Source: Catonia carolina
Taxonomy: Eukaryota; Arthropoda; Insecta; Hemiptera; Achilidae
Reading direction: 5' to 3'
DNA: 64,000 nt
NCBI GenBank assembly: GCA_035578175.1
Contig: JAQMRL010000001.1
Span: 236,297,038-236,361,037 of the forward strand
This document shows, one piece after another, positions 1-64,000 of the stretch. Every line of letters starts with the position of its first letter. Positions within the stretch are counted from its first letter, which is position 1. The translations under genes and the position numbers were made by a program. The notes under the pieces were generated by a model that saw only the letters and a program-made list of their open reading frames with translations, was not told the origin of the DNA and searched no databases.

Positions 1-2143
1 GAGAGATTACCTTTTGGTTTGTCGACTGGCGCACAAGTTTTAACACGTCTTATGAATACAATATTCAAAAACATTAAATATAAATTTGTATTTAATTACA
101 TGGATGATATATTAATATATTCCAAAAGTTTTCCAGAACATTTGAAACACATTAAAATAGTATTGTCAATTCTGCGGAAAGCTGGCATTACAGTTAATCC
201 TGATAAGGTAACATTTGCCGTAAATGAAATACCGTTTCTTGGACACACATTATCGTACAAAGGGGTCTCTATAGACTCAACTAGGACACAAAAAATATTG
301 GAGTACCCGACACCTACGTCAGTGAAACAAGTACATCGATACTGTGGTATGATTAACTATTTTTCTAAATTTATCAAAAATTATGCTGATAGAATCGAAC
401 CCCTGAATAAACTGCGTCGTAAAAATACTCAGTTTGTCTGGGGGAGGCTCACAAAGAAACGCGTTTGAAGATCTTAAAGAAGCAATTGCTAATCCCCCGG
501 TACTATCCATACCTGACTTTTCTAAACAATTTATTTTACAAACAGATGCGTCAGATACAGGTCTAGGAGCTGTCTTACTACAAGAACAAGAAGGTTCTAG
601 ACGACCCATAGCATATGCTTCCAAGACATTGACAGAAACAGAAAGGAAATTTTCTGCATATGAACGCGAATGTCTTGCGGTCGTTTTTGCAACAGATCAT
701 TTCAGGACCTATTTAGCACATCGTGAATTTCTTTTAGAAACCGATAATCAAGCCTTAGCCTGGCTTCTTTCCAGACCAAAACAGTTGGGTAGATTGGCTA
801 GATGGTTACTTCGGTTATCTGTTTTTAAATTTAAAATTAAGCACATCCGTGGTTCGGATAATAATGTGGCTGACGCATTATCGAGGATGTACGATTTAAA
901 TAATGAAGATATCTCAAAAGATATATCTTATATTAATACTTTATTATCACAGTTCCCCCTATCTTTTACAGACGTAAGACAACATCAGGAACAGGATACC
1001 TTTATCCTTCAACAAAAACAACAAATGGATAATAAATTTTGTTTATCCAAAGGAGTCCTATGTCTAAAAGATAAAAACAATAATCCGACCAAAATCGTTC
1101 TCCCCAATTCCTTAAAAGATTTAGTATTTAAATATTTTCATTATTCGGAAATCGGTGGACATTTAGGTGTCGCTAAAACTATACACAAAATTACACGGTA
1201 TTTTTATTGGCCGGCTGTATATCAAGAAATTCCTTTAAAAGTGAATGCTTGTACAACCTGCCAACGCAGCAAACCTGGAATGAATTATAAATGGGGAAAT
1301 CTCAGTTCCAGAGTTCCAACAACACCATTTGATACACTGTTTATAGATACGGTAGGCAGCCTACCAAAAACCAACCAAGGGTACAAATATATTCTAGTGG
1401 TGGTAGACAGTTTTTCAAAATTTACATGGTTAGCTCCATTAAAAAACACTAATACATCCTCCATTATAGAGGAATTAAAACGTATTTTTCAAAATTACTC
1501 CATCCCGAGGTTAATCGTCACAGATAATGCCAAAAATTTTAATTCAATAATTTTTAAAAACTTTTGTTTCAATCTAGGCATAAAACGAACCACTCTCTCC
1601 CCTTACCATCCACAACCATCTCACGCCGAACGATTAAACCGAAATCTTCGGTCTATTCTTATTGCATACCATGCAACTACTCAAACAACCTGGGATAAAT
1701 CTCTATTTTGGTTTCAATTAGCCTTCAATATGGCTCAACATAACGCGCATGGGGAATGTCCATTTGACATATTACATAATTTTCCAGCTCAAACACCGTT
1801 GGATAGGGCATGGAATATCCAAGATATCCTTCATAGAAATCCTGTACGTTCAAGTAACATGATGTGTGACATTAGAAGAAAACTAATTAAATCTCATCAT
1901 GATATGGCACGCCGATATAATGCTATGCGCCACCCCAATCCGTTTTCGGTGGGAGATAAAGTTTTGCTTAAAACTCACCCCGTAAGTTCGAAACGGAAAA
2001 ATATTTGTGCAAAAATGGCATACCGATGGTCTGAACCATTTTATATCATCGGCTTCTCCACTCCAGTTACAGCCTTACTCCGTAAGACCGTTGGGGGAGA
2101 AATAACCAAAGAACACATTTCTAACCTTAAAAAGGTTACATAA
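1..2143 (+). pseudogene. Ty3/gypsy retrotransposon pol, truncated and frameshifted
   Basis: Polyprotein of an LTR retrotransposon, cut off by the window start. It is open from base 1 with the reverse transcriptase signature YMDD at 97-108 and a downstream FLGH motif. A one-base shift lies in the G run near 439-444, after which a second frame runs to 2143. That second part (569 residues from 434) holds RNase H with TDAS (Asp near residue 38) and ETDNQ. An integrase follows, with an HHCC zinc finger (His 236 and 243, Cys 273 and 276) and catalytic residues in FIDT, VTDN and HAER (about 305, 364 and 399). Order RT, RNase H, integrase is that of Ty3/gypsy, not copia. No gag, protease or envelope is visible. 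With the frameshift it cannot make a full Pol, so it is a relic, though the rest is well kept and the insertion may be fairly young. Confidence 0.93.
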
Positions 2144-2929
2144 TTTGCTAAAAATAATACTTTTTAGGTGATGTCTGTCGCGATACTCGAGCTTGAGATG
2201 ATTGTAATTAAAAAAAAAAAAAAAAAAAATGCTGTTTGCATGCTGTATGAATGTATTATTGAAAGGGGCCCCGAATGAACGAATTTTACCGTCTCAGGCC
2301 GACAACTGCTATGTACTCACCTTCTTTTTTAACATTTAAGCACCCACCCCTTTTTTGCTTATCCATACTTTTTGCTTATGCATACTCCCCCGGGGGGGGG
2401 GGGAAGATTGTAATAGGAGACACTTATACACACAAACAATAACGCATACGTATACAAACAAACAATTGTAAACATGCAAACTTACACACAACTAAAAATA
2501 CACACGTAAACACACACGTACACACACACACATTCACACACTCAATATAAACAACAGATGATTTGCCACCTTCAGATGTGAGCAACGAGAATAATAATAA
2601 AAAAAAAACTTTACAAGGAAAATAAAAAGAACATATTATTTTATGAAATAAAATGGATTGTTAATTCATTCTATTTTAAAACTTTTAAGGAATGAGATGC
2701 GATTTACAGTTTTTTAAAATAGAAACAGTTTGCGAATTTTAAAAAATATTATTGAGAAATAATAAACAATTTTAGAAGATTTGGTGGAGCAGATTTTCAA
2801 GGATTTTTAACACATTTTAAAAGATTTTAAAGATTTTAATACTTTTAAGAATTTTATAATATTTATCAAGAAATTTTAATAAAGAACCTTGAATTTTAAA
2901 GAGATTAAAATAATTTGAAAATTTTATTT
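2144..2929 (+). other. Gypsy 3' region, possible LTR start and AT-rich filler
   Basis: No gene is seen. A run of 12 G followed by AAGA (2392-2407) looks like a polypurine tract, and the TG at 2409 could be the first base pair of a 3' LTR. The matching 5' LTR is outside the window, so this cannot be proved. Further on are CA-rich simple sequence (about 2420-2545) and A/T-rich sequence with repeated TTTTAA-type words. Confidence 0.35.
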
Positions 2930-3147
2930 ACGAACCTCTGGGACAATACTATACAGTGGTTACCGGTGTACTTTGATGGTTGGGGTTCAATTTACCATAC
3001 TCTTTTATGAATGGTCGGCCTGAGTCTGTTTAAGATTACACCTCATTTACACGTCAAACACATTATCCTCATCTCATTGGGTAATGGGGTTGCTTATTGT
3101 TTTAAATTGAACAGATTTCAACGTACACACATTAGACATTAAAAAAA
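2930..3147 (+). mobile_element. SINE family A, 5'-truncated tail
   Basis: The body (ACAGTGGTTACCGGTGTACT onward, then ATGGTTGGGGTTCAATT and CATCCTCATCTCATTGG-like words) matches the body of the fuller copy at 15,968-16,290 and the copy at 55,187-55,530. The tRNA-like head is missing here. It ends in an A run near 3140. Confidence 0.75.
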
Positions 3148-6100
3148 AATTCGGTACCTTAACTACTTCTATGGTAATATAATGTTCCAATACATTTGGT
3201 GGTAATTATCGTATTAATACGATACAATTTACTAGATGTATTTAACATTTTACACTACAGGTTATCTTTTAAGAGTTTGGATTACAGACTTTTGGATTAT
3301 CAAGTTAATTATCTACTTATTTATTATCTACTCTGGAAGCGACCTGAGTTTTCTAATAATAACAATATTTTTAATTTATATACATCATTATCAGTCATTC
3401 ACTCTGATCTCGTCTAATCAATTTTGTTAATAGAGTCCTGTTCGCTAATGAAATAGGTTACACTGTTAAAAATTATGAAATATATTTTATACAAAAAGCG
3501 TTAATGGGTTTTGAGGTCGTTGACTCACATTGTGAGAAAAATATGGTGGAAGAGATACGAGTAGATAGGGAAACAACAAGTGCAGCTGAGTACATCATTG
3601 CCCAACCATAACAAAAATATTCAAGATTCAGCCCTGTTTCAGGCTTACCAGACTGAACAGTAAGACATTTTGTAAGCGTAAGATGTAAAACTCATGTTAA
3701 TGATTCGTTTAATAATATTTCATTATTATTTATGTATACGGTTTTATAACGCTCCCATTTCATTTAATACATTGTTACTTCGTATCTTTAAAGACAGTAA
3801 TGATCAATTCTTACTATAAAATTTCATATTTTTATTTATATTTTTGTTTTCTAAGATAGTGGCAATACTTTTTTGGTAGATTATACGTACTATATTCCTT
3901 ACACTGATAGACCTTTTTTTGTTACCTTGAGTTTCAATTCTTTATTTATTTTTGTACTCTCCTGAGCTCTACACAAAGAGTGCAAAAGGATTGCTGGAGC
4001 AAACTTTTATTCATACGGATTTAACTAATCGTTCTCGTTTTATGAAGCCTTGACACCAATTTTTTCGAAGGATGTGTGAATGTCTTATTTTTTTGGAGCT
4101 AAAACTTGCTGATCGATTGGGTTGTAATCTTAAAACCAAGGTCTTGTCAACTGAACCCCAAGAGGGTTTTGAGAATAAACTATGTGACCCCAAAATTATG
4201 GATTTTTTTTCTTTTACTTCAGATTCCTTCTCCTTTAAAAATGTTGGCAATCATTGTGGCAACCATGACTTTAGATGTTGCAGCTATAAACAAATCAGTG
4301 AACCCGCATCTGAACAATGTTCTCAAGCTTTTCAGTTAGGTTATGCGTCTTCTACCCCGAACTCTTTTACTGATAACTTCCCTTAAATTATTACATGGAG
4401 TAAGTTATACTTCTCTCTTCTATTCAACGATAGTTAAGTATTGCAACTTCCGTATTTTTATGGTCTTCACAACCTCTTTCTCTCTCCCCATTATTGTAAT
4501 AACATTCGTTTGTGACACGATCCACCCAATTCAGTCTCAAATCCTTCTATATTTCCACATTTCGAACCGTCTAATCTGTCGGTAATATTCTACTTTAAGG
4601 TCCAGGCTTCCATCCCTTAAAGCTACGATGCGGAAATATAAAAATTCAATCGTCTTAAAAATGCCGTCAAAGATTTTAATCAAACTTATCTCATTTTACT
4701 TTATTTGCTGGGTTCATTAAAGTAAGAAACTTATTTCTGGGAAAATTCAGCTGAGGTTTTGGTGTTTTAAGCCTGATCGTTTTGCACATTAAGAGAAATA
4801 CAGACGATCAAGGGTGATAGATGTAAATCAGTGATGGAAAATACCGGGAATTGAATCCGGGACCATTGGCGTAGTCGTGTTAATATATTGTTGTCGTTCA
4901 AAAATTGGTTTACTTCAAAATATCAGCATAAGGGAGTATTTTTCGGTGAAAAATTGATCATAACAGACAAAAAATAAAAATACAATATATTCTTAACCAT
5001 TTAATATTAATAATAAATTTGTGTAACTTACAGATATTAACAATGTTAGCCCTGAAGTATAAAATTGTAGTTATTAAACTATTTTTCTATGCATTATTGG
5101 ACACGTGAAAAATATCGTTTGTCTCAAATTGTTGTTTCTTACTCAGATTGTAAAATAAACTTATTTTGAATCATTGATTCATTAATTTATTAATGAGAAG
5201 CCTAGTTTATTTATAACGGTGCGTAATTTTGTTGTTAATACCGTAGGCCCACAAACTGTTATCATCCGTCTTGATAAGTAATTATTTTTTATGAATCACT
5301 TTTAGGTCTGTTTTTTATTTATTTTACACAAGTATTGATTTTTTTATGTATTTTACAGATAATTACATCCACTATAATGCGGTATTTACCGTTGCGTGTG
5401 TAATAGTTATAACCGCTGTGTCAAGCCTAATTATTTTTCAAGTCCCGTAAATTTCGTTGGCGTTTTATCTTGAGTGTATTTTTAGCTTTATTTTTCAATA
5501 TTTTAAGTATTCAATTCATCATAACTGCTAATTTATTGACAGTTTGTTAACTCTGTACGGTTTTTAATATTACCGTACGAAGATTTAATAATTTTCTGAT
5601 TTGTGAAATATGAATATTCTTTATACTCGTACAATTCCAATTAAAGATTTACTTTCGACTTTATTTTTGACCTTGTAGAGTCGTGCCATCTTTAAATCTT
5701 CATAATTCTCTCCTGCCCATCGCTATTATCCTCAGCCCTCTTTTTATCCCTACCACTTTGTCCCAACGCATTAAACAAGGGTAATACAGATGATCTGTCA
5801 GTCAGTGAGTCAGTTGTACTGTGTAACAGAGATCGTTTGTTGAAAATATTCGGCGTTTACTGTGGACATCGTAGGCTATAGCTATTGTTCGTTTACATTC
5901 AATAAGCGGGTTAGATATTATTATTACGGTTAGATATTATTATTCTAACGTACTATTACTGGCTCTGTATAACGCAATACTCCCAACATTTTAAGCAGTT
6001 TTTTGAAAAAGTTTGTATCATTTTTTCATAAAAATGGTTCTTGCTGTAAATTAAACATCGTATGTTAGTTTTTCTTTTAAGTATTTGTGTATTAGTGTGA

Positions 6101-6221
6101 CACTGGTCACCCGCCAATGGATATTACATGGATTATAATCGTTTGTAAGTAATATTTAGGTAAATTGAGTGGAAAAATAATCTTGTAATTAGTTAAGTTT
6201 GTTATTAGTTAATTATAAAAA
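3148..6221. other. Stretch without a recognisable gene
   Basis: No conserved protein, RNA gene or complete element is recognised. A small tRNA-like SINE scrap with a B-box word on the minus strand (around 4845-4880) is the only feature I would name. The ORFs of about 80-104 codons near 4010-4585 overlap on both strands, lack recognisable domains and look like chance. Confidence 0.5.
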
Positions 6222-6344
6222 AGTAGTTCTGTTTCTTATCACATGGTCAGCTAATTAAATGACTGAATCACTTAAAAACAGAAGAGGTAGAGGTATAAGA
6301 GACACTTATCATTATCTCCTCTGAAAGTAATGAATTTCATTATA

Positions 6345-7269
6345 CGAGGTGTGTCTATTAAATAACGAGACTGCCGTTGTAAACATTTTAATTTTATACA
6401 TAATCACTAATTGTCACCTTCAATGTACACTCCTCTATCCCTACAACGCTCCATGCGAATTTTCCATTGTTGGAAACAGTGCTGGAAGTCATCTTCTGCC
6501 AGCTCATTCAGGACACGTGCCGCTCAAAAATATTTGAAATGAAGCTCGCAAACATTTTTGTACTGACACTTTGTACGCGATTCAAATGACCCAAATTTTT
6601 TGAAAACGATAATAACATGTGATGAAACGTGGTTTTTTACGTATGATCCGGAAACGAAGCGCCAATCCATGCTCTGGAAGAGCCGAACTTCACCGAGAGC
6701 CAAAAAAGCTCGAATGAGCAAGCCAAAATTTAAAGTAATGATGATTGTTTATTTTGATATCCATGGGAATGTGTACCTTCACTGGGTTCCTGAAGGTTAA
6801 ACAATTAATCATTATTACTACCTTGAGGTACTTTCTAAACTACGTCAAAGAGTAAGGAAAAACGCCCCGAAATGTGGAAGGACAAATCATGGGTTCTCCA
6901 CCAAGACAATGCGCCAGCTCATTCCGCGTTTTCTGTCAAGAGGTTCCTAGCCAAGTACAGCATCTCAGTGTTAGAACATCCACCTTATTCACCAGATCTT
7001 GCACCATTTGACTTCTACCTGTTCCCTAAGGTAAAATCTGCATTAAAAGGGAGATGATTAGAGTCTGTGGAAGCTGTAAAAGAGAAAGCGGCACGTGTCC
7101 TGAAGGAGCTGACAGAAGATGAATTCCAGCACTGTTTCCAACAATGGAAAATTCGCATGGATCGTTGTAGCGATAGAGGATTGTATATTGAAGGTAACAA
7201 TAAGTGATTATGTATAAAATTAAAATATAAGTTTTTACGTCAGTCTCGTTATTTAATAGCCACACCTCG
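6345..7269 (+). mobile_element. Mariner element with inverted 5' end, copy 1
   Basis: The ends read CGAGGTGTG and CACACCTCG, and the element is flanked by TA on both sides (6343-6344 and 7270-7271), as expected for mariner. The first 175 or so bases are an inverted copy of the last 190 bases, replacing the normal 5' end and transposase N-terminus. The second copy at 57,750-58,677 has the same arrangement, so this is a rearranged subfamily that has moved as such. Confidence 0.9.
6540..7160 (+). pseudogene. Mariner transposase remnant
   Basis: Cut-and-paste transposase with TCDETWFFTYDPETKR (first catalytic Asp), HQDNAPAHS (second) and SPDLAPFDFYLFPK (third). There are 34 residues between the last two Asp, the D,D34D pattern of mariner. 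The N-terminal DNA-binding half is gone. It is further broken by a frameshift before TCDETW, a stop after WVPEG (near 6798), another frameshift, and a stop near 7055. It cannot make enzyme. Confidence 0.92.
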
Positions 7270-7915
7270 TACAACCAGACCCTGTGGTGAATGCAATGAA
7301 GGTGTCTTTTGCAAAATGGAAAATATATACTTTTCAGAGGGCCTGGCATACTGGGAAGCGTAGTTTTCAAGTCAGTGAGGAAGGCAATGGTGAATCACCT
7401 TACCCCTCGTTTTTTATTACTTAGTAAAGCCTCTAGAGGTTCAAACCAGCCTTTCGGCTGAAGACCTAAACAACAGTTAATTTTATAATTAGTTTGTTAT
7501 TTATTATAAGTAATTTAATTGTAATAATCGTTATTTACTTGTAGATTTTAAACACATTATTAATTGTAATTTATAGTTTGTAATAAATACTTGTAATTTT
7601 AAACGACAGCTTTTTAATTGTTTATTTTACCCATATCCCGAAACGGAATTAGCGTATTGTGACTAATTGTCACAATACATAAGACTATAATAATTATGAT
7701 AAACGTTGAAATTTACTTGTATTTAAGCTCTTGTTAAAAGAAACAATTTGAATTGTATTTCAAACAACAGGATATGAAGTGCTTGTCATTAAAGAAAACC
7801 CCTTTGAACAGTTTCATCGAGCTGATGAAAACAATGTATTTTGATATGTTTTCTGTAATTAACCTAGTTTGTGTTTTTTATTACTTAATATCTGTTATAT
7901 AATACTGTATTATTA

Positions 7916-8837
7916 CTTTCTCTTGCCTATATGAATATATAGGAAGGAAAGTATTGTTTTCATGTCGATTTTTCGAAATCGAGTTTTCACCGGATCTATA
8001 CGTTTTCAGACCCCCTGAACCCAAAAAACATGTTTTTAGCGATTGGTCTGTGTGTGTGTGTGTGTGTGTGTATGTGTGTGTGAACAGAATATCTCAAGAA
8101 CGGAACATCGTACGAACTTGAAACTTGAAACTTAAGTTACATACCACTACCGGACCCGACTCGAACATTTTCATCAAAATCGGTCAACCGGAAGTAGTAG
8201 TTTATTCGTATAATTTTTCACTTTTTTGCGATTTTCTCAAAAACTGGTCCTACGATTTTTTTAAAAATCGCTTGATTTACTCTTTATTCTCTACAAGATA
8301 GGGTAGGTGTCATGTTTGCTGAAATTCTGGGTGAGGCTGTTTTCACGTAAAAACAAAGTTTTTTTTAAGATTACGGCTTTAATATGCAATTTAGCGAAAA
8401 AAAAATTTATAATAAAAGTTGTAGAGAATTTAAAAACTTACAACTTTTATTTCAAACATTTTTTTGTATAACGCTTAGTTTAGCAGTAATTAGCAATTTT
8501 CTGTTTTTTTCTCTCACGAAAACGTGAGAAAAATCGATTTTTTTAAGATTTCGGCCTCAGTTTGCGTTTTATAATAAAAGTGTATATAACCAAATTTATA
8601 GAAAATTAAAAGATCTACAACTTTTATTTAAAACATTTTTCTCTACAGAGCTTAGTTTAGCGTGAAAGAGTGATTTTCCGTATTTTTAAGCCAAACTGAG
8701 GTTGATTTTCATTTTGCGTCTTTCACTCATGGTTAAAATTAGGTTATGTTTATTGAGGTTAGTTTTTTGTTTATTTCTAATGTTTCATTACTAATATTAG
8801 GTTTATTGTTAATTATTTATATTGGCAAGAGAAAGTT
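7916..8837 (+). mobile_element. CTTTCTCTTGCC family, full-length-like copy
   Basis: It begins CTTTCTCTTGCCTATATGAA and closes with the inverse word GGCAAGAGAAAG, followed by a small GTGTGAG-loop-palindrome. Between them lie a TCGATTTTTCGAAATCGA palindrome, a TG microsatellite (about 8050-8082) and a body shared with at least nine other places in the window. No protein is encoded. The class is unknown; it could be a non-autonomous DNA element or Helitron-like. Confidence 0.7.
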
Positions 8838-8963
8838 GTGTGAGTGTTTTACACCAGATTTTTTTTTATCTTGATTTGCTTTGTGTAGATTCATTACTGT
8901 TCTTATTGAATTTTTATTCATGTTTAATTGTTTTGTAATATGAAGTTTTTAATTAAATTTTGT

Positions 8964-9018
8964 TTTGTTTAACAGGTAAGTTGGCGTTGATATTATGGCA
9001 AATGGTCGATTTGTAAGT
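8964..9018 (+). other. Acceptor immediately followed by donor (CAG/GTAAGT)
   Basis: The sequence TTTGTTTAACAG is followed at once by GTAAGTTGG, then a short stretch with an ATG, then another donor, TTTGTAAGTAG. A similar arrangement occurs near 39,700-39,775. An acceptor fused to a donor is the form of a recursive (ratcheting) splice site in long insect introns, but no plus-strand gene is established here. Confidence 0.2.
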
Positions 9019-9229
9019 AGATGTTATTTTTATATAATGCGTATAATATTTCTGTAATAATTCAGATGAAATTCCGAGAGGTATTATGTGTTTGGCTTTT
9101 TCATTGTGTTCTAGGTTTGTAGTTATTTCTTACAGGTTAAATGGTTTTCTAAGTCTTGAGATGCGACAAAAATATTACTTTTAACCGAAATTAATAATTT
9201 AAAATAAACTCTTTTAACTTTTAACTCTT

Positions 9230-9600
9230 TTTTTAAATACTTTTAAGGCTTCATTTTCAAGTTCACAGTTTGGTAAGCTCTTTTTCTGCTTTTAATCTTC
9301 TTGCAGCACTTTTGCAGTTCTTTCGCTTCTCTCTTGTTCCGCCAATATTTCTTCAAGGCTTCTGATCTTCTGAGCCTTTGTGCTTCGGAAAATAGTGATT
9401 TTCTTGCCACTATCGCTTTCTGTTGGAATCTGGTTATTGGGTATTTGATTTTGTGATAGTTTCCTGATCTACGAGTAGATCAGGAAACTATCTCGTAGTT
9501 TGTAAATCATTTATTGTGGTATTGAGTTCTTTCATGTCCTTCTGGATCTCATTGATCCATTTTTTGGTGTATGTACTTTGTTCCAGAAAAAAATCTCGTG
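9230..9600 (-). pseudogene. LINE ORF2 C-terminal fragment
   Basis: Read on the minus strand it gives KKWINEIQKDMKELN, then after a break a Lys/Arg-rich part containing KKYWRNKREAKEL. This resembles the basic C-terminal tail of insect non-LTR retrotransposon proteins. Stops and an inserted palindrome at 9455-9492 break it. Confidence 0.5.
9455..9492. repeat. Perfect 18-bp palindrome with 2-nt loop
   Basis: The arm GATAGTTTCCTGATCTAC (9455-9472) is followed by GA and then its exact reverse complement (9475-9492). It lies within the LINE fragment, where one arm fits the neighbouring sequence and the other looks like a local inverted copy. Confidence 0.9.
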
Positions 9601-9602
9601 TG

Positions 9603-10025
9603 AAACATTCACACAACTTTCTCTTGCCAATGCAAATAATTTAAACAATATAACCTAACATTAGTAATAAAACATTAGAAATAAACAAAAAACTAACCTC
9701 AAAAAAACATAACCTTATTTTAATCATGAGTGAAAGACGCAAAATGAAAATCGACCTCAGTTTGGCTTAAAATACGGAAAATCACTCTTTCACGATAAAC
9801 TAGGCTCTAAAGAGAAAAATGCTCTAAATAAAATTTGTAGATCTTGTAATTTCTTATAAATTTGATTGTATACACTTTTGTCGTTAAATGCATATTAAGG
9901 CCAAAATCTTTAAAAAATCGATTTTTCTCACGTTTTCGTGAGAAAAAAACAGAAAATCGCTAATTACCGCTAAACTAAGCGTTATACAAAAAAAATGTTT
10001 GAAATAAAAGTTGTAGAATTTTAAA
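9603..10025 (-). mobile_element. CTTTCTCTTGCC family, partial inverted copy
   Basis: It starts with the family right end in reverse (CACACAACTTTCTCTTGCC) and runs through about 420 bases of the body in reverse orientation, ending at the AAATAAAAGTTGTAGAATTT region. With the plus-oriented copy at 7916 it forms a large imperfect inverted pair. Confidence 0.7.
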
Positions 10026-10270
10026 TTCTGTTAAGCTTGTGTAACTTGTAAACGAAAGTGTATTTAGCATTTGAATATATGAAGATGTAGTAATTATTTT
10101 TAATTAAGCTTGTGTAACAGGTATAGAAAAGTGTAAAACTTTTGCTTTTTATGTTCTTGGTACTTAAAGTGTTTCAAAAATAACTGCAATACGGTTTTAA
10201 AAATGTGATGTGCTTCATTGTATTCAGTACTTTGGCTCTGTTTTCAGATGTAACAAAACTTACACTTTTT

Positions 10271-11205
10271 ACTTTCTCTTGCCTATATGAATATATAGGA
10301 AGGAAAGTAGGTATTGTTTTCATGTCGATTTTTCGAAATCGAGTTTTCACCGGATCTTCACGTTTTCAGACCCCCTTAACCCAAAAAAATAGTTTTTTTA
10401 GCGATTCTCTGTGTTGTCTGTATATGTGTGTGAACAGAATATCTCAAGAACGGAATATCGTACGAACTTGAAACTTAAAACTTATGTTAAGTACCACTAG
10501 AGGACCCGACACGATCAAAAATTGGTTTACCATCAAAATCGGTCAACCGGAAGTAGTTTATTCGTGTAATTTTTCATTTTTTTGCGATTTTCTTAAAAAC
10601 GGCTCCTACGATTTTTTTGAAAATCGCCCCATTTACTACATTTTGTATGCTCTACAAGATAGGGTGGGCGCCATGTCTGCTAAAATTCTGGGTAAGGCTG
10701 TTCTCTGTAAGGGTTCTCGTAAAAAATTGTTTTTTTTAAGATTGCGGCTTTAATATGCACTTAAGCGCAAAAATGTCTCTAGTAAAAGTTGTAGAAAATT
10801 AAAAATCCCACAACTTTTATTTCAAACATTTTTTTGTCTAACGCTTAGTTTATCGGTAATAAGTGATTTTCTGTTTTTTTTCTCACGAAATTGTGTAAAA
10901 AATCGGTTTTTCTAAGATTTCAGCCTTATTATGCATTTTACGACAAAAAAGTTTATATTCAAATTTATAGGAAATTAAAAGATCTACAACTCCTATTTAA
11001 AGCATTTTTCTCTACAGAGCCTAGTTTAGCGTTTAAGTGTGATTTTCTGTATTTTTAAGCCCAACTGAGGTTAATTTTCATTTTGCGGCTTTCACTCATG
11101 ATTAAAATACGATAATGTTTTTTGAAGTTGGTTTTTTTGTTTATTTCTAATGTTTTATTACTAATGTTAGGTTATATTGTTAATTATTTGCATTGGCAAG
11201 AGAAA
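10271..11205 (+). mobile_element. CTTTCTCTTGCC family, full-length-like copy
   Basis: Same ends and body as the copy at 7916-8837, including the TCGATTTTTCGAAATCGA palindrome, ATATCTCAAGAACGG and CATCAAAATCGGTCAACCGG. It closes with TTGGCAAGAGAAAG near 11,190. The small ORFs inside are not conserved between copies. Confidence 0.7.
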
Positions 11206-12225
11206 GTTGTTTGTTTCTCACCAGATTTTTTTTGATTAAGTTTGTGTAACTGGTATTCAAAAGTATGAAACTTGTGCTTTTAATGTTTTTGGTACTTAAA
11301 GTGTTTCAAAAATAACTACGAAATATGATGTGCTTCGTTGTATTCAGTACTTACACTTTTTGCTTTAAATTTACAAAATTAACTGCACTATAAGCAAGAA
11401 ATAAATAATGATTTCTCTGTTTGCCTAATGTTGCCCAATCTAATGCTCTGACAAAATTCACCTAGATTAACTCAGTTAATTGTTTGAATGTACTATACTG
11501 ATGTTGAAACTAAAATTCCCTTCCTCGGTTTCCCTAATGTGGGATCTAACTAAATCAGGATTAACCCCGCAAATTGTTACACGTACCATTCGAAATTACT
11601 AGTATGTTCGAAGTTACTGCTCACAACAACTGAAATATAATTTTTGACGGATGAAGGAGAACGATCGCTTGTACGTTGAACCCAATTTAAATAAATGGAC
11701 GGCCTGATTTTCTCGCCAGTTTTCAAGCAATGTATTTTAATTTTTTTGTTAACTGCGTGTAGGAAAATCCAGAAAGGATTATATGACATGTCAAGATAAA
11801 CCTGATAAACCTAAATTTTAACACTATTAAAAATTAATTACTTACAAATTCATTTTATTACCATTACTTTACTTAGATTAGTGTTTCATCTTAGATTAGC
11901 GTTTTCTAAGAAGTTTATAAATATTGTTCTACCAAAAACAGTTTAGAAAGGAATTCGTGTGCACTGTCAAATGTTTCATCTATCAAGTATTTTTAACTTT
12001 TACAGTGCCTGGAGAATATTGTGAATTACTACTGAAAAATGTCAGGTATTTTCCAAGTACTACTTAAAGTGCCACCCTATTTATGTGCGTTTTTTAGCAT
12101 TTTGTATATCCATAACCTGGCTATTTTTTAAGATATTTTGTTTTGTTCAAATTTAATTGATCTTATATTGCATTTAACTTATAACATATTTCTTTCAATT
12201 TAAAAAAAAGACTGGTTTGAAATAC

Positions 12226-12416
12226 TCACACAACTTTCTCTTGCCAATGCAAATGATGAACAATATAGCCTAACATTAATATTAAAACATTTGGAATAAA
12301 CAAAAAACTAACCTAATTTTATTCATGAGTGAAAGACGCAAAATAAAAATCAACCTCAGTTTGGCTTAAAAATACGGAAAATCACTCTTTCACGCTAAAC
12401 TAAACTCTGTAGAGTC
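12226..12416 (-). mobile_element. CTTTCTCTTGCC family, partial inverted copy
   Basis: It begins with CTCACACAACTTTCTCTTGCC in reverse orientation and covers only the terminal 190 bases of the family (GAGTGAAAGACGCAAAAT, AATCACTCTTTCACGCTAAAC). It stops where a LINE-like fragment begins. Confidence 0.65.
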
Positions 12417-12419
12417 TAA

Positions 12420-12490
12420 ACTAAAGGGAAACGAGACTTGGGAAGACCTAAAATGAGATGGATGCCTGAACAGGCCATTGAGCCTAATCC
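12420..12490 (+). pseudogene. LINE C-terminal scrap (GRPKMRW motif)
   Basis: The plus strand gives GKRDLGRPKMRWMPEQAIE. GRPxxRW followed by a short helix is a hallmark near the C-terminus of many insect non-LTR retrotransposon proteins. It is too short to assign to a clade. Confidence 0.4.
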
Positions 12491-13527
12491 TTTACATATA
12501 ATGAAGATGAAAATCGCTCGATAAAGATCCATTTCGTGACACTCCCAGAAACTTTACGTTCATCCTCTAGAATACTACATACTTTGTATGAAGAGATCCA
12601 CTTATTTTATTAGCTACCGAATTTGATAAATCCGAACTAATGTCGAATTACTGATTATCGAAATTAGTTTTCGTTCTCGTTATCTATAAATTTACGGTTT
12701 TTTGCTGTAGAATTTGGTCTTCTTTCCGGACAACCTTTATTCAAAATGTAAATCTTCATTAAAACTCTTAAAGTGATTAGTAGAAAATTTGAAGTGTTGT
12801 GTAAAGCAATAAACCAATTTATTTTATTGCACCTTTCTGAGTTCAGCAGCGAAAGCTGCGTTATAATTAAAATAAGGATTTCTTTCTTCCTAGTCTATAA
12901 TTTCTTTTTTATGTAGTTAATTAACGTGAAAACCTTATAAAGTAGAATTGTATATAAGTTTTGAGCGCTATTATAATTTCCCGTGAATTTCGCATACGTT
13001 CCTACTTTTTTTAAAGCATAATTATAAAGAATTTGTGTGAGGTAAGGTAAGTTATTTAGTTAGTAGGTTTAATTTAATAGACAGTAACTAATACAATGGT
13101 TACACATAGCAACGTTGTTTAAACAGTTAGTTATGCCGCTTTCACACTATTGTTGTATGAATTGCACTCTTCTAATTAGGTCTATTATTCATTGTTATCC
13201 TTCTCTTCTGTTTTGTTCTCTTCTGAGAAAATTGATCAGTAATATTTCTAATAGAAATTGTAACATGTGTTCTTTCTTTCTGTACTTAAAACAGTAACTT
13301 TCTCACTCGTAATTTTAATAATATGAAGTACGATAACAACTCCCAACTGAAAATATGTTAAAAAAAATTTACTATTTAATATAGGAATATTTCATCCATT
13401 CCAGAACTATATCAGTATGTTCTGTACGGTTGTCAGATACATGGTTCGTCAAAACCATCAGTCGTCGCTAAATTTCAACCGTTTCAATCAAAATTACTTC
13501 GTACACTAGTTAACGCTCCATTTTTAC

Positions 13528-14430
13528 GTTCTCTTGCCTGTATGAATATAATATAGGATGAAAGCATTGTTTCATATCGATTTTTCGAAATCGAGTTTTC
13601 ACCTGATCTACAGTTTTCAGACCCCTTAAACCCAAAAAACATGTTGTTAGCGATTGGTATGTGTGTGCGTGTGCGTGCGTGCGAGTGAACAGAATATCTC
13701 AAGAACGGAACATCGTACGAAGTTGAAACTTAAGTTAGATACTACTACCGGACCCGACACGAACATTTTCATCAAAATCGGTCTACCGGAAGTAGTAGTT
13801 TATTCGTGTCATTTTTCACTTTTTTACGATTTTCTCAAAAACGGCTCCTAGATTTTTTTTTTAATATCGCCTTATTTACTAAATTTTTTTAAGTCGCGCC
13901 ATGTCTGCGAAATTCTTTGGAAGGTTGTTTTCTCGTAAAAAAATTGATTTTTTTAAGATTGCGGCTTTAATATGCATTTTTTCGCAAAAATGTATACCAT
14001 AAAAGTTGTGGAGAATTAAAAAACCTACAACTTTTTATTTTAAACATTTTTTTATAACGCTTAGTTTAGCGGTAATTAGCGATTTTCGGTTTTTTTCTCA
14101 CGAAAACGTGTAAAAAAAATCGATTTGTTTTTTTAAAGATTTTAGCCTTAGTATGCATTTTACGACAAAAATTTATTATCAAATTTATAGAAAATTAAAA
14201 GATTACAACTTTTACATTGAGCTTTTTTCTATACAGAGCCTAGTTTAGCGTGAAAGAGTGATTTTCCGTATTTTTAAGCCAAACTATGGTTGATTTTCAT
14301 TTTGCGTTTTTCACTCATGATTAAAATATGGTTATGTTTTTTGTGGTTAGCTTTTTGTTTATTTCTAATGTTTTATTACTAATTTTATGTTAGGCCTATA
14401 TTGCTCATTTTTTCATTGGCAAGAGAAAGT
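13528..14430 (+). mobile_element. CTTTCTCTTGCC family, diverged copy
   Basis: The left end is TTCTCTTGCCTGTATGAATA and the right end TTGGCAAGAGAAAG. The body matches the other copies with small indels. Downstream is a GACG/GGAC tetranucleotide repeat (about 14,474-14,492) beside TATCTGGGTGTGACGG. Confidence 0.65.
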
Positions 14431-15128
14431 CGTGTGAGTGTTTCACACCAGATTTTTGGAGTTTCCGATATCTGGGTGTGACGGACGGACGGACGGACGA
14501 AGGAATATGACTGATGATAATTTTAAAAATTGCCTCCAAAAAATTATTTCATGTAACAGAAATAGTATCACAATTGAAATTTTGTTGTCTGTGTATGTTC
14601 CACGTTTTCTTAATTCTAACTGTAATATTTAAGTAGTCTACTACTCTATTTCAATTGTGTAATATATCTCTAATTATATAGACATAATCTTATTTTTGTT
14701 TAGAGGTGCGTGTTGTTTCCAAACGAAAGGAAATATAATTTCATGAAATGTAATTTTCAAAAGGAAGCGTTAATTTTATTTCATTGAGAACACGCAAGAA
14801 GATTTTCTTATTTTTACAGTGAATATAATAATCTTTTTCCCATTTCTCAACGTTTTAATATTATGAAAATTTTATTTAGCTACTGTTTCGTTAGTAATTA
14901 ATGATAGATGATTTTGTCTTAATGTAAGGACGTACCCGTATGTCATCGTCGCTATAAGTTATACATAACCTCTGTTAGTAAAATTAAAAAAATAGGGTTA
15001 ATTAATTTTTGTAATTACTGACATTTGACCTTCAGAGGAAGTGTAAAATGAATTGTTAGTTAATTAAACATTTGTGTATGCGCTTGCGCGCGCGCATGTT
15101 TGTGTTTGAGTATGGACTTAACGGTTTT

Positions 15129-15505
15129 TAACTTTCTCTTGCTCTATATAAATGTATAGGGAAAGAAAGTATTGTTTTTATCTCGATTATTCGAATTCGA
15201 GTTTTCACCGGATATACATATTTTTAGCGATTGTTCTGTGTGTGAATACAATATCTCAAGAACGGGATATATACTAATACGAAATTGAAACTTGGGTTTG
15301 AAATCACTACCGGACCCGATTTTTATCAAAATCGGTCAACCGGTAGTATTAGTTTATTCGAGCTATTTTCTAAAGAATGATTTTTTTTTAAAAAATCGCC
15401 TCATTAACTACATTTGATTCTATACAAGATAGCGTAAGCGCAATGTCTGCTGAAATTCTTACGGAGGATGTGCTCTCGTAGAATTATTTTGAGATTGCGG
15501 CCTTA
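15129..15505 (+). mobile_element. CTTTCTCTTGCC family, 5' part
   Basis: It starts ACTTTCTCTTGCTCTATAT and follows the family to the GGCCTTAATATGCATTTAG word, then stops. A further piece of the same family (about 16,311-16,450) lies beyond unrelated sequence and a SINE, suggesting one copy split by later insertions. Confidence 0.6.
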
Positions 15506-15967
15506 ATATGCATTTAGATTGCAGTAGTGATGTCGAAAACATGCTACAGTACTGGATCTCCCACGGTGATCCTGATGGTGTGATTTTAAAATTGTAAATA
15601 CAGTAATATAATGTTAATATTTTGTAGACAACTGTCGTGTTTGAGTGTGAATGTTGTAAATAACTGAGTGAACATTTTAAATTATCTCCAGTAAAGTTCG
15701 GTGTACATATATTTCGGAATCATGTGCTTATTATTTTATTACTTCTCATATTGTTTTTTTCGTTTTAAAAGAGGTTTTGGTTATTTTTTTATTTATTTAA
15801 AAAAACACTATTTATCAAAATTTTGATTGTAAAAAATAATTAAGAACAGTATAATATGTTTTAATGTTATAATTTGTTAATTACACCAGTGGGCTGTAAT
15901 TTTTGTCATGAATTAAATCTAATCGATGTTACATTTATTGTTATATGACAGATTATGCATTAAAAAA

Positions 15968-16290
15968 AAGATAACCCACCAGGTTGGTCTAGAGGTAAAG
16001 TCGTCGCCAAAATCAGCTGTTTTACAGCTGATTTTCGGAGACGAAGGTTCCTGGTTCAAATCCTAATAAAGGTGGCTACTTTTTTACGGATTTGAATACT
16101 AGACAGTGGTTGCCGGTGTACTTTGATGGTTGGGGTTCAATTAACCATACTCTCTCAGGAATGTTCGACCTGGGTCTGTACAAGACTACACCTCATTTAC
16201 ACGTCACACACTTCATCCTCATCTCATTGGGTCATGGCGTTGCTTATTGTTCTAACTTGAACAGATTGCAACGTACACATTAAGAATTAA
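15968..16290 (+). mobile_element. SINE family A, copy with tRNA-like head
   Basis: The head has an A-box-like TTGGTCTAGAGGTAA and a B-box GGTTCAAATCC, spaced as in a tRNA gene, with a small AATCAGCTGTTTTACAGCTGATT palindrome between them. The body and an A-rich 3' end follow. The layout is that of a tRNA-derived SINE made by RNA polymerase III and copied by LINE enzymes. It is non-coding; the 63-codon ORF in its body is not meaningful. Confidence 0.8.
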
Positions 16291-16450
16291 AAAAAAGAAG
16301 TAAAAAAGAAAGTTATATGAAAAAAATGCCTTTAATAGCAAAAGTGTGTATAATCAAGGTTGTAGAATATTTAAAAACTTACAACTTTCATCGTAAACAG
16401 TATTTTTGTACAACGCTTAATTTAGCGGCAATTAGTGTTTTTTCTATGTT

Positions 16451-18289
16451 TTTAACGGTCACTCAAAAGGGATTTATCGACTTTAACGAAAGATAAAATT
16501 GATAAGCAAACTTTCTATCTTTTAACCCTTACATTATAATATAAACATAACACGTAGGTGTTACGTATTCGGGTTGAAAGGAAATTATTACTAAATTTGT
16601 GTTGAGTATGGGGGTTACAAATACTAGTATGTTAGTGAGGGGGGGTTGCTATACAAATATACATGCCTCTGGAACTCATTTCTAATTTCCTTTAATGGGC
16701 GAATTCTCCTTTCATCCCTCTCCTTTAATTAGAAACGATGTTTTCCAAATCTGATCAATATAAACAAATACAATCGTAAATTGTTATAATTTTGTCAATT
16801 CTGCATTTGAATTTACGGATTTCACGCAATAGTAAAAAATATATATAGCATTATTATTTGTATGTAGGTTAATGTAAAATCGTGAATTTGATTAACCTAA
16901 AATTGTATCGTGTGTTAAATAATTGTTAATAATTTGTTCGATTCACCAGTAGAGTTTTTATAATTGTTTGAGACTATAAGTAATTCGTTTGATCTAACTC
17001 AGTCACCTGGTAGAAAGTTGGTATTGTTATTAAGTAACACCAGTTGTGTAAACAACTTCGTGTTATGAACAACTGAGAGTCATACATAAACGAAATTCAC
17101 TTTAAGTTCCTGTTAAAAATTTATGCCTAACACATGTCAAAAGTACAGCAAAAAAGAAACGATCGAATGTATTGTTTTTACTAACAAATCAAAGCAAAAA
17201 AATCTAGTAATCTACTTGCAGCCCACGTTTTTCAGAATTCTTTTACTTTTGGTTCCAGTCTCAGTTAGTGTTTTTTTTTTGTGGAAACCCTTAAATGTAT
17301 AGTATGTATTCGGATTACGCTAATACGATTTTAAACTTTATTCCGATCTGTTCAAGGTACTTCCTGAAAATTTTATACGCTCGTAATTTTTTTAGGGTAA
17401 TTTAAGGTTTTTAAAAAAGTTAATTGTTTGTATTTTCTATAATTTGTTTTTTTCTGAGGAAATAATTTTTTTTCATTCAAAATAAAGTTTTTGTAGTGCT
17501 GTCTGTAAAATTCTGTGTTAAAATTTTTAACATTTTGCGTTTTATTTACTCTTTTATTCCTTTGTTAGAAAGTATTGCGATAGGGAAAAAATTCCTTAAA
17601 TATATCGCAATTGATTTTCACATGACTCAAACTCCTACTTGACCGATCCGGCTAAAATTTGAAACTAAGGTTTTCTTAACCTTATTCCACCTGCATTTTG
17701 TAAATTAGTATGTAGCATTAAAATGAAGTGAGTTTTAACTCCTGTGTAAATATTCAATTTTCTCAAAAACGATTTCGATAATATGTTCTTCATTTACATG
17801 GGAATGCCCTGCTGGAGTTCGAACGATCAGTTTTTTTTAATAACAGCCTTGCGGTACTTTTCAGGCATTAATGCACAAAATAAAAAATTAAAGGTAATTA
17901 AAGACGTTACAACTTTTCTATTAAACACTTTTTGTTCGGCGCTTAATGTCGCCACTGTTTTATTTTGTGAAAATTGATTGTTATAAGTGGTGCCTCTGGA
18001 AAAATTCATGGAGGCTCGCTGTCGTTTGAAAAATCATGTTTTTTTTCAAAATTAGAGCCTTTCGATACACTTTAGAGCAAAAATGCACATAAAAATTAAA
18101 GATGATTGAAAATGCTTGAACTTTTGTGTGCCATCTTTTTTTAAACGCGTAGTTTAGCTATCATTTGTTATTTGTGTGATAAACTGCATTAAATTCAGTG
18201 TTCTAAAATTGTTTAATGTCCTTATGTGAGAAAAGAGTTGTATATTTCTTGAAGTTAAGCGAGAAAATTAATGCGGTTTGTCACATATA
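16451..18289. other. No gene; very old relatives of the CTTTCTCTTGCC family
   Basis: No coding region is supported. Between about 17,560 and 18,180 the order of words (TCTCAAAAACGAT, TACAACTTTT, TTGTTCGGCGCTTAATG, GCGTAGTTTAGC) follows the body of the CTTTCTCTTGCC family at low identity, perhaps twice, which suggests ancient copies. Confidence 0.4.
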
Positions 18290-18776
18290 TCTATATTTAC
18301 TAATATTATAAAGACAAAGCGTGTTTTTTGTGCGGGCTAATTTCCAAAAACAACTGAACAGATTTTCATGAAATTTTGACCGCGTATTCGTATTTATATT
18401 CACAGCAACAATTCCTTTTTAAATTTTCAAAAATGATAACCCTAAGGGCCCTACTGAAAATTTTCATAAATATGTAGGTATATGCGCGTGTACATGTGAG
18501 TACATATTGCTGTTAAAGTAGATGAAGGGGTTTGACGATGGTTAGAGACGTACGCGGGGGAAATTATCAAATTATCGTTTTTTGTGTGTGTTTGTTCTTT
18601 TGTTGAAGACAGTGCATACGTACAAAGACTAGCGAGGGACGTACACAGGGAATTTATCACAATTTTGTGTGTGTGAGTATACAGTCGATCTAGCAGGTAC
18701 ACAATTTCTGTTACATATTTATTTTAAAAAATTGATTACACATGTTTCGCGTGCGAAGCTGCGCGGGGCATGCTAG
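18290..18776 (+). mobile_element. Non-autonomous Helitron, copy 1
   Basis: It starts TCTATATTTACTAATATTAT preceded by A, and ends GCATGCTAG followed by T, fitting Helitron insertion between A and T with 5' TC and 3' CTAG. A GC-rich hairpin-like word (GCGAAGCTGCGCGG) precedes the end. The second copy at 35,224-36,372 shares both ends. No Rep/helicase is encoded. Confidence 0.75.
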
Positions 18777-20989
18777 TTATTTTATAAAGTTGTCGTTCCG
18801 CTATTGGTGTTTTTTCTTACCGTACTAACTTGAATCAAGTTTGTTCAGTTGTTATGAACGACTTTTATGTGTTGTTCATAAATTTTGTTATAGTCTCGTG
18901 TTACAGGGTGGTAAACATTCTTGTAAAATGGATATCCATCTGTGCGTGCTTCCTGTCAATGCATAATGAACTTGAATTAGGGAGAACTAAATACTGTGAA
19001 CTACTCCATAATTCCTTTAGTATGAACACATGCAGTATTGAAACAGGCCAATATAAAATCCTATTTCTTTGCGCTCACCTACTCAGTAAAGGTTTAACAC
19101 CCCATTAAATTTCCTACCTTTCTTCATTTTCTTCTTCGTCATTATCATCACTATCAGAATTTCATCATCGAGCGTTGCATACATATCTCCTGCTTGTCTC
19201 CACAATTCCGTATTCTGCGCCCTTCCTGCCCAGTTAAATCCAACCACCAGTTTCAAGTCATTTATGAGTGTACGACTTTCACTTAACTTTCCCAGCTATC
19301 CACTGCTCTGCTGGAATATCTTTGTTCCATGAATCATCTGTCTACCTCAATGGGGCCGGCCTATTTTTATAGCAGTGCTACTTCTATTAATACAGTCTTA
19401 CTTCTATTAATTTATTTTTTGCATATATCCTGATTTCTTATTCGGTCTTTAAATTTAATATTAAGCATAAATCTTCCATGGGGCTTTTTGTCTTGGTCGG
19501 GCTCTCCTCCAGGTACTGCGTTAAGGATCAAGTTTCTGCAGCGTAGGAAAATACAATAAGTACACCCTGATTCAAAACGGAACTACTTAGTCGTAAAGGG
19601 ATTTTATGATTTCTCATAATTTTACCAAAAATACTCCACTCTAATCTTAAGCACTTCTCTATTTTAGCTGTTTAAACTTATAACCGTAGTTGGGGAGCAG
19701 TGCACGAAAAATATCGATTTTCGGATAGTTAGCTTGTTATTTAGTTTGAAATTTCCGCTTTAAAAAAAGTGGAAAAACCTTAAAAATTGGAGACAGTAGA
19801 AGTATTTTTAGTTATTTATTTTGGTGGGAATCCTCGTACTGAATGCTGCATTTGGAAGTACTTATGTTGAAGGAATTAGGTCTAGATCCAAACAAAATAT
19901 TTTGTAAGGTGATGCTGAAGTTGGATTCACAGCGCTTGTCAAAAAGTGAAAAATCACTTCAATCAGTACCGAAAATTTGTACTGTTCTTTTAATATTATT
20001 GCCTACTAAAACCTAGAAGATTGTAAACGTTCTTATTTCATGAAAAAGTAAGCTACTTCGATATAATTCTACACAGTATTGTTTGTACATTCGCAGATTA
20101 AATATAAAATTTTATTAAAAGCGAGTGCAATTTACTACTAATCCCAAATAATCCGCAATCTGTTATATTTTATATTCACAGCCTTTGGCGAGTTAAATTA
20201 AATTATCATTTGCTGCATGGTCATAAACTATTGTTAGAAGGTTGGATATTGTAAATTTAATTCAGTTTTTGAAAGGAATAAAATTCTACAATTTTATTGA
20301 GAAAGGAATTTTGTAATGAAACAGTTGCTTTGTTCTGTTTTGGCTGAGGCTTTGTTATTTTGGTGGAATACAAGTTGGAGTACCAGAATGATGAATACAT
20401 CAATGGGGTTTGTTAGCCCCAGGAAGGATTTCCTCAGATAATGAGAGAGAATATGAATACAGGGTAGATAGATGAGAGTCCCAACCCTACTAAAGGGATG
20501 TCGCAACGTAGACTGAATTTTTAAAAAGACCTATGGGAATACTGCCACTATACCTGGCTCTGCATAATACAAAATCTTATCCTCTTCTCTTTCCGTACTC
20601 ATAAAAAATTTAAATTTCTTTTCATTTCCTTTCCACATTGATTTTACTCGGGTTTTAGTTCAAGTCACATAAAATAGAAGCGAAATTTACATTTTAATAT
20701 TAAGTATCATCTTTTCACAACTTTACCAGAATGCGTGGTTGTTTTCGAAAAATAATTACAAAGTACGGCATATTAAAAAAAATTAAATAGGTTTTTGATG
20801 ATTCTATCTGTGTTGAAATTTCAAATTTCAACACGACGGTAATGGCGTTCCGAGGGAAGGATCCAGTCAGGAGCAAAATTGTTATAGAGAGATCAATATT
20901 TTGAAACAGTTAACCCACTTACAGTATCGTCTGGGTTGCAATGTAACATAGCAATAAGATAAAGATGCCTTCAGTAAGATGCACCGATT
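18777..20989. other. Stretch without a recognisable gene
   Basis: No domain-bearing ORF is found. The 92-codon ORF at 18,830-19,108 and 70-codon ORF at 20,294-20,506 have no recognised features. Around 19,110-19,560 the base composition is more even, and a decayed element may be present, but I cannot name it. Confidence 0.4.
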
Positions 20990-21340
20990 CCCACATTATA
21001 TACGGGACTATCCACAGAACCTTAAAAAAAACAACACCAATAGGGATACAAGGTTGAGATTTTATATAAAAAATTGCATTGCCAACCCTACTTCATGGCA
21101 GCGGAACTTGGATGCTATTAAAGACAAATGAGAGCAAACTGCAGGTAGCTGAAATGAAATTTTTACGGGACTATCCACAGAACCTTATAAAACAACACCA
21201 GTAGAGATACAAGGTTGAAATTTTTTTTTTTGCATTGCCAACCCTACTTCATGGCAGCGGAACTTGGGTGCTAGCAAAGAGAGATGGGAGCAGATTGCAG
21301 GCAGCTGATATGAAATTTTTAAAGCAAACTTGTGGCTTAA
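20990..21340 (+). pseudogene. LINE ORF2 C-terminal fragment, internally duplicated
   Basis: The plus strand contains TLLHGSGTWMLLKTNESK followed by AEMKFLR. This matches the conserved YGSExW...AEMxFLR block near the end of insect non-LTR retrotransposon reverse transcriptases. The block occurs twice because of a tandem duplication (21,001-21,325). Stops and shifts flank it. Confidence 0.6.
21001..21325 (+). repeat. 163-bp tandem duplication
   Basis: TACGGGACTATCCACAG starts at 21,001 and again at 21,164. The two units stay alignable through AGCTGAAATGAAATTTTT with a handful of differences. The duplicated piece is the LINE fragment described for this place. Confidence 0.85.
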
Positions 21341-21464
21341 AAGTAACTTGATATTGTGACACTTATTGCTAAGGTCCGTTTCGGGATCTAGGTAATTAAA
21401 TGATAAATACGCTAAGGTTTACGATTTCAAATATTTATTACACTAAAAGATTACAAAATAAATA

Positions 21465-23296
21465 CCGTATTTACGCGTGTATAGGCCGCACTTTTTTAGA
21501 CAAAACTGAACGTGAAATAATGGGGTGCGGCTTATATTCGAGATAGGCTATATCTACATGCATATGATAAATATAAGTATGAATAAAACTTCAAATATGA
21601 AATTGAAAACAATTTATTAAAATGAAAAATACAGTATTACATACCTGATGAAAATTAAAATATGGTAAATAAACTATTGTTCATCGTTTGATTCATCGCT
21701 GCAGTCGTCATTCATGCTTGTATTTTCACTATCAGATGATTGTTGCCACACCGCATCATCTTCGGTCCCGTCCATCGCATTTGAAATTGACGTTACTTTG
21801 AAGCTCTTGGACACCATTTCTGAGGGAATGAGTTTCCAGGCAGCCAGAATCCATTCGCACATTTGAGATAATGAAGGTTTCTTCAATCGTCCGGTCGGTG
21901 TCATTTCTGTAGATCTGCTTCTCCAGGCCTGATACAAACTCCGCAAATGTACTTTGAATGGGCGATTGATCGATACATCAAGGGGTTGTAACATGCCCGT
22001 CATTCCTCCTGGTATAACAACCATGTCACACTTTTCTTGCCTCAATTTATCTTTAACGTTTTCTGTCATATGTGCTCGAAAACTGTCAATAATGAGCATA
22101 GACCGCCGACGTAGGAGTGCACCAGGACGTCGAAACCATACAGAGTTTAACCAGTCCATATAAAGTTCTTCCGTCATCCATCCCTTTTCCTGTGCTCTCA
22201 CTAAAATTCCTGAAGGCAGCTTTTCTTTAGGAACTGTTTTGCGCTTAAACACCACGTAAGGCGGTAGTTTACGTCCATCTGCAGTGATGCTCAACATCAC
22301 AGTACACCGCTGCTTTTCTGCCCCAGCAGTTCGCACTAACACTGTTTTTTCACCTGAAGCATTCACTGTTGTTTCATTCGGCATGTCAAAAAATACTGGA
22401 GTTTCATCACAATTTCCAATCGCCCCCATGCAATAATCGTTCTTCTTTCTTAGCTCCAGAATATGCCTTTGAAACTCGAAAAGTTTGTCTTGGTACGTAT
22501 CAGGAAGCCGTTGCGCCAATGTGGTCCGTCGTCGAATAGCCAATTCATGTCGCGCCATAAATCTTCTTGCCCAGCCGTAGCTTCCCTTGAAGTCATCACG
22601 AGGAATTTTTATGCTTTCTGCTATTTTTTAGCCTTCAAACTGCAACATTTCTACAGACACAGCAAACCCGTTAGCTCGTATTTTACGCACATAATCCAAG
22701 AGAACGGTTTCTATTTGAGGATATATTGCCTTCTTTCCGCGAAAAGATTGTCGATTTTTTGATGTTTTTTGAAGCGCGGCCTTTGCTTGGATCCACCTCC
22801 GTACGTTTTTTTCGTGAACATCGAATTTTCTCCCTGCCGCACGATTACCGTTTTCTTCTGCGTAACGCACCACTTGCAGCTTGAATTTTGAATTGTAACC
22901 AACTCGTTCTCGGCCCATGTTGCACCGACAAATTCAACTCACGTTATGACGAAATCTAATGGAGACAGGCTACTTTTGTAGTTTTTGTAGAGTGGGATAG
23001 GGACACAGGAAAGTTACAGGAAGTATAGAAAGAGGAAATGGGTTGCATTGTATAGGTAGATGTATGAATAACATTCATTGTATTGGGTGATTTATGGGTT
23101 TTACCATTCATTAGTATGTTTCCTTCGATTACAATACTATCTACCAAGAATTCATTGCGTCACAATACCGGTCTTTGAAAAGGCTATATAGGTACTTTTG
23201 TTGGTTGTAGTTCCTGCTATCCATAATTGGAAAAACATTTTTTACCCAATTTACTTGCTTCAAAACTGGGTGCGGCTTATACACGCGTAAATACGG
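21465..23296 (-). mobile_element. Tigger/pogo DNA transposon, complete ends
   Basis: The terminal inverted repeats are identical over about 20 bp (CCGTATTTACGCGTGTATA and its complement) and continue as GCCGCAC. TA target duplications are at 21,463-21,464 and 23,297-23,298. The paralogous solo LTR B shows the empty site (ACAAAATAAATAATAAACTA near 33,650). The element is 1832 bp and carries a near-intact transposase, so it is among the youngest insertions here. Confidence 0.93.
21674..22918 (-). pseudogene. Pogo-class transposase with one premature stop
   Basis: DDE transposase of 414 codons reading from MGRERVGYNSKFKL. The N-terminal part has a helix-turn-helix DNA-binding region (FKLQVVRYAEENGN...VRRWIQ). 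The catalytic core has GNCDETPVFFD, LIIDSFRAH and MLQPLDVSINRPFK, with 35 residues between the last two Asp. The C-terminal tail is acidic and Ser/Asn-rich. The only visible lesion is a TAA after MLQFEG near 22,628; the frame continues unchanged into KIAESIKIPRDDF. It would therefore give a truncated product unless read through. The TIRs and this reading frame belong to the same element. Confidence 0.93.
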
Positions 23297-23544
23297 TAAT
23301 TAAACTAATTATAATTAAGTAATACAATAATTGATTTAATAATTCACTTAAAATAGATAATAAACAATAAATAACTTACAATCACTTTTATAGATTACAC
23401 AAACATACAAAACACAGAAACTGAATTCACAAAAACTGCAAATTAACTTTACGATACACTCACAAAGAGACGGTATAACAATCGTTGCTCGGATTCGTAA
23501 CCTGAATACGCAACGTAACCGCTCGTCAAAGATCAAACGAAATA

Positions 23545-23586
23545 CTGACTGACTGACTGACCGCACTCGGGGGTCTCTTTTATATA
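23545..23586 (-). promoter_or_regulatory. LTR core promoter: TATA box plus TCAGT initiators
   Basis: On the minus strand TATATAAAAG (23,577-23,586) is followed about 28 bp later by four overlapping TCAGT words, the insect initiator. Copy B keeps the TATA (TATATAAAG); copy C has a weaker TATACAAGG. This is consistent with a Pol II start inside the LTR and fixes its orientation. Confidence 0.5.
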
Positions 23587-24402
23587 CCTTTTTACAAAGA
23601 TAGTTCGAGAAGGGAATAGAACAACATGCAAAAATAAAGTACAAAAGATAACTCTTTATTAATGAGTGCTAGAAAAATCCGTTGTAAACAGGTCAACAAT
23701 AGGTCTCTTGTAAATAGAAAACGTAAACAACCTGCCCCCCCCCCCACATAATAGCTGTACACAATACCTGAACTTTTATAATAGGCGTACTACACGATAT
23801 TTATTTTAACTTCTATGAATAGACATACCTTTATGGTTACAACTGTCATTTATTGTTGCTATTGTGTGTTGTTAGTTTATTATTCCTTTACTATTTTTAT
23901 GAATGAAATTCTGGAACCTTCGCGAACCATCTGGTCGTTTCTGTCACAATATTATTTATAGCTTTTTAACCATTATTATTTACAGCTATTTTGTGTTACC
24001 TTCCTTTTTGTGTTGAACCATGTGGTTCTAAGATCTGCTCTTATTGAACAATGAGTAGCTGGTTGCGAGTGTGAATAATATCCCCTGGTATCACTGTATA
24101 AATAAAAATTTGTTTTGATGTTAAAGGAAAGTGTTAAGTGTTATCTGTTGCCCTACAGATTTCTGTGAACATAGTGTGTGCAGTATTCTCTGTGTTAAAC
24201 TGTTTACGATATTGATAGCCTCTGGATTCTGATGGTTTTCAAGTCGTGTTTGGTAATTGGTGCAAAACTTCTGTACGTTTTTCTTGTTATGTGAGAGTGT
24301 TCGTGTCTCTGTATATAGTGGTATATTTTTACCAAGATGAGTCAGATTGTTGAGTGAAACCTTGAATTATTTTAATGTTACTGTGATTTGTTGTACCCCG
24401 TA

Positions 24403-24798
24403 GTTGTTTGCCCATAACGGGCAGGCGAAGTGTAATTATTATTTGCACTCGTTCTGTTGCTTCTAGGGCTACAAAAAATAGTTCTTTTTCTAATCACATA
24501 GTCAACCATATGACTGAACTATTTAAGAGCAGAAGAGGTAGAGGTGTAAAAGACACTAGTCAGAGTTATCTCATCTGAGAGTAATGAATTTCATTATTCA
24601 GCCAGATCCTGTGGTGAAGTGAAGGTGTAATTTGCATAGTGGAAAATATGTGCTTTTCAGAGGTCCGGCATGCTGATAAGCGTACTTCTCAACTGAGTGA
24701 GGAAGGAAATTGTAAACCACCTCACTCCTCGTTTTTACTTATTAAAACCTCTAGAGGTTCAAAACCGCCTTTCGGCTGTTGACCTAAACACACTATAG
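24403..24798 (+). mobile_element. Retroposon family R, copy 2
   Basis: It contains the TGCCCATAAC start, GAAGAGGTAGAGGT and the CTTTCGGCTG-GACCTAAACA end. Flanking words TTGTACCCCGTA (24,391-24,402) and TTGTATCCCGTA (24,799-24,810) match at 11 of 12 positions and look like a target-site duplication. Confidence 0.8.
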
Positions 24799-25079
24799 TT
24801 GTATCCCGTATGTCCACACGGAATAAGTACCTTTTTTGTAAATTAATATTTTATTTTGGGCCGTCAATTTAGAAGTGCCGTTGAGCATCCAATACTGTTG
24901 TTGGTATTTGAGATTGAGCTGCTTTCTTCTGCTCCATGTCTGAGTCCTCCGCGTTAGATGCCTGTCCAGGTTAATTAATCTTAAACAGTATTTTTAGTAA
25001 CTTGTATGACTTAAATCTTGTATGTTACTTATTCTATAGTTTTTTTGAATTGTAGTATTTCCTTTATCTCATTAAATCT

Positions 25080-25499
25080 ACAGGCCTAAGTCCTTTTCAG
25101 TCGCCTTACTATTACACAAATAGGGTTTTCAAAATTCAAAAGAAAGCTATTAGGTGTATGGTGGGAGCTAACCAGCTAACCTCATGCAGGCCATTTAAGG
25201 AGCTTAAATTTGTTACAGTTCCCTCTCTACATTTTTAAGGTGATTATGTATCTTAGGCAAAATAATTTATGCAGAATTTCAATGTTCACTATCATAACAC
25301 GAGAAACAGAAATGATTATTATGTGGCTAATCACTTCACAAAATTGTTTGAACAAAAACCTACTTATGCAGGGAGAAAATTCATGAATAAATTACCCCTA
25401 TTTTTAAAATGTTGTGATAATTTGCATTCCTTTAAAAAAAATCTGAAAAATTACTTGTTCGGTGAAAATTTTTATAGCTTACAAGAATTTCTTTCTTGA
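25080..25499 (+). pseudogene. LINE reverse transcriptase C-terminal fragment
   Basis: Translates as FKIQKKAIRCMVGANQLTSC...FKELKFVTVPS, then after stops and a shift HYHNTRNRNDYYVANHFTK...KFMNKLPLF. IQKKAIR, NTRN and KLP are typical words of the C-terminal domain of insect CR1/Jockey-like LINE proteins. The last 76 codons (25,269-25,499) are open and end at the natural-looking terminus; upstream parts are broken. Confidence 0.75.
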
Positions 25500-26639
25500 T
25501 AGTAGTGATACATTGTGTGATTCTTATACGTATTTCAGGTGTTATAACTGACATGCCCTATACTCCTCCTGGAGTCTCCTGGATGCAGAAAAAACACTTG
25601 TGTCCAACTGTTGAAGTGGTCTTAAAGACGATCTTCATATTTCTTGGCACACTTAGGACAGAAGGCACTTAATTACAATGAGGTAACAATAATTTGTAGT
25701 GACCACCTCGATATTTCAATTGTAGAATACAAAACTGAAGGTCCCGGATTGGATTTCTGACTAAATCTGGAAGCAATCAACTGTTCAAGTTTTAAATTTT
25801 TTAAGTATTCTTAGTTATGAATGGGTACGGTAGTACCCAAAATGTTCTTAACTGTTGATGGGATTATAAATGCAAAAAGTAGGCTAATTTCTATAAAGAG
25901 TTTTATTAATTTTTTTAGTTAAACTATAAAATTATTTACATAATTATTTTTTTTAACATTGAAATAATCTTGAAGAAAATTATTCTTCGTTGTGTTTCTA
26001 AGTGAAATACACACGTAACATGTACTAATAAGACTAAAACTTAATTAGCATATGCTAAGAAAGCCTATAGTTGAAGCCTATAGTTGAAAAGACTCATACT
26101 TCTTTATGGTCGCATAGGCATGAATCCAATATTGGAGCTAGCGGCAACGCGTGAATTTGGTTTGCTATAAAAATAAAATGAAATCATTATTAAAAATATA
26201 GTGTGAAACACTCACGCAAATTTCTTTTGCCAGTGTGAATGATTAAAACTGAACCTAATTGTTTTTTTTTAACAGTATAGTTTTTCTTTTGCAATCAGTT
26301 AATAAATACAATAACTTTAAGCAAATATGAGAAAATCTGAGTAATGTCCTTAGAATTAAAACACAAACGACACTCAGTAGTGTGTTTGAAAAAGACCAAA
26401 CTGTGAAGAAACAAAAAATATATCTATACAAAATCAAACTTGATGAACTGTGAATCAACATCCCGAAACACAAAGTGTTGAAGTTGGAAATGACAATGAC
26501 GATGGTAGAGATGAAAACGACGCCAATTATGAGATGCTGATGATTAGGAGTTGAAGTAGAAAAGATGAAAAAATTTTAAATGACTAACAAAATCGTAGAG
26601 GTAAGTCCAATGGTTTAAAGCGTTTCAGTCTGTAAGTAT

Positions 26640-26870
26640 CTTCGCTGTTGTCAAGGAGGCTAAACAACGCTATGTTGTTTAATTTTCTTCTTTTATGAAG
26701 GGCAGGTTTAGGTCATTGTGTAGTATTTCATTTGTTTCGTACCACAATGGGGCTGCAGTGATCAGTCTCAGGCATTTTGATTGAAAGCGCTGCAGTATTT
26801 CTATATTTGATGAACTAGCTGTACCCCATAGCTCTAACCCATACGTCCAAATTGGTTTCAGTATACTTTG
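26640..26870 (-). pseudogene. Jockey-like LINE C-terminal fragment
   Basis: The minus strand reads KPIWTYGLELWGTASSSNIE followed by LQRFQSKCLRLITAAPLWY and a TAA. WTYGxELWGTAS...QRFQxKxLR is a conserved block after the reverse transcriptase domain of Jockey-clade elements. The rest of the element is missing. Confidence 0.75.
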
Positions 26871-27080
26871 TAATTGAAAATCAACCTCTGTTTGACCTTG
26901 ATTTTGATGGGCTAAATACGGAAAACCACTAATTGACGCTGAACCAAGAGCTTTGTAGAAATGAGTGTTTAAACTAAAGGTTGTAGAATTTTATTCTCTG
27001 TAATTTTAATATACACCTTTGTATTAAAATGCATTAAGGTTGCAATCTTAAAAAAATATCAATCCGTAATCACGAGAGTA
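26870..27080 (-). mobile_element. CTTTCTCTTGCC family, degraded inverted piece
   Basis: AAAATCAACCTCTGTTTG, AAATACGGAAAACCAC and GTTGTAGAATTTTAT match the inverted right part of the family. A small piece of the same end is at about 26,200-26,240 (GTGTGAAACACTCACGC). The two may be one copy split by the LINE fragment between them. Confidence 0.5.
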
Positions 27081-27424
27081 TAAGCCCCCACCACTACAAT
27101 TTGAAGATTAGCGAGCGCGGTAGTGCGGCTGTAGCCCATTATTTTCAGTCATGATTTTTATCCGAATTCGGTTAGAATCTATGTTGTTGACTGATTTTTT
27201 TACTTTATCTAAAATTGGCACACTTACTCCTCCGGTTGTGTTCTCTGCGCTGTTCTATTTGGGTTTGTCGCCTCGCGAAGGTGTCTCGCAGCTCTGTAAA
27301 GAAGAAATTCTTCGTATTAAATTGCTACCAATAAATTGTTAATCTGTTATAGATGAAAAATTTATATGTAATTAGCAACTACACCCTATTGAGAAGGGCT
27401 GCATTACAACTGCATTTAAAAAGT

Positions 27425-27431
<7 letters not shown>

Positions 27432-27459
<28 letters not shown>
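27432..27459. repeat. (AT)n microsatellite
   Basis: About 14 consecutive AT units. A second shorter AT run lies at about 27,558-27,569. Confidence 0.95.
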
Positions 27460-27764
27460 GGGCAGATAAGAGGAATGACATCCTGAGAGGAAGAAACCAA
27501 GATAAATAGTGCTTAACGTGATCCTTAGTTGGTCGATCAACGAATTAATAATAATAATATATATATATACACACAGTGATTCAGAACAGCTATAAGCATC
27601 TCTCGGTAGCTCAATCTATAGCTAAAAATAAGAAAAAACGTTCATATAAACATAGGCCCGAAAACGCTTCGTTAGCCAACTTATGTAGGGTCAAAGATTT
27701 CGTCGTGATTCCTTACCCTCGGTGAAATGAGACCATATAGACATTTTGAACGCTGTAATAAAGA

Positions 27765-27937
27765 TATGTTTTTTTTGTTTTACGTCTGACTGTTTTGAAA
27801 TTTCTGCTAGTGCAGGCGGTGGAGAATGATTATTATATGAAAATGAGTGATGAAAAAATGCCAAACCTGAGCGGGAATCGAACCCGGGAGCCCTGCGTAG
27901 AAGCCAGTTGCGCTAACCACTACGCCAACGGGCCGGC
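27765..27937 (-). mobile_element. SINE family B, minus orientation
   Basis: Read on the minus strand the head gives GTTGGCGTAGTGGTTAGCGC (A box) and GGGTTCGATTCCCG (B box), then CAGGTTTGGCATTTTTTCATC. It is flanked by a 12-bp perfect duplication CTGTAATAAAGA (27,753-27,764 and 27,938-27,949). It is a retroposon, not a working tRNA gene. The same head family is at 36,013-36,165. Confidence 0.85.
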
Positions 27938-27997
27938 CTGTAATAAAGAGGCAAATCTGATGGTTTCTTATGTATTTTTACCTGATAAATTGAATAA

Positions 27998-28189
27998 AAA
28001 TAAAAATACGCCAATGCCGACCGCATTGGCGTAGTTGGTAACGTGCTCGTCTCTCATCATGCAGTCGTGGGTTCGAATCGCACTCAGGCGCGGCAAATTT
28101 TCATACTTTACAAAAACTTATTTCATCCGTACACAGTTACACCCCAACGTTGTCGCTAGTGACCGTTGCAGTTGATACGAAGTTAAAAA
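27998..28189 (+). mobile_element. SINE with tRNA-like head, plus orientation
   Basis: Head CATTGGCGTAGTTGGTAACG (A box) and GTGGGTTCGAATCGC (B box), then a unique-looking body. An 11-bp perfect duplication AAATTGAATAA (27,987-27,997 and 28,190-28,200) flanks it. It lies 60 bp from a SINE in the opposite orientation. Confidence 0.8.
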
Positions 28190-28625
28190 AAATTGAATAA
28201 GTTGGTCCCAGTGAGTACCTTTATCAGTTTTAAAGATATATTACGTAAAACACTAGAATTCGGGTTGAAAAATAACACATTTTTGTCTTTAACATGAAAT
28301 TACTTTGGTAAATGGTAAATTAAAGTGTATTTTTATTAAGTAGATTTGTGGAAAAGTTAATTCTGAAATGATTCATGTGAATTACTTAAGAAAAAATTGA
28401 ATACTAAATATTGAAATTTAACTTAATTTAAAAACAAAAACATGATTGTGAAAAAAAATTTAACTGCATGAACTACTTTTTTGTCTTATTACTTATTAGA
28501 TTAATTAATTATTAATTACAAAATTACTAATTTCGTCCATAGCAAGAAAATAACAGCTGATTACTCATTCAATATTATAGATTTGACCTACATAAAATTA
28601 ATGAACTTCAGTTTAAAAACAAAGA

Positions 28626-31205
28626 GATGAGTTTGTTGGGAACTTAAAAGGTGGTAAAGTTGTATGGTAAATCAAATGTAAATAAACCATTTTGACATTT
28701 GAAACCGAAATTTGATTTTGGAAATATTCCCATCACTTTATTATGTACTCTGGAGTCAAAATTACAAGGCTGTTTGGATAATATTTGAAAACTAAGATTT
28801 TTTCATATGCGGCCTTTTGAACCAACTATGTAGCCCCAAAGTTTACTTGTTCTTACTTCGGTGGAAAATATAAAAATCTAATTTTCTAAAACCTTTTAGG
28901 ATTTTTTCTTTTAGTCCCCACCAGCATGTTTTTTTTAATTTCGTGGATATTTCATTTGTAATCTTTTAGTATTTTTAACGATAAAAACGGGAAAAATATT
29001 TTTAAAAAATCCTACATTAATATTTTTCAAATTGATTAGGTTATTAAATCGTAAATCTGGATGGGGTTTCGTAGTATAGAATTTGCGCACACCTCGCGCA
29101 TGTAATTTTTCCAGTCTGTAACACCGTTAGCCGACAACCCTAACTCATCTGCACAGTGGTATGTTCTTTACACAAACAGTAAATGAACCAAACTATTTTT
29201 CTCAGAGATAATCTACTACCTTCGAGCCATGTATCTATTCTTAATCCCACTTCAACACGACACGCGCGGCTGTAACAACGCCATCGATCGTTTTTATCTG
29301 TAAGCGACTAAGTCATATCATGACCATTTTCTACAGACGCGCTGCTTGAGCAGCTCGTACATTAGAATAAGATACTACAATTCAGTAGAGCAGTTCAGAT
29401 AAGATAATACACTAAAATTCAGTAGTTCTACTGTGGCGGGGGACTAAGAGAAAAGACCCCCTTTTTATAAGTTATTATACGTATAGCCGAATTTTTGTGA
29501 TATCAGGGAAATATGAGAAGGATGTTCTGTTCTCTTTCAGATAATCGGTTTTGTAAAGCAATTTCAGTTGCGTTGTACGCAGTGGTCACCAACTGGCGGA
29601 CCCCGGACCGTGGTCTCTAGAGAATATTTTTTTTGTACGCAGATCTTATCTTCTTCTGTGATGTAAAAAGTTTTACATTTAGGTGTGAGCGTACTGAAAG
29701 CAACTGATTATGTCAACACGATATATAATAAAGTTCTCTGAAATGATTGGATTGGACAAGTTACGGCCGCGATCAGGCTGAAAGCAACTCGTGATAGGAT
29801 GATTGCCATATCTAAATTTGTACGGTTGACAACGTAGACCTAAGTAAAAAGTTGGCCCGACCGTGGCTGTCTTATCAAAATTTAAATGGACCTGTATCAA
29901 ATTTATTTGACCATTGCGTTTTAGAGTAAAAATATATGTAACAAACATTTGTGATAAAAATGTTTAAACTTTAACTATTAATGTATAAACTAAATATAAT
30001 ATAAATATAACATTAAATATAATGTTTAAACTGTTGACTATTTTTTTTGTGTACCGCTAAGTACTTCATAGATTTATGCATATTTTATGTTAGTTACAGA
30101 ATTACAGCAGTGTGAATTTTCTGTGTTGAATTATTGCGTATATTTTTACGAAATTGGTTTGCGGTTTCATATTTGATGATATTGGACAATGCGAAAGTTC
30201 ACAAAAGAGTATGTGCAATAAAACGTCTATTCACAAAATTTTATAAATTTTATAACATACCCAAAGTTTGATAGCTTCACCCTGTAAAAAGAACAATGTG
30301 TTTCAATCATCAACATTTACAGATACGTAATATTATATTTTTGATTAATTTGTATGTGTTGTTTGCCATTTTATCTAGCAAAACAATTCAGTGGTTCTAA
30401 ATCTTACATAAGATCTCCTGTAATATCCAGACCTGTTTGATAGATGCAGTAACACGAATTTCACGTTTTAAATATTGAACTTTATCAGTCGATGCTAAAC
30501 CACAACTGATTTCAGCAAGATAGAAACGGTAGCAGATGAGAGCTTTGTATTAAGTTTAGAAGTTAATAACTCGGAAGGCAAAAACTATGGTCTTCAAAAG
30601 AGATCCTCGAAAACGTATTATAGATAATATACCAATTAACCATGTTACCCTTCATAGCACCGAAGTGAATTTAAATTTATTTAGGCAGAATGGTTAACAG
30701 ACAATTAAATCATTCCACACAAGTAAAATGTTTTGTAGCGGTGTACTCTCTTAAATCCCCCGAATACCTAAGATCAGTACCTCACTGTCCGACAGTGCTG
30801 GACAGTCAAACAACGTTCGGCCGATGTTTATTTGTTCTTCCTCCAGTTCACAACTCTTGAATTAACTTACTTTAAATTTTTGTTAGCATCCAGAGAAAAC
30901 AAAATGATTTCGGTGCGTAGAATTAATATTGATTCCTCACAATCACAAAATTGCTGAGATTTAATAAAAGACTTACACTTTACGTTTTCACTTGTATTGA
31001 CTTTTAAATTTGTTTGGTTTCGATGTTGATGAGTTAACCTTTCATAACCCACTTTCTTAAAATTCTGATGGATTTGTACTAATGAGTCTTAAATTCTCGA
31101 TTACAGAAACAATGATACACAGTGTGTACGCTACAAAAAACGAAACAATGATTACAGTGTGACAGAAATAATGATTTTCCTCTTTTGAAAATTGATGAAT
31201 TTTTA
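28626..31205. other. Stretch without a recognisable gene
   Basis: No conserved coding sequence is seen. CAGTGGTCACCAACTGGCGG at about 29,580 looks like one terminal inverted repeat of a hAT-type element, but the matching end is not found. A 61-codon minus-strand ORF (30,867-31,052) runs into a strong donor (AAA/GTAAGTTAA) but has no convincing acceptor. Inverted ATAT-rich words occur near 29,980-30,020. Confidence 0.4.
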
Positions 31206-32230
31206 CCGGGTGATACAAAACTATACGGCAATCTATCAGTTGCTCATTCTATAGCTAAAAATAAGAAAAAAAAAGATATAAACAAAGGCCCGAAAACGCT
31301 TCTTCAGCGAGTTATACTGGGTCAAAGATTTCGCCGAGAAGTTAGTAGGCCCTACTCTGGGTGAAATTAGACTATATGGACATTTTTAAGGCTGCAATAA
31401 AAAGACAAATCTGATGGTTTCTTATGTATTTTTACCTGACAAATTGAATAAAATTGGTCCCAGTAATGTGCCTTCATCAGTTTTAAAGATACCTTACGAA
31501 AAACACTAGAATTAGGGCTTAAAAATAACACTTTTTTGTGTTTAACGTGAACTTTTGTAAATTAAGGTGTAATTTTTATTACTTACATTTGTAGAAAATT
31601 TCTTAAAAGATTCATGTAAATTACAAGAAAAAATTAAATACTAAATATTCAAATTTAACTTTGTTTAAAAACAAAACAAACGTAATTGTGAAAAACATTT
31701 TTAACTGCAAGAAATACTAACTAATTTTGTCCATAGGTTGGAAATAACAGCTTATTGTTTATTTAATACTGTAGATTTACATAAAATTAATGAATTCCCG
31801 TTTAAAAACAGAGTAAAAATTAGTTATTAGTTACCTACAAAAGGTGCTCAAAGTGGCCTCCGTTTTTGTTAAATACATAAATTCAACTTAAAATGACCAC
31901 ACAGTCTCCCAACCTCACGCCATCAGACTTTTTTCTATGGGGGTGGATGAAGTTGGTGGTTAAAAAGAAAATTTGTTATTTTTAGCCCTAAGTCTTAGTG
32001 TTTTACGTAAGGTATCTTTAAAACTGATGAGTTTGCATTACTGGGACCAACTTTATTCAATTTGTCAGGTAAAAATTCATAAGAAACCATCAGATTTGTC
32101 TCTTTTTTTACAGCCTTAAAAATATTCATAAAAATGGTCTCATTTCACCGAGGGTACTTAATTCTCGGCGAAATCTTTGACTATATAACTCGCTAATGAA
32201 GCGTTTTCAAGCCTATGTTTATTTAAAATT
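31206..32230. repeat. Foldback element, family 2, two long arms
   Basis: The left arm (about 31,206-31,530) and right arm (about 31,965-32,230) are inverted copies, e.g. GATGGTTTCTTATGTATTTT against its complement AAATTCATAAGAAACCATC, and TGGTCCCAGTAATG against CATTACTGGGACCA. The outer end of the right arm is missing. It has no coding capacity. A tRNA-like SINE head lies directly after it (about 32,240-32,330). Confidence 0.75.
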
Positions 32231-32640
32231 ATTTCTTCAACCGCCTTCACCGGCGTAATAGTCAGCGTGCTGGACTTCAAAGTGGAAGGTCCCAGGTTTA
32301 TTCCTGGCCAGAGTCTAGAAAGTATTGCAGGTGCAAAGCCGCGTTCTAAATCCCACAGCATATATTTTATTTCACGATCAGAATGCAGTACAGGTGTTAT
32401 GAGATCCCGTTGTGTTATCAGGCGTACGGAAAACATCAGGCACAGCTAATAAAATAACCCTCCTCCGTCGAACCACCCGAAGGTCACGGGCAAAATTATT
32501 TAGTTTCGCTTACCATGCTCAAACAACCTCATTTTATATCAAAAATTTCTTTCGCTTCCTAATGAATTGTATTTTATTACGCTATAAATGTTATTATTAT
32601 ACTCTGATATTTAGATAAGATACGCTCGTACAAAGTTGAA

Positions 32641-34740
32641 CGCTTACTGTCTATTTCTTTATTACAGATACCCGAGTTTGGAGCCTTGTTTCTTCAAAAC
32701 CGCTTGATCAATATTAACGTTTTATACACCAAAATTTAGCTAATTTCAAACTATGTTGTTACATGTCAGTTTCATATTTTTAGCGTTTATTAATATTCCG
32801 ATATCAGGATGAGAAGAAAAAAAGAGTTGGCTTTTTTGTTGGTACAACACATTGCATACATTTAGAGGCTTATAACTCAAACACCGTTCAACCGGTTTAT
32901 TTGAGATATCGCCGGAATATAAACCTGCATCTTATTATTGTACGTACGAAATATCAAATTTTTAGCGTATTTAAATTTTGAGTTATTAGTAAAATTCTGA
33001 ACCCCTGTTAACTCCGTAACCGATCATTTATTCGACAATTTCAAAAAACTTTTGTATTCAGTATAAAAAAATTAATACAAATTCATTAATGTTATGGTAC
33101 AGCGATTGACCAGTTATTTGGTACAATTTTTTAAATATTTAAATAATGGTAGATGCTGCGGGGATGGAAGCTTAACCATGTTGCCACGTCTTTTAATCGG
33201 TTGTGTTCTTTTCTCTTCCTGCTAAAGTCGCTTTCCGACGTAACATACAAGTAGTTTAGTTGAAAATTGTAAGTAAATGATGAATGGGTATTAACATTGC
33301 ATTGTCATGTTTGTTATGCGTATACTGGAGGGACAGGTCCCAGGTATGCCAATAAAAATAGGTAGTAGGCCTACCGATTTACAACGCGGCGGCAACATGG
33401 TTAGGGTTTTTCCACCCCACCCCCCACGTAGCATAATCAACTATTATTTAAATACGTATTTAAACAATTCTACCGAAAACTGGCAATCGCTGTTCCATAA
33501 TATTAATGAATTTGTAATTTGTGTTAATTTTTTATACTGAATACAATGTTATTGTGACACTTATCGCTAAGGTCCGTTTCGGGATCTTGGTTACTAAATA
33601 ATTATTACACTAAAGTTTACAATTACAAATATTTATTACACTAAACGATTTACAAAATAAATAATAAACTAATTATAATAAAGTAATACAATAACTAACT
33701 TAATAATTTACTTAAAATAAATAATAAACAATAAATAACTTAATAATTTACTTAGCACTACTTACAATCAATTTTCTAGAATACACATACAAAATAAAAC
33801 TAAATACACAAAAACTGAATTTAATACAGATCACATCAACTTTTCACAATACACACACAAACAAAAACGGTAAAACAATCGTTGACCAACACAATGCTCG
33901 GAACCGTTAACCTGAATAACGCCCGTAGCCACTCGTCAAAGATCAAACGAATGCTGACTCTGACCGCGCTCGGGGGGGTCTCTTTATATACTCATTTAAA
34001 AAGATCCTTCCAGAAAAAGCAGAGAAACTCCATGCAAATGATAAAGTACAAAAAATAACCCTGTATAAATGAGTGCTAGAAAAATCTATTGTAAACAAGT
34101 CAACAATAGGTCTTTTGTAAATAGAAGCTGTTGTTACAGGCCGACCTTTTCATAAATAATAGCGCAGTGTCCTTTCAAACAACTTCTATGAATAGGCATA
34201 CCTTTATAGCCACCTCATTGTTCCTCTTGTCCTATTGTCACTTATTTTCACTCTATTATCCTCTCTTTACTATTTCCATGAATGAAATTCTAGAAATTAC
34301 GCGAACCATGTCTTTACGATATTGTCACAGTATTTTGAAATTGCCGAATTGATAAGCGGTTTCGGAGTTAACAGGGATTCAGATTTTACTAATTACTCAA
34401 AATTTAAATACGCTAAAAATCTGAAATTTCGTAGGTACAATAACAACATACAGGTTTATACTCCGGCGAAACTCAAATGAATCGGTGAGCGTTGTTTGAG
34501 TTATAAGCCTCTAAATGCATCCAATGTGTTGCAGTAACAAAAAACCGGCTCTTTTTCTCTTCTCATCTTGATATCGGATTATTAATAAACGCAAAAAATA
34601 TGAAACTAACATGTAACAACGCAGATTTAAATTAGCTAAATTTTGGTGTATAGTACGTTAAAATTGAACAAGCGGTTTTGAAGAAACAAGGCTCCAAACT
34701 CGGGTATCTACAATAAAGAAATGGACAGTAAATCTCGTCA
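32641..34740. repeat. Foldback element, family 3, with solo LTR inside
   Basis: Arms of about 400 bp (32,641-33,050 and 34,345-34,740) are inverted copies: TACCCGAGTTTGGAGCCTTG against CAAGGCTCCAAACTCGGGTA, GAGGCTTATAACTCAAAC against GTTTGAGTTATAAGCCTC. They diverge by several percent, so this is not an assembly hairpin. The 1.3-kb centre holds solo LTR B. No transposase is seen. Confidence 0.8.
33553..34329 (-). mobile_element. Solo LTR B
   Basis: It begins TGTGACACTTATCGCTAAGG and ends ATTGTCACA, is 777 bp long, and is collinear with solo LTR A. The flanks TTAT and GTAT match at 3 of 4. The TATA word TATATAAAG lies on the minus strand. It preserves the sequence into which Tigger jumped in copy A. 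Confidence 0.75.
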
Positions 34741-35076
34741 CATTTTTTTGTGTTTCACATCATATAACCTTTTTCTTTCTACGACGACATATGTATTTTA
34801 TTATTTTGTTATATAATATGAAATTTTATCTGTAATTTGATATAGATAAGTCATATGTCGGAAGAAACAGAAATAATAAACAAGTTAAAAAAAAATCACT
34901 GATGTTTTTGTATTTTGTTATTCAATAAAGTTTGTAAATGAGATCGTGTTGTGGCGCGGAGTCGATAATTTTACTTAGTGTAGTAGCGCTCAAACTCCCA
35001 TTTTATGAAATACATTGCTTACGGACTTCCAGTACTGCATTCTGAACATGAAATCAACTATAGTAGTTGCTAATGA
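34741..35076. repeat. Dispersed 0.33-kb repeat, inverted copy at 56,834
   Basis: TGTTATTCAATAAAGTTTGT, AGTGTAGTAGCGCTCAAACT and TGCATTCTGAACATGAAATC here are matched in reverse order and orientation at 56,834-57,155. It directly adjoins the right arm of foldback family 3. The nature of the repeat is unknown. Confidence 0.7.
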
Positions 35077-35121
35077 TATCGATGCGATTCATAGATTAAA
35101 AAATTACTAATAAATACTTAC

Positions 35122-35178
35122 CCATCACCCTGAACTTGTGCAGTTTGGACTGTTACGTCTTTCGTATTCATTTGAGGT
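35122..35178 (-). CDS. Microexon, 57 nt, phase 2-2 (3'-most seen)
   Basis: The acceptor AATCTTTTTCAG has a strong pyrimidine tract and the donor is GG/GTAAGTA. Frame after the first base: PQMNTKDVTVQTAQVQGD, then GG of the next codon. It is polar with no motif. It is the lowest-coordinate exon in the chain I could support; later exons would lie below 35,100 and were not found. Confidence 0.65.
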
Positions 35179-35459
35179 CTGAAAAAGATTCAAATTGTCC
35201 CAACTTACTTGTAAAATACATAATCTGTACTATTATAAAGATAAAGCTTGTTTTTTGTGCAGGCTAATTTCCAAAACTACTTAGCGGATTTTCATGAAAT
35301 TTTGACAGCGATTCGTATTTATATTCACAGCAATATTTTTTTAATCTTCAAAAATGATAACCCTAAGGGCCTTAATGAAGATTTTCATATATGTAAGTGT
35401 GTGTGTGTGTGCGCGCGCGCGTGCGTGCGTGTGTATATACTTATTGTTGTAGTAGATAC

Positions 35460-36230
35460 TGTCTGTCTGTAACTTGATGGCCTCCGATACAGGGAAGTAA
35501 TGTGCGGATTGTAAACCCTTTTCAGAAAACATTCATCTAATTTTTTTTAAGTTACTAAAACTTGTCGGAAATGACGTATTTTTATAAAACGAAGTATTTC
35601 GCGTATTTCTTGTTCTATAAAATTCTTTCGAAAAACACAAGCTTAATGAGATAATATATAATTTAGTAATAGTTTTTTTTTTCAGAACAAACTGTTTTTT
35701 TAAATACATCGTCATTGTTTAACTACTATTTCACGGATTAACATAATATTTGGCAGGTTTGTTCTGCAATAATTGTAAACGATGAAGCAATAAAATTTAA
35801 CAGAAAATCATTACTTTTTAAGTTACGAGGACAGTTTTTTCTTCAAAAACAAAACTTTTACTACATTATACATTATCTCATTAAGCGTGTTTGTAGAAAT
35901 AATTTTGTAGACAAAAACATGTGAAATACTTTGTTTTATAAAAATACGCCATTTCCGATAAGTTTTAGTTACTTAAAAAAATTAGAAATGTTTTCCGAAA
36001 TGATTTTACAATCACTACCCGTGGTGTAGTGGTCAGAGCAACTGGCTACTATGCCGGGGTCCCGGGTTCGATTCCCGGTCAGGTCTGGCATTTTTTTCAT
36101 CTGTAAATCACCACATATCATTACCTACGCACAAGCCCAAGGCTTATGTAGGCATCATCACTCAATAAAAAAAAATCCGCATATTGCTCCTCTCAGCCGG
36201 AGGCCATCAAGTTACAGAAAGACAGTAGTT
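35460..36230. repeat. Foldback family 1 (GGCCTCCGGC ends), copy with SINE
   Basis: The left end CTTGATGGCCTCCG and right end CGGAGGCCATCAAG are inverted, as are TCGGAAATGACG and its partner near 35,950. Other copies are at 52,513-53,100, its tandem duplicate, and 62,955-63,123. No ORF of meaning is present. Confidence 0.8.
36013..36165 (+). mobile_element. SINE family B, inside the foldback
   Basis: Head CCCGTGGTGTAGTGGTCAGA (A box) and GGGTTCGATTCCCGG (B box), then CAGGTCTGGCATTTTTTTCA shared with the SINE at 27,765. It interrupts TTTTACAATCCGCATATTGC of the foldback, with AATC on both sides as a short duplication. The anticodon loop is six bases and the acceptor arms do not pair, so it is not a functional tRNA gene. 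Confidence 0.8.
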
Positions 36231-36719
36231 GAAAGGGGAGAAGAACAAGAGACATATGTAGTATATATACAGTCGATGTAGCAGCTAGACAATTTCTGAT
36301 ACATATTTATTAAAAAAAAATTAATTAGGTCCTACACATGTTTTGCGTGCGAAGCCGCGCGGGCCATGCTAGTAAATTGATAAAATAAATTAGAAAGAAT
36401 TAGCTGTTATTCAAATTACATATAATTCAAACATATTAATTAATTGTAAAAATTCTCAGTTTAGTAAACAAAATTGTTAGTACCTAAGTTACCGTAATTA
36501 AAAATATATATTTAGTTATTTGTCTGATATAAAATAATTTCGGTTTATTTAATAAAGGGAAAATGTAAAAATTTATTAGGTTATTAGAAACGCGAGAAAT
36601 TATCTAGATAGTTAAGAAATTAAAAAGTTTTGTAATCTCTAAACCTTAAAATTTAATTAATTTATTTATTGATATTTAAAAGAACTTTATTATTTCAAAA
36701 ATATTTTAATTCGTTTTGT

Positions 36720-36960
36720 AAGAATGTTCGTGTTGGGTATCATAATGTTAATGTGGTACATAAATTAAGTTCCAAGTTTCATCGTCGTAGGATTTTCCGT
36801 TTTAGGGGTAATTTGTTTTCACATGCACGCACGCACAGACCAATCGGTGAAAACAACTTTTTTGGGTTCAGGGAGCCAGAAAATGTGTATTTTTGGTAGA
36901 AACTCGATTTCGAAAATGCTACATGAAACCTTACATACCTATAATACATGTAGAACACGA
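36720..36960 (-). mobile_element. CTTTCTCTTGCC family, old inverted remnant
   Basis: AGACCAATCGGTGAAAAC, TTTGGGTTCAGGG and ACTCGATTTCGAAAATGC match the left part of the family in reverse. The ends are lost. Confidence 0.5.
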
Positions 36961-38303
36961 GAAACTAAAAATTAGACGGTTCTGCATTCCAACGGGCATA
37001 AAACCATAAGTTCACTAATAATTGAAGACCTTAGCGGATGAAGGTGTTATATTACAAATGGTTTTGAGGAAAATGCGATCAAAAATCTAAGGCTCCCAAC
37101 TTTTTGTGAGTTTGTTGTGTTTTGGTACCTACTTATTTTCCCTTCAGGAAAAATTATAAATGAATTTAAACATTTTTTAAATTTTGCTTTTTAACATTAT
37201 TCTTCTACCTGTATATGAGTTTTCTTAAAACTTTCCTCTGCATATAATTCCTTTATTCACAAAAATTCTGTTTCCTTTGAGAATGGATAAACAGTAGGCT
37301 ATTTCAATAATACTAGATAAAGTTTTTCATTAGAAAATCTTTTAAAAAAATTTTTAATAATATTTTTGATTGATGACGTTTAATGTTTATTACTACTAGA
37401 GTTAACTGTTATTGATAATGTGTAAAATAATTATGTCTTCTATTCTAGAGGAACAAGATGATCTTTATCCCTGTATTCAATACAAAACAAAATTATATGG
37501 TACATGCCCTTGATCCTCTAGTATTTCCTTAAACTGTTGAAATAGAGCATTCTATGCCACCTAAGTAACTAAATAGGCAATTAATATTCATCAATCATAA
37601 AAACGTTTTAAAAAAAATGACACAGCGCTTTCATCCACTCAGCTCTTCAATTTGTCGAACACATCATGAGAAAGTACTGTATGAATCTAAGCTTTGTTCA
37701 GCTGCGTGATGAAGGGGACAGACGAAGTACCAGACTGCTGTTACGTCATAACACTGTACTAATCATCTCATTGCCTTCGCTGGGCAGTCGGCTGCCTAGT
37801 GCAGTGACATACGTGGGTGTTGTTTTGACTATTCGCTGTAGACGGCGACACAGAATATATGTAGTTTGGATAGTACCCGTGACTACCACAAACATAATAC
37901 TAGTAAAACGTTACTACAACTACTAACGCAATCTCTCACAGTAGTAGTGACGTAATGCATACCTCACAGCTGCACAAAGCTTGGGAACGGGCAGTATTGT
38001 GATAGTGACAAATTAGATAAAGTTTTAGTGGTATAGATACTGAAGTCACGAGATTGCCTTTTGCGTATGGATGAGCTGTGAGGAAGGGAAGTGAAAATTT
38101 GTAGTGCTGCCAAACTCAGTAGTGAGACACTACTCGTACATTTCACTACTGTGCAGTTTCTTCATACGTTTTGTAAGCTGTGGTTTATTCCGAGAAAATG
38201 TTTTTTTCATAAACCTTATAAAAAATTAATGTAACCTGTAATATTGCCTATAGACATTACACATGACTAGAAATTTTTGATTTTCTGTAATTACAAGCTA
38301 CCT
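36961..38303. other. Stretch without a recognisable gene
   Basis: Nothing coding is supported. Around 37,690-37,990 there are imperfect inverted words (AAGCTTTGTTCAGCTGCG against CAGCTGCACAAAGCTT), suggesting another small foldback or the end of the transposase relic that follows. Confidence 0.4.
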
Positions 38304-38545
38304 TATTCCATTGGAGCAAAGTTTTCTACGAATAAATCGTCTTCTGTACTATTGCTGTCACCGGCATCTTCTCTATCAGTTTCACTAGTATCTACCAAAC
38401 CGTTTCCTTTTTTTACCAGATGTCAACAAAGCTGTTGAAGAATAGCTTCTTCACGTCTTTAATGCCTTCTTTATTTTTCGAATTGTGGAAAGAGAAACAT
38501 CACTGTAGTTAGCCACTCGCTCATGGCTTTTGTGAAAAGGCAGGG
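38304..38545 (-). pseudogene. TIR-transposon transposase relic, N and C ends fused
   Basis: The minus strand reads SHERVANYSDVSLSTIRKIK, resembling the ERVAAATGVSLSTVRRI helix-turn-helix of the transposase at 45,130. After a stop it continues into an acidic tail, DTSETDREDAGDSNSTEDD, that ends at a TAA. The catalytic centre is missing. It is probably an internally deleted relative; the acidic tail being its C-terminus is inference. Confidence 0.5.
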
Positions 38546-38873
38546 AAAGGCATTTTTGTTTAGTTTCAACTTCACAGCATTATTACCCTGCATATTAGAT
38601 TTCGTTCAGCACTGTGAATAGTCTGCCCACGTTTTCGAGACACTAAAATTTCTGTTCACGGTAACAAACAGTTATATCGTATTCGTACAGTTAACCTACA
38701 AAAGGTTCCACGATATACTGTATATGCTCTGGGTGTAGATTAAGTTGTTGTGTTTGTTGTACTGAAATTAAAGCAGGTGCGCATGCGCACTGTTGCTTTT
38801 CTCCCTTTACCTCTCGTTACAAACAAAGGCAAACTTTTTACTCAAATAACAATAACATGTAGACTAAACTTAC

Positions 38874-38933
38874 TTTGCGGTAGATTTCTGCGGAGGCGTA
38901 AGATATGAAGTTGGGTTCGGTAATGATCGTGAT
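38874..38933 (-). CDS. Microexon, 60 nt, phase 2-2
   Basis: The acceptor is TTTGTTTACAG and the donor AA/GTAAGT. Peptide SRSLPNPTSYLTPPQKSTA, rich in Ser, Thr and Pro. It lies between exons 40,891 and 35,122 and keeps the same phase. No domain is recognised. Confidence 0.65.
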
Positions 38934-38969
38934 CTGTAAACAAATATATTTTTATAACATTAAAAATCT

Positions 38970-39568
38970 GGTGTGAAACAATCACACGACTTTCTCGTGC
39001 CAATGCAACTAACGAATAATATTAGTAATAAAAATAAACAAAAATTAACAATCAAAAAACAAACAATCTAATTATAATCATGACTGAATGATGCAAAATA
39101 AAAACCGACCTTAGTTTGGCTTAATATTACGGAAAAATCACTCTTTCACGCTAAACTTGAATCTATAGAGAAAAATTCTTAGAATAAAAGTTGTAGATCG
39201 TTTACTTTTCTATAAATTTTATTATATAAACGTTTTTCGTAAAATGCATTCTAAAAGTGAAAAATGACACGAATAAACTACTACTTCCGGTTGACCGATT
39301 TTGATGAAAATGTTCGTGTCGGGTCCGGTAGTAGTACCTAACTAAAGTTTCAAATGTTAACTTCGTACAATGTTTCGTTCTTTAGATATTTTGTTCACAC
39401 GCGCGCGCACTCGCACACACACACACAGACCAATCGCTAAGCTAAAAACATTTTTTTTAGTTCAGGGGGTCTGAAACCGTGTATATCCGGTGAAAACTCA
39501 ATTTCGAAAAATCTACATGAAAACAGTACTTTCCTTGCTTCTGTTGTATATTCATATAGGCAAGAAAA
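38970..39568 (-). mobile_element. CTTTCTCTTGCC family, internally deleted inverted copy
   Basis: It starts with GTGTGAAACAATCACACGAC and CTTTCTCGTGCC, and ends with TATATTCATATAGGCAAG. The centre is missing: the body jumps from TAAAATGCATTCTAAAA to TGACACGAATAAACTAC. It contains an AC/CG simple repeat (about 39,398-39,426). Confidence 0.7.
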
Positions 39569-39864
39569 AGTAAAAACACTGTTCTATTACTGAATACATT
39601 TTTCTCTGCTATCCTTTTATGATTACTGCCGTATTGGAATTTCTCTTGTCTACTATTAAGTCTGAATTTATAGAAAATTTGTCTAGGTTTTAACAAAACA
39701 TTTTGTTTATTTTTTCAGGTAAGTTGAAGAATCTGTAACGTCGAAATGGCTTAAGTTTTATGTATCCAAAGAAACTTGTAAGTTATGAAAATTATTTGTA
39801 AACTAAATTAATTTTTTCGCTAATTTAGTTAGTAGATTTTGTTGTTTACTGCAGAAATAAATAC

Positions 39865-40567
39865 TGTGCCACTTATCTAAGGTCTACTTCGGGATCTGGG
39901 TAAATTAAATAATGAACGCACTATGGTTTAAAATTCTAGTATTTATTACAACTAAATAATTACAATAATAAAGTGACTAAAAATTTACAAGTAAATTACA
40001 ATTAAATACCTATAATAAATAATTAATTATAATTAACTATTAACAATAAATAGACTTAACCAATCTACTAAATACTACTTACGAAAATGATACAGAATAA
40101 ACGTTAAACAATAGACAGGAATTCACAGTAACGTCGACCTTCTCTAATGCACTGTTCACACTACCCAACAAACGCTCGTTAAAGATAGATCAAATACTGA
40201 ACTCGGCGGCTCCTTGTATAGCTGACGCTGTGGAATTCACTAAAAGGACAGAGATTTTCAATATAACAATAAAAATATAAAACTCTTCTGACGGGTTCCG
40301 GATAAATCTTTACAAACCGTAAACAAATTAGGACTGAATAAAATGTGTTACAAAAAGGCCAATTTTATAAATAGGTACCCGGCTCTTTCACAATACCCGT
40401 ACAATACAACAATAGGCAGACCTACCAGTACTACCTACATAACCATTTATAACTATTTCGTGGAACCCTATTTAGGCCTATCACTCTTATCATTTACGTT
40501 AACATTTTTAAAATCTCGGTCCTTCTCGAAAATTCTTGAACTCACATTCCCTTTAGATATTGTCTCA
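39865..40567 (-). mobile_element. Solo LTR C
   Basis: TGTGCCAC...TTGTCTCA is flanked by a perfect 4-bp duplication ATAC (39,861-39,864 and 40,568-40,571). It is collinear with LTR A and B but more diverged. It lies in an intron of the microexon gene. Confidence 0.78.
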
Positions 40568-40890
40568 ATACTTTTCCTCTACAGCTGATGATTAAAATAT
40601 AATTGTCGGATAACAATAAAGATTGATGTTTTCGGTCTTGGGTAGAGTCTTAACCTCTACAATCCGGAAATTCACAAATTGTTTCTAACACTCTGTAATC
40701 TAGTCTTGGATCTGAACAGAAATTTCCTGTTCCTAGTACAACTTGTTACAAGTACTGAGCGGTAACCGAATTGTACGACTTTGTGGAATCCATTCCATCA
40801 ACGCGTCGGTTGGTGAAGGAACGTAATTAGCTTAAATGTATTTTTAACGCTAAAGTAAGTGAATTACGTAGTTTTCTTTGAACTACTTAC

Positions 40891-40941
40891 TTTGTAGGAA
40901 CAGCCATCCGTGGTCTACCTCGCTTCTGGCCGACTTCAGCA
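40891..40941 (-). CDS. Microexon, 51 nt, phase 2-2, AT-hook-like
   Basis: The acceptor is TATTATTATAG and the donor AA/GTAAGT. Peptide AEVGQKRGRPRMAVPT. The KRGRPR core is the AT-hook pattern (basic residues around Gly-Arg-Pro) that binds the minor groove of AT-rich DNA in nuclear proteins. A single hook in a disordered peptide is weak evidence of DNA binding but is the only functional motif seen in the chain. Confidence 0.65.
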
Positions 40942-41344
40942 CTATAATAATAATAGATTTCATTAAATAATTGTACTCTATGAGTAAATCAATGATTATA
41001 GAAATAATATTTTCTTGTAATTACATTTTTTTTAATTTACGTTATAAATTGTTCGATCTAAAAATCTAAATCATTCAAAAAAACCACTGACGTTAAACTG
41101 AAAAGATTACAATATTAAGGGGACATTAAATAGAGTGAAGCCAAGATGATAACACAGGCGTATCGATATTGACGCTACTGGACCATCAATAGTATTTAAA
41201 ATTAAACTGAAAATTTTTTTTTAACCAATATACATACACATTTCTTACTGTTCCGTATCGCAAATAACCAGGGTATTCAAAAATTTTCACGAAAGAAATC
41301 TGATTGGTCTATACAGCTTCTGGGTGACGGATTTTTTTTCATTA

Positions 41345-41670
41345 TTAATATTTTTTGCAGCTATTATTACCGTTTTTCGCTTCCAAAATGCCAAGCCGCT
41401 CTATCCATCCAATCACCGTCCGGTAGCTTCTACTGGTCATCGCCTCCATTCCTCTTCTTCCATTGCTTTGCTGGGCATCCTCTCGTCCTTCTCTCCGTTG
41501 GGGTCCAGTTCCATATTTTGCTGGCCCAGCAAAATATGAAGACGGATATCCCATTCTTTTTCATCTGACATGCTATTTGGCATACTTTTCCCAAATTTCT
41601 TTTTTGCTCTTGTGGTTTAACCTCGACATCCGATAACTTCTCTCCAAAAGTCCATGTGCACAGCTGCAAT
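41345..41670 (-). pseudogene. LINE C-terminal fragment
   Basis: Two overlapping minus-strand frames give TPTERRTRGCPAKQWKKRNG and, after a shift, DAQQSNGRRGMEAMTSRSYR. The block TGRRRxGxPAKxW is the usual end of RTE-like or related LINE proteins. Upstream (41,670-41,990) the sequence probably continues the same LINE but is too decayed to read. Confidence 0.5.
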
Positions 41671-42461
41671 TACCCTTTTATTACTTTCTTCGCATTGCTA
41701 TGTTTCTCCACCGTACGTCAGAATGATTTGCTCTATGACTTTTCCTATCGTTTCCTTAGTTCTAAATCAAATTTCTTTTGACCACAAAACGAAATTTTGC
41801 ATCTATGTGACTACCCTTCGTGCATCTTTTGCACTGCCCTTTCCTGTGATGCTCTGCTATTCCCTTCATTACTCAGCACTACATCAAAGTATTTGTACTC
41901 ATCAAAAACTTCTATTCCTTATCCTCGTATTTTCAGATCGCATCATTTTTTCAGTCGGTAGATACGTCAACTTTAAGTACGAGTAGTTACTTTTTAGACC
42001 CCATTTCCCTAGAACCCCCGCTTTCCGCATTATGTAACTATGTTAAACTCGTTCGTTCCTAAAGCAATCATCCGTAAAAAGGGGTGTACAAAATATTATC
42101 TATCTATCTATCTACACTTAGCCGTCCTTTTCTTTGAAGCTATATTCATATAAATCTTTAACAAAGTAGGTGTTAAGTATCGGCTACAAAACGTTAAGCA
42201 CCGCGAGCTATACTTGAAAGAGATACAATTTTTAATAACTTATTTAATCCGGTAAATTTTCCGGAGAACCAGGGTGATTTATTAAGGTCAACACCCACGA
42301 CCAATATATGAGAATTAACGCAAAACGTGATGCACTGCGGTAAACGTAAATAAAAAGAGGAAAAACGAGGATAGAAGCGCGTACAATTAACGTAGGAAAA
42401 GGAACGAATAGGAATTGACAAGTAAAATCAACTTAACCAGGATATACAAACAGTCACTTAC

Positions 42462-42556
42462 CAGAAATTACAGTCTACATGAACAACGTAGCCTTTGGAA
42501 CGGGAACAGGCGCCGGTTGAACGTTGAAAGCCTTGATAATCGACAACAGAATGCAT
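42462..42556 (-). CDS. ATG-started exon, 95 nt, leaves in phase 2
   Basis: The donor is CTG/GTAAGTG. Only the phase-2 frame is open at the donor; it reads back to an ATG at 42,554-42,556 with an in-frame TGA 30 bases upstream and no phase-2 acceptor. Peptide MHSVVDYQGFQRSTGACSRS followed by KGYVVHVDCNF. It is likely a first coding exon, making a second transcription unit (42,462 to 35,122), or a chance frame. It has two Cys and a C-x5-Y-x5-C spacing, unlike the other exons. Confidence 0.5.
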
Positions 42557-42699
42557 AGCTAGGAAGCGGTGACGGGTGCATACTCAAGCAAGTCAAGTTC
42601 ACAAATGGGAAGGAGAAGAACAAACGGAAGTAGGTAGGGTAGAGGATGCATAGGTGACGTATTATTGGATCGCGCAGTCATAGCACAGATCAGAACTTA

Positions 42700-42745
42700 G
42701 TTGAGATGAGATTAAGGGGCGCAGGGCGCGTATATTTAAATAACA
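42700..42745 (-). promoter_or_regulatory. Possible promoter of the ATG-started exon
   Basis: TATTTAAATATA (42,731-42,742 on the minus strand) lies about 180 bp upstream of the ATG at 42,556 in an unusually GC-rich stretch. A TACGTCA word (CRE-like) is at about 42,655-42,662. No transcript start can be fixed from sequence. Confidence 0.25.
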
Positions 42746-43082
42746 GCACTCGGGCAATAAAAATGAATTACCCTAGGAACAAATGCCTAACTGTAGGTAA
42801 AGACAACACACGTATCAAATTCCTCATTATTAACAATTTAAATGATAAGTGGTAGGCTTCATCTGTGACATAGTGGTTAGTGATTTAGTTTACAAAACGG
42901 AGACTCCGGGTTCGTTTCCTAAGAGGGTATCGAAATCATTACGCTTTAAAACATCATTACGTTGTTATGTAGACCTCGTTCACTAATGACTAAGATGTTA
43001 ATGCCAATTGAAGTAAAAATCGAAGTATTATTGATTGTAATACTGGTTAAATTGTAATTTTCCTACTACAAAGAGAACTTAC

Positions 43083-43172
43083 GCTTCTTGAGGATGTCTG
43101 GACCTTCCTGCTTCCGGACTAATAACATCTTCATTACTGGGTAATTCCATCGTTACTGTTGCATCTGGTGAC
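43083..43172 (-). CDS. Microexon, 90 nt, phase 2-2, SP/PQEA type
   Basis: The acceptor is AATCTTGCAG and the donor GC/GTAAGT. Peptide begins SPDATVTMELPSNEDV and ends SRHPQEA. Both other frames contain stops, so the phase is certain. It differs from the copy at 63,276 by five bases, every one changing the amino acid, while their flanks are almost identical. It is also related to 56,611-56,697. Confidence 0.8.
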
Positions 43173-43343
43173 CTGCAAGATTAGTAACATTAAGTATTCT
43201 TATTCAAAAGAAACAAGTATTTAAAATGTTCTGGGAATTTTGGTTTTTGCCTAGAAACTTTCAGGATTATGGGATGTTATGTATCGGTCCTGGCGATACG
43301 AACTAGACAAAGGAAAAACGCCTGAAGTATCTATTCGGTACTT

Positions 43344-43901
43344 TAAGGGGAGTGGTTCACCCTATAATAACAGTGTTAATGAAAGTGCACGTATCTTAAA
43401 GAACACTAAAGATAATTTATTTCTGTTTTTTTTTTTTTTACATAAAACTACAAAATTTTCTCTACATTTTAACATATCCATCTTATATTTAATGCATGAT
43501 ATTGAGAAATACGAGTTGTTTTTCGCCGATTAAAAATTTTTTGTTCATCTTCTATACAAAACTTTTACATTTGGATATGTTAAAACTATCACCTTACGGT
43601 AAGAAACCCACAGTAAATATTCCACACTGATATCTGCAGTAGGAACTAAGAAAAGGGCAATTTGAAGTAAGAAAATAAAATTTTCAGAAATTCCGCTTTA
43701 AAGATAAGAATAACTAAGAAATTGAGGTATACTTGTAATTATATTTGTTGTAACATAAGCGCAGAAAAAGTACAATAATAAAAATAATATCTATCAGATT
43801 GTTACAAAATTACCGTCATTTTAAAAAGAGAAGTTTTAAATTATTGATTAATGTAAAAAAATACAAAAATCAATATTTTTTTCGGTGAACCACTCCCCTT
43901 A
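43344..43901. mobile_element. Small inverted-repeat element with a splice-site pair inside
   Basis: AAGGGGAGTGGTTCAC (43,345-43,360) and its complement (43,885-43,900) form the ends. Inside, TTTTAACATATCCA and TGGATATGTTAAAA are also inverted. A second, near-identical copy begins at 63,538 and runs off the window. Confidence 0.65.
43598..43633 (-). CDS. Candidate 36-nt microexon within the inverted-repeat element
   Basis: A long pyrimidine tract ending TTCCTACTGCAG is followed by 36 open bases (peptide YQCGIFTVGFL) and a CC/GTAAGG donor, again entering and leaving in phase 2. It lies inside a mobile element and the peptide is hydrophobic, unlike its neighbours, so this may be chance or an exonised element. 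Confidence 0.3.
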
Positions 43902-45129
43902 AGTACTGAACTAACTTGTACTTGATATTTTTTGTCTATTTTTACTCATTTTTCATTACGTGTGTATTCAGCGAGTCCATTTTCGATAAGAAAAATTATT
44001 TGTATTGGGTAACACTCGTAGTGTTACATAAGAAAGTAAAAGAATTTTTTAATATAAACATAGCAATAGTAATGAATGTTTGAAGCTTTTCGATAAGAAA
44101 AAAAAATGTTGATAAAAAACGGAGTATTTTCCCCTAAAGCATTTCATAACAACATTTTGTTTTATGTATTAATATAAAGAAAATTAACTTTAAATTTACT
44201 ACAAGGTGCTTGGGTTCTTTTAAATTTTGTGTTTTTACAGTTGATTCTTGAAATTAGCTTTTTCTATTGTCTCTGTTATGTTCAATAGTAAATAATTTTA
44301 TAAGAAATAGTTAAATGAAATAGTATTGGTGTTCGGTTTTGCAGTTTTCCTTGACGACTCCAAGCAAAGCCCTGACCAGCCCTAATGTTTTGCGTTCTAT
44401 GCAACTGCATAACCTTACTAATCCAAGATTGGACATTCCGTATAAATATTGTGTTAATTTTCCGTAACTTTTAAGAGATTTTTTACTTATTCATTCAAAA
44501 TTTTCTCTATTTATTAGATTGAATTAAAAATGAAGATGGTTTATTTTTAAGCTGTGCAGTTTGCGTCGTTTCCGTTTCTAATTTACTGTAACTTCTTGTA
44601 CTTAAGTGTAAGTTTACTATTACTATTCAACAGTATACTTAATGTTGAATAGTATTCTGATGGAACACGGAACTATTCGAATAGGCAACTGTAGTTATAA
44701 TAATCCACAGCTCCGTGGAACTTACATCATAAACCGATCCTTACACACACGCGCGCGCAGCACCCCTGTATAGGCCAACTCATTCCAAATGAGATATGAG
44801 TTGTTATGCGCAGTAGCAAAGGAAGTAGTGGGGGGTTTCAGAGCCAGTGCGTTCCCAGTCACCGAAGAGTGAACATCCGTACAGTGGGTCAAAAAAGTAG
44901 TGTTTCGGTTTTGTAATCCAGTCGGTTTCCTTAGAATAGTACCTTACATACTGTAAGACGTAATTTTCTTTTATGCGTTATCGAAAACCAGTTTATTTAA
45001 AACAGTGTAATTGTGTTTTTGAAAATAGTGTTTTAGTGTTAGTTTATTAAAAAAAGTGTAATTGTGTGTTTATTTAAAATGGTGTTTTTGTGTATTTAAA
45101 AAACAGCATAATATTTTATTAACAGCGCT

Positions 45130-45776
45130 ATGAGTGTAAAAAGTAGAGTGAAGCAAAAAACTATTCACTCTCAAGCACGTGAAATAATCGGCTCACTATT
45201 AGAATTCATGCGCCAGGAGGCAATTCACGGGAGCCCAGTAATTCCGTTTGTCAAAGTTCAAGAGCGTGTGGCTGCAGCGACAGGGGTCAGCTTGAGCACC
45301 GTTCGAAGAATTGCCTTAGAAAAAAAAAGATTGCTGACGGACAATCATGTTCATTTGTTTCACTAAAAAAGCGGCTTAAAAACCAAAATAGAAAAATAGT
45401 GTTAGATGATTTTGACTGCAGTGTTTTACGTAGGACAGTGTTAAATTTTCATGTAACAGAGAAAACAATCCCTACTTTAAAAACAATTCATAACAAGTTT
45501 TGTAAGGACACTGGATACACAGGAAGTAAAGAAACATTATGCAAAGAACTGCAGAGGATTGGTTTTAAATGGGTGAAAACGGAAAACGACCGAAAATTAC
45601 TGGTAGAAAAACATGACATTAGACAATTACGACTTAATTACTTAAGAAACATCAAGGCTTATCGAGAACAGGGACGTTATATTGTTTACATGGACGAAAC
45701 GTACATACACGCGAGTCATACGCAAGCGAAAACTTGGACTGACAATTCAAATGCACGCAATTTTGTACCTGCCTAG
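45130..45776 (+). pseudogene. Tc1/mariner-superfamily-like transposase, C-terminally truncated
   Basis: The first frame (45,130-45,365) holds a helix-turn-helix part, VQERVAAATGVSLSTVRRIA. A shift leads to a second frame (45,399-45,776) with LQRIGFKWVKTENDR and YIVYMDETYIHASH, whose Asp is the first catalytic residue of a DDE enzyme. A TAG follows about 20 codons later, and the rest of the catalytic domain is absent where a foldback is inserted. It is inactive. Confidence 0.75.
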
Positions 45777-45790
45777 CGGTGTTCTATAAG

Positions 45791-46422
45791 CTTCAGTAGT
45801 GAGTCACGTACTAGGCACTTGACTGTAATACTACCATGTTGGTTGTATATCTTTATCAAGATTTTATAATAATTTTTTAAAATCTACTTATTATTCTTTG
45901 AAAAATGTGTCCAAACACGTTGCCATTGTGATAATCCTAAGCATTTCCGATGTCGGATTTCATTCTGACTGCCGTTTTTCAATAATATTAATAAATTTAA
46001 TAATTATTATTATAAATTTAACAATGAATATTATTATTTTTATATATGTAACAATTACATATTACTACATTTTATTCCGTTAATCTTATCAAAACATATT
46101 TGAATAACACTGTCGTTTTTATAAAATTAATAGTACTACATTTATACTTTTTATTTATTTTATTATGCTATTAATTGTTACATTTATAATAATAATTATT
46201 ATTATTGTTATTAAATTTATTATAATATTATTGAACAACGGCAGTCAGAATGAAATCCAACATCGGAAAAGCTTAGGATTATCATAAAGATATCGTGTTT
46301 GGGCTCATTTTTCAAGGAATAATTCGTAGATTTTGAAAATTATTATACAATTTTCATAAAAATAATTACAACTAAAATAGTAGTATTGCAGTCAAGCGCC
46401 TAGTAGGGGACTCAATACTGAG
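45791..46422. repeat. Foldback element, family 4, inside the TIR transposon
   Basis: The left arm (TCAGTAGTGAGTC, GGCACTTGACTG, GATTTCATTCTGACTGCCGT) and right arm (ACGGCAGTCAGAATGAAATC, CAGTCAAGCGCC, GACTCAATACTGA) are inverted copies of about 200 bp. The centre is an ATTATT-rich linker. The ORF read across it is an artefact. Confidence 0.85.
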
Positions 46423-46517
46423 GAATGTAATCTAGAACGCAGGTAAGGCAGGTTGCTGCGCGTGTGTGTTTGTGTGTGCAAGGGTCGGTTTATGATCTAG
46501 GTTTCAGGCAGCTGTGG

Positions 46518-47144
46518 ACATATGAGACCGGACATGTTATAGTACTTGTTAATTGTGAGACGGTTAGTCTCTACTTAACTGGTTTGACTGCTTCTAATTT
46601 GCACTCTACCCCCTATTCTTTCAGATTTCTTGTAATATTTTATAAAATATTGTATTTTTGTAGCCATAAAAACAGCGCTTGTCACAAATTAAATGTCGCT
46701 TTCTTGATGCTCTTTTATAAGTTTTGTTGCTGTTGTGCAGTGGTCACCTCCCTTTTGACACAAAGACTGAATTAAATGTGTACAAATCGTGAGGTTAAAC
46801 GGTGTCTCTCGCCCGGTCGAGCCTAACTGCTACTAGTAACTAAAAACATCGTCCGTGTTGGTGAATATACACTTACTACGTAAATTCAAATTTGAAAATA
46901 ACATTTCATGAAAGATAGATGTAGGTTATGTGTAAAACTACCATTTCAATGTAATAATCAATTAAATAACCACTTCTCAACGGAATGATTTACTTTTGTT
47001 GTGACTTCTGTGTGTACGATGTTTGTTGAAATGTACGATAATGACCCCGCACTGCTATCCACTCTATCGCAGTGTTCTCAAAGTCAGAACTACCGCTAAA
47101 ACTCACGACTGTATATAATGATGGTTTTATTCCATAAGACTTAC
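46518..47144. other. Intron sequence, nothing recognised
   Basis: No element or coding sequence is supported between the TIR transposon and the next microexon. A 103-codon plus ORF (46,464-46,775) begins inside the transposon end and has no features. Confidence 0.5.
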
Positions 47145-47258
47145 GTTCGGTAGCTTCCCATATTGATCGGAAGAGAATCAGTTGATCTGGTCGTGGGATA
47201 AGTGTCATCGCGCCGGGTAAATGTTGCGCCTAATTCAATCCAGCCTGCTGTCTCTTGA
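47145..47258 (-). CDS. Microexon, 114 nt, phase 2-2
   Basis: The acceptor is GTTTTTTTAG and the donor AC/GTAAGT. Peptide QETAGWIELGATFTRRDDTY, then PTTRSTDSLPINMGSYR. Its first base T plus CAA is the same beginning as the QYS and QHS exons, so it may be a distant duplicate. No domain is recognised. Confidence 0.7.
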
Positions 47259-47523
47259 CTAAAAAAACATTTTGTTAATATATTTACAGAGAATATAAAT
47301 TATTTACTTATTTTCACAATTATTCGATAACTTAAATCTACGAAAAAGTACTAGGCGTTTGTCAACTTGCTTCTAATGGATAGAAACGCGGTAGCTATGC
47401 TAAAACAATCATTATTAAGTTTTTGCTTCCAGGGTGGGCGCAGTATCTTGTCAATTCATGATTGGAGAAGGGATTGATTTTGTACTAAGTTTATGCATAT
47501 TGTATGGTGATAATATGTTATAC

Positions 47524-47912
47524 CTCATAACAGGCAGATAGAATGTTAAATTATTTTGTACTCGATCTGCTAGTTTCAGGGCTACAAAAAAATTGTTCTG
47601 TTACTTATCACATGGTCAGCCAATTATATGACTGAAGTATTTAAGAACAGAAGAGGTAGAGTTGTAAAAGGCACTAGTATGAATTATATCCTCTGAGAGT
47701 AATGAATGTCATTATATAGCCAGACCTTTCGGTGAATGAAGTGAAGATGTCATTTGCAGAATGGAAGTAAATGCTTTTTGGAGGCCCTGGCATGCTGATA
47801 AACATACTTTTCGAATCAGTGAGGAAGACAGGTAAACCATTTCCCCCCTCATTTTACTTATTTAAGTTTCTAGAGGTTCAAACCAGCCTTTCGGCTGATG
47901 ATCTAAACAATA
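47524..47912 (+). mobile_element. Retroposon family R, copy 3
   Basis: It runs from CATAACAGGCAGATAG to CTTTCGGCTGATGATCTAAAC and is collinear with the other copies. It sits in the intron between exons 48,208 and 47,145. Confidence 0.8.
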
Positions 47913-48207
47913 ATATTTATTTTATAATCCTGAAAATAGTAGCATTAGCTTTTGATATTTCATGAGTTTGTCATTACGTTGATTGCATATTTATATTTTG
48001 ATTTTAGTATGTATGATCTGTAAAGTATATTTTGTATTATTTGGTAACGTCATTTACTACATTTGTTCTATTGTACATCTAAATTTGTAAGTCTGCATAT
48101 CTTCTGAAAACGCTTGAGGCTAAATTATTCTAACTCGTGTTAGTTTAGATTCTTTTCCTAAACTGAAGTCTATTTGAATAATGGTGATGAATGGAGAGAT
48201 CTCTTAC

Positions 48208-48309
48208 CCGGTATTGTCTGGTTGAGTTGGTGTTTGTGATATACTACTTCTGGTGCTGCTGGCTCTGCTCTTTGCTCTGCCCATTTGTAAGTCTGGCTCA
48301 GAATGTTGA
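48208..48309 (-). CDS. Microexon, 102 nt, phase 2-2, QHS type
   Basis: The acceptor is TTGTTTTACAG and the donor GG/GTAAGAG. Peptide QHSEPDLQMGRAKSRASSTR, then SSISQTPTQPDNT. The start (QxSxPDL) and the Ser/Arg-rich middle match exons 54,101 and 53,283 and the dead exon at 55,948; flanking intron words are shared as well. Confidence 0.75.
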
Positions 48310-48428
48310 CTGTAAAACAATTTTTGTAAACCAAATATGTATTTACATCTCATTAGTTCAACGACAATAGTAGAAATAGCTTTTCTGTTCCGTTATATTG
48401 CTCTAACTTTTGTCATATTTGTTATATA

Positions 48429-49263
48429 CAGGGTGATTCACGAAGATATGCAGAAACTTTGGGAGCCCATTGTACATGTAAAAATAATGAAAAAAGTTTA
48501 TATAAATATGGGTCCGGAAATGCTTCGTTTCCGAGTTACGGCTAGCGAAAGTTTCGTCCGGATTTCAGCTCACCAGGTGAAATGAGGTCTTCCTGAAATT
48601 CTGGTAAGGTAGATTAAGGGGCGAATTCAATCATTTCTTATGGTTTTTGATCTGATAAATTGAATAAAACAAGTCCCAGAACTTTAAGTTAAATATTTTT
48701 TAAGAAAACCAGTGTCAAATGCAAAAAATGGAGTGAAAAACACATTTTTTAATCTTTGGGCAGGAACAACTTTGTTATTTCACCAAGAAACAGTTAAAAT
48801 TTTTGAATAAAACATGTTGAAAATTTTATTGTGAACAAACCGGTGTAAATAAAGTACACAGAAAGCGAATAGATGTTTGATTAAACGAATTTTTATTCAT
48901 AACAGTACAAAGTAAAATTAACCGGAAAAACAAAGATGAAAAATTGTGTTTTTTTCACACCATTTTTTGCACTTGACACTGGTTTTCTCAAAAGCTATTT
49001 AACTTACAGTTCTGGGACCTGTTTTATTCAATTTATCAGGTCAAAAACCATAAGAAACGGTTGAATTCGCCCCTTAATCTACCTTACCAGAATTTCAGAA
49101 AGACCTCATTTCACCTGGTGAGCTGAAATCCGGGCGAAATCTTTCGCTAGCCGTAACTCTGTAACGAAGCATTTCCGGACCCATGTTTATATAAACTTTT
49201 TTCATTATTTTTACATGTACAATGGGCTCCCAAAGTTTCTGCATATCTTCGTGAATCACCCTG
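48429..49263. repeat. Foldback element with CAGGGTGATTCACG ends
   Basis: Two arms of about 320 bp are near-exact inverted copies, starting CAGGGTGATTCACGAAG and ending with its complement. TA duplications lie at 48,427-48,428 and 49,264-49,265. A TA target suggests mobilisation by a Tc1/mariner-type enzyme. The arms differ little, so the element is young. Confidence 0.85.
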
Positions 49264-49640
49264 TATTACTATGTTATACTCGTTCGTTGCTACAGCCTTG
49301 TGATCATCCGCAAAAAAAGAGTGTGTAGATATTGCCCATCTATGTCTACACTTTACCGTACTTTTCTTTAAGGATTCAGATACACCTGAACAAAGTAAGG
49401 GAATACAATACATCTAACAAATTCCTCATTGTGAGCATATTAAATGATAAATAGTAAGCTGCATTCCTGAAATAGTGATGAGTGTTTTAGTTTACAAAAC
49501 GAAAGTTCCGGGTTCGTTTCATTAGAAAATCGAAATCATTACCGTTAAAATCTACCGTACCTTGTATGTAGACCTCAGTATTTGCTAGTGACAAAGCTGT
49601 TAATGCCACTTAAAATAAAACAAACTATATATTATAGTTA
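49264..49640. repeat. Gene-linked module, copy b
   Basis: TTACTATGTTATACTCGTTC, AAAAAAGAGTGTGTAGATAT, ACAAATTCCTCATTG and a tRNA-like GAAATAGTGATGAGTG...CCGGGTTCGTTTC match copies near 42,030 and 56,240. The SP-type exon expected beyond it is not present. Confidence 0.7.
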
Positions 49641-49818
49641 TATAAGCGAGTGCGCTTTTTAGGCTGTCTGCCAATAAATTGAAATTGCTGTGTTGGTTAC
49701 CAACGTCCTGAAAGGGCATGGTACAAGAAAGCGACGGGGAAGACAAAGAAGAAGAAAAATTTGTTCATGGAACGATTGCTTTAATACGTAATATTATTTT
49801 TGGGGTACAATTACTTAC

Positions 49819-49905
49819 CCAAATGTACCCCCGCCTGTTTCAATGGGTTTCATTTCTGTCGAAGGTGCGCTCAAAGAAGTTGATGTAAAAGCTGATTCTG
49901 AAAAC
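49819..49905 (-). CDS. Microexon, 87 nt, phase 2-2
   Basis: The acceptor is TTTTTCATTTCAG and the donor GG/GTAAGTAA. Peptide FSESAFTSTSLSAPSTEMKP, then IETGGGTF. It is Ser/Thr-rich. No paralogous exon is seen in the window. Confidence 0.72.
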
Positions 49906-50326
49906 CTGAAATGAAAAACTTTGTATGTAAAGTACTAAATAATGTTTTAACACAGACAGAAAAAGAAATAAAGTTGATTACATAGGGGACTTACATGGTT
50001 ATAATGTTCCAGGCGTGTTGCCTTCTTCAGACGTTGAAGGCAGGGTTTGCTGTGGCTATTGTAATATAAGATGGTCGATATTGATAACATGGTGTTTATG
50101 AAGGGAATCATAAACACATATAAGAAAACACATTTAGTTGTATAAGGGAATTATGGCATTATATTTGTAGACGAGAAATGTGGGAAGTTTGAAGTTATAA
50201 TTGATATTTCGGACATATTAATAGAATTCTAGTCTGTTATTGCGGCCTGTTTAGCTGTGTGCTAGAAGTAGCGCCTAGGGTCTAAATATAAGCCGTTTCT
50301 GTCTTTCTAAACTATATGGAGGGACT

Positions 50327-50716
50327 CTGCCCATAACAGATAGGTGGTGTGTCAAATTATTTACACTTAATCTGTTCGTCGCAGGGCTAAAATAAATAGT
50401 TCTGTTTCTTATCATATAGTCAGCCAATTAAATGACTGAATCGTTTAAGAACAAAAGAGGTAGAGGTGTAAAAGCACTAAAGTTATCTCCTCTGAAAGTA
50501 ATGAATTTCATTATACATCCAGACCCTGTGGTGAATGAAGTGAAGGTGTCATTTGCAGAGTGGAAAATATGTGCTTTTCATAGGGCCCGGCATGTTGATA
50601 AGCGTACTTTCTACTCAGTGAGGAAGGCAGACATAAACTAACTCACTCCTCGTTTTACTTAGTAAAACCTCTACTGGTTCACATCAACCTTTCGGCTGAT
50701 GACCTAAACAACAACA
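50327..50716 (+). mobile_element. Retroposon family R, complete copy 4
   Basis: It is flanked by a perfect 11-bp duplication ATGGAGGGACT (50,316-50,326 and 50,717-50,727), which fixes the ends: CTGCCCATAAC at the start and GACCTAAACAACAACA at the finish, 390 bp. Variable-length duplication and an AAC-type simple tail indicate target-primed reverse transcription, i.e. a SINE-like or short LINE-derived element. A tRNA-like head is not obvious. Confidence 0.88.
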
Positions 50717-51144
50717 ATGGAGGGACTATATTCTGGAAGGGTTTTTAGGACTTTTGCCTTAAATATTTCATTAAATTTTCTATTGTTATTTCTAGCATGG
50801 GATGTTACTCTGGTAAAGGGCAGTATTTCAAGTGAACCAAGTTTAACAATTCAAACTAGCAGAACCTTGATTTATACGGTTTATTCTTATCCTACTAACT
50901 CGTTCCCTCGTACGAAAAACTTGACCCGAGTTATTTGTACTGATCACTATGACCGATCTCGTCATTCTCTATTAGAGATTTTTCGAAAATCCACCCAAAC
51001 TAACGTACGAGTATTCTGTCTTCCATTTATACTCGTACGAAGCCCCCATTTCACACGCTCTTCGAGCTTCTTCATTAGTTGAAGATCATCTCGATTATTT
51101 GTAATGAGTTCCTGATAAAATCGTGTTCAATTTTTAAAACTTAC

Positions 51145-51240
51145 CGGAAGTCTGGTTTAAAGTAGTCAATAGTAATTGGTGATGGTGGTGCGCTTCTTTG
51201 TTGGGTCGTTCTCCGTTCACTTACGCCCTCTGAAGATTGG
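51145..51240 (-). CDS. Microexon, 96 nt, phase 2-2
   Basis: The acceptor is TTTTTTGTAAGCAG and the donor CG/GTAAGTTT. Peptide QSSEGVSERRTTQQRSAPPS, then PITIDYFKPDF. It begins with a C-CAA boundary like the T-CAA of the QYS exons. It is Ser/Pro-rich with a basic patch. Confidence 0.72.
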
Positions 51241-51786
51241 CTGCTTACAAAAAAGAGTTTTCTGATTATTTACAAAAATTTTGGGCCACTTCCAGTCGAA
51301 ACCGGAACTTCAAACCCAATTTAAGCCCACTAACTTTTTGTGTAGATTCCGAATCCGACAACCGTTTGTTGTGACGGAAGATGAAAATTTTAAAAATTGC
51401 CACCAATAAAATTTTGAAGTAAATAAATCAACAAAAGTTAAAGTGTAAAAACATTTTTTTGTATGTACAAATTCAACTGTTCGTGAAAATAAACGAATTC
51501 CGGAAATTTCGATAGATCTTATCTTTTTTTTATAATTACAGGGGCGGTTTTACAGCACTAGGCCTTTAACCGCAGCCCAAACGCCATGAATTCCTACTAA
51601 ACACATCTTGATCCCTTGACCCCTTCTTTCTGTAACTCTCGTAACAACGTTCGTCCACTCCTTTCACCTTTCTCGTTCTCGTATCCTTCGTCCAGTTGGA
51701 ACCTATAGCCAAATCTTACGTGGAAATCTGTTCTCAATTTTCGTAGAATATCCTACCTGGTGAGTTATGTATGTGTGTATATAAGA

Positions 51787-52122
51787 GGCAGGTGAACTGT
51801 TAAATTATTTGCCCTCGGTCTGCTAGTTCCAGGGCTACAAAAAATAGTTCTTTATCTTATCACGTAGTCAGCCTGTTTCATGACTGAAGTATGTAAGAAC
51901 AGAAGAGGTAGAGATGTAAAAGATACTAATCAGAGTTATCTATTCTGAGAGTCATGGATTTCATTATACAGCCAGACCCTTTGGTGAATGAAGTAATGAT
52001 ATCATTTGCAGAGTAGAAGGTAACTGCTTTTCGGAGGGCCTGGAATGCTGAGAAGCATACTTTTCCACTCAGCAAAGAAGCCATTAGTAAACGACTTTAC
52101 TCCTAGTTTATTTAGTAAAGCC
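51787..52122 (+). mobile_element. Retroposon family R, copy 5, 3'-truncated
   Basis: It runs from GGCAGGTGAACTG to TTTAGTAAAGCC, lacking the last 50 bases of the family. Confidence 0.75.
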
Positions 52123-52512
52123 TTACAACAAATGAAAGAGATTTTTAACAAACAAAAAATTAATCCAAAAAATAGATCCAGGCGATGGTTTTACTTTCGC
52201 TAATTCTTTCAAAAATATCATTTATCTGGCATATCATCTAACGTTGAAATCATGGCCCAAAATTTACAGTCGTGCACCAATTCGATGAATCCAATTATAA
52301 ATTTAATGAATTTATCGATAGTAAATCTTGTTATGCCCCTCCGATGTAATACATCTTTATCTTTTTATAATTAATAGTTTTAATAGTCGTGTATTCATTT
52401 ATATGATAACAGAAATAAAGCGGCCGCCACCTGTAAATAGGGTTTAGCGTACTAAGCTGTAAAGCTATCTTCAAATTCATCGTTCCACACCTCTCAGTTG
52501 TCATTTGTACTG

Positions 52513-53100
52513 GCTGTCTAGAACTTGATGGCCTCCGGCAGAGGGGAACAATATGCGGATTGTAAAACCATTTCAAAAAACTTACATATAATTTTTTTTA
52601 AGTGACTGAAATTTGTCGGAAATGACGTATTTTTATAAAATAAAGTATTTCGCATGTTTTGTTCTATAAAATTATTGCGAAAAACACACGCTTAATGAGG
52701 TAATACTTAAGTAAAAAATTTGTTTTTGAAGAAAAAACCGTATTTTTTTCAAATACTTCATCATTGTTCAACAACGATTTCACGGATTAACATAATATTT
52801 GGCAGGTTTATTCTGAAATAATTATAGAAAACTATGATGCAATAACATTTAACAGATAATCATTACTTTTTAAGTTACGAGGACAGTTTTTTCTTCAAAC
52901 TTTTACTGCATTACACATTACCTCATTAAGCGTGTATTTCAAAATATGTTTATTGAACAAAAACTTGCAAAATACTTTGTTTTATAAAAATCGTCATTCC
53001 TGACAAGTTTTAGATACTTAAAAAATTAGAAATATTTTCTGAAATAGTTTTACAATCCGCGTATTGCTCCTCTCTGCCGGAGGCCATCAAGTTATAAACA
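52513..53100. repeat. Foldback family 1, complete copy
   Basis: The left GAACTTGATGGCCTCCGGCA and right TGCCGGAGGCCATCAAGTT are inverted, as are GGATTGTAAAACCATTTCA and its partner. Its right two thirds are repeated downstream by the 818-bp tandem duplication. Confidence 0.85.
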
Positions 53101-53282
53101 GAGTATGATAGCTGTTGATGCGCTGTTCTTTTTTTCGTTTATTTTGCGAATTTTCGTTCGTATGTTGCTTTCTAGACGATCTTTTATAAGTTTTATAACA
53201 TTTGGGCAATAGTTACCATCTTTTTGGTCCTAGGGCTACATTAGAGATGCACATAATATTTGTTTTAATCCAGGAGACTTAC

Positions 53283-53441
53283 TTTGGGTAGGGTCCTTGC
53301 GAACCCAATGGAAGTGATTCATATGATCTTGTGTATGTATCTTGTTGGTTTTGTGTCCGTGGTATGTCGCTGCTGATGCTACTATTGCTTCTGGTTCTTC
53401 TCACTGCACTTTCCTGTCGTAAGTCTGGAGTAGAATATTGA
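53283..53441 (-). CDS. Microexon, 159 nt, phase 2-2, QYS type
   Basis: The acceptor is TTGATTTTACAG and the donor AA/GTAAGT. Peptide begins QYSTPDLRQESAVRRTRSNS and ends LPLGSQGPYP. It is the downstream member of the tandem pair, with SxS and RTRS words typical of low-complexity Ser/Arg sequence. In-frame splicing to the next exon is kept. Confidence 0.78.
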
Positions 53442-54100
53442 CTGTAAAATCAATTAACGTAAATTAAACGTATGTTTTGTTCTATAAAATTATTGCGAAA
53501 AACACACGCTTAATGAGGTAATACTTAAGTAAAAAATTTGTTTTTGAAGAAAAAACCGTATTTTTTTCAAATACTTCATCATTGTTCAACAACGATTTCA
53601 CGGATTAACATAATATTTGGCAGGTTTATTCTGAAATAATTATAGAAAACTATGATGCAATAACATTTAACAGATAATCATTACTTTTTAAGTTACGAGG
53701 ACAGTTTTTTCTTCAAACTTTTACTGCATTACACATTACCTCATAAAGCGTGTATTTCAAAATATGTTTATTGAACAAAAACTTGTAAAATACTTTGTTT
53801 TATAAAAATCGTCATTCCTGACAAGTTTTAGTTACTTAAAAAATTAGAAATATTTTCTGAAATAGTTTTACAATCCGCGTATTGCTCCTCTCTGCCGGAG
53901 GCCATCAAGTTATAAACAGAGTATGATAGCTGTTGATGCGCTGTTCTTTTTTTCGTTTATTTTGCGAATTTTCGTTCGTATGTTGCTTTCTAGACGATCT
54001 TTTATAAGTTTTATAACATTTGGGCAATAGTTACCATCTTTTTGGTCCTAGGGCTACATTAGAGATGCACATAATATTTGTTTTAATCCAGGAGACTTAC

Positions 54101-54265
54101 GTTGGGTAGGGTCCTTGCGAACCCAATGGAAGTGATTCATATGATCTTGTGTATGTATTATTGTCTTGTTGGTTTTGTGTCCGTGATATGTCGCTGCTGA
54201 TGCTACTATTGCTTCTGGTTCTTCTCACTGCACTTTCCTGTCGTAAGTCTGGAGTAGAATATTGA
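54101..54265 (-). CDS. Microexon, 165 nt, phase 2-2, QYS type
   Basis: Same acceptor as its twin and donor AC/GTAAGT. It has two extra codons (an Asn-Asn change within NQQDNNTYTRS) and a Pro-to-Ser change relative to 53,283. The insertion keeps the frame. It is the upstream member of the tandem pair. Confidence 0.78.
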
Positions 54266-55186
54266 CTGTAAAATCAATTAACGTAAATTAAAAGTATATT
54301 TACACCTTGGTAGTTCTACGACAATGTTAGAAAATATTTTTTTCACTTTTACCCTTTATAACTTATCAAATTTTTCCATAATAATTACAGAAATTATTAC
54401 TATGGAGTAAAGTTTTGTATAGAATGGACTCCAAATAAGCTTGCCAGTTTTCTAAAGTGCGCAGAAGTTTTATTTTGGTAATGGTGCGCTCGGTTGCCTC
54501 AGCGAGTGGTGGGGGTCAGTGCTGTACTAGCTGTGATCAGAATCACGTCGCTCTCGCCACGTTAAATATCAGCTGACCTGAAAATATTAGTCTGTAATAT
54601 GTTGTATGTACAACAAAATTTACTTTACAACGTTCAGAGTCTGTGATTTAGTAGGCAGTTCGGTACTAAGACACGAAATCCACCGACTGAATCCGAACCT
54701 TTCGCGCAGCTACACCGGCAAGCTTATTTGGCGTCCGCTATACTTGACATTTTGGTATTTTTGCAACCTCCTTCATAATATTTGTTATCACATTTATATG
54801 TTTTAAACTGGTATTTTGCTGAAACCTCTTGATCCTTCCGCTAATAGAAACTTTTGTGGTTATTACTTTTTTATGTCAACATCCGTAAATATAGATAAAC
54901 AATATCGTACTTTGCTGGACATTGCTTTAATACTATAGAATATTGTAATGGAACACGAAACTATTGAAACAGGCAATCGTAGTTCTTATAAATTTAACGG
55001 GTGAGTGTCTGGTTAACTCACTGATTATGCTAAATTGTGATCTGACATTATATGCTTATTGTTTTTAGAATATTTTGTCATTAATCATAAAATTAGTGGT
55101 CCGTCACAAAGCAATCTTCGCTTGCTAGTTGTTCTTTCATATATCTATGCAGTAAATTATTAGGTTTTTTTTGTAGGTTTTGCATT

Positions 55187-55530
55187 AAACCTACTGGTTG
55201 GTAAATGGTGAATAAGTCACTTCGAAAATCAGCTGTTTAACAGCTGACTGCAGCTTGTTTGTATCAACTGCTCATTTTCGGTGTTGAAGGTTTCATGGTT
55301 CAAATCCTAGTAAAAAAGTTAATTTTATACGGATTTTTATACTAGACAGTTATTATTGCCGTACTTTCATGGTTGGAGTTCAGTTAGCCATACTGTCTTA
55401 GGAATGGTTGGTCTGAGCTGTACAAGACTACGCCTCATTTACACGGCATACATAATCCTACGATTACTTCACTAGAACTTTAGTATAGTAACCGTGCATA
55501 ATCCTCACATCATTGGGCCAATGGGTTGCT
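55187..55530 (+). mobile_element. SINE family A, diverged copy
   Basis: AAATCAGCTGTTTAACAGCTGA, GGTTCAAATCCTAG (B box) and TACAAGACTACGCCTCATTT match the copy at 15,968. It carries extra internal sequence (about 55,225-55,260 and 55,450-55,495). Confidence 0.7.
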
Positions 55531-55739
55531 AATTTGTTAACGTTTTTTATTTTGGGAATCAAACGGCTTTGTAATTCGCCCTAAACGACGACGCTAAGAA
55601 CACAAGTGGTCAGTAGTAAATCCATTGTAATTTTACAATTTATTCCCAACAATCTAAGATATAATCAACCATTAGGAGGAAAAATAAGATGCATTAATAC
55701 AAAGTTACTAAAATACTCGCATCAACGTTTTTTATCTAA

Positions 55740-56600
55740 TGAGATTGTCAATAAGTTTTGTTGCACATTTATCTTGATTTTAGTACTGTATGACTTGGTA
55801 ACGTCATTTCCTACATTCGTTCTGTTGTACATCAAAAGTTGTGGGTCTGCCTATCTTCTAAAAACGCTTTCGGCTAACTTATTTTAACTCATTTTTTTAG
55901 ATTGTTTCGCTAAACTGAAGACTATTTGAACAATGGAAATAAATGGAGAGATCACGCGACATCACTTCTGACATCAGCAGAAGTGATGTCGCTTCTGCTG
56001 ATTGCTCTACCCAGTTCTATGTCTGCGGTAGAATATTGACTGTAAAACAATTTACATAAACCAAAATATGTATTTACATCTTATTAATCCAACGGCCAAT
56101 AGTAGAAATGTTTTTCTGTTTCGTTGTACTTCTCAAAACCTTTTGCATAATAGAAACAGAAAATATTACTCTGGAGTAAAGTTTCAATACCTTAAAAGGA
56201 AACTTTTCATGTTGGTTTTTTTTCAACCTCAGTCATATTTGTTATCATATTACTATGTTAAACTGGTTCGTTGTTAAAACCTTTTGATTATCCGCAAAAA
56301 AAAGAGTGTGTAGGTATTGCCTATCTATGTCTACACTTTGCCATCATTTTCTTTAAGGATTATACACCTGAACAAAGTAAAGGAATACAATACCTCTAAC
56401 AAATTCCTCATTATTAACATATTAAATGATAAATAGTAAGCTGCATCCGTAACATAGTGATTAGTGCTTTAGTTTACAAAACTAAGGTTCCGGGTTCGTT
56501 TCCTTAGAGGGTATCGAAATCATTACCCGTCAAAACCTACCGTATTTGTTATGTAAACCTGACATTCGCTAATGATGAAGATGTTGATACCACTTAAAAA
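55740..56600. repeat. Gene-linked module, copy c
   Basis: The left part (AAACGCTTTCGGCTAA, ACTGAAGACTATTTGAA) matches 48,110-48,190. The part after the dead exon (GTATTTACATCTTATTAAT, CAATAGTAGAAAT) matches 48,337-48,400. The right part (AAAAAAGAGTGTGTAGGTAT and the tRNA-like ACATAGTGATTAGTG) matches copies a and b. It shows the ancestral order on the minus strand: SP-type exon, spacer, QYS-type exon. Confidence 0.72.
55948..56039 (-). pseudogene. Dead QYS-type exon with snap-back palindrome
   Basis: The acceptor TTGTTTTACAG is intact and the frame starts QYSTADIELGRAISRSDITS, but it meets a TGA and the donor seen in the 48,208 paralog is gone. The 3' part is a palindrome (55,956-55,970 against 55,978-55,992) overlapping another (CAGCAGAAG against CTTCTGCTG), as if the strand had copied itself backwards. 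Confidence 0.7.
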
Positions 56601-56610
56601 GAGAACTTAC

Positions 56611-56697
56611 GCTTCTTGAGGATAACTGGACCATTCTTCCGGGGTAATATTATGTGCATTATGCGATAATTCAATCGTTCCTGTTCCATATGGTGAC
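56611..56697 (-). CDS. Microexon, 87 nt, phase 2-2, SP/PQEA type
   Basis: The acceptor is TTTAACTTACAG and the donor GC/GTAAGT. Peptide SPYGTGTIELSHNAHNITPE, then EWSSYPQEA. It is a diverged paralog of exons 43,083 and 63,276, one codon shorter. The ends (SP, PQEA) are conserved and the middle is not. Confidence 0.77.
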
Positions 56698-56833
56698 CTG
56701 TAAGTTAAATAACATTACGTATTACTGTTCAGAAGAAACACGTGTTTAAAAAGGTGTTCCAGGAATATTTGTCTGCCCCCTTGAATCTTTCAGAATTTTC
56801 TATCGGATGTTATGTATACGTCCTGTTGATACG

Positions 56834-57155
56834 AACTATAGTTGATTTCACTTTCAGAATGCAGTACGGGAAGTCCATAAGCAATGTATTTCATGTGGGA
56901 GTTTTAGCGCTACTACACTAACTAAAAATATCGACTCCGCGCCTCAACACGTTCTCATTTACAAATTCCTATTGAATAACATAATAAGAAAACATGAGTC
57001 ATTTTTCAAACTCGTTTATTATTTCTGTTTCCGTCGAACTTATCGTGTATCAAATTACAGATAAAACTCGATTTTATAACAAAATAATAAAACACATATA
57101 TCGTCATTAAAAGGAAAAGTTATATGATGTGAAATGTAAAAAATGTGACGAGATG
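56834..57155. repeat. Dispersed 0.33-kb repeat, inverse of 34,741-35,076
   Basis: GATTTCACTTTCAGAATGCA, TTTTAGCGCTACTACACTAA and ACAAATTCCTATTGAATAAC are the reverse complements of words at 34,920-35,076. From 57,156 to 57,749 nothing further is recognised. Confidence 0.7.
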
Positions 57156-57749
57156 TAAACGCCCAACTTTATACATGCGTATCTTATCTGAATATCATAG
57201 TATAATAACTACATTCCTTCTAACGCTTTTCTTATTAATTAAAACTGAGAATTCCCTATATTATATTTTAAAATATTATTCTATTTTTGTAATTTTTTTA
57301 AAGCACTTTCTAGATTCAATTTTTGCAATCCCACAATTTACATTTCATAATCCATTAAATGATGTCAACGATTCGCTCGTAAATTCGTTACAAAATTAGT
57401 GTTGTATGATTGTAAGCGACGCAGTAAAGTCATAGAGCACATCACTTGTCTGAAATCCGAACACTTAAAACCAAGAAATAAAATATTTCGAATGTCAACC
57501 AAAAATTTAAGGTTACGTTAGTTTCTAAGTTTTTAAAAATAAAATTTTAATGGTTTCATTTCAATTACTCAAGCAGAATCTTTACCTTATTTGAACAGAG
57601 TATTCTTTGTACTTGGCATTGAATATGGTTCAATATTTAAAACTTATACAAGGCCATCTTTTGATTCAAAAGTGAAGTATTGCTCCACGAGATATAATTA
57701 GTCATTCGTGATTTACCAGTAGTAGTGTAATTTTTCAGGTCATGAAATA

Positions 57750-58677
57750 CGAGGTGTGGCTATTAAATAACGAGACTGACGTGAAAAATTTTATTTAGTT
57801 TTATACATAATCACTTAATGTCATCTTCAATATACACTCCTTCTCTTTTCCTACAACGCTCCATGCGAATTTTCCATCGTTGGAAACAGTGCTGGAAGTC
57901 ATCTTCTGTCAGCTCCTTCAGAACACGTACCTCTTTCTCTTTTACAGCTTCCACAGACTCAAATCTTGTACCTTTAAATGCAGATTTCACCTTAGGGAAC
58001 AGGTAGACGTCACATGGTGCAAGATCTGGTGAATAAGGTGGATGGTCTAACACTGAGATGCTGTACTTGGCTAGGAACCTCTTGACAGATAACGTGGAAT
58101 AAGCTGGCGCATTGTCTTGGTGGAGAACCCATGATTGGTCCTTCCACAGTCCTTCCACAGGGGCGGTTTCTCCTTACTCTTTGACGTAGTTTGGATAGTA
58201 CCTCAAGGTAGTAATATTGATTAATTATTTGATCTTTAGGAACCCAGTGAAAGTACACAATCCCACGGATATAAAAAAACAAACATCATTGCTTTAAATT
58301 TTGACTTGCTCATTCGAGCTATTTTGGCTCTCGGTGAAGTTCGGTTCTTCCAGTGCATGGACTGGCGCTTCGTTTCCGGATCATAAGTAAAAAACCACGT
58401 TTAATCACATTTTATTATCGTTTCCAAAAAATTTAGGCCTTTTTCAGTCGCGTACAAAGTGTCAGTACAAACATTTTTGCGAGCGTCATTTCAAAAATTT
58501 TTGAGCGGCTTGTGTCCTGAAGGAGCTGACAGAAGACTGTTTCCAACAATGAAAAATTCGCATGGAGCGTTGTAGGGATAGAGAAGGAGTGTTTTGAAGG
58601 TGACAATAAGTGATTATGTATAAAATAAAAATAAAATTTTTACAACGTCAATCTCGTTATTTAATAGCCATACCTCG
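57750..58677 (-). mobile_element. Mariner element with inverted end, copy 2
   Basis: The ends CGAGGTGTGG and TACCTCG lie between TA duplications (57,748-57,749 and 58,678-58,679). It is 928 bp against 925 bp for copy 1. It has the same inverted terminal segment joined at the same place (the TTTTTGAGCGG junction), so both copies descend from one rearranged parent. Confidence 0.9.
57811..58500 (-). pseudogene. Mariner transposase remnant, copy 2
   Basis: The minus strand has WVLHQDNAPAYSTLSVKRF and SPDLAPCDVYLFPKVKSAF, with the same 34-residue spacing between Asp residues. The usual His after DNAPA is Tyr. The Glu of the TCDETW-like motif is replaced by a stop, and a frameshift lies near 58,155. 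The C-terminal part to the end (RMERCRKREGVYIEDD) is better kept than in copy 1. Confidence 0.9.
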
Positions 58678-58737
58678 TATTTATACATAGTATATTTTAA
58701 GGCTCATATTAAAAGGACTTCCAATTCAGTAACGTAC

Positions 58738-58851
58738 CATCCGTCCGATGAACTGACTTCTCTAGCATCTGAAGACGTATCTTGGATTCTTGAGGCAGAC
58801 TCCTGTGTTTCTGAATTTTCTAAACCTTCCTCTTCTCCAGGTGTTCCGTAA
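58738..58851 (-). CDS. Microexon, 114 nt, phase 2-2, acidic
   Basis: The acceptor is ACTATTATTGTAG and the donor TG/GTACGTTA, the one donor here that is not GTAAG. Peptide YGTPGEEEGLENSETQESAS, then RIQDTSSDAREVSSSDG. It is strongly acidic and Ser-rich. Confidence 0.72.
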
Positions 58852-59179
58852 CTACAATAATAGTAATGGGTAGTTTAATTTATATGCCTACATACATTTG
58901 ATTATACCTTGTATTCAATACAATAAATGCAGGTCTAACTACCGGGTGGCGCATATGTCAGTTTCCTCATGAAATGGGATATTTTGTATCAATAAGTTTG
59001 TAATAGTGTTACGCTGGCAGCAACCATGTATTGGCTAACATTAATTGTTGTCCGTTATAGTGAGGTAATTCTCTATACCCAACGAGCTAAAGACTGCAGA
59101 TGAGATCTAGCCAATAACAGCCAAGGTGGGGTGTGAGGTTGCCCCTTCGCTAAGTCACACTCTTTTTTTACCGAACTCG

Positions 59180-59230
59180 ATCGTTTCAAACTTCGTCGAT
59201 CGTTTCACGATCGACGAAGTTTGAAACGAT
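59180..59230. repeat. Perfect 23-bp palindrome with 5-nt loop
   Basis: The arm at 59,180-59,202 (ATCGTTTCAAACTTCGTCGA and CG... onward) is the exact complement of 59,208-59,230, with the loop TTTCA. It lies just upstream of a mariner relic, and one arm looks copied from the other. Confidence 0.92.
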
Positions 59231-59249
59231 GATTTTTGATATGAGGATT

Positions 59250-59460
59250 TGCAAATGAGACGTGTTGCCGCTAAATTTGTTCCTCGCCTTCTCAAACAGG
59301 ATCAACTAATCATTCGTTGAATTTGAGCCAGGACTTGAAAAGCAAGATTGAAAGTGATCCTATTTTTTTGACCTAAGTCATAAAAGGTAATGAGAGTTGG
59401 TTTTACTGGTATGACCCAGAAACCAAGCGTTAAACCAGTGGAAGATTGACTTAATGCTTA
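59250..59460 (+). pseudogene. Second mariner-type transposase relic
   Basis: The plus strand gives RRVAAKFVPRLLKQDQLIIR and, after stops, NESWFYWYDPETKR. These are the segments before and at the first catalytic Asp of mariner transposases of a lineage different from copies 1 and 2. The Asp of GDES is Asn here. No ends were found. Confidence 0.7.
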
Positions 59461-59649
59461 ATGACTGCGCTGGTAGAACATGTCAACAGTAAGAGAAACG
59501 CAACACTACGATGAAACGTTAACCTACAAATTGACGCCATCGGGCAGTTGTTTTTTGAAAGTCTTTACTAGCTCCATCCAGTGGGAGAACTCTCTACTAT
59601 GTCTACGATTAGCAGCGCGCTCTCAGTCCGGTTATTTTTGGTTCCCCAT

Positions 59650-60235
59650 CATATAGCGTCAATTAGTGATTTTCGGTATTTTTAAGTTCTACAGAGGTTG
59701 ATTTTAATTTAGCGACATACAGTCCTGATTAAAAATAGGTTATGTTTTTCATTTTATATTGTTTACTCATGATTAAACATAGGTTATATTTTTCATTTGC
59801 CCATAACAGACAGGTAGAGTGTTAAATTATTTGCACTCGATCTACTGGGCCACAAAATATTATTGTTTCTTATCTTATGGTCAGCCAATTTTATGACTGA
59901 AGCATTTAAGAACAGAAGAGGTAGAGGTGTAAAAGACACTAGTCACGGTTATCTCCTTTCAGAGTATTGAATTTCATTATACCAGACCCTATGGTGAATG
60001 AGGTGAAGGTGTCATTTGCAGGGTGGAAAGTGGATGCTTTTCTGAGGGCCTGACTTGCTGATAAGCATACTTTTTACTCAATGAGGAAGTAAACCATCTC
60101 ACTACTCGTTTTATTAAGTAAACCCTCTAGAGGTTTAAACCAGCCTTTTGGCTGATGACCTAAACCACATATTTTCCATTATTTACATTGTTAAGAGAAA
60201 GTCGTATTAGTATTTTACACTACGTTTTCACAACA
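59650..60235 (+). mobile_element. CTTTCTCTTGCC family fragment, split by retroposon R
   Basis: GCGTCAATTAGTGATTTTCG and AGAGGTTGATTTTAATTTAGCG match the right part of the family. After the retroposon the right end TTGTTAAGAGAAAGTCGTATTAG resumes near 60,190. Confidence 0.65.
59798..60168 (+). mobile_element. Retroposon family R, copy 6, nested
   Basis: TGCCCATAACAGACAGG to TGATGACCTAAACC. It is flanked by TATTTTTCATT (59,787-59,797) and TATTTTCCATT (60,170-60,180), an 11-bp duplication with one mismatch. It is inserted in the CTTTCTCTTGCC family fragment, which gives the relative ages. Confidence 0.82.
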
Positions 60236-60391
60236 ACTTGTGTAATGCATTTATTGATAGTAGATGGCATTTGTGCTGCCACCTTAATGCATTATCTGGT
60301 AACTACGTACCTTATGCAAAATAAACACAATAAAATAATAGATATATCCAAAATTTAAAAAAAATAAACACACTGTATACATATAACTTAC

Positions 60392-60430
60392 GTTAGTGGA
60401 AAGTCCGCCAATTGATATATTCCAGGTAAT
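60392..60430 (-). CDS. Microexon, 39 nt, phase 2-2
   Basis: The acceptor is TTTGTTGATTTTAG and the donor AC/GTAAGTTA. Peptide LPGIYQLADFPL. It is the smallest strongly supported exon. Such a short open frame alone would mean little; it is supported by two good splice sites and the shared phase. Confidence 0.62.
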
Positions 60431-61468
60431 CTAAAATCAACAAATTTTTTCGTGTACAAAATGTTTTTTTTATACAATCAACAAGCTATGCAAGTATAGG
60501 CTACGAATAGACAATATTCGAAATGACGTCTAAAATTCTGTTTGGGTGTCGTTGAGCTAACTGAAGAATAATCAAACAACTATAACTTAACTACGATGTC
60601 ACTTCAGTGTATTTCGATTTAATACAAGTCATTACAATATTCCATTGTAATTAAATTCTATTTCTGGCAGTTTCTTTCGAAAAAAAATTAAAAGTGTATT
60701 TTATCAGAACTTCTATCTTTGACGTGTTGATATGAAGAAATTAAACAATTCCATCTTCCTCTTTGACTTATTAACTTTAACGTTAATCATGCTAAATAAT
60801 TTGTTTATTACTTAGTTCTGTTTCATAAGGAGATATCCATATCAGCTTCAATGCTGTTTGCGGAAGAGTTGATTGGAAAACCTTGTATAGAGGCAGTATG
60901 TTCATGGTGGGGTTTTTGTGGGATCAGGCCTAACGTTGTGTCAACTGATTATCTTAAAACGGCGCTCGTTCATTAGGTTTCCTACATACTGACCAACTCT
61001 TTTTCAGCTCCTTCAGAGCTGCGAACAGGCTTAGAATGACAGCACACGAGACACCGGTGTACGGTGGAAGTATAGGCATATTATCATCTGGCTCGTCGTG
61101 GCTTCGAATGAATCAGCTTACAGATACTACATCCACCCGTCCCTAGCCTGATATTATAGACTGTTTACAAAACTAATGTATATATTTTTCTACATTTCAT
61201 AGTAAAATACGTTTATTATAAATGCAGTTCAAAGCGAATGGGGAGTGATGTAAAGTATTATAATTAATCATCAGTTATTATTGTTATTCAGTTATAGGCT
61301 TATTAGTAGACAGTTTATTTACAAATAATACTGGTTTTGACAGCAAATGATAATCAACAACATACGCCTAACCAACAAATGAAATGCACAGTGAATATTG
61401 TCATTCAGTGTTCAATCAATTATCGTTCAGTGCGATCAATACAGTTAAAAAGTGTTGAGGTTTTTTTT

Positions 61469-61603
61469 ATGATGTGTGCGGACCAAATTTATAGAATACC
61501 AAGTGTAATGGTTATTATTTTATTGTTTATTACTTTACAGCACCTACTAGTTGGTACTAATTGTACTAGTTGTACTAGAAAAAGAAACCTTTTTTTAATG
61601 TAG
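61469..61603 (+). CDS. Short ORF with a signal-peptide-like start (uncertain)
   Basis: From ATGATGTGTGCG the frame reads MMCADQIYRIPSVMVIILLF, then ITLQHLLVGTNCTSC, and stops after 45 codons. A hydrophobic core followed by small residues is the form of a secretion signal. A TTCAGT initiator word lies at about 61,425-61,430. It is on the strand opposite to the microexon chain, no convincing donor was found, and the in-frame start could also be 61,337. It could be a first exon of another secreted protein or chance. Confidence 0.22.
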   Translation: MMCADQIYRIPSVMVIILLFITLQHLLVGTNCTSCTRKRNLFLM

Positions 61604-62259
61604 CCTACTTCAAGAAACTTTATTAGCTACGCCGGCAATTTTTTTTAGAAAACAAACAGTAAAAATATCAATGACATTCATAACAGTGCGTAACAGTGTT
61701 CTAGAAATATTGACGAATATTAATAGTCTAATTAATTAAAAAATTAAAGTAGCGCTGTTTCAAAATTGTTATCGAAATTTTGTTAAGGTTAGGAAAGAGA
61801 TTTATAAATTATAATTGGGTGTATATGAATATTATTGTATAAATGTACGCTTTATAGTAAACTATATCGTGCATTTTGTTTTAGAGCGGTAATTTTTGAT
61901 ACACCTTGTATTATTACAGGCTAAACTCTCTGCGCGCCAAGTGAGACGCCCAATATTATACACTATACATGCAATTTCAATAGAAGATTGCACTGCTGTA
62001 CATGTTCCCTCTACTTGCCTCCTCTTTTTTATTCAGAGTTGTCAACATAGGTACTGGTTGTTAGAAAAGTATGCCTGTAAACTGTTACCAATGTTTAATA
62101 CTTACGTATGAATGTACTTATTATAAAGTTATTGTGGTAATTAACCACAATAATCCTATTTTAGTTTAAATATACCACGTACCGATCGGTACATGCGTAA
62201 ATTACCACATTCATCGTTGACCGGTCTGCAATACCCTTAATTACTTCACACGCTTAATT

Positions 62260-62580
62260 ACTTCGCGTTGTACAGTTCAAAGAATTTTGAAAGAAAAAAC
62301 CCCGATGTGCTAATCAGAACACCAAATAAGAAAAGAATGAGAAGGAAAGTGAAGAGTGAAGTGGACGATTTTGATAAGTGTGTTGTGAGAAGAACAATAC
62401 GTATATGATTTTCATAAAACAAACGCTGAATGGGCAACTTGAATTTGTTACTCCCCGTTTTGCGGGAGGAAATTAATTTCAAAGGAAGTAAATGGTCGCT
62501 GAGGAAATAATTAAAGATATGGGATTCAAATGGAGAAAGGCAAAAGACAACAGAAAATATAAAGTTTTTAACTAGTTTTT
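62260..62580 (+). pseudogene. TIR-transposon transposase relic
   Basis: The plus strand contains DDFDKCVVRRTIRI, then a later frame with IIKDMGFKWRKAKDNRK. These align in order with DDFDCSVLRRTV and LQRIGFKWVKTENDR of the transposase at 45,399-45,776. Stops and shifts separate them, and the catalytic part is missing. Confidence 0.65.
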
Positions 62581-62954
62581 AGTCTACCGTAGTAGTTGTA
62601 ACAGAGCAGTATACAGTTAGAAAGAGAGGGAATGATCATTAAGTGAGAAGGAGACAACAATTGCCCCGTTGAAACTATCCCTACTCTACCTACTCGCCCT
62701 CCCCTTACAAGCTTCTTCCAAAAACAAATGTACTATAATATACGAGTATGAATAAAAGTAAAAATAGATAGTGATTTATATTATGCCCATTACTCATTTG
62801 ATAATAATCTAGAGTATGGGTGTAGTAGTGCGTTTTGCAGCACACTATACAAAGTGCTGCAACCACTTTACTAGTGTGAGAGTGCAATGACGTCTTACAG
62901 AAGCTTCTATTGATATTACGTATGGTATAGTGTACGGGACACTAAATATACTGT

Positions 62955-63123
62955 CTGTCTATAATTTGATGGCCTCCGGTAAAGAGGAGCCATATGCGAA
63001 TTGTAAAACCATTTCAGAAGATATTTCTAATTTTTTTTTAAGTAACTAAAACTTGTCGGAAATTACATATTTTTATAAAACAAAGTATTTCGTATGTTTT
63101 TTATTCTAATTATAAAATTATTT
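62955..63123. repeat. Foldback family 1, left arm only
   Basis: ATTTGATGGCCTCCGGTAAAG and ATTGTAAAACCATTTCAGAAG match the left arm of the family. It is cut at TTTCGAAA, where the duplicated gene block begins. Confidence 0.75.
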
Positions 63124-63275
63124 CGAAATCATTACGCTTTAAAACATCATTACGTTGTTATGTAGACCTCGTTCACTAATGACTAAGATGTTAATGCCAA
63201 TTGAAGTAAAAATCGAAGTATTATTGATTGTAATACTGGTTAAATTGTAATTTTCCTACTTCAAAGAGAACTTAC

Positions 63276-63365
63276 GCTTCTTGAGGATGTCTGGACCCTC
63301 CTGCTTCCGGACTAATAACATCTTTATCACTGGATAATTCCATCGTTCCTGTTGCATCTGGTGAC
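63276..63365 (-). CDS. Microexon, 90 nt, phase 2-2, SP/PQEA type (5'-most seen)
   Basis: The acceptor is AATCTTGCAG and the donor GC/GTAAGT. Peptide begins SPDATGTMELSSDKDV and ends SRHPQEA. Against exon 43,083 it has Gly for Val, Ser for Pro, Asp for Asn, Lys for Glu and Gly for Arg, with no silent change. The 5' start of the gene must lie beyond 63,365 or outside the window. Confidence 0.8.
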
Positions 63366-63786
63366 CTGCAAGATTAGTAACATTAAGTATTCTTATTCAA
63401 AAGAAACAAGTATTTAAAATGTTCTGGGAATTTTGGTTTTTGCCTAGAAACTTTCAGGATTATGGGATGTTATGTATCGGTCCTGGCGATACGAACTAGA
63501 CAAAGGAAAAACGCCTGAAGTATCTATTCGGTACTTTAAGGGGAGTGGTTCACCCTATAATAACAGTGTTAATGAAAGTGCACGTATCTTAAAGAACACT
63601 AAAGATAATTTATTTCTGTTTTTTTTTACATAAAACTACAAAATTTTCTCTACATTTTAACATATCCATCTTATATTTAATGCATGATATTGAGAAATAC
63701 GAGTTGTTTTTCGCCGATTAAAAATTTTTTGTTCATCTTCTATACAAAACTTTTACATTTGGATATGTTAAAACTATCACCTTACG

Positions 63787-63822
63787 GTAAGAAACCCACA
63801 GTAAATATTCCACACTGATATC
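63787..63822 (-). CDS. Candidate 36-nt microexon, duplicate of 43,598-43,633
   Basis: Identical in sequence and splice sites to the candidate at 43,598-43,633 and equally uncertain, as it lies inside the same inverted-repeat element. Unlike the 90-nt exon next to it, it shows no difference between the two copies. Confidence 0.28.
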
Positions 63823-64000
63823 TGCAGTAGGAACTAAGAAAAGGGCAATTTGAAGTAAGAAAATAAAATTTTCAGAAATTCCGCTTTAAAGATAAGAATA
63901 ACTAAGAAATTGAGGTATACTTGTAATTATATTTGTTGTAACATAAGCGCAGAAAAAGTACAATAATAAAAATAATATCTATCAGATTGTTACAAAATTA

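Follow-up and report, generated by a model that had tools for sequence, protein, structure and literature searches.

A tentative case for gene conversion over one predicted exon in a recent 20-kb tandem duplication

The two units of a 20,193-bp tandem duplication with nine predicted exons are nearly identical, except for a tight cluster of substitutions that falls mostly on one exon. Our preferred reading, to which we give a probability of about 0.42, is that this exon was overwritten in one of the two copies by gene conversion from an unsampled version. A patch of at least 88 bp over the exon would have been replaced in one unit through a short conversion tract, the donor being a diverged version of the same exon, either an allele or a paralog absent from the assembly. 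The imported version would itself probably have diverged under the mild, long-term diversifying selection suggested by the older copies (omega about 3). Selection would then shape the pool of exon versions, and conversion would move versions between copies.

A cluster of differences within a recent tandem duplication

The window is the whole stretch of 64,000 nucleotides that was analyzed (G000:C1:236297038-236361037), and genome searches covered the assembly of 1.47 Gb in 142 contigs. Reading 100 kb on each side of the window placed both exon copies, here called A and B, inside one tandem duplication (Table 1), and a genome search located a second copy of the older paralog, P, at a distance of 20.19 kb downstream from the P of the window. 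The two units abut and differ by 15 substitutions and 4 indels. A 6-bp microhomology, TCGAAA, with a chance of about 5e-4 at one register, is present at the breakpoints, which favors a real duplication over two contig ends laid in tandem. No N occurs anywhere in the 264 kb read.

Copies A and B align without gaps and are bordered by canonical splice sites (..TTGCAG/GT...GC/GTAAGT..), which set the minus-strand frame. Five of their 90 bases differ and all five differences are non-synonymous (A/B residues Val/Gly, Pro/Ser, Asn/Asp, Glu/Lys and Arg/Gly), as a first-pass annotation of the window had reported. The near-identity of the flanks that it described was also confirmed: in the window they differ by one substitution (43068/63261, 15 nucleotides past the donor) and by a T-run change of 5 T, and near-identity extends over the whole unit. 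The view that the copies differ only by amino-acid changes holds for the five exonic differences, but the intronic substitution belongs to the same cluster.

These five exonic substitutions and the intronic one lie within 88 bp. In 400,000 runs in which the 15 changes were placed at random, none had six inside 88 bp. The probability of at least five substitutions in the SP-type exon is 5e-9, and in any 90-bp stretch roughly 2e-6.

The nine substitutions outside the cluster set a clock, which turns the locus into an internally dated comparison: it can separate steady diversifying selection, with its bounded rate of exon change, from the one-step import of a ready-made exon version. Four of the nine are derived in unit 1 (53283, 53786, 56417 and 62660) and four in unit 2 (56306, 56307, 58935 and 59276), while 58496 is left without polarity. 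Polarity was read from internal 818-bp copies for 53283 and 53786 and from an older copy, locus Q, for the other six sites. With four derived changes on each side, the background resembles ordinary mutation in both copies.

All nine background substitutions lie to the right of 53282, and the 10.1 kb at 43156-53282 hold no substitution between units (P = 0.002). Chance or a later homogenization of that half are both possible, and by our reckoning homogenization would alter the time scale only about twofold. The unit also contains an internal tandem duplication of 818 bp (52651-53468 and 53469-54292), which doubles one predicted exon.

Table 1. Positions of the duplication units and predicted exons, counted from the first base of the window
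Feature	Position	Strand	Remarks
Unit 1 of the 20,193-bp tandem duplication	42930-63122	.	99.886% identity to unit 2
Unit 2, start within the window	63123-64000	.	Full extent 63123-83311, past the window end
TCGAAA microhomology, 6 bp	63123-63128; also 42930-42935 and just after unit 2	.	Breakpoint comparison
88-bp patch	43068-43155 (unit 2: 63261-63348)	.	Holds 6 of the 15 inter-unit substitutions
SP-type predicted exon, copy A	43083-43172	-	90 nt, phase 2 at both ends; splice sites and frame
SP-type predicted exon, copy B	63276-63365	-	90 nt, phase 2 at both ends; 153 bp from junction
Predicted phase-2 symmetric exon	47145-47258	-	114 nt; identical in unit 2
Predicted phase-2 symmetric exon	48208-48309	-	102 nt; identical in unit 2
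Predicted phase-2 symmetric exon	49819-49905	-	87 nt; identical in unit 2
Predicted phase-2 symmetric exon	51145-51240	-	96 nt (a 117-nt version to 51261 also fits); identical in unit 2
Predicted phase-2 symmetric exon, copy 1 of internal 818-bp duplication	53283-53441	-	159 nt; last base differs between units
Predicted phase-2 symmetric exon, copy 2 of internal 818-bp duplication	54101-54265	-	165 nt
SP-type predicted exon, older paralog P	56611-56697	-	87 nt; identical in unit 2
Predicted phase-2 symmetric exon E2	58738-58851	-	114 nt; diverged copy at locus Q

A series of nine predicted exons

On its minus strand, unit 1 carries nine predicted exons of 87-165 nucleotides, all of them multiples of three with phase 2 at both ends and open when joined. 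They were sought as phase-2 symmetric exons, and their support consists of splice sites, frame and a control count. With thresholds unchanged, five exons of this class occur in the 223.6 kb outside the units (0.45 expected per 20.2 kb), and the five other strand/phase classes in unit 1 hold 0, 0, 0, 1 and 2, the last being two of the nine intervals in another frame. The 20-kb region is likely part of an animal gene, whose exon series would be transcribed and spliced as drawn; a transcript of unit 2 could even run in frame through unit 1. A search for the first and last exons of the series found neither.

When joined and translated, the nine exons give a peptide with much Ser, Thr, Pro and Gln and without Cys. 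It would most likely represent a disordered stretch of a fast-evolving, lineage-special protein. Eight of the nine exons joined (284 amino acids) had no match at E ≤ 1 in a search that drew 867 candidates from 5.8 billion proteins, and no Pfam family over its cut-off (one at E = 0.75). Against the genome the same query gave 20 matches at E ≤ 10, 18 of them in the two units and two at locus Q.

A candidate signal-peptide exon at 62709-62797 was dropped: a dispersed repeat accounts for its first 17 codons and for the DNA upstream, with 2188 first-look candidates in the genome, 40 matches among the 40 that were scored, and 45 protein matches. This high-copy repeat (62747-62900) keeps the frame MSN.HNINHYLFLLL in 12 of the 12 copies read, bar single residue changes, and mimics a signal peptide. 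Since the candidate exon overlaps the repeat, the small number of differences between it and locus Q carries no information on a signal peptide. The role in host interaction suggested by the first-pass annotation is thus not supported, this having been the sole signal-peptide candidate kept for testing, and a secreted-effector reading would find no support here.

Older copies and the polarity of the changes

Locus Q (G000:C1:236562000-236579999; L041 and L045) is an older copy at a distance of about 206 kb, in which sequence resembling 30624-34723 (97-99% identical) is joined to sequence resembling 56176-63128. It contains one full SP-type exon, Q1, and one truncated, Q2.

At codon 6, A stands apart from B, P, Q1 and Q2, so the change is derived in A. 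At codon 14 and at the intron site, B stands apart from A, P and Q1, and these changes are derived in B. At codon 11, B shares the state of P, and A that of Q1; at codon 13 it is A that agrees with P, and B with Q1. Codon 23 gives no polarity. The paralog at 56,611 does therefore agree with A at some sites and with B at others, as had been noted before, and changes are found on both sides. Mixed polarity is nevertheless weaker support for selection than the first-pass annotation took it to be, as an imported sister version also produces it: even a single import gives changes on both sides, since changes had already arisen in the receiving lineage before it. The two copies are at the same distance from P (18/84 each) and from Q1 (22/84 each).

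Codons 11 and 13, only 6 bases apart, show all four state combinations among A, B, P and Q1. This pattern reflects either exchange among copies or repeated mutation, which is possible at such divergence. Q2 resembles a mosaic of P-like and Q1-like sequence. A comparison of P with Q2 has the look of a second exon acceleration (6 of 41 exon bases differ, all non-synonymous, versus one in the nearest 150 intron bases), but we discounted it, because Q2 is truncated at a rearrangement and five of the six states are common to its neighbor Q1, so that it may be a mosaic.

Evidence for conversion and the search for a donor

Several observations argue for conversion: the differences are clustered in a short tract between near-identical flanks (6 of 15 in 88 bp), the other eight exons are not accelerated (1/924), the polarity is mixed, as expected if a sister version was imported (A has the derived state at codon 6, B at codon 14 and at the intron site), and one of the clustered sites is non-coding. 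We infer that the cluster arrived in one event, from an unsampled allele or a lost paralog. A single event is preferred because five or six independent changes, while the rest of the 20 kb gained nine, would be less economical.

DNA and pattern searches found no donor in the assembled genome. The exon DNA gave four candidates there, and the four, when scored, proved to be A, B, P and the unit-2 copy of P. With its flank (375 bases), the exon gave seven matches: these four, two at locus Q, and 38 intron-only bases at C1:74.9 Mb. Stretches of 33 bases from the A block and the B block each match only themselves in the assembly with up to three mismatches allowed, and neither P nor Q1 shows any of the derived states (codon 6, codon 14, intron site). 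If a donor existed, it would have to be an allele outside the sample or a copy since lost. Mosaic exchange from an unseen paralog, which the first-pass annotation had listed as an alternative, fits better than selection, although these searches turned up no donor for it in the assembled genome.

Several points weigh against conversion. For so short a tract, the donor must differ by about 6% inside it and be the same outside, or the tract must end right there. Omega above 1 in the old copies keeps selection in play, and the nearness of the cluster to the junction (about 2% by chance) favors a junction-linked cause. Should population data reveal the donor, the locus would document by what route a gene copy can acquire a different protein segment as soon as it arises.

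A broader form of the idea, exon-sized renewal, would treat symmetric phase-2 exons as an interchangeable pool among which patches of about 100 bp are swapped, leaving introns untouched. We regard it as a long shot; if true, a fresh duplicate would come to differ in a protein segment nearly immediately, well ahead of anything that point mutation could provide.

Is the cluster compatible with selection since the duplication?

The first-pass annotation had attributed the exon differences to strong diversifying selection after duplication, A and B each fixing independent amino-acid changes in one exon. We consider this doubtful, though it deserves serious weight. All five exon differences are non-synonymous and changes occurred on both branches, and a similar pattern is described for the SSSGP genes of the Hessian fly, with pairwise dN/dS values of up to 18.8 (PMC2955719). 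However, without selection five non-synonymous differences out of five have a probability of 0.28, and at least five out of six in the patch a probability of 0.30. The SP-type exon differs sharply from non-coding DNA (p = 4e-9) and from the other eight exons (p = 3e-5), whereas those eight internal predicted exons have one substitution in 924 bp, no more than non-coding DNA (p = 0.38). Because they behave like non-coding DNA, exons as such are not accelerated on the A-B time scale. That one of the clustered changes is intronic also speaks against selection.

A codon model for A, B, P and Q1 gave an omega of 3.09 (p = 0.045 against omega = 1), and 2.59 without B (p = 0.10); these tests use 28-29 codons and assume no recombination, whereas the reading we favor involves it. 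Values of pN exceed pS between A and P (0.243 vs 0.110), A and Q1 (0.302 vs 0.129) and P and Q1 (0.254 vs 0.078). Exon E2 and its copy at locus Q differ at 10 of 114 bases versus 24 of 577 in the flanks (p = 0.054), with eight non-synonymous and two synonymous changes, an excess that may lend weak support to faster exon change in general. The exon copies in the 818-bp duplication differ by two substitutions and one 6-base in-frame indel, and the rest of the 818-bp unit by four substitutions. Some long-term diversifying selection among the older exon copies is likely on the codon model and the pN and pS values.

Selection of this strength falls far short of what A and B would require. With omega at about 3, the expectation for the exon is 0.09 non-synonymous changes, where five are seen (P of at least five, 5e-8), and even an omega of 30 gives P = 0.002. 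In the codon model the A-B path needs 0.0225 neutral changes per base, whereas the flanks show 0.00045, a mismatch of about 50-fold. Outside the cluster, substitutions occur at a rate 165 times lower than the A-B pN, yet the older exon copies are no more diverged than their introns: between A and P, the exon differs at 18/87 and the introns at 30/137 and 24/92. The comparison of dN/dS with intron divergence proposed in the first-pass annotation thus gave an omega of about 3 among A, B, P and Q1, but with exon and introns about equally diverged between A and P and a value too low for A-B. The claim of strong selection after duplication is only partly supported. More generally, when exons and introns contrast in recent duplicates, every exon of the unit should be checked before the contrast is put down to selection.

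Junction-linked mutation, assembly effects and homogenization

The junction, with its 6-bp microhomology, is 138-225 bp away from the cluster. Error-prone, microhomology-mediated replication might have left six errors in unit 2 while making the duplication, and error-prone template switching at duplication junctions is discussed in the literature (PMC5410019, PMC4352052). Two of the three polarized changes are on the B side, and a share of at least five non-synonymous changes in six is as expected without selection. This origin predicts one-sided polarity, but codon 6 is derived in A, where B equals P, Q1 and Q2, so that a back-mutation in B would be needed. The 138 bp adjoining the junction are unchanged between units, and a cluster falling mostly on an exon would need chance. 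Taken together, these points make junction-linked mutation distinctly unlikely.

Least probable of the causes we retain is an assembly effect, in which the units are alleles or overlapping contig ends placed in tandem, or the cluster is a consensus error. A before-X-X-after layout has the look of an uncollapsed overlap, and two alleles could ordinarily differ by 15 substitutions and 4 indels over 20 kb. Against this stand the breakpoint microhomology, as in real tandem duplications, and the lack of any N; a cluster of six changes in 88 bp between alleles would also stay unexplained. Homogenization of the flanks, raised by the first-pass annotation, was rejected, as it would have to cover everything in 20 kb but 88 bp. 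What remains of the probability we leave to causes that we have not thought of.

Comparison with known systems

The SSSGP genes of the Hessian fly offer a parallel, and a similar exon-versus-intron contrast in tandem copies has already been published for them. Introns are described as alike between tandem copies and coding sequences as diversified, for which the authors invoke positive selection together with homogenization through short conversion tracts (PMC2955719, Chen et al. 2010). Introns are likewise alike at our locus. In the SSSGP genes, conservation covers the promoter, UTRs and signal peptide, and diversification the entire mature coding region. Here, in contrast, a single one of nine internal predicted exons differs, the other eight behaving like non-coding DNA, and the one signal-peptide candidate kept for testing overlaps a dispersed repeat.

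The closest match to the favored mechanism, conversion of an exon-sized patch, comes from the three-finger toxin genes of viperids, in which exon segments are reported to be exchanged between paralogs while introns remain alike (PMC2474615, Doley et al. 2008). The segments exchanged there are described as distinctly different, whereas A and B differ at 5 of 90 bases and align without gaps, and nothing at the present locus suggests a toxin.

The bicycle genes of aphids are described as long genes whose small internal exons almost always begin in phase 2, with rapidly changing coding sequence and no sequence homologs (PMC9168663, Stern and Han 2022). All nine internal predicted exons are in phase 2 here, though they were sought as phase-2 symmetric. 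The published gene-structure classifier, run with three assumed last-exon lengths, a gene length set at 20 kb and a provisional 89-nt first exon, since abandoned, returned a logit of -15.1 to -17.9. The predicted exons of our locus average 113 nucleotides, and the lack of Cys leaves no CYC motif, a motif that is reported missing from some bicycle homologs too (PMC9168663). Given the failed classifier and the lack of Cys, we do not file the locus among bicycle genes. The KQY/KHI cassette effectors of the pea aphid are also described as large genes with small exons and divergent coding sequence (PMC7495047, Dommel et al. 2020). The locus shares small exons and divergent coding sequence with them, but they are named for a conserved signal-peptide cassette, and the signal-peptide candidate here was dropped for its overlap with a repeat.

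Other features of the window

Elsewhere in the window, a retroelement frame with RNase H and integrase lies at 407-2143 on the plus strand. On the minus strand are a DNA-transposon frame at 21674-22933 (DDE_1 with a Brinker-type DNA-binding domain) and a weak DDE_3 frame, under its cut-off, at 57811-58173. A single tRNA match, also on the minus strand, at 27863-27934 (30.9 bits versus a gathering score of 29, E = 0.018) is possibly, at a guess, part of a tRNA-derived repeat.
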